Positions 1 to 64,000 of a stretch of DNA of 64,000 nucleotides are shown one piece after another. Position numbers and translations under genes: made by a program. The stretch is from Onchidella celtica. Taxonomy: Eukaryota > Mollusca > Gastropoda > Systellommatophora > Onchidiidae. Position 1 is the first letter of the stretch. Every line of letters starts with the position of its first letter. Location: positions 66,603,980 through 66,667,979 of the forward strand of contig OZ007569.1 of NCBI GenBank assembly GCA_963931925.1, in the 5' to 3' direction. Below the pieces are notes generated by a model. That model was given only the letters and a program-made list of their open reading frames with translations. It did not search any database and had not been told where the DNA came from.

Positions 1-36
1 GGCAGGCTCTTGATGAACAGTGGCGCGCTATTTCAG
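1..36 (+). CDS. possible upstream FEZ exon end (partial)
   Basis: The window opens on sequence ending CAG before GTTTGT, a plausible 5' splice site. Frame 1 is open for 12 codons and ends in phase 0, which would fit the phase-0 exon at 3025. Frame 3 is also open but ends in the wrong phase. There is no recognisable FEZ homology in so short a piece, so this is only a candidate. Confidence 0.2.
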
Positions 37-2848
37 GTTTGTAACTTACCGGTGAATGAATTTACCTCAGTTGTGTTATTCGCAGCAGCTGAACTTTGTA
101 GTGGGCCACAGACATCAAATCTCACCTTCATTTAGCCGAGAGAGCTGGCGGATCTAAAGTTATATTGGCAGTGAACTCGCTGTGCGGTTTTTTGACATAG
201 TGCACACGGGGAGGAGCAGCCTGATAACCTTTACATGGGCGGCTCTGTGTGGGCGGGAAAAAGATCATTTATAAAAGGCTTAAGATTGTGCCCAAGTAAT
301 CAAAAGTAAAGTTACTTTGTTCCTGTTTTTATTTATTTCTCCTTTCCTTTCTTTTGGCACCTTTACTCTTCATCATTCCCGAGTCGCGATGGAGAAATTT
401 TTGTTACCGGGACTGTTTGGCGGGGATCATCCAGTAATTATCTTTTTACGCAGAAATTTTTTTTTTTTATTACAAAAAAAACAACAATGCATACACCATG
501 CGATCTGTGTGTCATAAATACTTGCTGACTTGGCTGCCGGTTGCTCAGCCATACACATGGATTTTAGTTTACAAGTATTACAATGTAAATGGCATGAAAA
601 CTAAATGACCATCTGCCTCACTACTGCACTTTTAATGAAATGTTGGTTATCTCGACCCTCGTGCTTTGGCCTGGATATTTGGAAATCATGACTCCCGGGG
701 ATGAGATAAGGGGATCATGGGAAATTACAGTATCAAAGTTTCCATTTAAAAAAATGAAATAAAATTTGAGAAAAAAGTTGTGGATTTTGTGGAACTTCGA
801 CAGAAAAAGAAAGAAATAGCAATGGGAGATACAGTTTTAGGTTTCAGTGATCTGAAATAATCTTGGGTTTCAATGATTTGAAATAATCTTAGATTTCATG
901 GGAATAAAGTTCATAATGTCGGGCCATGATATGCTGTGTGATTTTTCAAGCGATGATTATGCACGCTACTAGGCCTGGGTCTGGTTGGCCCACGTTATTA
1001 GTCACTGTCCCCTGTCACCTTTCTTTTCTTAAGAGCAATCATGGTCTAAAATGTCTAGCATTTCACTGGCACTTGGCATTCCACACGCAGCATTACCGAA
1101 CTTGCTATCACTCAGTGAATGAAGTGGATGCTTTCATGCTTGTTGCATAACGCGGCACCCTCCCACCTGTACATGGCAACATTCTGGAGAGGCAGGCAAG
1201 TAGCCTGGCATCATTAGCTGTGGATCAGCTTCCTTCCACCTCTCAGCCACAGGCTTGAGGGTCGCTAGCTTACGATGATTACGTGTACATGTATGTGTGT
1301 GCGTTGTGCGGGACCCTGGCTGAAGGGTGAGAGAATTGTAGAAAGTGAAACATCAACACTGCCGAAAACGAAGATCGAAAACAAGCGATGAGATTAGAGG
1401 TCCTCGTAGATAAATAAAACCATTTGGTTTCGGTGAGCAGTTCTGTTTTCTCGGCGCCCAAACCAGGGCAGGAGCAGTACATCTGCTTAGGTGAAGTTTT
1501 TGAAGGCATAAGAATTCAAGTCGTTCCCCTGGAGAAACTACCGGTGTATTGTGCATCCATCAATGAACAGACATCTGGCAGTGTTTATATTCGGTAATGG
1601 AATGCGATGACTGTTCATGTTCCTCTAATTAGGGTAGAAATTGTGCAGGGTCTGTTTGCTTGTGTCTACAGTATTGTAACATTGGTGTATGGAAAGTGTT
1701 TTGTGCATCATTTCATCGTACACGTGGCAGTGTATGTTACTCGCAAGGTTGCTTTTCACATCGATGGCTGTTTTGGATGGGAGTACTAGCCAAACCGTAA
1801 ATCCAGCAAGGCATCTAAATTGTACACTCAGCTTCAGCTTAAGGATGAACTTAACCAAAAACAGGAACGAGAAACTAACTTTTCTCTGTCCTGGATAATA
1901 TAATTATGTGTTAGTTTGTCTATTATGTAACGTATTTTATCAGTTATAGGCCTATGTGTGTCGTTATTTTACCTACCTGCAGATGTGTTTTGGTAGCCAC
2001 ATGTTAGTGATGGATAATTTGAGATGAACCCTTAAAATACTTTATTCAAGAGATCATCAAACTTACGTTGTATTGTGTACATGTATTTGAGTAGTGATTC
2101 TTAAATTTTAAAAAATAATTTTGGCGGTCGGTTGTGTATAAAGAAGCTAAAACAAGAGTGTGTCGGGAACAGATGGTGTTTAATCAGACACACAGAACAG
2201 TGAGCTATTCTATGGTAGTTGTCTCATTCACAACATCCTATTGTTTAATCCATGTTTCAAAATGTGGCCGGTGAAGTTGACATTATGTTTTGCATGAACT
2301 TCAAAGGATGTCTAAACCGATATGTAAATGCTGTTTATGCTGCAGCAGTATTTATTCAGAAATGACTAACGAAATGATATATTTATGAAAGCTCATGTAT
2401 AATAGTGATAATCAGAAAGTTCAACCATATTGACCCCGGTGGCAGGACCCACATCATGACAGACACCAACACCAATATCATCACCTGCAGTGATCCCAAC
2501 AGCCACGCAAGAAAAACAACAGAAACACCACTGCTACAAAATCATGCACTTTTGTTGCTGTTTCTCTAGTTACATTCACTACCTTTAAATTTCCCTTTCT
2601 TTTTTTCCTACATAAACCATCAGCCAACAGTGGCGCGGATACAGCAACAACCTGACCAAACACAAACTATCATTATCAGCACCAGTTCATAAAATTGGAC
2701 AGCTGACTGTGCCATCTACATGTACCAAAAAGTCAAATCAGAATAGCTGTTACTGATTTTGGCAAATAGCCAGTAATGAGTATGACCTTCGTGGGTTTAT
2801 ATATATTGTATTTTACCCGTGAAGGCTGTATAGTAAAAAGAAACTGAA

Positions 2849-2887
<39 letters not shown>

Positions 2888-3024
2888 CAAAACAATCAAA
2901 CTAGCAAACAATACCAACCACAAACAAAAACGCCTTGTCAAAATATAACGTGATGAGATATATTGCATACACACCATGGGGCCAGCATAAACTATACCAT
3001 AATGCAATGCCATGTCCTCGACAG
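37..3024. other. non-coding DNA upstream of FEZ exon at 3025 (probable intron)
   Basis: AT-rich sequence with only short unsupported ORFs. It ends in a CAG acceptor at 3022-3024. A GA dinucleotide run lies at 2851-2884. Nothing else was recognised. Confidence 0.5.
2851..2884. repeat. (GA)n microsatellite
   Basis: Uninterrupted GA dinucleotides, about 17 units, 140 bp upstream of the first clear FEZ exon. Confidence 0.95.
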
Positions 3025-3180
3025 GAGAGTGAACCCCCCACCCTGGATCTGTCGGACGATGAAGACCTAGCTCAGGCCTTCGATATGCATTCCTTGATTG
3101 TCAGCAGTCTGCACCCAGAGGAGGAGGACAAGATTCTCACTGCCGACGAAGTGATCAGTGAGATCGATGATATGATGAAG
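3025..3180 (+). CDS. FEZ: FEZ exon: acidic region
   Basis: Starts after CAG and ends AAG before GTAAGT, phase 0 at both ends, 52 codons. It encodes the acidic stretch ESEPPTLDLSDDEDL and the conserved LTADEVISEIDDMMK. Confidence 0.9.
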
Positions 3181-6100
3181 GTAAGTGAGCCAGGTTAGCT
3201 TACAAACTACATGTATTATTATTCCGTGTCTTTGATGTTCTTTGGAACTCAGAACTATCTAAGTCCTATTAGCATCATCTGTAATGTTGTCCGTGGTTGT
3301 GTTCTTATCGAGGCGAGCATATTAATTCATAGGCTGGCCTCGGTTCTTATGCATCGTATATCAACTGTAAGCTAACTCTCCACTTTTACTCTAAACACCT
3401 GGTGACTACATCCAAAAGTTGGCAGTACACGCCTGATGGAGAACGGGTCATTTTTCAAATCGCTGTTTTAAGCTTTGATGGCTTTTGAATTTTTTAAGTA
3501 TTGATGTGCGATTTTTTTTTTTTTTAACTTGTGAAAAATTTATTGCATGTTTTATGTAGTTTATATATATATATTAAATTTAATCGTGATGTTTTGGGGG
3601 TCTGCTTTTGTGTAGTTGTTCATGCACAACGAACGAAATGTGGATCGTGGTGTAATAAGGGATGAGAAAATACAGCTATCGCAATCTGTACTGTGCACTT
3701 AAATCATGAAGAGCTATTTCCAGTTGTTGCATGTGCCATTCACCTCTTTCTTCATTTTCTCTGTGTGTGGATTTTCGCCCTTGTCAGCATCTATCTTTTA
3801 TGCTGGAGTTAACCATGTATTATTATCTCTGCATTGTCCTCTCCCTCTTTTCGCTTTTTTTCTTCCACATTTTCTTTTTCGTTCGTTTAGCGGGGGGGGG
3901 GGGGGGGCTTTAGCGGGATGTGTCAGATGTCTTCCGTTATTTACGGTCTAGAAATCAAGAGCAAAGCGTACAGTAAAGAGCTGCCGCCTCAGTGAACAGC
4001 TGCGGCAGGAAATGTTTTGCCCACTTGTTCCACATAGCTTTCATACAGCGTCAGCATCCCTTAAAGACTGCGCAGAAAAAGAAGAAGATTAAAAAAAAAA
4101 AAAGCAACTATATTTCCATCATTTATACCAAAGGTCAACAGGAAAAACGGGTGTTTCCTTTCAGTCGTTGATTAATTTTTCTTTTCATGTGAGGCAGGTT
4201 CTCACGGCCCCATTATGGTCGACGAAGTGCGGTTTTATTCCATTTTATTTTTGACAGCAATCGTCCATCTGAACGAACCAGTTTTTAGTTTCTTCTGTGA
4301 CTTGTGCGAGTAACCTGGGGGAAAGATTTAACCGCGCGACTGCAAAAAAAAAAAAAAGCATAATTAACAAGGCTAATCCAGACATGCAAGTGGCATTTCT
4401 TTGGCGAACTGGCTTTTTTTTTTTTTAAAGTTCAAATGGCATTTATGATTTTTTGCAGTAATGCTTAAGCCAGTAGCTAAATATTTCTCTAAATTCTACC
4501 ACCCAGAATTTCTACATTATAGGGCGGCGGTTTAAGCTTCATTTTCCATTTGCGAAGAAACACTTCCAGGCATGCATCTAGTGCCAAGCTTAGCCGACTG
4601 AGCATTTCGTCTAATGCACGTTCTGAGATTCGGTGCTCAAGAGTTGGGTTTAACCCCAGCTTGCCCTAGATGTCGGTCCTGGTCGCCAGTGCTGGCTGTG
4701 CGGAGATCGATCAAGTGCGATCTTGACGAATGAATGTATTATTTTGATAGAGCTGTATGATAGGGGATCACCTATAAATGTTTGTCTCCCCTTTCCTGTG
4801 GTATCGCGTGAGGGCCGGCTCCATTTCTCGTTTTCTGCAGTTTTACAAATTGCATTTTGATCTCATCCTTGCTGGCGGCGACCGTTTGGATGTTTGGCCT
4901 GTTCGAACAGCAGCCTCGTGGGCCTTTTTGGTTCTCTCTGGCATAGCTACCAAATAATGTGACCAGGTCGTTTGATGTGTTGAGATTCACTGAAAATAAC
5001 GAGCACTTCTTATTGCTAAAAGAGATGCCACCTGTAGTATTTGGCAACCTGCCATTACTATGTTGTGCGGTACCTATACATAATTAAAATGTACAGCAGT
5101 TAGTTTAGGAAATATGATTCTACATGCACAACTTTCAGAGTGCTCATCTTCATGTGTGCTTCTGGTATGGTAAGTAGATAGCACGCATCTGGTCACTTTT
5201 TGGTAAGGTAAATGAATGAGCCGTAAGATTTTCAAATAAGAAACGGTGAAAAGATGTAAGAAAGGAGATTTTCGTGACCAGTAAAATAATGAGATACCAG
5301 CTGAGCTAAAATTCAGCTTTTGTTGCAAAAGGGAAGAAACACGCAAGAAAACGGCAGACCTACTAAAAAGATCGTAAGTTCCATCTGGTACAAATAATAA
5401 GATAATTAGAAATTACGGCCAATCCTTTCTGTTTGTTCTGTTGGGAATTGTCACACTTTCTGTGTATGTATTGTGGTTTGTCAGTGACAATAGGAAACCC
5501 ATAAGTATTGTAAAATGCAAGTCCTTGAGGCAAATCGAAATGAATCTGTCGAGATAGACGCACATTTATGCAAAAGAGAAAAACAAACTTTTTCAGTACG
5601 TTCGGGACACAGATTTCTGGAAAGAACCTGCAGCAAAGAGAACTTACCAAATAGTTAGTGATCGAGTCTACATTGTCATGTATCCGGGGGAAAAAAATAC
5701 CTCCAGCTTTTTTTTTTGCGTGTGTGTAAATTTTTGTTTTCACCTCGGGGGTGAAAAAAGGGCGGTGGAACAATCAGGACAGTGTCAGTTGGAAAAAGTT
5801 GCTTGCATTGCCGACAGAAACACAAAGTCGATGTCTGAAGGGTCGATCTGTTTGTCTGTCCATACACGCTCATCAGCATGGCTTTGCATATTTGCATGCC
5901 ATCATGTCTTTCTGTCTGTCTGCCTGTTCGCATATTTGTGTTTTTCATTTCCTGTGTTGTGTGTTCAGCGCCGAATCCGACCAGTCAGTAGTGCTGTGGA
6001 CGTGGCTTCACTCAAGGAACTGGGCCAAGCAGACATTGATTTGTATTGTGGCATCGATTGGAAGCCATCAAATCAAGACAGTTTGTTTAAATTTGGAAAA

Positions 6101-9100
6101 ACCGGCGGGGGGGGGGGGGGGGGAGGAAGATGCCGCCCCACCTCACCGCAAAAAGAAAGTTTCACCAAAATGAAGGAAGTAGAGAGGAAGGCGAGGGCCG
6201 GGGTGGCTTTGGCCAATTGTCAACTTTTTCATTTCTCACGTTCATTTGCCGAGCCTGAGGCCAGTTATCGGCGCCCCCCCCCCCCCCCCCCTAGTGTTTA
6301 TCGGTCTTTCGTCTCCTTATTTCTCTTCCTCGTTCTTAATTTTTCTCCTTTTGAAGCTGCAGTTTTGTCATGCATTAAAAGTAAGGTCTGGGGGGGGGGG
6401 GGGGAAGCGCCTCTATGCATTGCTCAGTGCCTTACCAGGAATCCACTATCGCTGGTAAGTAAACCCAGAGACGCGGTCCACTTAAGTTTATTGAAACAGG
6501 TTGAAAGAAAGCATACAGGGCAGCTGAGGAATGTGATTTCATCCTTTCTTTACAGATGCAGGAAAATAAAAGTGGGGACAGCATGAATCATGGTCACTGT
6601 AAGAAAGGTTTCCGTATTTTATCCTTTCTCTTTGTTTTCCCACCACCCTGTAGTTTCCTGGACATGACAGGTTCCATTTTACGTATTTTCTTACCCATAT
6701 CTCCACCCACCTATCCCCACGACTTGGTATTTGGGATATTGCACCGCCATTCATAGCCTATAAGTAATTTTTTTCGCTCGTACGTCTTCGCTCCTTCTCC
6801 CCACCCCTCAGATCCTCTCTTCTCTCAAACAATTCTCCATTGATTGTACTCACAGTCACAGGGTTAATTCAATCAGAGAGTGGGCACGTGCCGGCCACCA
6901 GGATATTACGCCGGTGCACAAACAATCTGTGCTTTACAGTAGACACGCAATCACTAAGACTTTCATCACATAATGCGCGCGCGCGCACACACCCGCACAC
7001 ACACACACAACACACGCATGTCTAAGCAGAATCAGATAACTGAACACAGTGGAATATTTTAACGAATAGGCCTATCATTGTAAAAAACAACCAAAAAAAA
7101 AACAGGCTATAGATGACAGTCCTTACGTCATTGAGGACAGATGACGAATCTGTGATCTTTGAATATCATTTGTTTCAGAGTACAGTACATGCATCTTGTT
7201 TAATGTATGGTCAAGGTGGAGCTGGAACAAACAGATAAACCAAGTCTGAACTCAAAATATGTGGCGAAATCAGGGTTTGAGAAAGCTGGCAAAGGTTATT
7301 TGAGGTGCACCTGTTGCAAAACGAATTGCTAATTCCTTTTCCTTGCATTGTAAGAACAAATCCACAGGATTGATCAAATGATCGATCACACACACACGTG
7401 TGCATTGTGTCTTCAGGTCCACCTAGTAAGATGTGCTCGTCTCCAGGCTCTTCCTTCCCACCATACCCTCCAGAGACAATAGTCCCCGATAAAAAGGTGT
7501 CAGGTTTAGTTCTGTGACCCACGCCATTATCAAGAGGACTGTTTTCTTTCATGCTGCATCCTTTCATCATCAGACTTTTCTTTCTCTTCACATGTTCCTC
7601 ACAACCCGCCTTGGGTTCCACCTCCCAGCCCCTACAGCAATACATCTTGAAGCGATATCATACAGGGTGGCTCACGTTTCCTGTCTAGTTCTTCACTCTT
7701 ATATTATCTCTCTATCTCAGCGCTGCAGTTTTTGTACTGTTATTGTGGGCAGCTGGTTGCCCTGCTAAGTCTATTGTTTTGGGGTATAGTGGCACAGGGT
7801 AGTGACACTGCCAGCCTCCAGCTTTGGTGGATAGACGCTGTTGGGTTCCAGTGAACCATTGACTTTACCAGTTTGTAGACTGTCTTCTCCTGGATAAAAG
7901 TTTACATTGCAGCTTTGTGTCTTCATTTTGGAGGGCTATACCTCATGCGGATTTTCATTGTCCTTGGCTCTTGAAAGACACATAATTCATTATTACGTTT
8001 CAGTTGATTACATTAAATGTCCATGAATTTATTTGTTTGTTTGTGAAAGTGAATGATAATCGCTTGTGAGGAACAAATTTATGCAGTTTAAGGTTTGTTC
8101 CCCCCCTTCATATATAATATGTTTTAATCATTTTGCTCAACCGTTCATCTATTTAAATCATGGCTTTGGGCATTGTTTTTGTTGCCTTTTTATTTGTTGT
8201 AATCAAGCATTGAAATGGTGCAGATACATGGTTTTAAATGCCTTTTCCTAATTATTTTACTTTTTTATTCTTTTCCTGTAAATTAATGTCAAGAAATTGC
8301 TCCATTATTTGGCATAAAATTGGAAATTACATCTGATGTCTTAATTAAAGCCAGGAATTGTATGTGAAAATAAATATGTTTTTTAGACATGAATCCTCTT
8401 GTTAAATACATGAATCCATGAAGTCCAGCGGAATTCTGCTTTAAAAATGCTGTTTCACCGACCTTCAAGGATAGAAAAATCTTGAAAAAGTTTGCCAATC
8501 ATATTATAATGAAGAGAGAAACAGTTGTTTCTCTATGACTAAATAATTTATGTAATCATAGAGAATGCTGTGAAATTCAGTCAGATAAAACTGTTTCAGT
8601 GCTCCTGCGCCCCACCCCCACCCAGATTTATTAATTAAGATACATGTGCTGAATATACTATCATTTTACAGAAATAGAAAAGCCTGTGTTCATCTGAAAG
8701 AGATGGCTGTTTCCATGTGTTTGATAGAGATGTCGTTTGTTCATTTGTTTGGTAGCAGGTCTAGTTTCAGGTGTTTGATAGAGAAGATTGCTCTCATTGG
8801 CTTCATAGAGAAGTCATATGTTCATCTGTTTTGGTTGAGAGGTCTTTTTTCATGTGCATATATTTAATAGAGAGGCCTGTTTTCATCAGTTTGATAAAGA
8901 AGTTGTCTGTTCATCTGTTTGATAGGAACCCTCACCTGAAGACTACTTCAACGCCATGCAAGAAACACCAGAAGATGAAGCCTATGTCAAAGTCAAAAAG
9001 ACCTTAGCTACATTGTCAGGCTACACCAAAGATGGTGAGTACAGTTTTGTGTCTCTGAAGCAGTTACATTAGTGCCCTACACTGAAATACATACAATTCA

Positions 9101-12100
9101 TCTCAGATGGCCAGGGAATGTACCATCGTTTAGCCAGTAAGTATGGTTTAAAGAAAGAAAAAAAAAAGAGAGAATTAGAGCTGCATATCTTCAGGAGGGA
9201 ATAGAGGCATGTTATTAATGCCTGGAGCTGAAGTAAATTAGCTAATGACAGACCGTCATGCATCTAACGATATACCATTCCATGAAATGTGTCAGATTGT
9301 TGACATAATATATAAATATCGGCTTTAATGAAAATTACTGTAGGCCTATTTTGGCATGGCAGGGTTATCATGTAACAGCTCAACATTTACGTTTTTGTGC
9401 ATATAATTTCTATACAGAGGATCTTACAGGTATAAAATGTACATGTATTTAATTTTGAGTTTTATTCCTGATAGCGTTAGTGAAACAATTCTGACTGGGT
9501 ATGATTTAAGATCAAACAATTCAAATCACATTTTTCTCCTCAGAGCTGAAAGGAATGTCCCAGGCTGCCCTGAATGAACTAGTAGCTGAGTATGACACTA
9601 CAACAAAGATGCTGTCAGAAATGCTGGTCTCGGAGCTTGCCTTGCGGGACGAGCTGGAATTTGACAAAGAGCTGAAAAACCAGTTTATCTCTCTGCTGCT
9701 CACAATTCAGAAAAAACGACGAGATTGTCACAGCGACCGCAAGAAGAAGAAATCCAAAAATGGAGGAGCAGCAGGTCCCACTGAGAATGGAACAGGAAAT
9801 GTAAGAAGAGACTTTTTTAAAATCACTTTCAGATTCTTCTTCAGTAATTATGCTTCTAAAGATTGAAACTCCATTAACGAGCATCTAAATGTCGCATACA
9901 TGGAAACATTTTAATTAGAGTAATACATGTAATTTGTTAAACTGTTCAGGAAGGAAAGTTTTCGTGGCAGCTTGACAGTTTACCTCTGTAAATCTCTGTC
10001 TCAAAAGTAAGGTAGAAAAATGTGCATTTGTATACATGTATTATATGTGAAGACTCGTTCAAATGGTAGTTTTATGCATTGTGCTATTGTATGGAGAATT
10101 TTTATGCTTAAACTATTGGAAAGGTTTTCTGCAACAGTTTGTAAGCTGTTGGTCCAAGTAAAAGAAGATCATAATGACATCAAGTTTTGTCATGATTAAT
10201 TGATTGCAGCAATGTTCCTTGTCATTTTTCCAAACCGCTGAATGGAACTTTTGATGCTTTGAGCACAAATATTTTAAATTCAAAGCTAGTGCACGACATT
10301 CAAATTTTTGTGCAATATTCAGATGTGTGCAGCACCAATGAAGCGACTGCGCAGCCATGTGCCCGCTGTGCGCAGAATGAACATTGGGTTGTGGGGTGAT
10401 TTCCTCTCTTGTTTGTTTGTTCGGCTATATTGTTGAACTATATATGGCAAGAAGGATTATAACAAAGTTTCTATGTTTAGTTTGCTGTGAAAGGGAATGA
10501 AAGCAGTTGCCCGAAGTATTTATATCATTGTTCATTTTCTTTTATTTTTTTCAGTTTTTGACCACAGCCATCCCCTACCATCCATGCCAGGGGCCACCAA
10601 CATCTGAGCAGTTACAGATCTACATCAAAAGTAAGATTAATTGATCTAATTTCCCTAGCATTCAACACTCTGCTGTCTAGGAGAGGAGATTATTTCTTGA
10701 CAGTGACATCCTATCAGGAGTCAACCGGGGATTGTACAAAGGCATTTAAGCAAGAAGAAATACGTAAAATATGCATACGGTACCTCTCTCAAGGGAACAT
10801 TTTAAATTTTTTTTTGTTTGGAAATTAAGAATTGCAACAGGAAATATTGTGAATGTTGTAGCTTCCATCACTGAACATAGGGCTACAGAAGGCTGAGGTG
10901 CCACTTGGTATAGGATCTTTATTGAAATAGTTTTCAATAATCAATAGGAAAATGAAACATCACATTGTTCACCTTAATGATTAGTTACACATGTGCCAAA
11001 CTTTACGCTTAAAAAAGTAATTTTGTTTTGAATATCATTTTAGAAATACTTAGGTACATATTGTAGGCTACATGTATACATAACTATTTTATAAGACATG
11101 TATGTGTAGTTGTGTTCATACTAGAGTGAATTATCAAGAAGTATAATATTTCATTTCAAGTCTGGGCAGAAGAAATGTTGTCTATATGCATGAAATGTTC
11201 TCTACACCAATTGATTTCCAGACATCATTCAGAAGAATGTCAAATTACAGTATTAATTCCTTATTATCATTTTGTGTCCAGTTTTGCAAGCCATCAATGA
11301 GGATAGCTCCTCTGTTCCAACCCTGCTGACCGACTATATACTCAAAGGTAAATACAATGTCTCTCTTCACGTCATCTTTTCTTGCTGTTTAATGTGAATG
11401 GTTGTGACCCACCTACCTGCTTAATCACAATCTTGTAATACAAACACCTACAGAATGATTGATGTCAAAGTATCATAATCATACAGTAAAACCTCGTTAT
11501 ACCGCCAAGTAAGGGGCAAACAGAAAATTGGCGGTATAACGAGAATGGCGGTACAACGAAAATACCATGTAGAACAAGGGAAATAAGTAATTTACCAACA
11601 TTGGACTGGCTAACAAAGTAACATGTCAAAAATATTGCAGTTATCTCCCTTATCACTCTACTGGCCATAAACCGCCGTTGTCATTTTGAAGTTTACATTG
11701 CTTGCATTTGTATTTTTTTGTTGTTGTTGTTTTTTGTGTTTATGTGTGTTGGAGTTTATTTATTCAGGAAATTGCACCTTAAGAGTAAAAGTATTATGTA
11801 TTGCAACACGACAAATAATGCTACATTACAATTCAGCAACAAACGTGTGTTGTTTGCATCGTACCCCGCGACCGGTATGAACCAGTTGGAGCATCACCTC
11901 GCGCGTGCTTACGTTCGTTCGCAAACTCTTTATTGAAATGTGACCCGTCTTTCCCACTGCATGCCCCATCAGTAGGCCTATCAGGACTTCAAAAGCGAAT
12001 ACTGTGTAGTAGGATTGGTGTTTGAGTAACAAGCACAGACTTGTGGCGCCATGTGATCTTCCGTCTGTTAGGTGGATTTAGGTAGAGGTGGGGAGTGGGG

Positions 12101-12793
12101 GTTAAATTTACGTTGGCGCTATAACGAGCAATATTTACTATACTCAAGTTATGAATGTAGCAGTCAAACTGTTGGCGGATGGCGGTATAACGAGATTTTT
12201 AGTGACTTTGTATAGGTGTCAGATCCGTTCCACGGCGAAAAGCTGGCGGTATGCGGGAATGGCGGTATAACGGAGGGCGGTATAGCGAGGTTTTACTGTA
12301 TATGATGATGCATATATATATAATGTAGTTATGAGAAATACTATAAGTGCAGCAAAATAAAAAAAATTTCTTGTTTTAAATGTGACAGAAAATTTGCCTA
12401 TTTCACCTATAAAGAGTTGCTACATGTATCAAGCAATAAAGAGCAAGTTATTATGAATTCTATACAGCTTCAGTGGGATGTTGAAATGTATTGTACCCAT
12501 CCTAGTTTCATTTCACAGCAGTGTTTGCCCAAGAACATTGTGACTGGGGGACAGAACCTATGTAAAAAGTTTTTGAAGAGTTTATAGACTAGTTTCAAGA
12601 AGGGATCAAGTTTGATCAAATACAGCTTTCCTGGATTGCTGTAAAATTTTTTGAAACACTTAAACCAACCTTCAAAAAAGGGGCAAGGGATGAAGATGCA
12701 ACGTATATTATTGAACGTGTTATCATAGCTTCTTTTCATTTGTAATTTTTTTTTTTGTATTTGTTTTTCTTTTCAGTTCTTTGTCCAACATAA
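3025..12793 (+). CDS. FEZ: FEZ / UNC-76 (fasciculation and elongation protein zeta), C-terminal two thirds
   Basis: FEZ/UNC-76 proteins are cytoplasmic kinesin-1 cargo adaptors needed for axon outgrowth and fasciculation. Six exons were assigned: 3025-3180, 8926-9034, 9544-9800, 10555-10630, 11282-11347 and 12777-12793. All have GT-AG borders and matching phases; together they give 681 nt, or 226 residues plus a TAA stop. Family hallmarks are present: an acidic block followed by LTADEVISEIDDMM, the coiled-coil core ALRDELEFDKELKNQFISLL, then TTAIPYH, VPTLLTDYILK and the terminal VLCPT. Vertebrate FEZ1 is about 390 residues, so roughly 160 N-terminal residues should lie before the window. No frameshift or stop was seen, so the gene looks intact. 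Confidence 0.95.
4585..4700 (+). repeat. possible tRNA-derived SINE fragment
   Basis: An A-box-like TAGCCGACTGAG at 4591 is followed about 55 bp later by a B-box-like GGGTTTAACCCC at 4646. The spacing suits a pol III promoter, but no tail or target duplication was seen. It could be chance. Confidence 0.22.
8685..8925 (+). repeat. degenerate minisatellite abutting a FEZ splice acceptor
   Basis: Diverged repeats of roughly 40-55 bp, built around TGTTTGATAGAGA and GTTCATCTG-like words (for example at 8719, 8774, 8886 and 8917). The last copy supplies the acceptor TGTTTGATAG used at 8926. Confidence 0.6.
8926..9034 (+). CDS. FEZ: FEZ exon: linker before the coiled coil
   Basis: Acceptor TAG, donor GATG before GTGAGT; 36 codons plus one base. 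It encodes EPSPEDYFNAM and onward to GYTKD and joins MMK of the previous exon in phase 0. Confidence 0.88.
9544..9800 (+). CDS. FEZ: FEZ exon: conserved coiled-coil core
   Basis: Acceptor CAG at 9541-9543, donor AAT before GTAAGA. It carries the most conserved part of the family, LVSELALRDELEFDKELKN, then a basic KKRRD and RKKKKSK tail. It enters with two bases and leaves in phase 0. Confidence 0.95.
10555..10630 (+). CDS. FEZ: FEZ exon: TTAIPYH region
   Basis: Acceptor TTTTTTCAG, donor before GTAAGA; 25 codons plus one base. FLTTAIPYHPCQGPP and QLQIYIK match the FEZ family C-terminal region. Confidence 0.92.
11282..11347 (+). CDS. FEZ: FEZ exon: TLLTDYILK region
   Basis: Acceptor CCAG, donor AAAG before GTAAAT. 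ILQAINEDSSSVPTLLTDY and ILK match the near-invariant end of the family. Confidence 0.93.
11484..12298. mobile_element. Tigger/pogo-like MITE in a FEZ intron
   Basis: The element is 815 bp and bounded by TA on both sides (11482-11483 and 12299-12300). Its ends are inverted repeats: CAGTAAAACCTCGTTATACC on the left and GGCGGTATAGCGAGGTTTTA then CTG on the right. Extra copies of GGCGGTATAACGA lie just inside both ends. The CAGT terminus and TA target are typical of Tc1/mariner-pogo (Tigger) elements. No transposase ORF is present, so it is non-autonomous. Confidence 0.85.
12777..12793 (+). CDS. FEZ: FEZ terminal coding exon (VLCPT stop)
   Basis: Acceptor TTTTCAG. Two bases complete a Val codon, followed by Leu-Cys-Pro-Thr-TAA. 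The terminal VLCPT is the family signature, which justifies so short a coding segment. Confidence 0.93.
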
Positions 12794-15700
12794 AGCTCTA
12801 GGAGATTGCAAGTGTGATAGGAGGGGGAAGAATCAAGCCAGTACAGTACAAGCTCCAAGAACATAACGTATTAGACATTTCCAGCAAGGCTTACAGTGAT
12901 TGTGGTCTGTAACATACAAATCTTTCGCAACAAACCAGTGTTATTGTATGTGTATTGCTATGAGGAATCTATAATCTGCTTCGTATGTTTGTATTATTAT
13001 AATGCTCTTTGTGACTGTTTTCCCCCTTTCAAAAAGAAACTTTTTACATTGTTTACTATACATATATATTATTTATCATTCCATGTTTACTATCTGTTGA
13101 ATGTGACTTTTTTTTTTTTTTGACTGGGAATTCTTATCTTTTCCATTCAGTAATGGTGTATGTTGTGGAGGCTTGAAATGTAGTATTAGATCAAGTATAC
13201 GTTTGGTTTAGTTTTTTAATATGTTTGTGAGTATGTGTTGAGTGTGCTGACTGCTCTAATGATGTCTGAACATCTCTTTTACTTTGGAAGTGAAAAGTTC
13301 GCTTAAGTATTGTATGAACAACTACATGTATTGGGATTTGGAACTGAAGAGAGAATTTAACTTTTGTTGTCGGGGCTAGAAATTTTAATGCAAATACACT
13401 GGAGGTTTGATTTGGTATAGAGCACAAGCCATTAATCAGAAAGTTAAGAATCAGTTGAAGAAAGCTTAAGTTTATCCAGAAAAGGAGTAACAGATTTGAG
13501 AAAATGACTGAATGTTTGCCATTTTCATCATTTTTTGCATCACATTATGTATTTTTATTCAGCCCATTTTTAAATCAGTTAAGTAACTATACATGAATTA
13601 TGCCCTGCCTGTTATTAAGATATTAGAAACTGAGCTGTTGCAGTGCTTTGTAACTTTGATACATGTACAGTGTACAATAATTTTTTAAATTCATCATGGG
13701 ATTCCTGCAGCTTGCTCAGTTTCTTAGAAAAGGCGCTGATTAAATGCAAACATGCTATTGTCAGTGGTATGAATTTCTCACATATTGTACATCAGACTTT
13801 TTATACACATGCAGGTGAATGAGTAATAATCAAGACTTGCTAAGATCAAATGTGTTCATCAGAACTTTACCACACAAATGAAAAGTTTTTACTATACATG
13901 TATATGTTTTTTATCCCATATGCGAGGTTTGTTCTATTTTTGCAGTGCTTCTTTCAAGTACATATATATATATATATTAAGTTTTGTTTTGTTTTGTTGA
14001 AATTGGCACTCAGACAGGCTTTGTACTTAAATAATTGTTAAGATCTACATTTTCAAAAACAGCAAGTTGCATTTTTGTCTCCTTCTCTCAAAGTCCAACT
14101 GCACAAGAGACAGAAAAATTGTGAAAAATATCTCAAGTTTACAAGGTAATGACAAGTGATGCATCAACACATTGTGCTTCTTTTGATAACATCATTTGCT
14201 TTGAAGTCACTGAACCCTAAGATGGCACATGTTGCATTCAGCGTGAACTGGACAACCAGTACAACATTTGCTGAAATGTTTGAAATATATTTTTAATATA
14301 TAAATATATATATGACAGTATCTGCATTACAGGTATGGACCTCTCATTTTACCACCAAAGATGATAGCAGCAGCATCCTGATAGCTGTACAATGCAAATT
14401 ATTTTGATCCATCAGGTAGTGAATGGAGCTTTTTCATCATTTGTACTGAGGGCTGAAAAGCAAACACAAAAAATATATTTCAAATAAAACATCAACTACC
14501 TTTAGATGGTGCAAAAACATTTAAGAATAGAAGAGAAAACTTCACTTAAAACAAGGATTGGATCTTTTTAGATATTGAGACAATATGTAGGATTTCAAAT
14601 TGTGCCTACTGTTTTCTTTGCATGAATTTTTGAAAATATGTAAAAGATTTGTGGAACAGACTGCTGCGGAAGGGTCTAGGGTTCAGCAGATTCAGGATTT
14701 AGATTTTTTCATTGTCTTTACGATATTGTTACCGTACATTGGATGAGAATCAATTTAAAACGAAAACAGTGTATTTCTTGTACTTAAAACCTGAACAAAT
14801 TTACACAGATTTTGTGTGTCATGTGTTTCATTTCTTCTTTCCTTGTGCTTCAAAATATTTGCTTTTCATTGAAAGATCAAAGGGTTTACAAAATTTCTGT
14901 GGTATTTTATTCCTATACTCGTCGGTGGTATTGTTCTTTTCTTCATTATTTTTTTAGCACTTTATTTTGCGAAGGGCAAATCATTACCAAAACTTGGGTA
15001 GTTTTAATCATTTTACACTGCTCCAGGTGGATTAACAAAGTAAATCAAAAAGATCTTTCAGGAACAGAAGATCTGCAGGTAAACTGAAAAATTCCATTAT
15101 TACTAAATTATTACTTTTCACAGTTGTATGTTGGTTATTTCAAGTATTATACAAACTGCAACGTTTTAAAGAACTGTCTTGGGATATAATATAGAAAATT
15201 TGGGTGGCATCATGAACAAAGTTTTACTCAATTATTGTCCATTTTTTATATTTTGAAATATACGTGTGATGGCTTTTTTTTTTTTTTTTGCGGGAGTATC
15301 CCTGCACGTACATGTAGATCTGATGTTTCCTCCATTTGTGTGCAGAACTGTGGCTTAAATCATAGGGTGTGTGCAAAAGGCATGTCAAAATTCTCCCCCT
15401 GATGGTGAATTTGTTTTGCATGCAGCACATTTAATAATATAAGGATTTACATATAATGTATGTTTAGTTATGTTACTGTTGCTAGTTGGATTAGATGCTC
15501 AGCAGACAAGGGCCCAAAATTTGCAAGAAACAAAAACAAAGTACTGTACAGTGTATCAGGGTTGCTAAAAATGGGACGACACTCGGCCAAATAACATCAC
15601 TGTAGTAAGATCCTAGCACAGTGGAAGAATTCAGATGGTTCTGCATGTACTATAATTACAAAACATGACACTTTTGCCATCTGCAGGGTACCTTATGTTC

Positions 15701-16740
15701 ACGGGAGTGTGCCTTGATTGACTTCAGAGGGTCGAAATTTGTGGCTCCAAGTGGCAGACAGATTTATCATCAGTGTTAAAACAAAAAATAAATTTTACAA
15801 AGTGATGAAATTAAGGGCTGGGCTGAGCCTGCTACATGTAGTCAAAACTTGGTTTGTAAAATGAACTTTTTAGGGTATTTTCCAAAAGAACGTGAAACTT
15901 CTTTGTTTTTGTACTTGTCATTGCAAGTTCCCAAACAGATAAGGTTTAACTAAAGTTCTAGAAAAACAAGCTGTATGTTCTCATCTTAGTATCTTCAAGC
16001 TGTTTCCAGATCTCACTATCTCAATGACAAAAGTTACTATCAAGTATCATGAAGGAAAAAAATTCAAGATTTTGCCAAGTCAGTGATTTTTTTTAGATAG
16101 TACTAGTAGTTCAGATGGCCTTTCACTCAGAACTCCACTGTACTTGAGCTGACACTAGTGACAGCAAGTTTGCTATAGGAAGTTTAAAATCATTGAAAGT
16201 TTCAGATCAGTGGCCACATGCAGACTGCTTGGAAAATGCCCAAAGAAACATTTGTGTGAATGACACCTCATCTTCATTGTTGATGTATAATGGGCAGAAG
16301 GATGATGGTAAATACACTGTTTTACTAATTTGTATTCCAGTTATGTGTTGTAGAAATCAAAGTGTTTTTTTCATTTTCTATCAGCCGTTCTTCAGTACAT
16401 ATATTTTGGAGACGCCTCATTGTATTTTATGAAATTGTACAAATTTTAGATAAGAAATGAGAAACAGTTGCATGTGTTTGTTCTCTCAGAAAACCGTGGC
16501 ATCCAGGCATGCAAAAAGAGGTCCAGAATGAAATGTAGACTTTCTTCGCTCATCTTCTATATATATCCGTATCTCAGTGAAAAAAAAGCGTTCCCACATT
16601 TTGTATCTTCAGTTTATTTTTGAGAAATTATACATGTACTGTACTATCATTAGCAAAAACCTGTGTTTCAATGTATGTTTTCAGCATGTATTTTAATAAC
16701 CTATGTTATAATTTGTAAACCTTAATGTGCAATAAATTTG
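12794..16740 (+). other. probable FEZ 3' UTR
   Basis: AT-rich sequence after the FEZ stop with no supported ORF. Possible AATAAA signals occur near 14482, 15787 and 16731; the last (GCAATAAATTTGAG) is the best placed for a long UTR. The true end is unknown. Confidence 0.45.
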
Positions 16741-19680
16741 AGTCATAATGATGAGCTTAACTTGTACATTTTTGTCATCATCATTGCTAATTCATCCTTT
16801 TGCTAGCAGTGCTGTACATTGAGAACTTTTCATTTTGTCCACAAAATTAAAGTAAGAAATACAATTTTACTGGAATATATAGTATTTAAATGTTTCTAGC
16901 ATTAATTGAGGCTGAAACTTTAGAATTAATTTGAAACATTTATGAGGCAGTTATATGTGTGTTATACCAGAATTCTTCAAATTACCACATCTAAAAATAT
17001 TATGTGCATGTAATCAGAGATGTTTCCATGGCAATGTTCTTGACAGTGGTAGAAAATTAGGAAATTTGAAGGAATGCTAAATAAAAAAAAAAATTTTAAA
17101 TGCTGGTTCAACACAGATCACTTGTTGACAAGTTGATTATGTAACAAGATGCTTCAGCCTTTGGGTTACTACTAGTAATGTAAGTGTCAGAAAGTTCTGC
17201 ATTAACTTCTGTGGAGAGATCTAGTCATAATTTACACATTACAAAGCCGCTGAATCACCGTTTATCATATACTCTGAATATTGTTAAATTAACCTGTACA
17301 CTGATTTTGCATTTCCACTCAGTTTTATCTCTGTATCAGCATACTTTGATCACAAACCCTTTTCCACTTTTTGAGTGACCTTCTGTGTGTCAGGTGTTTG
17401 CACCCAGTGTTAGTACAGTTAAAACGTATTTTAGGATTTTTGGCACTGGCAGTAGTTTCTGAGATGTTATAACTTGTAATTTAAAATTTCTCTCATTATT
17501 ATATTATATATTATATTGACAGCCATATTAGATGTGTATGCTGATTGGAAGACTGTATAAATTTTCACGTCTTTGAAGTTTTGCTTTGCTCCTCTCTCAG
17601 AACAGAGATTGTATTACAGTTTGCAGTTTAGTATGAATCAGGATGCATCCATGGAAGCGTTAATAATTATGTGGGCAGAAAAGTAACCCAAAGACAGCAT
17701 TTGTTGAACTTCGGGGAAAAAAGAAATTTCTACACTAATTCTTCAGATACACTGTAAACATGTACATGTAATTTGTATACCAGGAGTAGACATAAGATGT
17801 ACTACTACTATTAGCCGCAATATACCTGTACACATGTACTTCAGACCTGCCGTTGTCGCAGCAGTGCTTCTTCGTTTTTGTGAGGTATGGATTGGTTTTA
17901 AAACATGAAAACTGATTGGCAGATGTGCTAATATCTGTTAGTCAATGAAATTGCAGCTTTTCAGGTATCACAATAGTTTTTAGAAAGCCAATTCCCTAGC
18001 AATGAGCTCAATATTATTATAAATGGGCCCTATTCATGTACATGTATTTAAGTCCAAAACAGGAAAAACAGATTTGTTAAAAAAAAACATTTGCGTGTAA
18101 CTCAGATGTTAAAAGTGATGTGATGATATGGAGATCTAGCATTTCATGTGATAATTGATACCTTCATACTGCATTATTCATTTCAGTTGAGTTTTGAAGG
18201 CTGTGATGCGAAGCAGTTATTTGAAAATCTGTCAGGATGAGGCACTGTTCTTCCTATTTCATGATCATCATAGCATATTTAGTGCATTTTTTTCGCTCCC
18301 GGATTCAATATTGTACAGACTATCTTCATGTTGCATTGTGGGTACATGTATTTTGTTAAGTTGGTCTTCGCCACATTTCTTTTCCCTATCAGAAAAAGCA
18401 ATTTTTTTTTCTTACTTTCAGGTTGTCACTGTTCACCTTTCTTGTGATATTGTAAATACCTACAGTATATCATAAATCATTTATTTCATTGTGATTGTTT
18501 TTAATAGCGTAAATATGAATTCAGCAATTTTTCTAAATTTTTTTTAGAATTTTGCAGTATGTAATATGCTAATGCTGCCTCCTACTCCTAAGAGGCAATC
18601 ATTTGTAGACGTAGATCAGATGTGGTCAGAATCAGTGTAGAGACCTGAGCTAAACTGTTACACAGTGACTCACACACATGTAGGCCTACTACTAGTGCTG
18701 TGGTTACCAAACATTGTCTTGACAAATATTATTTTAATCGGCGTGAGTACTAAAATTATGTTTTTTTAGGGCTAAGACCAATACCTGGGAAACTGTTTGA
18801 AGATGTGATCCGTGTGGATAAATTGGTGTGCTTTACACACACACTAGATATGTCTCAATGCTTACTTTCTCCATTTAAGCATCATGCATCAGTGTTTTGA
18901 AAATAAAGCAGTGAATGTGGAAACAATCTTAAGAAATGCCTTCCTTTTTCACATGTGCGAGTTGTACGACACACATTTTTGAAAAGTCCACGTCTTGCAA
19001 TTTGTACTATACTGTAACTGTTGTTTCCTTTCCCTGCCCACAACAGGAAAATTATGTCCAAAGCCATTTTGAATACTGGTTAATCCTTACACTAGTTCAT
19101 GCTCCGACCTGCACTGTAATGTAATATAAATCACTGCCATAGAAATTGCCCTTTTACAAAAGAATGCAGCTTCAGTTCCCCCGCTATTTAATCCAATTTG
19201 TGTTCATGTTACTGAATGGGAAACAGTCGGTATCGGCACCCTGTAATGGGCAGAAATGAATTAATACCAGTACATGTATAGTTGGCAACATACCCAGTAC
19301 ACCATGTACTATGTAATGTAGACTTACTCCCAAAAAAGTGGACACTACATGTACATATTTAAACATAAAACATCTTTGCTGCCTCTTGATCTTGTCTTTT
19401 ATACAAGACACTGTTCATTCACAACCTTGGAGGCATTTCTCCATGCACAAAAATGACAATGAGAAGAAAATTAAATCTGTGTATGAACCAGTGACGCAAG
19501 AAAATTGTGATTCTATGTGAACTCCTCTTCATCCAAAATTAGGCCTACAATTGTTCGTCTCCTGAATTTTGATGGGACCAGGTTTCACTGTAAATTCAAA
19601 ACATCATCACACCAACCACATCCCAAAACAAAGTTGAGACAAATCAAAGACGAAAACAAAGTTGAGTAATCTGGCCAATC
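16741..19680. other. intergenic DNA between convergent FEZ and SR genes
   Basis: AT-rich, with many TACATGTA words and no supported gene or element. It may contain alternative UTR ends of either neighbour. Confidence 0.5.
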
Positions 19681-19683
19681 TGT

Positions 19684-20200
19684 TTTATTTCAGAATATGA
19701 ACATAGTCACTGTGTCAATTGTGCAGTGTGAGATGATCAATGAACGAGATGAATAATCATTAAAAAAGGATGTAGTAGTTGCAAAGTGGGACAAGATTGT
19801 TCTTGTATTATGAGTTATTGTGAGTACCTCAAATGAAATGACAAGTTCACAAAATACGACAGTAAAATATTTAAACTTAAGACAGAGAAATAATTTTTTA
19901 AAAATGCAAACAACCCCGCAAAGCTTGTCCATTTTACCTCAGCACACAATCACACTTGGATACCTTTGATGAAAAATAGGCAACCTGACAAATTTGCCTC
20001 CATACTAATTTTCCACAGTAGAAGCCAGTCACTGGATCACTTCCACATTCTTTGGTACCTTTTCAATGACCCGAACTTGAACACACACACTCACACACAT
20101 ATATGCCCCCCCCCCCACACACACACACATTTGCACACCATCCATTCCCACCCATGCAATAAACAAAGATTATTATTACTCATGCTTTAAACAAAGATTT
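19684..20200 (-). other. probable SR-gene 3' UTR with polyA signal
   Basis: On the minus strand this follows the TGA at 20201-20203. An AATAAA (TTTATT on +) lies at 19684-19689, about 510 nt past the stop. A CA-repeat/C-tract (about 20081-20132) lies inside. Confidence 0.45.
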
Positions 20201-20438
20201 TCAATCATCATTATTCCTGTCACCATCCTGATCCCCATTTTCCCTATCTTGAGATCTGGATGAACGAGAACGGGATCGTGAAGCAGACTTCTTGCGGGAT
20301 GGACTTGGTGATCTGCTCTTTGATTTCTTGTCTTTACTGTCACTGCGTGAGCGGCTGCGACTTCTGCTTCTGGATCGGCTACCACTGTGGGATCGGCTGC
20401 GACGACGACTTCTGGATCTTGATCTGCTTCGGGAGCGA
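20201..20438 (-). CDS. SRSF4/5/6: SR gene last exon: RS domain
   Basis: Minus strand, after acceptor TATAAAG. It encodes repeated Arg-Ser/Ser-Arg dipeptides, then [17 protein letters not shown], then an acidic tail and TGA. The plus-strand ORFs here are shadows of this low-complexity code. Confidence 0.95.
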
Positions 20439-23400
20439 CTTTATAGAGGGAACAAAAATAATTCTGATAGAATATTGTCATGGATAATCTTCAAACTTGC
20501 CTAATCTACACAAGACCACAGATACCTTTTACCAATGTGCATCCTAACATAGGTACTTTAGTACAGGGCCCTACACATCTACAAGGCAAGCCGACAGTTT
20601 TGTATAAAACGCAACACCATGCAGAACTACGAATGTGTATTACAAAATTTATTTTTTTAAAATTTGCTTTACTCCAAACACACGGTCACCAAAAACCAAA
20701 GTCCACTTGATTTTTTACCACAATTTAGCCAATCCGTCCCAGATGAGGCACCACCGCTTTGAATTTGAACTTTTGTCCAAGCAGGGGGAAACAACTATTA
20801 AGAAATTAAATATATGGTCAGTTGCCAAAAGGTGTCCTTGTTTTCAATGGGTTCGATGAAACCAGATATTTTTTAACATAATCTAATGCTTAATGTGCTC
20901 AGAGATGGACAAGGTACCTACAGGAGCAGTTTTGAAGCAATCAGACCTTAAACAAAAAAATGAGAAAAAATATCTTTTTATAGTGGTTACTAAGAATGGT
21001 GTGTACTTTTTAAACACATGGTAACCATACAAAAAAACTCACGGTCTACTGATCAAGATAAATGTATGGGCTAACTAAATGCTGAATTGGAGGTCTCTAG
21101 CAACCTAAACTAAAACAAGAATGGGTGACTTCAAAATGCGTTCCGTACATGAACTTTCCTGTTAAGGGTATGGGGCCGAATCAATATAGAATTACTGCAA
21201 GCATCAAGCGTTTTTGTATGTGGTAAGGCCTTCCCTTCAAAATCTGTTTCTAAACCAAAGTGCATCCCTCGAATGCACTAGATCATTTTGTTTCAGCCCG
21301 TCCACTTTTGCGCCAACTTTTACCTGTACGGAATGGTTCGTCATATCGAAGGGTAAAGAAGGCTATGACATCATACAGTGTTAGAAAGGCAAGTTTGCCC
21401 TTTCGAAAAGCGTGTATAAAAATTTGAGAACTCCATGTTTGTCTTTTCATAGTAAATCCAGACATTTTGGTGTAATCACATTTTCATGTTTTATGTACGG
21501 AACGAGATGCCCGTTAACGATCATGCACAGACCAAAAATAACGCTGAAATAATAGATTTACAAGCTTATTCGCCCGCAAAGGCATGGAGCAAGGATGCCA
21601 ACTCCACCAAAAAATTTTGACTGAACTTTTTGCGGTCAGTACTGATTTGAGTGGCTGTCATTGTCACGAGTGGAGTGAGTGCAATTAAGGGGATTGCTAC
21701 AGAGCGGGTGTAGAGTAAGAAGGACTCACAGTAGACAGCAAGTTAAGCGTGCTGTTGTGAGTAGTGGGGGGGGTCTGAAGGAGGCGAAAGCGCTGTATAA
21801 CTATCACTGCAAGTTAGAAGGTCCGACGGAGCGGACCTGTGAATAAGAGCCCATCGGGCGGAAAGGGAGCAGTCGAGAAGACTAGTGGAAAAGTCTTTCC
21901 AGTAATGACTGGTGTCGGGGACGGGCCGAAGAGCCACCTCGATGAGCACAAGTGATAGGCCAGCATAGGGCCGGAGGCCAGACATAGGCCAGAAGTGAGA
22001 CTGTCGGGGCCGGACAGTAGAGGCACATAAAGTCGTGGCAGTCAGGCCACGGACAGGGACGTAGATATGAGAGTGAATGAGATACTATATTGTTGCCATG
22101 TTGATAGGCTAGTGAACTGATACTATGTTGTTGCCATGTTGATAGGCTAGTGAACTGATACTATGTTGTTGCCATGTTGATGGCTATGGAAATAATAATG
22201 TGTTATTGCCCTGCTGAGGTGCTAGGGGAGTGCTAAGGTGTATGACAATAGGGAGGGGATATTGAGAGACTGCGGTGCCAGTGAACCATTAATGTACTAT
22301 TAAGACCCTGGGGGGAGAGGCTGAGGCCGAAGTGCCTTTAGGAGTAACTACCGGATTGTGGATCCGAGGGAGAGTGTGTGTGAGAATAAGGCCGTTGTAC
22401 AGCAGTCATTTCAATAATATAATGTATGTAATTGCGCTATTATATGTATAATTATGTTTAATAAATGTGTGAGTCTGATGGGTTGTTTTGTTAAGTGTTA
22501 AACTTGTTTGTTCGTGATTGTCGTCCTGTCATATAGCTATTACATCTCCCAGTCTGGGATTTGTGACAGTCATCATTGCTGGCAGAGACTGTGATACCTT
22601 CAGGGCACGTCTAGCACGGCCATGACTTACTTTCTTAACGTGAATGAGAAGAGATTTCTTCCCATTTGATCCGTAAGAAATCCTTTCCTTGCATGATATG
22701 CAATATGCAACCCCTGGCTCATTCACCTTCCGTATGTATTCAGAAAGGAATTCTCCATCTCCATCTTTCTCATCTACCCATGACCATAGGAACTTATTTC
22801 TCACTGACTTATCTATTTCTTTTAGACTAACACGCCCATCGCGTTGGATAGCTAGCCAGCGCCAATGCCCGCCACATACACACACAAAAAACTCCACCAA
22901 AAAATTTTGACATATATTCTGGACTCGAATCCAGACTATAAGAATCTATTCTGGACTCAGATTCGAAATTAGTGGTATCGCACACCCCTAGGCCCAGGCC
23001 AAACTTGCAACTGGAGCTGGGTTGCCAGATTGGCTTTTTTGGGGCCAAATTTTAAAATTTGGCAGTTTTCTTAATTTTTTTTTTTTTTTAAATAAGCTGA
23101 CGGAGCTGACGGAATTCCGTCAATTGACGGAAAATTGGCATCCCTGGTGGAGACCTCTTTTCAATATCAATTGCATTTCAATGCGTCGTTTGTGCGCACG
23201 AGAGTGTATCTGTTGGTGTGTTGTAAAACAAAATTATCAGGACGCCAACAGCGGTAGTGTAATATGTACGGAATGTTAGATCTAGATCTAATTTACTGTC
23301 GTTACGATGTTTGTGCATTGTTGTTGGGTGTTGTTAGCCTGTAATCTGCTGTAGCCAATAAAATTGTTAATGTTGACATTGTTTTGGGCAGTAGGGAGTC

Positions 23401-26400
23401 GAGAACGGGTCATTTCTCACGCCAGAAAATACTGCATCATACTCATGTACGGTACACTATGTGAGCTGTACAGACTGCTGTTTCATTTTACAGACAGTAT
23501 AAACAAAACAAAAAAGAAAAGGAAAGCCATAGCTAAGTAAATATTGCATTACACTAAAATCAGGGCTCTTAAATGGATATAGAAGAAGAAGATGATGGAG
23601 AGCAGGAATTTTCATGATTTAATATATAATGAATATGGCAAATAATGTTAACTCTCCCCCTGCGCGCGACGCTGTAAAGCCCGCTGTCTGGTCAGTGACC
23701 TCACTCATGGAGAATCTTATCTGGGGTCACTGGCCCTTGCCGCTATACGATGACCACACACGCTGTCCATGTGGTTCGGTTTTTATTGATCGGTATGAAA
23801 ACATTCACTGCTATGCCTTATCACGCTTAATGAATTAACCAGCGAATGTTAGTCTGTCAGTCTCTAACCAATGATCTGACTTATGATTCCAAACTGACAG
23901 CTGTGGTTTTCGTGAGAACAAAGCATAATAACTAGCCACGCCGTCCCAAGCCCGACACAAATGGTTTCATCCTGATTGACACATACTAATAAACCAATGT
24001 GGGCATTTGGGGCAAAGATTATTTCAGAGCTTGTTTCTGTTTGGTCCTTAGATACAGACAACTCCAGATGGTGGTCAGCTTGAGAGAAAATGAGATCATA
24101 TTGCAAATTTGTTGAGCAACAGTTCGCATGTCGATGTTACATCTTTTGAAAGTATGGGGAGAGCCTTTGAAGAAAGCTCAGTTTTTGTGGTTCCAACCAG
24201 TGGTTCAATGGTTAACATGTCCATGTCACAATGCCTTTGATTTAGAACGATAAGATGGTGGTTACGTCTCAAAAAGTCAGTGACCAGACGCGTGAAAATA
24301 CGGCTTGTGCGCGGCGCGGTCAGCTTGACCATGCCGACTTTGCCACCCACTCGGCGTGAGCGCTTAGGCAGCATTTGACGCCCTGCGCAGGGTGAGGGTT
24401 AATACTGAAGTGGGATATTTTGCAATAGTTGGCCATTTATAAGCCTTTCATGGTGTCATGGTTCATGTACGGAACGCTGTGGGGGGTGACTTTTTTTACC
24501 CTTCCATAGTAAAAACTATGCCACTAACTGCTTAGAAAGTACAAAAAATTATCAAAACCCTATATTATTCACAAGATAAACACAAAACAGAACATTTAGG
24601 GCAACATTTAATGTTTACTCATTTTGTCCCAGATCTGAGGGCACTTTTAGGCAACTGACCAAACAAGGTGGTGGGAAAATGAATGAGAACTCCCTGATGA
24701 ATCTGACACGAAGTGTTTCTTCTGCCTGAAAGTACCATAATTGAACTGTTCTTCCTATTTGCTGGGCTTGGGCTCTAAGCAAATAGGCAATGCGTAACTG
24801 TGTTCCGCCTATTCCTTAACCACTAGATATGCAATGCGCCCGGAGTCGCCTGCAACGGTTCATTGGCAAATCGCACGCTAGGCCTACGTTGTTTTTAGTC
24901 AACCTTGTGGACCATAATAAGCATGGGTTATAATGGAGAAGACATTTCCGGTGTAATATAAAGGCTCTACTTCCTTTTGCTTTTTACCGGAACGAAATAT
25001 GTGGAGACAGCTGTTGCTACGACATTAGTGAAAATGGCCTTCGATTTTCTGAAAAGTTTGGTGGCGTCAGGTGATTTTCATCAAGATAGTGAAGACATTT
25101 CTACCTCTGTAGATCTAGATGAAGGGGAAGATAGTGAAAGTGATGTAGAACTTGATTTAGATGATCCCCCTAGACCTAGATCTACTCCCGATATAGGCCT
25201 ATGCAGTGATAGATCTAGATCTAGAGTCTAGATCTAGTGAAGATGAGAGTGAGCCAGAGGAGGCTGATTTCGAGTTCAGAATTTTTTTGACAATTAAAAA
25301 TGCAAGCAAAATGCATAATGCATGGTATCAATGGAAAGGTCATTCAATTCTGGATATTTAAAGACTTATCTTATTAAAATTGATCAAGAAATAAGAAAGT
25401 GATGACCTTTTCATTGCGACCAATCGCAAAGTCATTTAGGGTTATTTACTTGATGGTGATTCCAAGGAAGGTTTTTGGCCTGTGGGCTGCCCATCTAGTG
25501 GTTAAACAGTGGCAGTAATGTATGATCCAAGTTTTATTATTTTAAGTGGCAAATTACTGGCCAAAAACATACACGTGCCAAAAATCACATGGCTCACAAA
25601 ACCAGTGTCTCTAAATTTAGTACAAAACCCCAAAGGTAACCAAGAACCTTTACCAATGTACTGCACCGTATCTGAAAATGATTTAACACCTTGCACATTT
25701 CCCATCTGTGTCCCCCTTAATGTATCTGAAAGATAACCACTATATGCAACAAGTGACAAGAGCATTCAGGAAATGGTGGCATCATGCATTTCAGCCCCGA
25801 AAGATGGTACATCATTATGCCTGTCACAGAACATTTAATTTTTTGTAAAAAGCAACTCCGCTACAAACAAAGATGAACTTTACCACTAGCAACAGGAAAA
25901 CCACCAGGAGTAAGAAATGACTTATTTCCTTTGGTAAGTGTTCACCAAGTGATATGTTTTCCAAAAATTGCTAAAAGTCAACAGGGAATATTAGGGCAAG
26001 GGATATGTGTGGAAGTCAACAAGATATTTCATCTTCAAAATTTACCTGTGCTTCCTTGGTTTGTCTTCAATGAGCCTAATTTTCCTCCCATTGATCTCTG
26101 TGCCATCCAGCTTTTCTATTGCGTTTCTCAGGTCAGAAGCTGTGGCAAACTCAATGATGCTGAAAGAAAACCAATCAAATTACTAAATTTTGGAAGCCAT
26201 AGAAGAGAAGGAACACTTATATTAAGCTTTACAAGTGGCATGAACATCCTTTCATAAAGTAAAGGCTGGGCTGGAAAAAAAAGGTGAGCATACACAGGGC
26301 CAAATACTCTCATCTCTTAATAGAACATTTCTATAAGTAACATGCTATTTTGGATGTTCTTTTTTAAAGATGGAACTTCTTGTTTGATTTTTGGGGGAAG

Positions 26401-29400
26401 GAGTGCACACATTTGTATTTTTAAAGGTCGGTGGCTGATGTATGAAGTTATTTTCAATGAACCTCAGGTTCCAGCCAGAATTGCTTGGCAGAATATAGGC
26501 TGCCCATGTCTGCTTTTCAATATGCCTGTCATCCTTGTGCAACTGGTCTGATAACATGAAACATGAATTTCTGCTTGCAAATACAACTAGATCTAATTAA
26601 AAAGTGACAACAGCTTTCAGTTTATTACTGACATCATTTAATCAGCCCCGAAAGATGGTACATCATGATGCTGTTGTGCCTGCATGCCAAAATATAACAC
26701 TGAACAGAAGAAAAAAAAAAGCATGACCAGGAGAAAGATAAAGAAAAACCAAACTCACCCCTCATTCCTGTGCTTCTTGTGAGCATCAGCATATGTCACC
26801 TCTCCAGCCTGTCTCATGTAATCTTTGAGATCCTTTGAAAACAGGAAGAAAAATAAATTTTTATTTTAAAGAGAAATCAGTCAAGCAAGCTGCAGGACTT
26901 TCAACTGTGCTAGGCTGGCTTCTGGTCAAGTCTGTCATTGAATCAACATATCTGTAATTGGATCAGTGTGATTAAAGTATTAGAAGCTGTATTTCTATAA
27001 CACTTAAGATTTCACTATTCAAAAACTGCTGTTGGTGATATATGTGTAATACTACATCTCAAATTTATGTCAATGTCAGAACTTTTAACCATGTCAATGT
27101 AGCAACTACTGGCCACTAGGTCAATCTTTTCAGACACCAAATCAGATCTCAGAAGAAAAAAGAAAATTGTCTGTGCCAATCAATCTACACTTCCAACAAC
27201 CTTCAATGTTATGTTACAGGCATCCAAATAAAAACTTTGACCCACAATTTAAGCAGCAATCAAACATCCTCTCTATAAGATAGGGAAATGTGAATTTGGT
27301 ATTAATTTACTGGTGTTATTAATCCACTGATTTTTTTATTTTTTTTTAAAATACCGGAACCATTCATAAACCTTCCTACTTTAAACACTTCATATAACAC
27401 TGAGAAGTGCAATGTGATTACCTCAAAAATTTTTGGACATGTGTGAGAAGCCTTAGCCGGCCGAGTGTAAGAAGCCCTAAAGTTCACCACGAGAGCCACA
27501 GGCCTGCCAGAGGTTGTCTTCGCACTTTACCCTCGTCTTTTGGCCACCTCTGTGCCCCAGCACTAACTTCTTCCCTCACCACCACAATTATCACCAACTC
27601 AACTTTCAATCATGAAAGCGATAGATCGCTCGCAGACCATCACTATTTTGGCAGAAGATCATCATCAGGGATGACCTCAGGGGGACATCTCTGATATTGG
27701 TGTCATCAGCTTCTGATCAATCATCAAGACCCCATTCTCATTTCTTGCTGTCACCATGGTTTGAATCAATTTAAAAAAAAAAAAAAAAAATCTGGCGGCC
27801 ACCCGGTGGAAGCAAATCTGGTGCGGGCCCCCTCCCCGGGGTAGGAGGGCCCGCTATGGCAGAGATTAGCAAGCAAGAAGACGGAACAAAGGACCCAAGT
27901 CACGGCCACACTGCCAGCTAAGAGTGAAGGCTTCAGAGTCATCCTCTCAGCCAGACTCATCTTCTCTTAAGGAGAGCTACTATTCCTGGACATCAAAGAG
28001 TGCCCTTGTTAACTTCATCTCATCTCTGAAGAGGAGGCTTATGGGGAATGAGAATAATAGGTGTTTTTTTAAATGTGTAAAATTTGCAGCAAAGTTCAAG
28101 CTCTAAATACTATTGAAAAATGTTTTGCATGAGCAACAACATATGAAACATACCCCCTTCGTTTCTGTTTTACAATGAAAAACAAAAGATTTCTGGCACT
28201 GTGAAGTAACCTTTTATCACTTAAGCGACAAAAAGCAGTCAGTGCCGTTATTATGTCGTTCATACGCATTCTCATTGAAACAATAAATACCTGCCAGCTG
28301 ACACGAGATGATAGATTTTCAACAATTAGTCTATGATCTGTCCTTGTTGGTGGGCCATACCTGGAAAACAAATACATTAAACATGGTAAGCTGTCTACGA
28401 CCAGTGTTTGCTTTGTCTAACAGTTTCACTCCATCATTTTGATGAGTAATCAGAAACCAACTAAAATCATGCCACCCCTAAGAACCACAAGGAATCCAAC
28501 TGCAATGATAAGACATCATTACAGCATCAACCCTATAGCATCAAGGGAAGTCAGATGACACGCATGAGGGTCTCATCATTTTACTTTTCACATCGACATC
28601 TAGTTGAGGAACTGTAGAGAATGTTTGCTGCACTTGAACACGTAATTTCCCATTAAAACTGAGCTTCTGAAATAGGATTTAAATAATTTTTTAGATCCAA
28701 GCAATTTCTTATTTCATATTGGGCATAGCTGGTTTCTTTAGGCCACACAATTCTTGCACAATGATTGATTCCTTAATTGCATGACTGAAGCACTTATAAT
28801 ACTTGTCACACCATATTATTTTGATATTTGATTATATAGCAACAACAACAAAACAAGGACAAATCAATATTGCATTACTGACATTCCCGTTCGCATCAGA
28901 TTTCCTCACTGATGCATTTACGCCAGGGGCAAAGTTTAATCACTATCTTGTCAATGATTAGTCTTCTTTGAACTCAAAGTTCATTTACGTATCACTGGTA
29001 GAACCCCTGAATTTCATGTTCTCTTTGCAAAATTACCCTGATCTGCCAGTGCCAATGACAAATGTTGTCCTGCAGTATCTGTTCCAGCACTGGTAAATGG
29101 TTTGGTGGCCTAGTGTCCCAGCACCATAAGTATGGGGTAAGAGTGTCCCTCATATCAACTTGGTTCTTTCTGTCTTTCCTACTGGTCTGTATTATTCTGC
29201 AATCTCTGATCTCATCGGTTTTAATACAAGATTGGATTTTGAGGTTTTTTCCCCCATTCTGTTCCATTTAAATATGAATGGGGAAATTGTCTCCAAGCCA
29301 ACGAGTCTCGACAATATATGCCCACTCGGTCAAAATCATTTTTCCACAACTAGTTGAATGCTTCTGCTACTGAACTGATTCATGGAAACACAAGGCCTGA

Positions 29401-30863
29401 ATTCTAACGCACCATGAGAAAATCATTTATCGAAGCTGGGGAATACAAGTAAGATGAATGGCCCCCAAAAAATGTGCAGTTTACATTTTTCCATTCAATG
29501 GGATATGTAAGGTTGACAGGGAAACCCAAGCATAAGAAAATTTAATAATAACAAAAAATACCATCAATACTTAAAAAAAAGTATGGAAAAATTGTTTCCA
29601 CCAAAATGCTTACTTGTCCCGCCTACCACCACCACGACGTCCTCCTCTAAAGCCGCGGTCACGAAACGAGTCGTCACTGCGCGGCCCTCGTGCGTGCTCT
29701 ACACTCACTCTGAAGGGATACAAAAATGCATAAAGAAGATTTTAAAGAGGTCATTAATGATGAAAGCTTACTTGTCTAACCAAGCTGATGAGCCTCTAGA
29801 CTTAGAAGCTGGGGGCCTCCCCGAGCCACGAGCATGTTCAATAAGAACTCTGGGAAAAAAAAGGGATAGCGAAGACAATAAATTTAACTAGCAAAAAAAA
29901 TAGGTTTGCTTGAGCTGATCTTTTCATTACCTTAAAAAAAAAAAAATGATCACGATACCTCCTTTCAAGAATTTGCAAAATTTAAATTCCCAATCTGTAC
30001 AGATAATGGCTCTTCTTCTAATGTGTGTGGCCTCAGTGCCATGGAGCTCCACTGGATCATTTTGAAATCAGAACGCGGTGCAGCAGCACCACCACAAAAA
30101 CGTCCAATTCCCTCAAATGGTAAAACAAAAACAAGCCCACTGAAAACTAAATCATGATCAAGTAATAAAGCTTCAGAATAATTATCACCCCCCCAGATTA
30201 TAAGGTATAATGTATTATATTCCACAATGTTAATACCCTTAAATGGCATTCAAGTTTCTGCTTTTTTTTGTATTTTCAAAACAAATCTTGAAGGGTGAAT
30301 ACCTTTCAGCTGACTTTATGATAATAATTGGACACAATGATGGTAAACAATAAACATACAGGCCACCCAAATTTCCAAGGTCAGGAAATAACCATTAAAA
30401 AAATAATATAAAAGGGAACAAGTTGCCAGTCACCAACTTCTTCCACTACAACTTACTTTTAATTTCACAATCTTACCTTTCTCCGCAAAGTTCTTTGCCA
30501 TTAAGCTCATACACAGCATCATCCGCATCTCTGTAGTCATCAAATTCCTGCAATGTGAACCCAAAAATTCTATGAGAAATGGCTCTATCTATAAAATCAA
30601 TTAAAATTTATCAAACAGCTCCTGCGAATATGCTTTATGATTTATTTCACCACAGCTGAGGAAGCTCCTCCATCTCATTCTCCGAAACAAAATTAATGCA
30701 ATGTAAAAACAAAAATATTTTTATCTTAAGGTGCACTTACCACAAAACCATAGCCATTCTTTAACATGATATCTCTGATTCTTCCATATCCCCTGAAGAA
30801 TCTTTCAATGTCCTTCTCTCTTGCATGATATGACAAGCGGCCAATGTAAACTCTGGTGCCCAT
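20201..30863 (-). CDS. SRSF4/5/6: SR splicing factor, SRSF4/5/6 (B52) type
   Basis: SR proteins are nuclear factors that bind exonic enhancers and promote spliceosome assembly. Seven coding exons were read on the minus strand: 30863-30741, 30547-30477, 29849-29772 (or the alternative 29709-29614), 28360-28291, 26832-26759, 26159-26046 and 20438-20201. Phases match throughout, giving 255 residues (261 with the other linker exon). RRM1 (about 1-72) has RNP2 VYIGRLS and RNP1 NGYGFVEF. RRM2 (about 98-175) has the SWQDLKD signature of SR pseudo-RRMs. An RS tail (about 177-240) ends in an acidic [10 protein letters not shown]. The ATG follows a CAG acceptor by one base, so the 5' UTR lies in an upstream exon. 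Confidence 0.95.
21139..21504. mobile_element. possible MITE with CGTTCCGTACAT ends
   Basis: CGTTCCGTACATGAAC at the left and the inverted TTATGTACGGAACG at the right bound about 366 bp. A third copy of the word, GTTCATGTACGGAACGC, lies at about 24462-24480 in the orientation of the right end. No target duplication was found, so the borders are uncertain. Confidence 0.35.
21662..22568. mobile_element. solo LTR with 5-bp TSD (GTCAT)
   Basis: The 907-bp block starts TGTCACGAG and ends TTTGTGACA, an inverted TGTCAC/GTGACA pair. It is flanked by GTCAT at 21657-21661 and again at 22569-22573. No internal retroelement genes are present, so this is a solo LTR left by LTR-LTR recombination. A near-perfect 41-bp tandem repeat (about 2.7 copies, 22081-22190) lies inside. 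Confidence 0.85.
22081..22190. repeat. 41-bp tandem repeat inside the solo LTR
   Basis: Units containing GATACTATGTTGTTGCCATG then TTGATAGGCTAGTGAACT are repeated about 2.7 times, nearly identical. Confidence 0.9.
24820..25501 (+). mobile_element. internally deleted piggyBac element
   Basis: Flanked by TTAA at 24816-24819 and 25502-25505, with terminal inverted repeats CCACTAGAT and ATCTAGTGG. TTAA targeting is the piggyBac hallmark. At 682 bp it is far too short for an intact element. An ORF inside (from an ATG at about 25034 to 25231) encodes an acidic segment ([20 protein letters not shown]) like the N-terminus of piggyBac transposases; no catalytic part remains. Confidence 0.8.
25034..25231 (+). 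pseudogene. piggyBac transposase N-terminal remnant
   Basis: Starts [10 protein letters not shown] and continues into an acidic Asp/Glu/Ser run, then a stop in a CTAGATCT-rich patch. It lies between the TTAA-flanked ends, which identifies its origin better than the sequence itself does. Confidence 0.5.
26046..26159 (-). CDS. SRSF4/5/6: SR gene exon: RRM2 second half
   Basis: Acceptor TTTCAG, donor CACAG before GTAAAT. It encodes [20 protein letters not shown] and [11 protein letters not shown], the C-terminal half of the second RRM, then the start of the basic linker. Confidence 0.95.
26160..26758 (-). other. SR gene intron
   Basis: 600 nt between RRM2 exons; no feature recognised. Confidence 0.8.
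26759..26832 (-). CDS. SRSF4/5/6: SR gene exon: RRM2 first half
   Basis: Encodes [18 protein letters not shown] then KKHRNE. Joined to SWQ of the previous exon it makes the SWQDLKD motif that marks SR-protein second RRMs. Confidence 0.95.
26833..28290 (-). other. SR gene intron, 1.46 kb
   Basis: Contains an A-run at 27774-27790 next to a GC-rich patch (27791-27860). SR genes often carry poison exons in such introns, but none could be defined here. Confidence 0.7.
28291..28360 (-). CDS. SRSF4/5/6: SR gene exon: start of RRM2
   Basis: Acceptor TTTTCCAG, donor CAG before GTATTT. It encodes [18 protein letters not shown] then RVSWQ. Its first base completes a Lys codon begun by either alternative linker exon. 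Confidence 0.95.
28361..29613 (-). other. SR gene intron, 1.25 kb
   Basis: No exon, RNA gene or mobile element recognised. Confidence 0.7.
29614..29709 (-). CDS. SRSF4/5/6: SR gene alternative linker exon b (RGG-rich)
   Basis: 96 nt, acceptor CCCTTCAG, donor GACAA before GTAAGC. It encodes [20 protein letters not shown] followed by an Arg-Gly-rich stretch. It is closely related to exon a in its first codons (VxxEHARG), last codon and both splice phases. It is the more typical linker, resembling EHARGPR in known SRSF4/5/6 proteins. Confidence 0.88.
29772..29849 (-). CDS. SRSF4/5/6: SR gene alternative linker exon a
   Basis: 78 nt, acceptor CCCAG, donor GACAA before GTAAGC, the same donor sequence as exon b. 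It encodes [20 protein letters not shown] then SAWLD. Only 62 nt separate it from exon b. Both exons are multiples of three, so inclusion of either or both keeps frame. Exclusive use is an inference. Confidence 0.85.
29850..30476 (-). other. SR gene intron
   Basis: 627 nt between the RRM1 exon and the alternative linker exons; no feature recognised. Confidence 0.8.
30477..30547 (-). CDS. SRSF4/5/6: SR gene exon: RRM1 second half
   Basis: Acceptor ATTGCAG, donor GAAAG before GTAAGA. It encodes [20 protein letters not shown] then CGE, closing the first RRM. Confidence 0.95.
30741..30863 (-). CDS. SRSF4/5/6: SR gene first coding exon: RRM1 start
   Basis: ATG (CAT at 30861-30863) follows CTCAACAG-A. 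It encodes [20 protein letters not shown] and ends NGYGFV before GTAAGT. RNP2 and RNP1 are both visible. Confidence 0.95.
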
Positions 30864-31987
30864 TCTGTTGAGAGATAAATTTTTCTCTTACAAGTGAGTT
30901 GAAGTGCTTCAGCTAAATACTAATAGTTCAAACAAAAAATCTAGGAGTACCATTTGAGCCACACAACTCTGAGTTTGGGATAGTTTCATGTTCCGAGTGT
31001 TAATCAGCCTCTTGACTATAATTATAATATAAATAAATGTGAATGTGTGTGCGTTTGTGTCAAAAAAAATACTGCCTCTTACAGCTCAGATTTACATGAA
31101 ATTTTGAAAATGCTTTCCTTTCGCCCTGCAGAAGCTTCTTTTCTTGACATTTGCCGATTTGGAGGCTCCATATGAAGTTTTCTTTTTGTTATGCTTGTTT
31201 GTGTTGCTGACTGCTTGCCTCCAGTTCTACTACTCTGGATAAAATGTTAAGCTAAAATAACACTGATGATGATGCTGTTCTAATGGCATCTTTGCTTGTA
31301 AATGCAACTTAAATTCGGCTACCCAACGCACATTTACTTTCATTTCATTTCATTCAATGGCAGATGCCATCAGTGTTATGTTCAATTGAGGGCAATCCTA
31401 TCCCAGTTGAGTGATACTGCCCATTTTTAGCTGTCAGGTCATTTTCATCATGTAACTATTATAACTTTGCAGGCCTAAGCATTATTTTCAGCACAAAATC
31501 ATCATTATCCTGTGATATTTTATTTAACAGACTACCGGGGCTTTCTGCTCAATTTTTGCCAGCTCCCCACATTTATTTCCAGAAGTGGAAATGGGGTGGC
31601 TGAATCAGTGACTGAAAAATGGATCTTGAGAGGCATTCAGCTACTCCACCTTGTTGGCCACTAATGCTGAGCAGGATGAGCCTGTGCATAATATGGATGA
31701 TGGTTCAGTAGGCAGTATAATTGCAACAATAAAAAAAATGTGACATTAAAACCTGTCCTACCTGTGGAAATTAGAAAGATTGCAGTGGGATAGCCGAACT
31801 GGTGTGAGTAAAAAATTGAAACTAACATATTCAGCCACTCTAGACTATCGGCCACTGAAAGTGAACCTCATGACCAGTGTTATGGGTCAAAGTACTGCAT
31901 TTGAAGCCCTAAGCAGTGCTGTTGCTTATTAGGTGTCCTTCATAGTCAGGGCGGAGTACCTTACTTGAGCGCCACTTTGTCAGATTG

Positions 31988-32110
31988 TCAGATTGATAAG
32001 TAACAACGTGAGGGTCTAGTCAGATTGTATCATCGAGGCCGTAGGCCGATGTTCGTCTGGGCAGTAGTCAGATTGACATATCAGGGAAAGCCCCCGGGGT
32101 AGCTATGTAT
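31988..32110. repeat. dispersed repeat, inverted copy of 62764-62898
   Basis: About 120 bp with strong similarity on the opposite strand to 62764-62898, sharing for example CAGATTGTATCATCGAGGCC and GATGTTCGTCTGGGCAGTAG. Confidence 0.75.
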
Positions 32111-32429
32111 CATCTCTTTTAGTTAGTTTCTGGTCTTTGGCGCTCGAGTACGGAACTTCTTCCCATAGTCATTCAGTAGGCCTGCCTGTAAGTGGTGATG
32201 GACAGGGGGTAGCCAATTTTGTTTGGGGCCGGCCAAATTGCTGACAGAATGGCCGAATAGCTGAGAGTGACGGCTGTTCTTTATTTCATTCACCAGATCT
32301 ACTCACTAGCAAAACAGGCAGCATATAAACTGGGCTTACATAGCAAGGGCAAATGCATATTAAACATGCAAATATTGAAACAGATCTCGACTAGATCTAG
32401 ATTCTAGATCTCTAGGTCAGAACAGGGAA

Positions 32430-32673
32430 GGTCTTCCGCCCGTCCGCGCCAGTCAAGAAAACACAACTACCCCAGCCCCTTTTCGCCTGATTAGATCTAG
32501 TCAATCTGACTACCGCCTATTGATACAAACTGACTAGACCCTCACGCCCCCAGGTCCATCTGACCATTCCATGTGTTGTGAGTTTAAATTGATAACACTA
32601 ACAGTGACAATGTGTAACCGTGAGCTTTTACTTAATAGCGGTAAAAAATTGTGGCGCGGACGGGCTGAAGACC
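32430..32673. mobile_element. MITE family A, copy 1
   Basis: Ends are a 22-bp inverted repeat with one mismatch (left GGTCTTCCGCCCGTCCGC..., right ...GCGGACGGGCTGAAGACC). The interior includes CTACCCCAGCCCCTTTTCGC and GATACAAACTGACTAGACCC, shared with other copies. No coding capacity. Confidence 0.8.
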
Positions 32674-33036
32674 TCCCCAGAACAGCACAAAACTATGATG
32701 TCGATTTTTCAGAGATTTATTTTCATTTTTGGCCCCCCTAACCTGCTGTATTCGCATGGGTTCTCACATGTAGCCTGCTCTTTCTCAATCAGGCTAAAAG
32801 TGCAGTTTAGCCCTCCTGAGTCAGACTCAAAGAGACCCTAGACCAAAAGATTGCTTTTAACTCCAAGACCATAACATAACACATGGTCTTGCGGCGGTTG
32901 TCCCTCGGTTTAAATCGAATCTAAACTAGATTCTAGATCTAGATCTAAATCTGGTGAAAATGCAGATGACCTCGATCAATATAGATCTGGAGGTGATTTT
33001 CTAGATTCTCGCGTTTAATTCCGGTAATGCTTTTTT

Positions 33037-34165
33037 AGGTGTGTTGGGTAAATCCGGGCCCTTGCAAAAGTTTTCGCGGGCGATTTTCTAGATATCCAGG
33101 CTCATTTAGGCTAGATATGGAGTATGGCTGCCCATAGAGGAAGACCAAGTGCTCCTACTACTATTGTACCTACTCGTTTACCAGCTAGGCCCCTACTTCA
33201 CTGAAAGATTTAAAACTTTCCCATAGAGAACTGTGTAGTGCTACTCATGCTAATGTAGATTGTATTAAATGGTTGGCAGAGCATTGCTTGCTGGCAAATT
33301 CATGCTTATGTCCAAACTGCCAAGAACCTGTGAGTTTTCAGCAACGCCAAGGAGATATCTATGTGGACGGTTTCGCATGGTCTTGTAAACGTTGCAGACG
33401 GCAGAGAAGTATAAGAATTGGATCATTTTTTGAAGGTTCTCATCTATCGCTAAGCCAGATTCTGGACATAGATCTAGGGGCCTAATTTTTTACTGGTCTT
33501 ACGATCTGAGGCAAACTTATGTCCGTGAGGATACGGGAATTGCTCGGCAAAGAGCTGTTGATTGGCAAAACATTAGGGACAGTTGCGCCCAATATTTAAT
33601 TGATCATCCTTTACAGCTGGGCGGCGCCAACAAAACTGTTGAGATAGATGAAAGTAAATTCATGCACAGGAAATATCATCGAGGGCATTATCGTGAAGGT
33701 CACTGGATCTTGGGCATTATTGAACGAGAAAGCAACAATTGCGTTCTCATTCCCGTTGAAGACAGGTCAGCGGCAACCTTGTTACCATTGATCCAGCAAC
33801 ACGTTTTAACGGAGACTCGAATCATCACAGATCAATGGGCCGCTTATAATCAGCTTCCCAACCATAGTTCAGTGAACCATACCCTGTACTTTGTGGATCC
33901 TAATGACCCTACGGTTCACACCAACCGTATAGAGGGCAACTGGGCTAACTGTAAAGCCAAATACAGAAGCATGCATGGCACATCGGATAAGTTGTTTGAA
34001 TCCTACTTGCAGGAGTAGGCCTATATGTGGAAGAAACAACACCGAGACAACATTTTTGGGAATATTCTTTATTGGATATCCTTTTATTACAGCACCTAAG
34101 GTTAGTACAGCCATATCTAGCGCGAAAACTTTTGCAAAGACCCACCGATAGGCTATAACACACCT
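33037..34165 (+). mobile_element. Merlin-type DNA transposon
   Basis: About 1.13 kb with imperfect inverted ends: AGGTGTGTT outermost and TTGCAAAAGTTTTCGCG about 25 bp inside at both ends (33061-33077 and 34121-34138). The gene inside resembles the IS1016/ISXO2-like transposases that define Merlin. Size and orientation fit the superfamily; no target duplication was found. Confidence 0.75.
33240..34018 (+). pseudogene. Merlin (ISXO2-like) transposase, frameshifted
   Basis: The N-terminal part (33273-33485) has a four-cysteine finger, CPNC...CKRC. The frame then shifts near 33475-33485 and continues open to 34018. The catalytic triad of the family is visible: D in VEIDESKF, D in IITDQWAAY and E in NRIEGNWANCK. 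The reading-frame break makes this copy probably dead unless it is an assembly error. Confidence 0.8.
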
Positions 34166-34441
34166 AAAACCTAGATCTAGAGTCAGTTGGGGTCAAACCG
34201 CCCACCCAGTGCTATTTTGCGCTCCTCTGTACCAATAACAAGACTGTGGTCCAAAAATATGACTGACGTCGCAAAATGAAGACCAGGCATGGCCGGTTTT
34301 AGGTGAACCAGAATTTTTCCACCATTTAAATATTATCCTAACAACACGCTATTAGTTCATGATGACATTTTACTCAAACCGGCCACTCTTAGACCCTTCA
34401 AGCCCAAACCGGCCACCCATTCGGACAAACCGGCCACACTG

Positions 34442-34713
34442 CCTGGTGATCCAAAATATCACTTTTCTTTGGTTTTTTTTAGTGTTGAAAGTGCAAAATA
34501 GCCAATTGTGGCCTAGATCTAGTTTTGTCTTTCTCACTGAACACATACATTGCACACAAATTTGAATTCACTCATCTCCTGGTGATCCAAAATATCACTT
34601 TTCTTTGGGTTTTTTTAGTGTTGAAAGTGCAAAATAGCCAATTGTGGCCTAGATCTAGTTTTGTCTTTCTCACTGAACACATACATTGCACACAAATTTG
34701 AATTCACTCATCT
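34442..34713. repeat. 136-bp tandem duplication
   Basis: 34442-34577 and 34578-34713 are nearly identical, starting CCTGGTGATCCAAAATATCA. A third partial copy of the second half (CTTTCTCACTGAACACATAC) lies at about 34935-34990. All are inside the pogo-like element. Confidence 0.93.
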
Positions 34714-35019
34714 CCACATCACTCATACCCATGGCTAATGAAATAATTCATGACATAAACACATCCACATCAATTAACAAACACTTTATTAAACAGTAGT
34801 ATTACAAAAAGAGATAAACTTTTGTGGTTATTTCACCACTAAAAAAATAGAAAAAATGCAGAAAGGTTCGTGCAGATTAATTGTAAAAGGAAAACTAAAA
34901 GGCCAATCATGAGTTCTAACACTCAAGCAGTTTAGTCTTTCTCACTGAACACATACCCTGCACACAAACTTAAATTCACTCATCTCCACACTCATACCCA
35001 AAATATTCTCTCTCTCCTC

Positions 35020-35462
35020 ACCTGTACACCCTTTGTGGTAGGCCTACCACCTTCCACACTCACACCCTATCCAACCATCCAGGTCCCTGTCACTCTCACA
35101 AACAGCACAAACACTTTCATCCACATCCACATCATTCAGGTCAAAATCCTCATCAGATCTATCATCAAATACAACAGCTTCATGCTCCTCCCCATCCGAA
35201 CTCTCACTCTCAGCCAGCTTTCCCTTCTTGCCTTTGCCCTTCCCTTTCATCATCAACTCCATCCGCTTCTTCTCTAACTTCTCAGTCTTTTTCTTTTCCC
35301 TCTCCAATCGCTTCTTTTCCATGTTTTCCATCTTCTTCTTCATCTTTTCCTCCTTCTTCTTCATCATATCTGCCTTTCTCTCCTCCTGTGCCTTTTTCTT
35401 TGTAGCCTCTTCATTTTCTTTCTTTTCGTAGAACTCCTTAAAGGATGCATGGGATACGTAAG
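35020..35462 (-). pseudogene. C-terminal PHD exon of a pogo/jerky-type transposase
   Basis: Reading minus from about 35462: SYVSHASFKEFYEKKENEEA, a long Lys/Glu coiled-coil-like basic helix, an acidic block, then VCAVCESDRDLDGWIGCECG, the first half of a PHD-like finger. An in-frame TAG interrupts it at about 35042, and YHKGC follows in the same frame. Lys/Glu helices and a terminal PHD-type finger are common at the ends of Tigger/jerky-like DDE proteins. The catalytic domain is missing. Confidence 0.6.
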
Positions 35463-36120
35463 AGGGGGGCTGATTAAAAGCTCAAACATGCACAAGAAGA
35501 GTAACACACACGAACACAGATCCCCCCCCCACTCACCCACATACACACACTATTATATTCAATTATATTCTATGACACACACGGAAATAAAATCACACAC
35601 GCACGCAAGTAGACCTTCAATAACTTCAAAATCTCTAAAACACATGAAACACTTCTTTTTAAAACCATAAAATCTACCCGGTCGGTTTGAGCAAAATTAC
35701 GGCAAATCATCTAGATCTCTAGATCTAGCTCAAACCGGCCACCCCAACATGGGGTTAAAATGAAAGTAGAACACCGTCAACTGATTCACTCATCATTTCA
35801 CATGCCTTTTCTAACTTTAAACGAAAAAGATCATCCCGGAAGCTCTCATAATAAAAGCGTTTCCGGATTAACTTCGTACTTCCTCTCATTCACTGCAACC
35901 CACAACAAATGACGTCGACTCACCTTTCCTGGAGAATTTTCACTGAAAAGTTGAAACTTGCTTGCCCAAATAAATGGTGGCACTTCACTTCGACGGAATA
36001 ACCTTCCCGGCAGACGTGGGCACCAGTAAAAAGTACGTTATCAGTAAATACAGATAGACGAAGCAATTAATTGCGTCCTGGCCGGTTTGAGCTGGTGGCC
36101 GGGTTGACCCCAACTGACTC

Positions 36121-36240
36121 TAGATTCTAGATCTAGATCTAGTTCTAGATCTAGATTCTAGACTAGATTCTAGATCTAGATGATCTAGATAGACTATCTA
36201 GATTCTAGATCTAGACTCTAGATCTAGATCTAGATCTATA
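36121..36240. repeat. CTAGATCT satellite patch
   Basis: Nearly the whole 120 bp is built of CTAGAT and AGATCT hexamers in irregular order. Smaller patches occur at 25185-25240, 32390-32415, 32930-32950, 57160-57215 and 60710-60820. Confidence 0.9.
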
Positions 36241-36505
36241 TAAAAGCATTACCGGAATTAAACGCGAGAATCTAGAAAATCACCGAACTTGAAATCGAAG
36301 CTTCCACAACACAATCAACGGCCTCAGAGTCCTAGATCTAGATCTAGATATATATCTAGATATATCTAAAGTCTATCACAAATATGACCTCTATAAAAGC
36401 TACCGCCTCTTGACCACCCGTAAAGAGCAGGCCGAAAGGCCGCTGCCCGGGCAAAATTGAAATTAATAGATTAAAATTTATCCATATCATCTCCCCCCCC
36501 CGGAA

Positions 36506-36718
36506 GGTCTTCCGCCCGTCCGCGCCAGTCAAAACACAACTACCCCAGCCCCTTTTCGCCTGATTAGTCAATCTGACTACCGCCCATTGATACAAACTGA
36601 CTAGGCCTTCACGCTCCCAGGTCCATCTGACCATTCCAATGCAGGTTGTTTAAGCTTATATCTTAATCATATTATGTTTGTTAACTTTTTGGTAAGTGGC
36701 GCGGACGGGGGGAAGACC
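36506..36718. mobile_element. MITE family A, copy 2
   Basis: The same 22-bp ends as the copy at 32430 and a matching interior (CTACCCCAGCCCCTTTTCGC and onward). Its right end runs into a C homopolymer. Confidence 0.8.
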
Positions 36719-36991
36719 CCCCCCCCCCCCAGAACAAGAAATAATATTTTTAAAAAAAACAAGTAAAGTGAGGTGTAAATGCCAAGGGCAGCGAACCTCC
36801 TAAAATAAAGACCTCAAATCAAACCACCCCCAGGCCAGACACAGAATAAATCTGGCCCGCCACTGATCTAGGGAAATCTAGATCTAGAACTAAGACATGG
36901 ACTCACACTGCTTACAGTTAACTGATTATATCTTTGCTTACTAGTGTGCCCAGCAAGAAGGTGAAATTATGTCGTGAACAACCAGCCTTAC

Positions 36992-37100
36992 CTGATTATT
37001 AAGCGCCACAATCTTTGTCCGGACTATCGACTACAGCTCTCGCACATACGACTGACGACTCAAGATGGCTGCCTTAGTGTGCCAGACGCAGGCGCATGGC
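36992..37100 (-). other. candidate 5' UTR exon and promoter of the SR gene
   Basis: On the minus strand, a strong donor CAG before GTAAGG ends at 36992. Just upstream is a comparatively CpG-containing stretch with GGCAGCCATCTTGAG, a YY1-like element common at housekeeping starts. It would supply the missing 5' UTR exon before the acceptor at 30864. No transcript evidence. Confidence 0.4.
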
Positions 37101-37285
37101 GCATGAGTTTTTTTCACCTTGCCAGGGATGCTAAGAGGAAAATGCCGAAACATTGGGAATATCACTTTTTTTTTTTTAGTGCTTTTGATTTTAACGAAGA
37201 AAAACACCAGCGGCAAAGTGACATGTTAGAACAAACACTGCTGATTGAGCATATCCTAGTGGTATCACTTAGTATGAAAGAATGA

Positions 37286-38349
37286 AGGCCACCCAACATC
37301 AGTAATAATGTTATCTTGTTTAGTGGGTAACATAGATATTATACGTTACACTACTGTGGTGGGTAATAAAATTGGATTGAATAAAAAATAAGAAAGTGAA
37401 GACCCACAGAGAAATTGCACGAGCAATACTTGTGCACGGTGGTAAGTAGTCATAAAAAAAGGATGATAAATTAAATACAATATTCTGTCCAACTATCCAG
37501 TCCATGAGCACATGTACTGATCTTTCCAAATTAACATAACTGTAAGTTTCTGTTGACTTGACAAGTGTGATATTGACCGCTCATGAACTAATTCCAGCGC
37601 AATGATAATATAGGAAAATTGAGAACAGGCACAGGATCAAGCCCCGTATATCTAGCCATATATTATAATGTAAACACAAACCACTGCTAATTACAGTGAG
37701 CAGTATAGGCAAGTGGTGGGGGAACGTCACAGGGTTAGGTGTAAGCTCTGGATTATGTTGAGGCAACCAACAAACAAAAAAAATGCCTTGCGGAGTCATA
37801 GAGTTGTGAACGGATATTTGCCGTTTCATGAACACCATGATGAAGGTAGGAAACGTTGACAAAAATACCACCCAGTTGTGCTACAGCTCAGGTATCTATC
37901 CTATCAATTGATAGTAGTGTTAGGGGAAAGGCATCCTTTGCCAAATCAATGCTTACTGAACAAAGGAAAAAGAGCAGTTGTCTCCAGATGGGCCCCTTAG
38001 CCCTGCTAGATTTTTTAAAAAGCAAACAAAATGTAAACCCACAAAAAAATGGAATAAACAAAAGTGTAGACAGAAAGGTTTTTATTTGGGGTGGCGGGGG
38101 GGGGGGGATAAATCTGGTAAAAGATGGAAAGACAGACACAGACAGATAGATAGATATAGGGATCAGACATGTAGGGTTCACGTCGTTTGCTCATTGGAAT
38201 GACATCTTTCCTACATAATTCCTTGGTTATGACATCATGATATAGGGAAACTGCCGATGCAGGATAATCCTTACAACAGAAATCCTTGACAAATCTACTT
38301 TGGATTGATGCAGGGGTGCTGTCTGGGGACAGACCAATCCACACAGAGG

Positions 38350-38392
<43 letters not shown>

Positions 38393-39500
38393 TTGAGAGA
38401 GACCAGTAATTTTATCTTATATTTTTCATGTGCCGTCACAATGCAGTATCCTAATACAGTCTGTGCTGCTTTCAAAAGACACACACACACACAAAGCTTG
38501 ATATCCGAAGGTCAAGATTATGAAGTTTAATTCAAATCCTTGCTGTGTCATCAAGATCTGATATTCAATGTCAAACAGGTCATGAAACTACGCAGACTTT
38601 TGCAGGAGATTAACACATAGAGACGGCTCTTGTCTCCCCCCTCTATTAAATAGTTACCTTTGAAAGCTGTTCTTAAGTTTAATGAGCATGCATCTACAGG
38701 AGTTAGGGGAAGCCAGGGTTGTGTTTTAGTGTCATGCATAATAATTAGGTGTTGAGCCACCAGTTTGGGGCCTACGCCAGCCTTGGTCTGGCTTACCCCT
38801 GAGATCTGCACGAAGGCCTATGAGTCTTAGGCGAAGGAGAGGCAACCCCTCCCCCCCCCCCCCAAAAAAATTTTTAGCGAAAACAGTGGGGAGCATTCGG
38901 GCAAAGCAAGATGGACAAAAATCGGACACAGAAAGCAAAAAAAAAAGTTCACAAATTAACAATGATGTAAAATTTCTTGCAAATCAATCCCTCTGGTAGT
39001 TCTTATAATGTGCCAAACCTAATATATTCCCAGGGAATGCCATTCTTTGGCTTTATCATCCCTTTTTGTTGGTGCTGCTAATCTGCGAGGCGAGCGAAAA
39101 ACTTCTCACCTTGAGTCGCTGGTCTAATTTAAATTGATTAGGTCATAGTATATCCCGGGTAAGTAACATTCTAGCTCACGTTTTAATCAGAACGTCAAAC
39201 TGGCAACTTCCATTTTTCATTTGTGGGGGTTTCACCCACGTGATATATTGTAATGGAAATGGCCTGGCCTAGTGGCAACGGGTCTAAAAATGAGCGTCTG
39301 TTTGCCTCTTGGGCTTGTGGTTTTCAAAATGATTATGGTCCAAATTAATACGACCCAATGACGAAAAGCACGCACATCATCTAGGCTACATCATAATGAT
39401 AAGATTAGCGTACGGTAGCCTATCTGTCTCATGAAAATCACGAGGCAGGTTAAACTATTAAATTAAAAATTTAACTGTTCCTGTCACTATGGCCTGATGA
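37286..39500. other. intergenic DNA, no gene recognised
   Basis: Holds a G tract near 38095-38108, a (GA)n run at about 38348-38392, a (CA)n at about 38480-38493 and a C tract near 38851. Short ORFs are not supported. Confidence 0.6.
38348..38392. repeat. (GA)n microsatellite
   Basis: Continuous GA dinucleotides with one interruption near the end. Confidence 0.95.
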
Positions 39501-39511
39501 TCTAATGTGGG

Positions 39512-40036
39512 GCCTATGGCTTCCACCTGAGATGCCTGCGTCGCATCCTCCTTATTAAGTGGCAGGATAGAACCACCAACGTTGAGGTACTGGAGCGTGC
39601 CAACATGACAAGCATACACGCAACACTCCGCGAGAGAGGCCTTCGGTGGCTCGGCCACGTCAGGCGCATGGATGCAGGCCGCCTTCCCAAAGACCTTCTC
39701 TATGGTGAATTGACAGAGGGCTCACGCGCAACTGGGCGACCCAAACTCAGATACAAAGACGTCTGCAAAAGGGACATAAAACACTGCCTTATTGACATCC
39801 CCACATGGGAGAGCCAGGCTGAGGACCGAGCTGGCTGGCGGCTCACCGTCAAGCGTGGCACGAAAACATCAGAAGGGGCAGACAGATCAACCGCCGCTGC
39901 TAAACGATCTAGGCGGAAGGAAAACAGGGAAAACAGCCAACAACCCCAGCAAAAAACACCATTCATCTGCTCCAGATGCGGCAGGGATTGCCACTCAAGA
40001 ATCGGCCTGCACAGCCACACACGGAAGTGCAGCTAA
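39512..40036 (+). pseudogene. LINE (non-LTR retrotransposon) ORF2 3' end, 5'-truncated
   Basis: An open frame encodes FHLRCLRRILLIKWQD, then LRERGLRWLGHVRRMD, LYGELTEGSRATGRPKLRY, CKRDIK, and a terminal zinc-finger-like ICSRCGRDCHSRIGLHSHTR. This is the C-terminus beyond the reverse transcriptase of a common animal LINE type. The catalytic domain is missing, as expected for a 5'-truncated insertion. It ends about 300 bp before the MULE. Confidence 0.85.
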
Positions 40037-40328
40037 ACAACCTACGGACGCCACACCATCGTCTCTCGTAGACGGAAGGATGCCGAACCATAGCATTGGT
40101 GATCTATGCACTTCACTGTGAAGGGGCTCCAATGATTTTTATTTTAACGTACCATACACATAATTATTCAAACACTTCATTTTTTTCCTTTCACTGTAAA
40201 TTAATTATTAGTTTTCATTTGCTTTACATCTAGATAATACGACGAAAATGTCTGGCATTCTAGACATAGTAATTACTTGGATGTAGGTCAACAATTTCAA
40301 ATATCATAAATAATAAATTGAGACTACA

Positions 40329-40337
40329 TTTTAAAAA
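40329..40337. repeat. MULE target-site duplication, left
   Basis: TTTTAAAAA, identical to 57747-57755 in direct orientation. Nine bases is the usual size for Mutator-like elements. Confidence 0.8.
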
Positions 40338-40398
40338 GGAAGTGCACAGGTAGGGAAGATATTCCCTCCCTATGCACTTTGCATAGGTAGGGAAGATA
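40338..40398. repeat. MULE left terminal inverted repeat
   Basis: Matches the reverse complement of 57686-57746 at about 58 of 61 positions, then runs directly into the 37-bp array. Confidence 0.85.
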
Positions 40399-40870
40399 TT
40401 CCCTCCCTATGCACTTTGCATAAGTAGGGAAGATATCCCCTACCTATGCATGTTGCATAGGTAGGGAAGATATTCCCTCCCTATGCACTTTGCATAGGTA
40501 GGGAAGATATCCCCTATCTATGCATGTTGCATAGGTAGGGAAGATATTCCCTCCCTATGCACTTTGCATAGGTAGGGAAGATATCCCCTACCTATGCATG
40601 TTGCATAGGTAGGGAAGATATCCCCTACCTATGCATGTTGCATAGGTAGGGAAGATATCCCCTGCCTATGCAGTCCCTATGACACTATGTACAGAGTGCA
40701 TAGGTAGGGAAGATGCTTCTTGTCTATTCATTTAGCATAGGTAAGGAAACTATTTTTATCTCCCCATGTTTCTTAGGTCGGGAAGATATTTCTTGTCTAA
40801 CATTTTGCTCAGGTAGGGAAGATATTCTTTCTTTTTGTGCCTTGCCTAGGTGGGGGAAGTAGGGTAATTA
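40349..40870. repeat. 37-bp hairpin-forming subterminal array
   Basis: Eight units of exactly 37 bp (starts 40349, 40386, 40423, 40460, 40497, 40534, 40571, 40608), then diverged units to about 40870. Each unit contains GCATAGGTAGGGAAGATAT and its near-inverse CCCTMCCTATGC, so each can fold on itself. Two subtypes (TTCCCTCCCTATGCACTT and CCCCTACCTATGCATGTT) partly alternate. Only about 1.5 units are present at the right end. Confidence 0.92.
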
Positions 40871-42300
40871 TTGTGCTTGAATTTAATTAGCTTGGTAGAA
40901 ACAATAGTATCTATTTATGTGATTAGGGTATGTGGGGAAGATGTCACTCATACATTATATGTCCAGCGGTGACCTTCGAATGGACCAGACAGTTCTTATA
41001 TAATATGCTTTTACGGGGTGGTTGGGAGTGGGGGAAGATACTGTCTTTGTATTGGTTTGCCCTTTACATTTGTAATGGAGATATTCAAGAACAGGACGAT
41101 ATTTTGATGCTGGCTCCTTGTCTTTATCCTGTCTGGTTTTATGAAAGGACTACATGTATTTCTTATTAATTATGCACTTTGCAGAACCTTTGTTCTACCT
41201 GTAATGTAGTACTTTTGTAGTAAATGTATGTCTAGGGACGTACAACTTGGGTATTGTTCCAACTGCTGTGAAACAGATATGATAGTGCTGACCTCTAGTG
41301 AAAATATGACTGACTTCGATTACATGTTGTGTTCAAAATTTTAGTGGATCCTGTCCAGTTGATAGATTTAAGTAGAGTCTTTTACATCAAACCTAATGTA
41401 TGCTTGGTGAAGCTTTTGTAAGTGACAGTTTAAACATATGTAGCTTTCTGGGTTGGTCTAGTGTTGAGTTAAAATATGGTTTCAAATCCTTTCACATAAT
41501 CTCATTTGAGGAAAGTAAAGAAAAAATAAGATAATTAGGTCAGCATTTTTTTTCTTCAGATTTCACAGAACCTTCTGTTGGGACTATTAGATCTAGTTGC
41601 ATTACTGCATGCCCCTACAGGGCATAAAAAAAAATATCAGCCAAGTAGGCTTATACCCATGCAATCACATGAACATTCACGAAGATCCGTACATTCACAA
41701 AGATACACAAATGGTGTAAGTAGTGTGATAAAAAAAAAGAGTACATGTTTATTTATTGGAAATCATAAATTTTTATTCCTCTTCACAGAATCAGAAATAT
41801 AACAGTGATAGAAAGCATTAACCACAGTTGAAACGTTCCGTATTAAAGTAATACTGCCACACGCAGACATTCATATTTAGCTTACAATACATGAAACATC
41901 CAACGATATGCTTTTTTTTTTTTTTACAACAAAACTGTGGTATGTAAGATAAATAATAAAAGAGTCAGATAAAAGGAACAAATCCATGGAACACATAAAC
42001 TAATATCCATAAAAATATGAAAGCTTATTATCCAAGCCTAACAGTAACAATGACATAAAACTTAAGTTTCTCTGCAGAAGTTCAGTATATGACAGAATGC
42101 AATACCCCATTTTGTTACTGACTTCAAGATTGTCTGAATATATATACATCTGGCAAAGAAAGAGCAATCAGACAAAGAGTCTGTTGTCATATATGTGTGC
42201 AAAGCCATTTAAACTTCTTTCTGGAAAGTTTTGTAAATTATACCCAGACAACAGAGCATTTATAGGGTAACATAATACTGTACTGCATTACAGGTAGGAA
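40871..42300. other. MULE interior without recognised gene
   Basis: AT-rich DNA between the array and the next repeat block; short ORFs only. Confidence 0.6.
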
Positions 42301-42309
42301 AATAAATCA

Positions 42310-42700
42310 GCAGCTACACATAGGCTGTTATGAAAAAAGTTAAGATTCATTGAAGGCAAACAAAATACTGGGTGGTTAAAGTACATCAGCAGCCACATAA
42401 CATTGTATTATAAAAAAAAAAAAAAGAGTTCAGATGCAGAGAGGGCAAACATAATACAGGGTGGTAAAAATACATCAGCAGCCACAAATAGGCTACTCTA
42501 TTATAACAAAAAAAAAGTTAAGATACAGAGAGGGCAAACATAATACATGTACTGGATGGTAAAAATACATCAGCAGCCACATAATAAAAGCTACCCTATT
42601 ATAACAACAACAAAAAAGTTAGATACAGAGAGGGCAAAATTAATACTGGGTAAGAAAAATACACCAAGAGCAACACACATGCCATTATAAAAAAAAAAAG
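42310..42700. repeat. four diverged tandem repeats, about 95 bp each
   Basis: Each unit has GAGAGGGCAAACATAATAC (or a variant) followed by TACATCAGCAGCCACA and an A-run. A fifth degenerate copy lies near 43160-43230. Confidence 0.8.
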
Positions 42701-42907
42701 GCTAGGTGTATTTGGGAATACAGCCTAAATAGCACAAAACCCTGGTTCCAGGTTATTTGGGCTGATAGTGCGAGTTTGCAGTTTGCACTGTTCTGGCATG
42801 TTTTTTTGAAAACACAGAATTTGTGTCCGTACAATATTGCCTAAAGGTAGAGTCAATTACCACCGCATTTTGCAGTGGCCATTGACGGTATGTCGATCGC
42901 CAATGGC

Positions 42908-43010
42908 TACCCCAGCCCCCTTTCGCCTGATTTGTCAATCCGACAACCGCCCATTGATACAAACTAACCAGACCCTCATGGCCCCAGGTCCATATGACCA
43001 TTCCAATGCA
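42908..43010. repeat. third copy of the MITE-A interior module
   Basis: Matches 32466-32571 and 36540-36640 (TACCCCAGCCCC, TTTCGCCTGATT, CAGGTCCATATGACCATTCC) but lacks their outer ends. Instead GTCAATTACCACC (42852) and GGTGGCAATTGAC (43053) form an inverted pair around it. Confidence 0.7.
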
Positions 43011-43301
43011 AACTTGAATCGACAATGGACACCATATTCCGCGCGCGGATCCGTGGTGGCAATTGACAATCCCTTGCCTAAAATACCTGCGGCCCAAATA
43101 GCACAGCACCGGGTTTGTATAGGCCGTATTCGGCCTCAATATACGCTTCCTTAAAACATTCTGAGTTACAGTGAAGGCAAAGATACTACATGTACCTGGT
43201 AGGAAAACTACAACAGGAACCACACATACAATGTATACACAGTATATAGTGATATTGATACTGAGGTAAGATTATTCACAGTCATCTTCTTTCAAACAGA
43301 T

Positions 43302-44515
43302 TTATTCCTTGCAAAAAGTGCAAATGTATTTCAAAGCCTTTGTTGCCTTACTACTTCCAAAAGCACACATTTGATGGAACCATCTGACACAGTTATCACA
43401 CTTGATCCATTCATCAAATTCCTCACACCCGTGCATAGTTCCTTCCAATTTCTGCTCATAACAAACATGGCATAAATTTGTATCGGTAGCAGATCTGCAC
43501 TGAGAAAAACGTTCTGATTGCTTGTTTACTGTCTTTTTACCTTTCTCAGTTATTGCTTTAACTTTTCTGGAGCTTGTTTTGCCCGCACCTTTTGGTCTCC
43601 CTCTTTTTTTCACCTGGCGTGTAAATTTCAAACCCAACTCATTTAGCATTGATAGAGCATCATCATGGCTATGAGTTACTGCTTCAATTTTAGAGCTGTT
43701 ACTGCAGATTTGTACAATATTATTCTCAGGAATTACTTGATCTCCTAAACCTTGTGGAACAGAAACAGACTCAAGGTCTTGCTTATTACTGGATGAGCCA
43801 AGTAACTTTTTCCTCAATCGTTCCTTCACGGAACTTGGCCTTGTCCTTTCGCTACTGTTATCCTGATCATTATTTTGAACACAGGGCAAAAGTTTTGTGT
43901 GCTCATGAAAAGTAACTCCACCCTCTTTCTCAACAGCTATCATTGCTGTGGCATTATCCCTCTCAGCTCTTTTCTCTTTGCCTTCAACCTTTTGCAAATT
44001 ACCAGTTCTTTTCTCCACTTCAACCTCCATTTCCACTATGTTTTCAAATCCCCTACCTCTCTTCCTCTTATGTCCAGCAGGATTCAAAATATGCTCATTC
44101 TCTCCACCCTCAATAGCTCTATCTCTTGCCTCTTTATTCCCCCCATCTATGGCTACTTCCAAATTATCTTTCATAATTTCCATTTCTACCATTTCTGTGG
44201 GCTCATCTCTCTCCCCTCTATTCCTACTACCCATGGCCACATCCGAACTCTCAATGTCTCTCTGCAGCTCAATCTCTACCACATCTATGGCTCTATCTCT
44301 GCTAATAGTTTCAAATCTGTGTACTTCCTGATAAAAAAATTCTCCCCCTACCTCTCCAGTCTCTACAAACTCAGTTCCATTTGTCTCATTTCTGTTCCTT
44401 TCATCTCTAAACACCAAACACACATCCTGTTCTCCTGGATCTCTCACCATCATGTCCACCTCATTTTCAACTTCTTCATAATTCTCTTCTGTCCCTTTCC
44501 TTCCCCTAGATGTGT
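43302..44515 (-). pseudogene. MULE transposase, C-terminal part: AT-hook-like patch and PHD finger
   Basis: A continuation of the transposase beyond the LTR insertion. After a long acidic/basic low-complexity linker come KKRGRPKGAGKTSS (AT-hook-like) and a C4HC3-type PHD finger: CHVCYEQ, then EEFDEWIKCDNCVRWFHQMC, then YICTFC, then stop. PHD fingers usually read histone H3 tails. The frame open from 44459 does not match the frame entering from 52054, so about one base is gained or lost near 44493-44505. Stop at 43302-43304. Confidence 0.75.
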
Positions 44516-44520
44516 CTCAT

Positions 44521-45902
44521 TGTAACAGGGTGATAGATTGGCAAGGTATAACTAGTAGTTATAATAATATTGTGCCTATAACTAGCGTGGGAAGATAGTT
44601 AACGGCGGGGAGACAGAGTCATTGTAGGCCAGAGGGGGAAAGTATGGGATGCAACTGAAGCGCTTTGACACCCGAAAAGGGTAGTGTTTACTTGACCGCC
44701 GTACTTGTCGATCAGATCACCTGGGAATTGCTTGGGGGGTAGAGCTGTTTCAATAGTATTTGACGTGGAGCCGACGGGGGTGGCTATTAGGATAACTAAT
44801 GCACACTCGGTGGGCGTCTTGGGACGCTACCTGACTGGGTATAAATCCCCGAACGCTCCTTCCAACTTCAGACCGCTGAGAGCACTCACCAGCTTCGTGC
44901 CGAAGAGGAGACCACAACTGCAACTGTAACTTTGTACTAGTCTTGTGAGTGGGGAAGGTCAGGGAACCCGCAAACATCCTTTGTCAGAGCGTGGTATCTT
45001 TGGTATCTTGTCGGCATTTGAGCTGTTGCTGAGTGGTAAGTTAATTGTACGATGTATGTGTATTTTACTTAATGTTCATGATTGTAGAACCTAAATCTAG
45101 TGGGTTTACTTTGGTATAACTACTGCCTCTGAGAGAGTCACGGAAACGCCGTTACATATATGTTACGAAACCTTATAGGATGGGGTCTGTTAGAGAGAGC
45201 GTTATTCTTCGTGGGGAACGTGTAAATATCATTAAAACTGCATTGATCGTTTATTCTATTGCCTATATGGGAGCCTATGGAGTATGGGAGCTGCAGCCTG
45301 ACTTATAACAGTGTCAGCGGTTAAAAGTATTAATGACGAATATCCGTCATGGAGTAAGTACGGAAGTCATGCCTTCCAGCAGTAGATTAGGAAGTTGCGA
45401 TTGTTTTTCTACAGAGGAGGAAGAACAACACCTTCTTGGCTTCTCAACTTCTTGTACTTTGATTAACGACATCGTGGCTTCTTGGCTTCCCGACCTATTG
45501 GTACCTGCCGATACCTGTTGATCTAACTGCGCAGTCAAGCCAGGGTAGAGAGGAAGAACCAGTGCCCAGATAGCGCCATACACCCCTAAAGGAGAGGTTT
45601 CCTTATGCTGAATGTTCCCATGTGTTTTATAAAATGTGCTAGAAATTGAATATTACGAAGCCATTTAATTAGCATGTACTGATTTGTATCAACTTCATTC
45701 CATCGAAATTCACATGAAATTGTATGACCTGTGTTCCTATTATTATTGAATGAATTAATAATTATTGTATATATGTAAGCAATACAGATATCGTTTGTTA
45801 TAACTTATAGAAGAGAGATAGTCGATTATTTAGTGTGTTTGTGCCGTGCCCATCACGGCTGGTGTCAGAAGAAAGTTAGTGAGAGAAAGTGGAAACATCA
45901 CA
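44521..45902 (+). repeat. 5' LTR
   Basis: 1,382 bp, TGTAACAGG to ACATCACA. A TATAAAT lies at 44840-44846, about 320 bp in, and is the likely promoter. Short ORFs inside it occur identically in the other LTR and are not genes. Confidence 0.93.
44840..44846 (+). promoter_or_regulatory. LTR TATA box
   Basis: GGGTATAAATCCCC within the 5' LTR; the same motif is at 50987-50993 in the 3' LTR. Confidence 0.55.
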
Positions 45903-45903
45903 A

Positions 45904-45921
45904 TGGTGTCAGAAGTGGGAT
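45904..45921 (+). promoter_or_regulatory. primer binding site, tRNA-Leu-like
   Basis: TGGTGTCAGAAGTGGGAT begins one base after the 5' LTR. It is close to the complement of the 3' end of animal tRNA-Leu (TGACACCA end). Confidence 0.65.
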
Positions 45922-46158
45922 CCTGCTAGTAAATAACATTTAATTTTGATCTGGGTCGTGTCAAGGGGCTATTGTGTGATTGTGTGGACAGGTCATCTGC
46001 CCTGAGGCGAGTGAGAGAGATTGACATTTAGTGCCTGCGACATGCTCTGATTTTACCTGTGCATTGACTGTTCAATTTTATCTTTTGTCACAGAGAAAAT
46101 TGTTGTTTGCTATTGCAGGAATATTGTTGTTAACTTCACAGTTACGATCCACGCTTTA

Positions 46159-49100
46159 TTGTTAGCTGTGTTTACAGGTCAATTGCTGATGGACTATCTG
46201 GGCGCACTGAAGCTTGCCAGACAAGAAGGCATTAGTGATGAGGAATTCAAAATTAGGTGGGACGAAGAGAAAGCCCAAAACCGAGAACAAAGGGCTATCG
46301 AACGAGAAGAAAAGGAGCGCGAACGAGAAGAAAAGGAGAAGGAAAGACAACTTGAAAGGGAGAGAATGGAATGCGAACGGGAACTAGCCAAAAACGGGTG
46401 TCACAATGGTAAAGGGAATGGAAAATCTGCTGCCCCGAAGGTACCTAAAATTGCCATTTTTGATGACTCGCGCGAGGATCTCGACTCGTATTTGAAAAGA
46501 TTTGAAAGGCTCGCGCAGGCAAATGATTGGGAAGAAGACACCTGGGCAGACATGTTAGGGGCATTGTTAACTGGCAGGGCGTTAGATGTTTATTCCGGTC
46601 TCAGCGATGAAGACAGTAGGGATTACGAGAAGGTAAAGAAGGTGTTGTTCAAGAAGTATCACCTCACGGCAGAGGGTTATAGGCGTAAGTTTAGGGAGAG
46701 TCGTCTAGATAAGGACGAAACTTATACGCAGCTGTCCGTGAGATTGCAGAGATATTTTGAGAGGTGGGTAGACCTCTCAGAGGCAGAGAGAACTATGGAA
46801 GGGATTACGGATCTGTTAGTCAGGGAGCAGATGTTGAAGATTGTCGACTGTAATCTTTCCATATATTTGAAAGAGAGGGACCCCAAGTCCGTGCATGAGT
46901 TAGTTGAGATGGCGGACTTGTATAGTGAGGCTCATCAGTCGAAGCGAGGGCTGGAGCAACAGCAGAAGTCAGGTAAGAGGGTTGAGGAGAGCAGAAGTAA
47001 GGGTTTAGGAGTGAGTAAACCGGTATGCTTCAACTGTGGCTCTCCCAATCACCTGAGTAGGCAGTGTGACCAGGGCAGGACGAAGAAGGGTGCTGCTGCC
47101 ACTGTCGAGGACAACCGAGGTAAGTCCCAGCGTGAGAGTGGGCGTGGTTGTTTTGTGTGTGGGTCACTTCTCCATATTGCGAGATTCTGTAGGAAGAGAC
47201 AGAAAGAGACGACCGCAGTCGTACTAACCAGCGATGAGGAAGCCGATGACAGTCAGTGGGAGTCATCGGGCAGGGCGAATACTCAACCAGGGGCTGAGCA
47301 GAGTGTTGGGCCACAGACCTTCATTTCTTGGGAGACGGAAGGTAAGAGTATTGAGTTAGAAGGTTCGACAGAACATGAGCCCGAAGACGATGTTCCGGAG
47401 AATGATTTATCCGCTCCATTTTTGGAGAAGGGGAGGATAGGGGATAAAGAGATTACTATCCTTCGTGACACGGGATGCACGTGTGCGATTATAAAAAGGG
47501 ACAAACTGCCTCCTAACAGCTTAACTGGGAAGAACAGGAGTTATGTCCTGATGGACGGGACGAGAAGGTCTGCTCCTGTCGCGGAAATGTGGGTAGAAAC
47601 CCCATTTTATACTGGGCTTCTCAAAGCGCTAGTAGTGGAAGACCCAGTGGCCGATTTGATTATAGGAAACATAAAGGGGGCGTCTCTTGAGAAGATAAGT
47701 GTGGTACTCACGCGATCTCGCAAGGTGGAGATTGACAAGGAAGAGCATGAGTGTGAGAATGCGAGTGCGAAAGTGAGTCAGACCACAGATAATGAGGAGG
47801 CCAAGGGCAACTCAACGGAGGAGGTAAGGGTAGGGGCCAAGATAGGGGAACTCACACCAGGTGAGATAGCCCGGGCCCAGAGAGAGGACGAAACTTTGAG
47901 AGTTTTAAGGGAGAGAGCCACGTTGGAGCAATCGGCTGAGGTAGGTACTCACATAAAGGAGAGTAAGGGAATTTACTATCGGGTAAAGAAGGCCGGGGCT
48001 GGACATGCTGATGTGGAGCAGTTGTTGGTACCTAAGCAGTACCGAAGTGAGCTGATGAAGATAGCTCACGAAGGAGTGTTCGGGGGACACTTAGGAATTT
48101 CGCGCACACAGGACAGAATAATGCAGTCGTTCTTTTGGCCTGGGATAGGTGCGGACATAGGTCGTTTCTGTCGATCGTGTGACGCGTGTCAAAGGACATC
48201 CAATAAAGGTAGGGTGACAAAGGTACCCCTAGTGCCGACGCCCCTGATCGACACGCCCTTTTCGCGCGTCGCCATAGATTTGGTTGGTCCACTTCCGCGT
48301 ACGGAACATGGGAGATCGCGTTATATTTTGACGCTAGTAGATTATGCCACGCGTTCCCCGGATGCCGTAGCCTTAAGGGGGATATCAGCTGAGCAGGTCA
48401 GTGAAGCGTTAATGGAAATATTTTCTCGGTTAGGCATACCAAAGGAAATAGTTTCAGATAGGGGATCACAGTTTACCGGTGAGCTGATGAGAGAGGTCAG
48501 TGCACTTCTCAAAACGAAACAGATATTCTGCTCGCCCTACCACGCGATGGCCAATGGTCTGTGTGAAAGATTTAACGGAGTGCTGAAGAATATGCTTCGC
48601 CGAGGAGCTCATGACAGACCCAAGGACTGGGACGGAATGTTGTGTCCACTGCTGTTCGCGTATCGCGAAACCCCACAGGCCAGTACAGGTTTTTCGCCGT
48701 TTGAACTAGTGTTCGGTCACCCTGTGAGAGGACCACTTGCAATACTGAAGAATCTGTGGACTGGGGAAGCGGAGTCAGAAACGAGGTCATCGTACGAATA
48801 CGTGGTAGATATGAGGGAACGATTGGAGGATGCCATGAAAGTCGTAGCCGAGAACAGCAGCGTCGAAAAACACAGGCAGAAGAAATACTACGATAGGGGG
48901 GCCGAACAGAGGAAATTCCAAGTGGGCGATTCCGTCCTCATACTTCTCCCAAGTGACGGATCGAAACTACAGATGACTTGGAAAGGGCCTTACAAAGTAG
49001 AAGAGCAGAGAGGGTCAGTGAACTACATGGTGAACGTCAAGGGGAAGAGACGACTGTATCACGCGAATATGCTGAAGAAGTATATTGAGAGGGAAGACGA

Positions 49101-49317
49101 ACAGGAAAACACAGAGGCAATAGCTGCAGCTATAATTGACGAGACCGATGAAGGAGAGGAAGCGACTTCGATGCCTCTGGAGACAGTCATGCCTAAGCTA
49201 GAACAGACCGAAACCTACAGGGATGTACAGTACGCTAGATCAGGATCAGAGAGAACAGATGCAAGAGCTCATGGAAGAATACAAAGATATATTTACCGAT
49301 GTACCGGGGCTCACTGA
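46159..49317 (+). CDS. retrotransposon Gag-protease-integrase polyprotein
   Basis: 1,052 codons open. In order: a Glu/Arg-rich coiled coil (about 20-80); a capsid region whose later part (YRRKFRESRL...LVREQ...ELVEMADLY, about 170-260) resembles the SCAN fold known to derive from GMR1-like Gag; two CCHC knuckles, CFNCGSPNHLSRQC at 290 and CFVCGSLLHIARFC at 331; an aspartic protease DTG at 437; an integrase HHCC region from about 637; a DDE core with D707, D767 and E803 (D-E spacing 36); and a GPY-like tail, WKGPYKV. The chosen ATG is the first in the frame; an upstream start is possible. The final 30 codons overlap the RT frame and look non-coding. Confidence 0.9.
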   Translation: MLAVFTGQLLMDYLGALKLARQEGISDEEFKIRWDEEKAQNREQRAIEREEKEREREEKEKERQLERERMECERELAKNGCHNGKGNGKSAAPKVPKIAIFDDSREDLDSYLKRFERLAQANDWEEDTWADMLGALLTGRALDVYSGLSDEDSRDYEKVKKVLFKKYHLTAEGYRRKFRESRLDKDETYTQLSVRLQRYFERWVDLSEAERTMEGITDLLVREQMLKIVDCNLSIYLKERDPKSVHELVEMADLYSEAHQSKRGLEQQQKSGKRVEESRSKGLGVSKPVCFNCGSPNHLSRQCDQGRTKKGAAATVEDNRGKSQRESGRGCFVCGSLLHIARFCRKRQKETTAVVLTSDEEADDSQWESSGRANTQPGAEQSVGPQTFISWETEGKSIELEGSTEHEPEDDVPENDLSAPFLEKGRIGDKEITILRDTGCTCAIIKRDKLPPNSLTGKNRSYVLMDGTRRSAPVAEMWVETPFYTGLLKALVVEDPVADLIIGNIKGASLEKISVVLTRSRKVEIDKEEHECENASAKVSQTTDNEEAKGNSTEEVRVGAKIGELTPGEIARAQREDETLRVLRERATLEQSAEVGTHIKESKGIYYRVKKAGAGHADVEQLLVPKQYRSELMKIAHEGVFGGHLGISRTQDRIMQSFFWPGIGADIGRFCRSCDACQRTSNKGRVTKVPLVPTPLIDTPFSRVAIDLVGPLPRTEHGRSRYILTLVDYATRSPDAVALRGISAEQVSEALMEIFSRLGIPKEIVSDRGSQFTGELMREVSALLKTKQIFCSPYHAMANGLCERFNGVLKNMLRRGAHDRPKDWDGMLCPLLFAYRETPQASTGFSPFELVFGHPVRGPLAILKNLWTGEAESETRSSYEYVVDMRERLEDAMKVVAENSSVEKHRQKKYYDRGAEQRKFQVGDSVLILLPSDGSKLQMTWKGPYKVEEQRGSVNYMVNVKGKRRLYHANMLKKYIEREDEQENTEAIAAAIIDETDEGEEATSMPLETVMPKLEQTETYRDVQYARSGSERTDARAHGRIQRYIYRCTGAH

Positions 49318-49846
49318 CCTGATCAAGCACAAAATCCCATTGCTAGATCAAAAACCTGTGAAGGTAAGACCCTACCAACTACCGTACTCAACTAGAGAAG
49401 CTGTCAATGCTGAGGTAGGCAAGATGCTTGCGGCCAGAATCATCGAACCGTCCGAGTCCCCGTACAATAGTCCAATTGTATTAGTTAAGAAGCCCGATGG
49501 TCAACATCGTTTCTGCAACGACTACAGGCGGCTAAATGTTGTGACTGCCGATGACGCCGAACCGATGCCTGAGGTAGAAGCCATTATTTCCAATCTAGCG
49601 GAGGCAAAATATTTCACCAAGCTGGACTTGACAAAGGGCTTTTATCAAGTTCCGATGGCCGAGGAAGATAAACACCTGACGGCGTTCGCCACACCGTTTG
49701 GGCTATACCAGTACAGGGTCATGCCGTTCGGGTTGAAGGGATCCCCCGCCACATTTAACAGGCTCATGAGGAAAGTATTAAAAGATGCTGGCGAAGGGGT
49801 AGATGCATTTGTAGACGACTGTCTTATACAGTGCAAATTGGCCTGA
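49223..49846 (+). pseudogene. reverse transcriptase, N-terminal part
   Basis: Frame +1 relative to the upstream ORF. It starts in LDQDQREQMQELMEEY, has the family's SPYNSPIVLVKK, FTKLDLTKGFYQ and MPFGLKGSPATF blocks and the catalytic FVDD. It then loses frame at about 49830, just after the active site, ending at a spurious stop. Confidence 0.88.
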
Positions 49847-50093
49847 CCACTTGGAACGTTGTCGGAATGTCTTCGAGCGACTGAGACGGGCAAATTTAAA
49901 AGCTAGACCTACCAAGACGCTAATAGGGATGACAGAAGTCGAGTACTTAGGCCATAAGCTGGGACAGGGGACTGTAAGACCGCAGGAGAGTAAGGTGCGA
50001 GCCATTGTCGACTGTGACCGACCGACGACCAAGACACAAGTGAGGAGTTTCCTGGGGCTAACGGGGTACTATCGGAAGTTTGTACCAAATTAA
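49836..50093 (+). pseudogene. reverse transcriptase, thumb/connection part
   Basis: Continues the RT in the next frame (NWPDHLERCRNVFERL, then EVEYLGHKL and SFLGLTGYYRKFVPN) and breaks again at about 50090. Together with the neighbours it forms one RT-RNase H region in three frames. Confidence 0.85.
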
Positions 50094-50616
50094 CAGTGCA
50101 ATCTCGGCGCCGTTGTCAGACCTCACAAAGAAGTCCCAGGGCACAAAGTTCGCGTGGGGACACGCGCAGGAGAACGCGTTCAATGCCCTAAAAATTTGTT
50201 TGAGTTCCGAGCCGATACTACGGATGCCAGACTGGAACAAGGAACTGATTCTCCAGACAGACGCATCTAACCTTGGAGTGAGTGGCTGCCTACTTCAAGA
50301 AGACGAGGGTACGAAGTATCCAGTTGTATATGTTAGCAGAAAGTTGAAACCCGCGGAGAAGAACTACTCAACAATTGAAAAGGAATGCCTGGCCATAGTT
50401 TTCGCCGTTAGTAAGTTGCAGGCGTATCTGTATGGGAGAAACTTCGTGTTAGAGACGGACCACCGACCTCTAACTTGGATGCGAACTAAAGACCAGAAGA
50501 ACGCGAGGGTAACTAGATGGAACCTGGCGCTGCAACCATATAACTTTCGAGTCAGCAACATCAGGGGGCGAGACGCTCTATGGGCCGACACTCTATCTAG
50601 ATTACCAGTAGATTAA
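50080..50616 (+). pseudogene. retrotransposon RNase H
   Basis: Carries APLSDLTKKSQ, ILQTDASNLGVSGCLLQ (first catalytic Asp), EKECLAIVFAVSKLQAYLYG and LETDHRPLTWM, the gypsy RNase H pattern. It ends DTLSRLPVD and a stop shortly before the polypurine tract. Confidence 0.88.
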
Positions 50617-50654
50617 TAATTTTATTAGCCGATTTTGCCAGGGAAAATCGACTT

Positions 50655-50666
50655 AAGTGGGGGCGA
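50655..50666 (+). promoter_or_regulatory. polypurine tract
   Basis: AAGTGGGGGCGA ends one base before the 3' LTR, the expected plus-strand primer site. Confidence 0.65.
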
Positions 50667-50667
50667 T

Positions 50668-52049
50668 TGTAACAGGGTGATAGATTGGCAAGGTATAACT
50701 AGTAGTTATAATAATATTGTGCCTATAACTAGCGTGGGAAGATAGTTAACGGCGGGGAGACAGAGTCATTGTAGGCCAGAGGGGGAAAGTATGGGATGCA
50801 ACTGAAGCGCTTTGACACCCGAAAAGGGTAGTGTTTACTTGACCGCCGTACTTGTCGATCAGATCACCTGGGAATTGCTTGGGGGGTAGAGCTGTTTCAA
50901 TAGTATTTGACGTGGAGCCGACGAGGGTGGCTATTAGGATAACTAATGCACACTCGGTGGGCGTCTTGGGACGCTACCTGACTGGGTATAAATCCCCGAA
51001 CGCTCCTTCCAACTTCAGACCGCTGAGAGCACTCACCAGCTTCGTGCCGAAGAGGAGACCACAACTGCAACTGTAACTTTGTACTAGTCTTGTGAGTGGG
51101 GAAGGTCAGGGAACCCGCAAACATCCTTTGTCAGAGCGTGGTATCTTTGGTATCTTGTCGGCATTTGAGCTGTTGCTGAGTGGTAAGTTAATTGTACGAT
51201 GTATGTGTATTTTACTTAATGTTCATGATTGTAGAACCTAAATCTAGTGGGTTTACTTTGGTATAACTACTGCCTCTGAGAGAGTCACGGAAACGCCGTT
51301 ACATATATGTTACGAAACCTTATAGGATGGGGTCTGTTAGAGAGAGCGTTATTCTTCGTGGGGAACGTGTAAATATCATTAAAACTGCATTGATCGTTTA
51401 TTCTATTGCCTATATGGGAGCCTATGGAGTATGGGAGCTGCAGCCTGACTTATAACAGTGTCAGCGGTTAAAAGTATTAATGACGAATATCCGTCATGGA
51501 GTAAGTACGGAAGTCATGCCTTCCAGCAGTAGATTAGGAAGTTGCGATTGTTTTTCTACAGAGGAGGAAGAACAACACCTTCTTGGCTTCTCAACTTCTT
51601 GTACTTTGATTAACGACATCGTGGCTTCTTGGCTTCCCGACCTATTGGTACCTGCCGATACCTGTTGATCTAACTGCGCAGTCAAGCCAGGGTAGAGAGG
51701 AAGAACCAGTGCCCAGATAGCGCCATACACCCCTAAAGGAGAGGTTTCCTTATGCTGAATGTTCCCATGTGTTTTATAAAATGTGCTAGAAATTGAATAT
51801 TACGAAGCCATTTAATTAGCATGTACTGATTTGTATCAACTTCATTCCATCGAAATTCACATGAAATTGTATGACCTGTGTTCCTATTATTATTGAATGA
51901 ATTAATAATTATTGTATATATGTAAGCAATACAGATATCGTTTGTTATAACTTATAGAAGAGAGATAGTCGATTATTTAGTGTGTTTGTGCCGTGCCCAT
52001 CACGGCTGGTGTCAGAAGAAAGTTAGTGAGAGAAAGTGGAAACATCACA
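50668..52049 (+). repeat. 3' LTR
   Basis: 1,382 bp, the same length and ends as the 5' LTR; one substitution seen. Confidence 0.93.
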
Positions 52050-52054
52050 CTCAT

Positions 52055-53654
52055 TTTGTGACTCATATATTCCTATATCAAGAGCTAATATAGATTTCCC
52101 TTCTCTCCAGACTTGTCCAAGTGACTTTAGAACCTCACATCTTTCTTTAAATTCTTCTTGACCACAGGCTACCATTCCTTCAAGAACTTCCCTCCATATG
52201 TCTGTAGCTAAACTCCGTTTTTCAATCTCAGACATTTTTTTGCTCTTGGGCCTTTCAATCACACTAACAGAGTGTGATCCTTGACCTAAAACAGGGTGTA
52301 TTTTGTTTAAATTTTCTTTCAACCAGTGGCTGGGAATGTTTGCAAACAATGGTTCATTCGAAACAGATCTAAAGTACAATAAATGCCAACAAGGCAGTTT
52401 TGTCTGAACAAAAAATAAACAACTGCACTTATCATTGCTCACATCATACACAACACTCTCATCTCCACTACCTCTCTTCACATATAGACATTTTCTCTCC
52501 AAATTGACCTGAACCAAACTTTCATCAGGCACTTTCTCTATCTGTTTTTTTAACATTGTGCAAGCTGCAGGGGAAAGTTTAGAAGTGACTCCTTCCAGAG
52601 CCTTCACAAAACATGCAGGGCCATTGTTCACTCTGAGCACCTTTGATCGCAGCGTTAGATCTGTCAGTTTTTGTGAAAATTTGGTGTCTTCAGCATGATG
52701 CATCATCAGTAAGGCACTGATCAAATCTGGCAGGCTTTTATGATGGTCACTGATATCTTTGATTTTTCTGTTCTGTCTCTCTAGAAAATTGTTGGTGAAA
52801 TTCCCCCATGTCACGTGATATTTGGTCAGATGCTGTGCCCAAGGTCTGCTTTAAAGGGATCCAACACTTATCTACATAGCATTTCAAATCCAGGGGTAGA
52901 GCGTTGTATGCAGATGTAAAAACATCTTCAGTGTCCGCATACAACATGCGGAATAAATTTGTTTTAGCTTCTTCTTTATCATGGCAACTTAGAGACCTAC
53001 AGTACTTTGGAATGGCATCCTTGAAAGTTTTTGCCACGTGAAACCTGCAAAGTAATATGTTTGCATCAGGAATAGCTGATCTCAGAGCTGCAATTTCTGC
53101 TCTGTCCTTGTCAACAATTACAGTTTTGGTATTTCTAACAACAGGATTGAGGGAGACAAATTTCGAAATCACATCCCGCAGAGTAAGTTCGTTTTCATTC
53201 CTTACTATGGCATATGCCACAGCATGCCCGCTGTTATCTCCATCAATAACCATCAGCACATACAACGGATACCCCAGATTATTAATACAGTAAGTTCCAT
53301 CAACACAAAGAATATCCGGAAATATGTTCATGTAAGACCTCATGGAGGAGGTCTGAAAAAATATCATAGATATGTCTCCCATTTCATCTCCCTGTACAGC
53401 AAACTGTGCCTCCATGTCAGTTTGAGCCATATCCGTCAGAACCTTCCACGTCTCCTCTTCCACTGTTCTTCCATTTCTTTTAGCTTCTTTCCATTTATAT
53501 ATGGCATTGCTAATATCGTGTCTTCTGAAAGCCTTCCCACTGGTTGACTTCATGTGGCCAAGTAGTTTTCCACAAGATACGCCAAGAGAAGACAATTTAG
53601 TGACTGTTTCTTCCTCTTCAGATGTCATCTGCCTGTCAGAGGCATAGTGGAAGC
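52055..53654 (-). pseudogene. MULE transposase exon 3: DDE core and SWIM finger
   Basis: Acceptor CTGCTAG, entering with GC that completes a Ser codon from exon 2. MULE core: D in ILCVDGTYCINN, D in VIVDKDRAEI, the C..H of LLCRFHVAKTF, and E in NNFLERQNRK. A SWIM finger follows, CSCLFFVQTKLPCWH (CxC then CxH), as in ZSWIM3-like proteins and MULE transposases. A one-base frame change near 52850 separates PLKQ from the in-frame PWAQHLTKYH region. The exon runs into the LTR element at 52054 and resumes at 44515. Confidence 0.85.
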
Positions 53655-54677
53655 CTAGCAGAATGAATAAGAAAGAAGAGAGTTGGTAAACGGTACATGA
53701 AATAATAACTTAAGATCAGAGTGCCACTATTAATTCTAACAGTGGGAATTTTTAGACTGCTGAAGTTTCCTTCTCTTACTTTTATTAATTTGTTCAAACT
53801 TCTTGTTTCATGAATTCTATTTAATGATTCAGATCCTTTGGATTTCTACCTTTTATAATGGTTATGATGAAATCGGCTCTGAAAAAACCCCCGAATGTGT
53901 GGCATGCAATTGGAAACTATCAATAAAGCATATTTTGACTGAATGTGTAGATTTCATGCATATCTGAAGAAGGCACTATGCCTGCAAATCCATGAAATAA
54001 TTATTTCCTAACATCGATCCACAGCATGTCTTGTCCTTTCTGAAAGAGGCTAAGATCTACAGCTTAATTTATGAACGTTCATACGCATTTACAAAACTCT
54101 TTTCAGATTATGTATATTATGTCTTAAAACCCAACTTTTAAGAATTTTACCAGTGCAATAAGATAAATATGGAACTATTTAATTCTGTTTGTGAAATCTA
54201 CAAGCTCTGCATGCCAAACATGAATAGAGTACCAAATAAACCGTGAAAGGCACAAAGTGGTCGTTACCATACCAGCACCGTAAAACCCAATCTCAAAATC
54301 ATGATTCCACTATAATCATAATGGCTGGCAGCCCTGCTTAAAAAATGACAACAATAAAAAGTAATGAGTTTCAAATTACAAGAAAAAAAAAAAAAGGTTA
54401 AGGGAATGTGCAAAGCGCAAATAAAAATATCTCTCTGAACACAGACATGATTACTAAATAAGAATTAAACCACAGATTTTTCTGTTTTTCCATTATATAC
54501 ATGTGCGGATTTTGCTACCATCTTTTGATTTTGGTGGCTGCATGTGGAAATGGCTTTTCCATTCTCCACTATTCCCCTTTCCCTAAGATATCACTTTGAA
54601 CAGTCTCTAAGGAAGAACCGCAAAATCAGGAAGTATATATAATTATACATGTAATAAAATATTTGAATGATAATTAC
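53655..54677 (-). other. MULE transposase intron 2
   Basis: 1.0 kb, AT-rich, with GT-AG borders; nothing else recognised. Confidence 0.7.
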
Positions 54678-54793
54678 TGGATGCTGATGGGTGGTCATGG
54701 TTGTGGCCCAGTTCACACGTGGCAATCTCCAAAACATCTTTGTCTCTTCTTGCAACAATCTTCAGCTTCACAGGACATGCAATCTTGTTTGAG
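54678..54793 (-). CDS. MULE transposase exon 2: FAR1/ZSWIM-like finger, second half
   Basis: Acceptor CTATTCAG, donor CCA before GTAATT. It encodes SNKIACPVKLKIVARRDKDV, then LEIATCELGHNHDHPS. The C...HNH pattern is the FAR1/FLYWCH-like DNA-binding region at the start of MULE and ZSWIM3-type proteins. It is one base in and one base out, matching exons 1 and 3. Confidence 0.8.
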
Positions 54794-57297
54794 CTGAATA
54801 GTAGAAATACAAAATGTGAGACTAGATGCCTGGGAAAACACCTAAAGACATCATTAACAATTGTAAATGAAAATGTCCCGTTAAATAAATAAGGAGTACA
54901 CCAATAGGAACATGTGACTGATAATTTATAGTTGGGGTATCCAACTTTGGCATTTCATAAATTGAGGGAGGACTATATATATCCCTCTCGTATTTCAAAC
55001 ATTTTGAATCAATACCAACACCTTTCCCCACTTATTGCAAAACACTAAATCTTAACCCTCGTCCCGCATTGAGTCAACTCGTCCACGTAACACCCTGTGT
55101 GGGGAAAGCCAGTGACCAGACAGCTGATCGTTCACGTGTTGCCAATAACTTCTGCAGTCGGGTCAATCGGGTCCTTTTGAACACATGTATCGTGTTTATT
55201 TTAGGGTGCAATAACAACAATAATAGTGGATAAATCGTAAGTGACCCCTGTGATATTTGGATACAGTACTTGTGATGAGATGCAAGAATTTTTGCATTTA
55301 CATACCGTTTAACACACATTTTATCTTTTTCCCAAGAGCTCTGCCCTTTATTTGTCCCTCAGTCAGGCCATTCAGGTGAACAAATTATTTTTTAAGCCAG
55401 GGACTTAATGTACTAACCACATGTATCATGGCGTTGCCTTCTCCCTCCTCCACTATAGATGAAAAGGTTCTACTTACTATGATGTTAATTGTTCGTTTTC
55501 TTAGCACATCTTTAACAAGAGATTTGGTTTCCAGCTGGTAAGCTATATACATTTACTGAAAAATGCAACACAATATCTCTCTAATTACTACATTAAACAA
55601 AGATAACGACCAACAACAATAACGTCAGTCATTTTCTCCCAGTCTTCCCTGAAGAAAAGCTTAACAAAAGACACCCTTATGCAGCATGCCCTAGTATTAC
55701 ATGTATATCGGAATTCATTATTATATTACAGACATAGAACGGTTTTTCAAATATTATGCAGATGGCCCTTTTCTTCTCATTTCACATGTAGACGACAACC
55801 AGCATCAATATTCAAAGTCAAATGTTTCCCTAAGATTTCCCTCAGATAGAATTTCAGACAGCCCCCCCCCCCCCCCCACAATAGCTACGAATAGTTGCAT
55901 CGTAATAAATGTAATCGGACGATGTACCCCTTTGTTAGACATAGTAGGGGTTGAAAGGATATATAAATGGCGAAACAAGCGAAACTAGTCTGAAAAAAAA
56001 AACGTGACAAAAATGATAGTTGTAGCAACCGAATTTAAACCAAAAACATGAGAAGCAGTGTTGCTGGACAATAAATTGGCCTCCCGCTGCACCCGGTTTA
56101 GAATTTGTAGGCCACAATATTGGCCTCGCATGCAATATATTGGCCTCCTGCAGAACGAAGGTTAAAATGCCAATTTTCAACTCAAATGTCAAAGTTTTAT
56201 CAATCAAACAGTTTATTTTGTCCTATGAGAGGAAGGCCGCGCGGAACGTGGAGAAGAGCCAGAGAAAATGATGTGCAACGAAGCGGAAAGACTTGGAATA
56301 ATGTAAAGAGACTGGCCCATGATAGAGAGGGATGGAAAGTGTTTGTTGGTGGCCTATACCCTGATCCAGGGTGAGAAAGGCAATGATGATGATGATGATG
56401 ATAGGCCTTTGAAAATCTTACTGATAGAAATTGTGAGCACCATCTTAGTAGCTTGTGCAGAAGTATGAGATGCATTCGGAAGGGAAGTCCATCCAAATAT
56501 TCCAAACTTGAGCCAAACAATAAGTCTTCAAAAAACTGATTTGAAGACATTATTGTGAAATAAAGAACGCACTCACGTTTTCTGTGGTATGGTGCCCATT
56601 TATAAATTATGTACACAAATCTTTCCCCCCCATTGTTTATTCATACGTCATGACTCTTCCTAACTCTAGTCAAGAAAACGTGGTGATTTCAGGACTGATA
56701 GTGATACAGACTTTTACAGTGATAGATCTATCTATTCTTAATTCTAAATTCTAGTAGGCCTACTACTACTCTACTGGTTTTGAAAAGAAAAAAAATCATG
56801 TTTGCAGTAAATTAGCTCGTAATAGTTCATCCAAACTTCCATACTAAATCTAGTAGGCCTAGTGTCTCTCCCTGCTCCCCTTCCCCCCCATACACATTAC
56901 ACAAAATCCCTGACTAATGCAGCACTCCTGTCAAGTCAATCTTCTTCGTTGTAATCTTGATTGCAAAAGGAAGGAATTGCGAATGCACCCCAAACACATT
57001 TAATACTAATAATAGCGTGAATACTCTCTTCCCCTTACTTGTGTAAGTTTTGATGAACACTTCATTTTGCCTGATGATGCTAAGCCCTTCAATCCTTTGT
57101 TGACCCTTTACTGAATAGGCCTGCTCAAGATCTCAAGTGGGGTGCTAGATCTAGCCTAAATCTATCTGTCTGAGATCTAGACTCTACTAGTCTAGATCTA
57201 GAGTCTAGATCTAAAAATCAGAATGCTGTCTTAAATATTGTGTGACTGAGGTGGATAAGGAAATCCTTCCTCACTTTAAAAGTCTTGATCATATTAC
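54794..57297 (-). other. MULE transposase intron 1, 2.5 kb
   Basis: Contains a nested LINE tail (56215-56402), a C tract near 55862-55877 and a CTAGATCT patch near 57160-57215. Otherwise unassigned. Confidence 0.7.
56215..56402 (+). mobile_element. LINE 3' end, nested in the MULE
   Basis: Encodes RGRPRGTWRRARENDVQRS, then KTWNNVKRLAHDREGWKVFV and GGLYPDPG, then stop: the C-terminal tail common to many animal LINE ORF2 proteins. It ends in an ATG/GAT microsatellite (56383-56402), a usual tail for such elements. Severely 5'-truncated. Confidence 0.75.
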
Positions 57298-57590
57298 TTA
57301 ATGTTTAAAAACTGTACTTGTGCATTCCCGAATCTTTCCTCGTGAAGCAAATGTGCCCTCATGAATGCATCGTAGGTGAACCCAGGGCCGCAGGCATACT
57401 GAAAATCGTGGCGATAGTGCCGATTAACATCTTTTATTTTTGAATTGGCCCGAGCCACGGTCATATTGCCATTTCCTTTCACCAGTTTTTCATTTAGTTG
57501 TTGTTTTCTCCTCTCCAGCACTGCCTCAAACTCAGCAAAAGTACGAAATGTCTGCCCTTCGTACAGTTGAAGATTTGCATCTCCCTCCAT
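57298..57590 (-). CDS. MULE transposase exon 1
   Basis: Starts MEGDANLQLYEGQTFRTFAE and runs to HYRHDFQYACGPG and HEERFGNAQVQFLNI. It is 97 codons plus AA, donor before GTAATA. The two spare bases and exon 2's first base make a codon, so the join is in frame. The FxTFAEFE start and a Cys-containing second half fit the N-terminal domain of ZSWIM/MULE proteins. The ATG is only about 95 bp from the right terminal repeat. Confidence 0.75.
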
Positions 57591-57685
57591 GTTTCAGGCA
57601 ACGAAAAACGACATCGGAAATCGGAAGTACTAGGCTAAATTTAGACCAATAACAATTCCATGCAATTGGTGATGACGTAGTACAC

Positions 57686-57746
57686 TATCTTCCCTACCTA
57701 TGCAAAGTGCATAGGTAGGGAATATCTTCCCCACCTATGCACTTCC
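57686..57746. repeat. MULE right terminal inverted repeat
   Basis: Inverse of 40338-40398 with three mismatches. It holds one full and one partial hairpin unit. Confidence 0.85.
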
Positions 57747-57755
57747 TTTTAAAAA
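57747..57755. repeat. MULE target-site duplication, right
   Basis: TTTTAAAAA, a direct copy of 40329-40337. Confidence 0.8.
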
Positions 57756-57945
57756 TTACAGTACACTTTCTAGATTGTGCTAATGCACATTTATTGATAA
57801 TACAGGAAATGTCAACTTCACGGACAAGTTGATGTTCAATAATCATTGGGTTGACATTGTTCAATCTGTATTGACCCATGGTGTTCTTTAGATCATTTTT
57901 AATCCTGTCCAGTTTTGAAAATAAGCGTTCTTTGCTGCCGTTCAT
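57756..57945 (-). pseudogene. hAT transposase dimerisation-domain remnant
   Basis: Encodes NGSKERLFSKLDRIKNDLKN, then TMGQYRLNNV and EHQLVREVDI. This matches the hAT C-terminal dimerisation pattern (ERxFSxLKxIK...RLxxL). The frame runs into the MULE end; on the far side of the MULE the same frame reads one more codon and then TAG (40324-40326), so the MULE landed at the very end of this ORF. Upstream there are stops or an exon border. Confidence 0.6.
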
Positions 57946-57959
57946 AACAAAGACTAGTC

Positions 57960-60250
57960 ACTAGTTTGTCACAAACAGACGCGTCAGGCAATTCCTGCAT
58001 TTGGAAATCAAGACTTAGGCCTAAGAGAATCATCAGTTGTCAAACGGTTAAACTTTAACTCTGCAAGGTTTTGTTTGACACCAACATGAGAAGCAAGATC
58101 CTTTTTATGAACAATCTCCGACAGCAAATCATTCTTCCCGATTTCCGGATCTGGTTTAATGATAAGATTTGACGGAATCTTTAATTTCTTCAGGCGTAAC
58201 CGAGTTACTGTAACTGACGAAAGAATCATAGAGGCCTAGGCCTACACTATTCATCTTTTGGTGCGTTTTCTGGAGTTTTGTCCCGGCAGCGAGAAAGTTA
58301 AAGCAAGCTGTCGTTGTCAATTATGACACGAAAATGTTGGGCATTTTAAACTTCAGAGAGGGCGTTTTATATTCAACCGTTCGATCAAGAGTGTTTGAAT
58401 CACTGAAGTCATCATTATTCACCATTTGGCTTGTGTTCTCTTCGAGTTTTGTTAAATATTGATGACCATCAAACTCGGCCAGATTCTGCAACTTGGTTAA
58501 GAAAAAAAAAAAGAACGATCTCGAATCTAGAAAACAACAGCAACAACAACTAACAAGCAACAACAACAACAACAAAACGGCTGTTGAAAATTATTGAAAG
58601 CTTATAAAAGGGAAAAACTCTACCGGTATGGATCTAAAGATAGGCCTGCCACACTCCCGTTAATCACCGGCCTAAATAAATGTGGTACTGGTTAAAACTG
58701 CTAACCATAAACATCCGACTGTTCATAGAAATTGAAAGCAGTATATCAAGCCCTACTACTGTATTATAAAGCAAATGCAAAACATTGAATAGAACTTGAT
58801 AGATCGCAATCACGATCTGCTTGCGTGAGGCCTATGAAAATTCTGGGATTCCGTTCATATTACTATCCTCAAAACTGTTCTAAATATATACATTCCTCAC
58901 GGGAAGACAATCTCTATTTTTTGTGATAAATTTATCCTGAACGTCAAAAAATACTAACAAGAAATACCAGTATTTTGTGAATTCCCAGGGCAGCAGCAGG
59001 TAAAACGAACACAATGAGACAGGTCTATTAAAAAAAATGAGAAAAATAATTAGGTTCGGTTACATCTATTCCCCAGCCAGCAAACCCTATATGCGTAGTA
59101 TGGAGGACATATTTACTCATAGGAATAATATTATTGTTCCCATGTAGATCTGCAGCTGATTACGACATTGCACCGATGATGTCAGTTTGATGTTGGGTAT
59201 CCGCCCAAGCTTACGGAAATCGGATTGATGTAGGGATGCTGCATATCTGCATGTGTTCAGCTTTTTTTGTCTTACTTAATTCAATTCTTATACTTCGAAG
59301 ATCCTCAGGATTAAACCCCTAGTACTGCACATAGTTTTTCGTATCTTACTCATTTCTGAAAGCCTAGCTGTTACAAGGAATTTCGTCTGCTAATTAAACT
59401 GAAAAAAAAACAACAACAACTGTCCTTTATTAAATAGACTCGTGCCAATAGAATAGTTTGCTTCCCAGTAAAGCCCATGGCAGTCAAGATAAAAGAAGAA
59501 AAAAAAAAGCTATTATTGATCATAATTATGTGGATGAATATCCTGCTAAACGCTGCATGCTTTTTTTTTGTTGTTGTTAATAAAAAAAGGGGAGAGGAGC
59601 AGCCAAGAGGTTACCACGTAGAGGTACCTTTTATTTTAAATTATTTTTGTTTCAGGTTTTTCAAGCTAGCGATCTCTGTGTGCGTGGTGGTGGGGGAGAG
59701 CACATTTCACGCTATGAGGAAAATAAAAAATAATTCATTGATGAAAGGTCTCACGAAATTATTTTAAGAATTGATTCTTATTCAATAGGCTAGTGGATCT
59801 GGACACTTACAAGTACTTCATTGTGGCTCCCATTTCTATTTATAGCTCTTTAAAATCTGCAATTAAAACGTGAAATGCTCTTCCTTTAAAGCAATAAACA
59901 CGTTAATGAGATAATAATAATATTGGCTTGCCATAATATTTCTTGAGACAAACTTTCTTACAAATTACTTTACTGGAAAAAAATATCACCGAGAGAAGCT
60001 TTTGTGGTTGTCGAAGATGCGGCAACGGCGGCCGTAAAATTTATTCTCGGTTATTTCCGGAAAATCAGATTTAGAACATAATCTCTACACCCTTTTTATC
60101 GAGATTTGTAACAGTCTACACAAATACATACTTTTTCAATGATTATTTATATTTTTACAAGTCACTTATAGATTTACTTAAATTTTGAACGTAATTTTGC
60201 TTTAGAAATATTATTAACTGTAGGAAACTCGATTAATCAAAACTGGTTTG
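57960..60250. other. unassigned DNA next to the hAT remnant
   Basis: Short minus-strand ORFs (58008-58229, 58321-58575) could be further hAT exons but were not recognised. A (CAA)n run lies at about 58536-58577. No gene was seen from 58.6 to 60.2 kb. Confidence 0.5.
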
Positions 60251-60410
60251 AGGTTAACATAAATGATGGCGGTTTCCCCGTTTCGCGTAAAGAAAGTCAT
60301 GCTTGCGGTCGTTTTGTGGCTGCCAACCATAGGCAAACTCGTACGCGAAATCGCCATATTGGCATTGAGCAATGAGGAGTATCAGTATTGCTCGGCATTG
60401 TTTTCAAGGG
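60000..60410 (+). promoter_or_regulatory. possible CpG-containing promoter / first exon
   Basis: Comparatively CpG-rich for this window, with CGGCAACGGCGGCCG at about 60022 and AAATGATGGCGG at 60261. An ORF from 60263 is open to a donor-like GTAAAT at 60410. It may be the 5' end of the gene at 63.3 kb, but the phases do not join directly, so it would be non-coding or separate. Confidence 0.25.
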
Positions 60411-60720
60411 TAAATAAAAAGTGTCAGTCGATGTCGTTTTGTCGCAAATAGTATTATGTTAGGTATTGTGGTTACATTGTAGGTTTGATAATCGGAGAAC
60501 AGGGAAACAAATAGAGTCTAATTGAAGTGGAATTGGAAACAGGGAAGCATTTACGCCGAAAAACATCAGTGTCAGAACTTTAGTTTTGAGGAATGTCAAA
60601 ATCAGCCTCGTGGCGGTTCTGCTCCTGAAACAGAGAATGGTTGTTTCCCAATTCACCACCTTCAAGACTTCAATTCTATCTATTCAGGAATTCACAGTGG
60701 GCCAAATCTAGAAATCTAGA

Positions 60721-62400
60721 TCTAGATCTAGTTTCTGAAGCATCAGTCTGATTAGGCCCTAGGCTGTCTGTCACTCGTGAGGCCTAAAATCTAGATCCAG
60801 ATCTAGGTCTAGATTTCTAGGCAAGGCAATATCATTACGAGCAGTACTGAAGGGAACTAGATCTATAACAACGCTAGAATACAGAAACGAAAAATGCCAA
60901 TACTGTAGGTATGCATGCATTGGGTTCTATGGCACTAAAGACAGAGGTAGGCCTACTGTGAGTTCTACAGAGTAAGCAACATTAAATTTTGCAGGTACTA
61001 TCCACATGTTGCTGCCCTAAGCACCAGTGGGTGCAACAGGAAATAGTAGTAATCCACATGTGACCATTACTATTACAACGCTGCACTGTTTTTGGGGGGG
61101 GGGGGGGGCAACAATAGACCACTGAATTTTGCAAATGAAACATCTATTCTCTCATCCCATGATTTTCAGAGACAAAATTTGTTTAGTTTGTGGTGGATTT
61201 TAAAAAGTAGTATTCTAATGTATGTATTTTCATCTTACCTTTGCTGATATTGTCATGTAGGCCTACTGCTCTGCAAATAAATCATATGTTTGATTGTTTA
61301 TTTAATATAAATAGTGTATCAAGTTGAATTGTCATTGTGCATCGATATTAATTATTATTGTAGGTTTAATGAGGAGGATGCGTGTAATAAAGTGTGTAAT
61401 TTACAAACTTATGTAATATAACTGAAAATATATATGAGAGTCTTGTGATGATTACCTTAATGGATGATACATGTATAATTTTATGAAACGGGCCCATCAG
61501 TTTGGCTGTCTTTCGACAGATGCATTCATATCTCTTCATAAAGAAATTTATTGTTATAGTTATAGCTCACATTTTGCATGTTCCTTGAAGATAAACAAAC
61601 AGAAATTATTATAGTAATAAATGTTATATAGTATTATTTGCTTTTAAACTCATTAATTGTAGAGATCATCATGACTTGTGAATTCAGAGGCCATTAATTG
61701 AATGGAGTATTAGATGAATCTGTCATAGTTAAGGCACAGTCAAGTTTTAATTAAAATAGAATTTTGTATAATTAAATACCAAGATTGGCTAAATTTGTGC
61801 GGGCTGTAGTTTGTCCTAATTGAACATTTCAGTTTCATAAGTAAAAGATTATTGTGTAGTCAAACAGTTTACATGTATTCATATTCAATGTATGATGGAA
61901 GTGTGTAAAATTATTTTTATCTCTGTAATCTTGTGAGATTGCTCAAATATGGCATAGAGATATAATGCCAAGCATCGTTCGAAAGATTAAAAGATTATTG
62001 TTATTTATTTTCTACAGTATCTTCAGTTCTGTTGGTTATGGTGGCTAAGAGGCTTTGCCTGGGTGAAGTATCATTCATGGAAGAAGACAGCTTCTACACT
62101 CATCATTTGGCCATGTCATAATTCTTAGCAGCAGAAACAAATTTGGTAGGTGTACTGTTAATTGCTGGAACATTATTGCTGCCTCAGAGATCATCATCAA
62201 TTCCTTGCAGTGTGAGAGGATGAAGGATTTTTAATTTTATTCAAATAATGTGCTTTCATTGTATTTGTAGTAACGCTAGTTTGTGTGACTAAGGTACGGC
62301 TACTTATAGAGGTTTATGGGTACTTGTCTGGTTGCCATTACTTGAATTTCTTCTCTTGTGTACGGTAGCGCGGGACGCATTATTACTTTTTTTTTCTTTT
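60721..62400. other. unassigned DNA
   Basis: AT-rich; a G tract near 61093-61109 and CTAGATCT words at 60710-60820. No supported gene. Confidence 0.5.
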
Positions 62401-62426
62401 TGTACAGGTCAGATAAAAACAAGGAA

Positions 62427-62464
62427 GAGGCTAGGGAGACCAGGATTCTGGTCTCCCTAGCCTC
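62427..62464. repeat. 38-bp near-perfect palindrome
   Basis: GAGGCTAGGGAGACCAGGAT and its inverse meet with a two-base centre mismatch. It is related to the ends of the adjacent MITE. Confidence 0.9.
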
Positions 62465-62475
62465 GTTAGATCGAC

Positions 62476-63016
62476 GTGTCTAGCGAGACCAGGATTCTGA
62501 TCACCCTAGCCTGTGGTCTTGGGAGACCAGGATCCTGGTCTCTCTAGACTCGGGGCTAGAGAGACCAAGATTTTTCCCAGCCAGTGCGCATGTCTACGCC
62601 GGATCTTTCCTTCTCGATTTTTTAAAATAAGAGAACGCATCATTTCCGATCTCTTCGCCTCACAGGCGTCAGCACCCAGCCTTGGCCATGGCGGCAACTT
62701 TGTCTGTTGGGGATAAAGCACCCTCGTGTACACACCACGTTCCATAGCCCGAGTGAAAACAGTACATAGCTACCCTGGCGGCTTTCCCTGATATGTCATC
62801 CTGACTACTGCCCAGACGAACATCGGCCTATGGCCTCGATGATACAAACTGACTAGACCCTCACGTCGTTACGTATCAATCTGACAATGCCTATGCACTT
62901 GTCAAGTTATGGAACGCATTCGGAAGTCCTCCCAAAATCTTGGTCACCCTAGCCCAGGATCTTGGTCTCCCAAGACCACAGGCTAGGGAGACCAGAATCC
63001 TGGTCTCGCTAGACAC
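62476..63016. mobile_element. palindromic MITE, 541 bp
   Basis: Ends are inverted repeats of roughly 60-100 bp (left GTGTCTAGCGAGACCAGGAT, right its inverse ending GCTAGACAC). Each end is itself made of GGAGACCAGGATCCTGGTCT-like palindromes. The centre carries the module shared with 31988-32110. No protein was recognised; the ORFs inside are mirror images. Confidence 0.75.
62764..62898. repeat. dispersed repeat, inverted copy of 31988-32110
   Basis: Matches the distant copy on the other strand and shares GATACAAACTGACTAGACCC with MITE family A. Confidence 0.75.
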
Positions 63017-63358
63017 TTCCTAAAAACAATTTAAGAATTGAATGTATCCTGAAACACGTCAGCTGTGAGCATCAGTGGTTTGGAGATAATGGTCTGATTT
63101 GGCCATGATTATACATGTACTATTTCGGAATAATTATATAGTGTTTAGCCATGTGGTGTCACTAATGAAATACTTGAGATAATAGTTTTTTGCTATCATG
63201 CGCTTTTAAATAATTTGAGTTACTGTTCTTCAGCTTCTCCTTTCACTGTCCGGAAATGGTACTATGGTAACATTAATCAGCAAGGTATATATGTAATTAA
63301 ATTATATATCATGATCTGTTCACCTACATTCCCATTCTTTTCTTTCAGAACTCTTATA

Positions 63359-63844
63359 ATGTCATCAGAAATGCCAGCTATCGAGCACAATTATGGCCGT
63401 CAACTGGCCAAGCCCCTTCATATCCAGCAGCTTGAAGCTGCTCTTAATCTGGAACCATTCATGAAATACGTAGAAGGAAAACTGTCTGAAAACATTGACA
63501 GCCTGTAAGTAAAAGTAATACTTGCACCAATCTGTAGATTTAAATATTTTGTCAATTGAATACTTAATTTTCAATCTGAAGATTTGAAAGATGAATATGT
63601 TATGTATGTTAATTACTATGAAAATCTCAATGTCTAAGCACGAGACAGATATCTTTGAGTAACAGCTAAAATAGGTTGTGCAAAGAGTAAGAGGACAAAT
63701 GCGAAGTGTGTCATGCCATGATTTCTTTGCAACTTTTCAGAGATGAAAGTGATCTGTCAGAAAATGAGATGGACATTTTCAAATCCAGCTTGAAGGACAG
63801 TGAGGATAACAAAATAATGAATGGAATCTCAATATCAAAATATG
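63359..63844 (+). CDS. first two exons of an unrecognised gene (partial)
   Basis: Exon 63349-63504 (acceptor TTTCTTTCAG, donor before GTAAGT) has an ATG at 63359 and encodes MSSEMPAIEHNYGRQLAKPL, then HIQQLEAALNLEPFMKYVEG. Exon 63741-63844 (acceptor TTTTCAG, donor before GTAAGC) continues in frame with an acidic DESDLSENEMDIFKSSLKDS. The phases join exactly (CT plus A), and both borders are strong, so this looks like a genuine gene. I do not recognise the family. The ATG is the first in the exon; a 5' UTR exon must lie upstream, and the gene continues past the window. Confidence 0.65.
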
Positions 63845-64000
63845 GTAAGCTCCATTTACTTCTCCTATATTATTGTATTTTTTACTATAACGTTTTCCAG
63901 AATTATTCTCAGGTTATCCTGGTGATATCAGATTAGAGCATTTCAGTTGTAGACATCACCAGGATGACACAAAATGTAATTAATTCCAAGTTACACACTT

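Follow-up and report, generated by a model that had tools for sequence, protein, structure and literature searches.

Rehavkus elements carry a 9-bp target site duplication (TSD), a PHD finger and a minisatellite located before the 3' terminal inverted repeat (TIR) (PMC6446971), and they are regarded in the literature either as an outgroup of the MULEs or as members of this superfamily. Among the clades tabulated in the same work, a PHD finger is listed exclusively for Rehavkus. The entries with a SWIM finger are Curupira, Ghost and part of the Phantom elements, Rehavkus not being among them, and the N-terminal finger of Phantom elements is either absent or of the FLYWCH or SWIM type (PMC6446971). 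One Rehavkus representative from Tribolium, Rehavkus-1_TC (Repbase), is given in a passage of PMC10218199 as 9.5 kb long, with inverted termini that contain tandem 164-bp units.

A Phantom clade MULE of Aedes aegypti, Muta1, is described in passages of PMC5225508 as a 3,198-bp element with two predicted exons, a FLYWCH finger, 12-bp units, an 8-9 bp TSD and TIRs in which a terminal palindrome is combined with tandem repeats. Its catalytic residues D283 and H307 are separated by a spacing of 24, and the D-D and D-E spacings reported there are 69 and 136. A minisatellite located after the transposase ORF has also been reported for aphid Phantom elements. Similarly, passages on the foldback elements Tetris (PMC4079207) and Tm1 (PMC3169594) describe composite TIRs with tandem repeats and TSDs of 8-10 bp and 9 bp, respectively.

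The element described here is found in a window of 64,000 nt from Onchidella celtica (assembly GCA_963931925.1, contig OZ007569.1), and all positions refer to this window. It extends from 40329 to 57755, and the evidence supports its identification as a cut-and-paste MULE-type DNA transposon in a metazoan genome that has both ends complete and contains a gene for a ZSWIM-like transposase. The left TIR (61 bp, 40338-40398, + strand, on the 3' side of the gene) and the reverse complement of the right TIR (61 bp, 57686-57746, - strand, on the 5' side of the gene and comprising about 1.5 palindromic repeat units) are identical at 58 of 61 positions without gaps. A chance origin of this pair is ruled out by a control in which the best of 20,000 random 60-mer pairs from the window matched at 31 of 60 positions. 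The TSD TTTTAAAAA directly adjoins the outer edge of both TIRs, and its copies at 40329-40337 and 57747-57755 agree at 9 of 9 positions, which for two random 9-mers of the window has a probability of 1.3e-5. This sequence consists only of A and T and occurs 7 times on the + strand of the window, with 8 occurrences of its reverse complement. Because TTTTAAAAA is nearly its own reverse complement, the inverted repeat continues into the TSD at 8 of 9 positions, and the arms including the TSD are 71 nt long with 94% agreement. TIRs of 61 bp with a TSD of 9 bp are in keeping with the MULE superfamily, in which TIRs are accompanied by TSDs of 8-10 bp.

Both the 61-bp TIRs and the 9-bp direct duplication outside them had been proposed in an initial annotation of this DNA. 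Its further proposal that the copy defines the element borders is borne out as well, in that exact borders are obtained for one animal element. The size of 17.4 kb given there is correct as the distance between borders and not as the size of the transposon. The span between the two TSDs is 17,409 bp and includes a 7,529-bp LTR retrotransposon; when this insertion and one of its two TSDs are subtracted, the DNA transposon proper amounts to about 9.9 kb.

The element ends are composed of palindromic 37-bp minisatellite units, and are therefore of the foldback type, to which FB-NOF also belongs. There are 8.9 copies of the unit at 40343-40672 (Tandem Repeats Finder, 91% matches and 0% indels), and degenerate copies run on to about 40855. 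Nine units are palindromic at 28-30 of 34 positions; among 63,194 34-mers from outside the two ends, the mean is 8.6, six reach 28 and the highest value is 32. Folded as DNA, the 40343-40672 array yields a z score of -18, and none of 100 shuffles is equally stable. When up to 3 mismatches are allowed, the first unit half is matched 22 times in the window, in every case at an end of the element (19 times at the left and 3 times at the right). The inverted orientation of the TIRs is partly automatic, since each unit is a palindrome in itself. Independent evidence that the two ends are inverted comes from the GGAAG that precedes the TGCA of the unit at both borders, where it lies immediately 5' and forms a 9-mer at 40338 (+) and 57746 (-). 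The one further occurrence of this 9-mer in the window, at 40023, falls outside the element, and GGAAG by itself is also present within internal units.

A second minisatellite (42333-42699) has 4.0 copies of an 89-bp unit (75% matches, 10% indels) and is located between the left TIR and the 3' end of the gene. With the 37-bp and 89-bp arrays on the 3' side of the gene, the element exhibits the Rehavkus feature of a minisatellite before the 3' TIR, wherein the 37-bp array itself includes the left TIR. The 9-bp TSD is likewise a Rehavkus feature. Similar ends might also be expected if the element belonged to a different clade of animal MULEs (Phantom/Muta, Curupira, Ghost or MULE-Mollusca) and had gained its foldback ends and PHD exon independently of Rehavkus. 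For Muta1, the passages cited above report a palindromic terminus and subterminal tandem repeats, the aphid Phantom elements have a minisatellite after the transposase ORF, and predicted multi-exon transposases have been reported too.

Minus-strand exons between the ends carry both the MULE DDE motifs and the SWIM finger that the initial annotation had ascribed to this gene. The first half of the catalytic exon (52848-53654, edge approximate), recognized by PF21056 and MULE, contains the first catalytic D near 53301, the second near 53112 and a CxxH at 53038-53049. The second half (52055-52847, edge approximate) is in a different frame and contains the E near 52781 and a CxCx9CxH SWIM finger at 52383-52427. 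The best-scoring core model is ZSWIM1-3_RNaseH-like (PF21056) with 111.3 bits (Pfam cut-off 27.2), while MULE (PF10551) reaches 66.8 bits on the catalytic exon (cut-off 27.6) and the SWIM finger 21.8 bits (cut-off 19.6). Thus, the MULE-type DDE transposase domain that defines the superfamily is present, and D, D, E and CxxH follow the MULE order, with the E located in the shifted frame. The spacings are 63 residues between the two Ds, 24 from the second D to the CxxH histidine and about 110 from the second D to the E.

A one-base frame break at the 3' end of the first half-exon separates the second catalytic D from the E. A single +1 step at this position opens 542 codons without a stop, the final 8 of which are inside the LTR. 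The two catalytic halves belong together, because reading through the break lengthens the Transposase_mut match, which covers profile positions 182-268 without it, to 182-362, and the score increases from 14.3 to 18.5 bits, which is below the cut-off of 21. In a by-eye search for a way of splicing out the break, the single GT..AG pair considered is 30 bp apart, which is too short for an intron and is a multiple of three. ZSWIM1-3_C scores 12.8 bits on the second half-exon, below its cut-off of 27.6, and is missing from the matches listed for the longer protein read through the break. The structure predicted for the read-through catalytic half from a single sequence has a mean pLDDT of 37.8. 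The sole PDB match of the catalytic exon up to E 10 is OTU1, whose E value of 0.077 is not credible evidence of relationship.

Two upstream exons on the - strand are predicted from reading frame and splice sites. Exon 1 (57382-57590) includes the start codon and by itself matches ZSWIM3_N with 14.8 bits, under the cut-off, and exon 2 (54678-54793) encodes a C..C..H.H zinc-binding-like end of the N-terminal domain. The joined exon model covers ZSWIM3_N profile positions 4-102 of 102 with 17.0 bits (cut-off 27.8). No FLYWCH match is listed for this model up to E 5, in a search whose filters remove most hits with E values above about 0.1. These exons suggest that the transposase gene is spliced. 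Of the multi-exon ZSWIM-like transposase announced earlier, the ZSWIM-like gene is confirmed, and its multiple exons follow only from predicted splice sites.

The prominence of ZSWIM1-3_RNaseH-like as the best Pfam model, flanked by sub-threshold ZSWIM3_N and ZSWIM1-3_C, would also be expected if transposon ends had captured a ZSWIM3-like gene of the host, as in a Pack-TIR element. We consider such a capture improbable. All of D, D, E and CxxH are in MULE order, albeit with the E in the shifted frame, and the CxxH spacing equals that given for Muta1 in PMC5225508, though the D-D and D-E spacings are shorter. In addition, 95 bases separate the start codon from the inner edge of the right TIR, a distance that suits a gene of the element's own.

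The transposase coding region is interrupted, between the SWIM-bearing half-exon and the PHD-bearing 3' part, by an LTR retrotransposon that is foreign to the DNA transposon and was recognized by its LTRs, TSD and domains (44521-52049, + strand). It is flanked by a CTCAT duplication (44516-44520 and 52050-52054), its LTRs of 1382 bp each differ by 1 mismatch, and its domain order is gag (SCAN, CCHC), integrase, RT and RNase H. The 3' coding part (43302-44515, - strand) has about 404 open codons and encodes a PHD finger, followed by a TAA that overlaps an AATAAA. Pfam PHD scores 21.5 bits (E 2.4e-4), which is 2.5 bits below the 24-bit cut-off, and PDB matches of the finger include KDM5B (E 4.3e-4) and KDM5A (E 6.2e-4). 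The PHD exon lies between the ends and on the same strand as the SWIM exon, but the two frames do not join directly. When the sequences on both sides of the retrotransposon are joined, these exons are out of frame, and the PHD and SWIM fingers could be in the same protein only with an additional intron or frame break.

The intact transposase reading frame of an autonomous element is absent, given the frame break and the nested retrotransposon, and the present copy is unable to supply itself with a full-length transposase. At most, it might be moved in trans; in the past, it was presumably mobilized by the transposase of its own gene. The nearly perfect ends and TSD are what a complete, active 17.4-kb MULE would have, but this reading is very improbable for a copy whose catalytic frame is broken, whose coding region is interrupted and in which 7,529 of 17,409 bp are retrotransposon. 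The earlier suggestion that such genes may be active transposons thus gains no support from this copy.

We favour, with moderate confidence, the interpretation that the element is a MULE-superfamily cut-and-paste transposon of about 9.9 kb with Rehavkus-like anatomy and probable kinship to Rehavkus, a placement made by anatomy and from a single element copy. Confidence is moderate because the lack of a listed FLYWCH match says little either way and two catalytic spacings differ from those of Muta1. Membership in another animal clade is a less probable but plausible alternative. It is favoured by the SWIM finger, for which the table has entries under Curupira, Ghost and part of Phantom and none under Rehavkus, and it is disfavoured by the PHD finger, which is entered there only for Rehavkus (PMC6446971). 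The lack of a listed FLYWCH match in the joined N-terminal model also speaks against it, but counts little given the search filters and the existence of Phantom elements that lack the N-terminal FLYWCH finger common in this clade.

For a Rehavkus-like MULE, the following course of events can be proposed. The element would have inserted into a metazoan genome with a 9-bp duplication, and its gene would run leftwards from a point close to the right end. The product would have a ZSWIM3-like N-terminal zinc-binding domain and an RNase H-like DDE core, together with a SWIM finger and, probably at the C-terminus, a PHD finger. On the model of Muta1 and other MULEs, this transposase would bind the repeated palindromic end units, cut at the outer ends and insert the element with a 9-bp stagger. 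Perhaps the PHD finger tethers the complex to modified histones. The one-base break in the catalytic domain and the landing of the retrotransposon in the 3' coding region could have followed in either order.

Searches for relatives covered viral, bacterial and archaeal collections, whose results have no bearing on copy number in the host. Short protein patterns gave 8, 33 and 7 stretches in viral contigs and 29 in bacterial or archaeal genome contigs, none of which was confirmed as a relative, and the 19-base repeat pattern had no exact match in viral contigs. With tblastn, neither the catalytic exon up to the break nor its out-of-frame tail had a match in phages, and there was no match in plasmids. 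Outside the element, Pfam was run on 17 of 223 listed ORFs (besides those of the retrotransposon) and found two domains.

A protein such as this one could easily be annotated as the product of a ZSWIM3-like host gene, and the exact borders are now given. One tentative possibility is that vertebrate ZSWIM1 and ZSWIM3 were domesticated from a Rehavkus-like lineage that includes the present element, wherein a single transposase would be the source of the ZSWIM3 N-terminal domain, the RNase H core, the SWIM finger and the C-terminal domain, and the PHD finger and ends would have been lost. If a tree confirms this kinship, the origin of these genes becomes a testable question. Among the literature matches listed, none treats a transposon descent of ZSWIM or ZSWIM3 in its title or the start of its abstract, and those on ZSWIM that were co-listed with MULE transposase or FLYWCH appear, by title, to be expression studies. 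A review of domesticated transposons names plant MULE-derived genes, and ZSWIM is not named in the passages concerned (PMC8616336).

The element represents a general type that is already known; it is otherwise ordinary as a transposon, and this copy of it is defective. Like ZSWIM1 and ZSWIM3, as represented by the Pfam models, its gene has a strong ZSWIM1-3_RNaseH-like match, a SWIM finger and sub-cut-off matches to ZSWIM3_N and ZSWIM1-3_C, and we take vertebrate ZSWIM3 to have the same domain order. The present gene differs in that it sits between transposon ends with a TSD and is followed by a PHD exon. Tetris and Tm1, as far as the passages cited describe them, share the composite tandem-repeat TIRs and the TSD size, but Tetris copies were found without conserved ORFs (PMC4079207) and Tm1-A, unlike the present element, has a FLYWCH-MULE protein of 496 aa as its transposase (PMC3169594). 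The passages on Muta1 (PMC5225508) indicate a common MULE DDE core with CxxH, TSD size, terminal palindrome, tandem repeats and more than one predicted exon, along with the same spacing of 24 between the second D and the CxxH histidine. By the same account, the other spacings are shorter here (63 versus 69 and about 110 versus 136), and Muta1 has a FLYWCH finger whereas the present element has no listed FLYWCH match and instead a PHD finger.

With Rehavkus, the element has in common the 9-bp TSD and the minisatellite before the 3' TIR, and it may also share the PHD finger, which here is below cut-off and not joined in frame. Rehavkus-1_TC, as described in the passage cited, is similar in size (9.5 versus about 9.9 kb) and also has tandem units in its inverted termini. 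This comparison is one of anatomy, and the present core scores best with the ZSWIM1/3 model. For Rehavkus only a PHD finger and no SWIM finger is listed (PMC6446971), whereas the present element has both, and thus a single element combines features that are listed apart in print, namely a SWIM finger on the one hand and a PHD finger with a minisatellite on the other.

The element is a MULE-type DNA transposon at positions 40338-57746, bordered by target site duplications (TSDs) at 40329-40337 and 57747-57755, and these borders, as proposed in the initial annotation, are exact to the base. Its terminal inverted repeats (TIRs) agree at 58 of 61 positions between the left and right ends, and the best of 20,000 random pairs of 60-mers from the window agreed at 31 of 60. 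The two TSD copies are identical at all nine positions, for which the chance probability with two random window 9-mers is 1.3e-5. The duplicated 9-mer, TTTTAAAAA, occurs seven times on the + strand of the window and is almost palindromic, which makes it less telling evidence than a 9-mer of mixed composition.

The left end, located 3' of the gene, carries 8.9 copies of a 37-bp minisatellite (40343-40672), with degenerate copies reaching about position 40855, and the right end holds approximately 1.5 units of the palindromic repeat. Palindromic matches cover 28-30 of 34 positions in every one of the nine units, and six of the 63,194 34-mers outside the two ends reach 28 (mean 8.6). All 22 window matches to the first half of the unit, allowing up to three mismatches, lie at the two ends of the element. 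At both outer ends GGAAG immediately precedes the first TGCA, and the only other copy of this 9-mer in the window lies outside the element, at 40023. When folded as single-stranded DNA, the left array has a z-score of -18, and none of 100 shuffles is equally stable. Given these palindromic units and the stronger-than-shuffled folding, the TIR is a foldback-type end made of palindromes.

The predicted gene lies on the minus strand, with its start at 57590; the right TIR has its inner edge 95 bases away. Predicted exons 1 (57590-57382), 2 (54793-54678) and 3 (from 53654) join in frame via GT-AG sites. Exon 3 carries the catalytic motifs D1, D2 and CxxH and matches the ZSWIM1-3_RNaseH-like (111.3 bits) and MULE (66.8 bits) profiles. 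After this part of the exon there is a one-base frame break near 52850, and the E motif followed by the SWIM finger is read in another frame beyond it. Reading through with one +1 step opens 542 codons, the final eight of which lie within an LTR, and the Transposase_mut match now reaches past the break and rises from 14.3 to 18.5 bits, still below the cut-off of 21. A passage on Muta1, a Phantom clade MULE of Aedes aegypti, gives spacings of 69 residues for D1-D2, 24 from D2 to the CxxH histidine and 136 for D2-E (PMC5225508); the second is also 24 in the element, whereas the others are shorter (63 and about 110).

The core scores higher with the ZSWIM1-3 model (PF21056) than with the general MULE model, a difference that is uncalibrated against other animal MULEs and in which the ZSWIM1-3 model is also the longer one (128 versus 99 positions). 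The domain order ZSWIM3_N, RNase H, SWIM and ZSWIM1-3_C is suggestive, with the first and last domains below cut-off. ZSWIM3_N spans nearly its whole profile in the joined gene model (17.0 bits, cut-off 27.8), and ZSWIM1-3_C is absent from the profile matches listed for the longer read-through protein. Among the literature matches listed, nothing concerned ZSWIM genes descending from transposons, which is no proof of novelty.

An LTR retrotransposon is nested within the element at 44521-52049 (+ strand, TSD CTCAT) and splits the coding region 3' of the SWIM exon. Its 1382-bp LTRs differ by one mismatch, which suggests a recent insertion; the reverse transcriptase region is split among frames despite these nearly identical LTRs. 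The domain order is gag (SCAN, CCHC), integrase, then reverse transcriptase and RNase H. Integrase before reverse transcriptase and the SCAN link are features of Gmr1-like Ty3/gypsy elements. Past the insertion there are about 404 open codons that end in a PHD finger closest to those of KDM5. The SWIM and PHD frames are offset by one across the joined insertion site, as would follow from an additional intron or from a second break of the frame. A short dispersed repeat at 42907-43010 has copies outside the element at 32467-32571 and 36540-36643, which match it at 85% and 88%; this suggests that the inner copy, too, was inserted into the 3' part of the element. Without the retrotransposon and one TSD copy, the element measures 9,875 bp, near the top of the 1,875-9,972 bp range given for complete arthropod MULEs in a passage of PMC13359780.

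By analogy with MULEs studied elsewhere, the palindromic repeats of the ends would serve as binding sites for the transposase, which would cut the element out and reintegrate it with a 9-bp stagger. The transposase of this copy is broken, and therefore the copy is a fossil or at best mobile in trans.

The window also contains an exon of a FEZ-family host gene (9510-9863, + strand; Pfam FEZ, 92.1 bits), indicative of a metazoan host, and an ISXO2/IS1595-type DDE transposase domain (33434-34015, + strand; 64 bits) represents its second DNA transposon family. A SNORD10 match (28446-28584, minus strand) barely reaches the Rfam gathering score (37.2 versus 37 bits). There is also a 126-bp inverted pair (31984-32109 and 62763-62888) with 94% identity and about 31 kb between its arms.

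The three general MULE features tested are all present, namely a DDE domain, the motifs D, D, E and CxxH in order, and TIRs with a TSD of 8-10 bp. Rehavkus elements are described in PMC6446971 by a 9-bp TSD, a PHD finger and a minisatellite before the 3' TIR. The first and last of these are found here (two of three), and a PHD finger that may belong to the same protein lies between the ends. Therefore, the element is placed by anatomy as Rehavkus-like, not as Rehavkus. A profile search of the joined gene model, for which weak matches are not all listed, gave no match to FLYWCH; Phantom elements that lack this domain exist, according to PMC6446971. Similar repeat-built ends appear in print, in that passages on Muta1 describe a 10-bp terminal palindrome with tandem repeats (PMC5225508) and those on Rehavkus-1_TC describe inverted termini containing 164-bp tandem units (PMC10218199).
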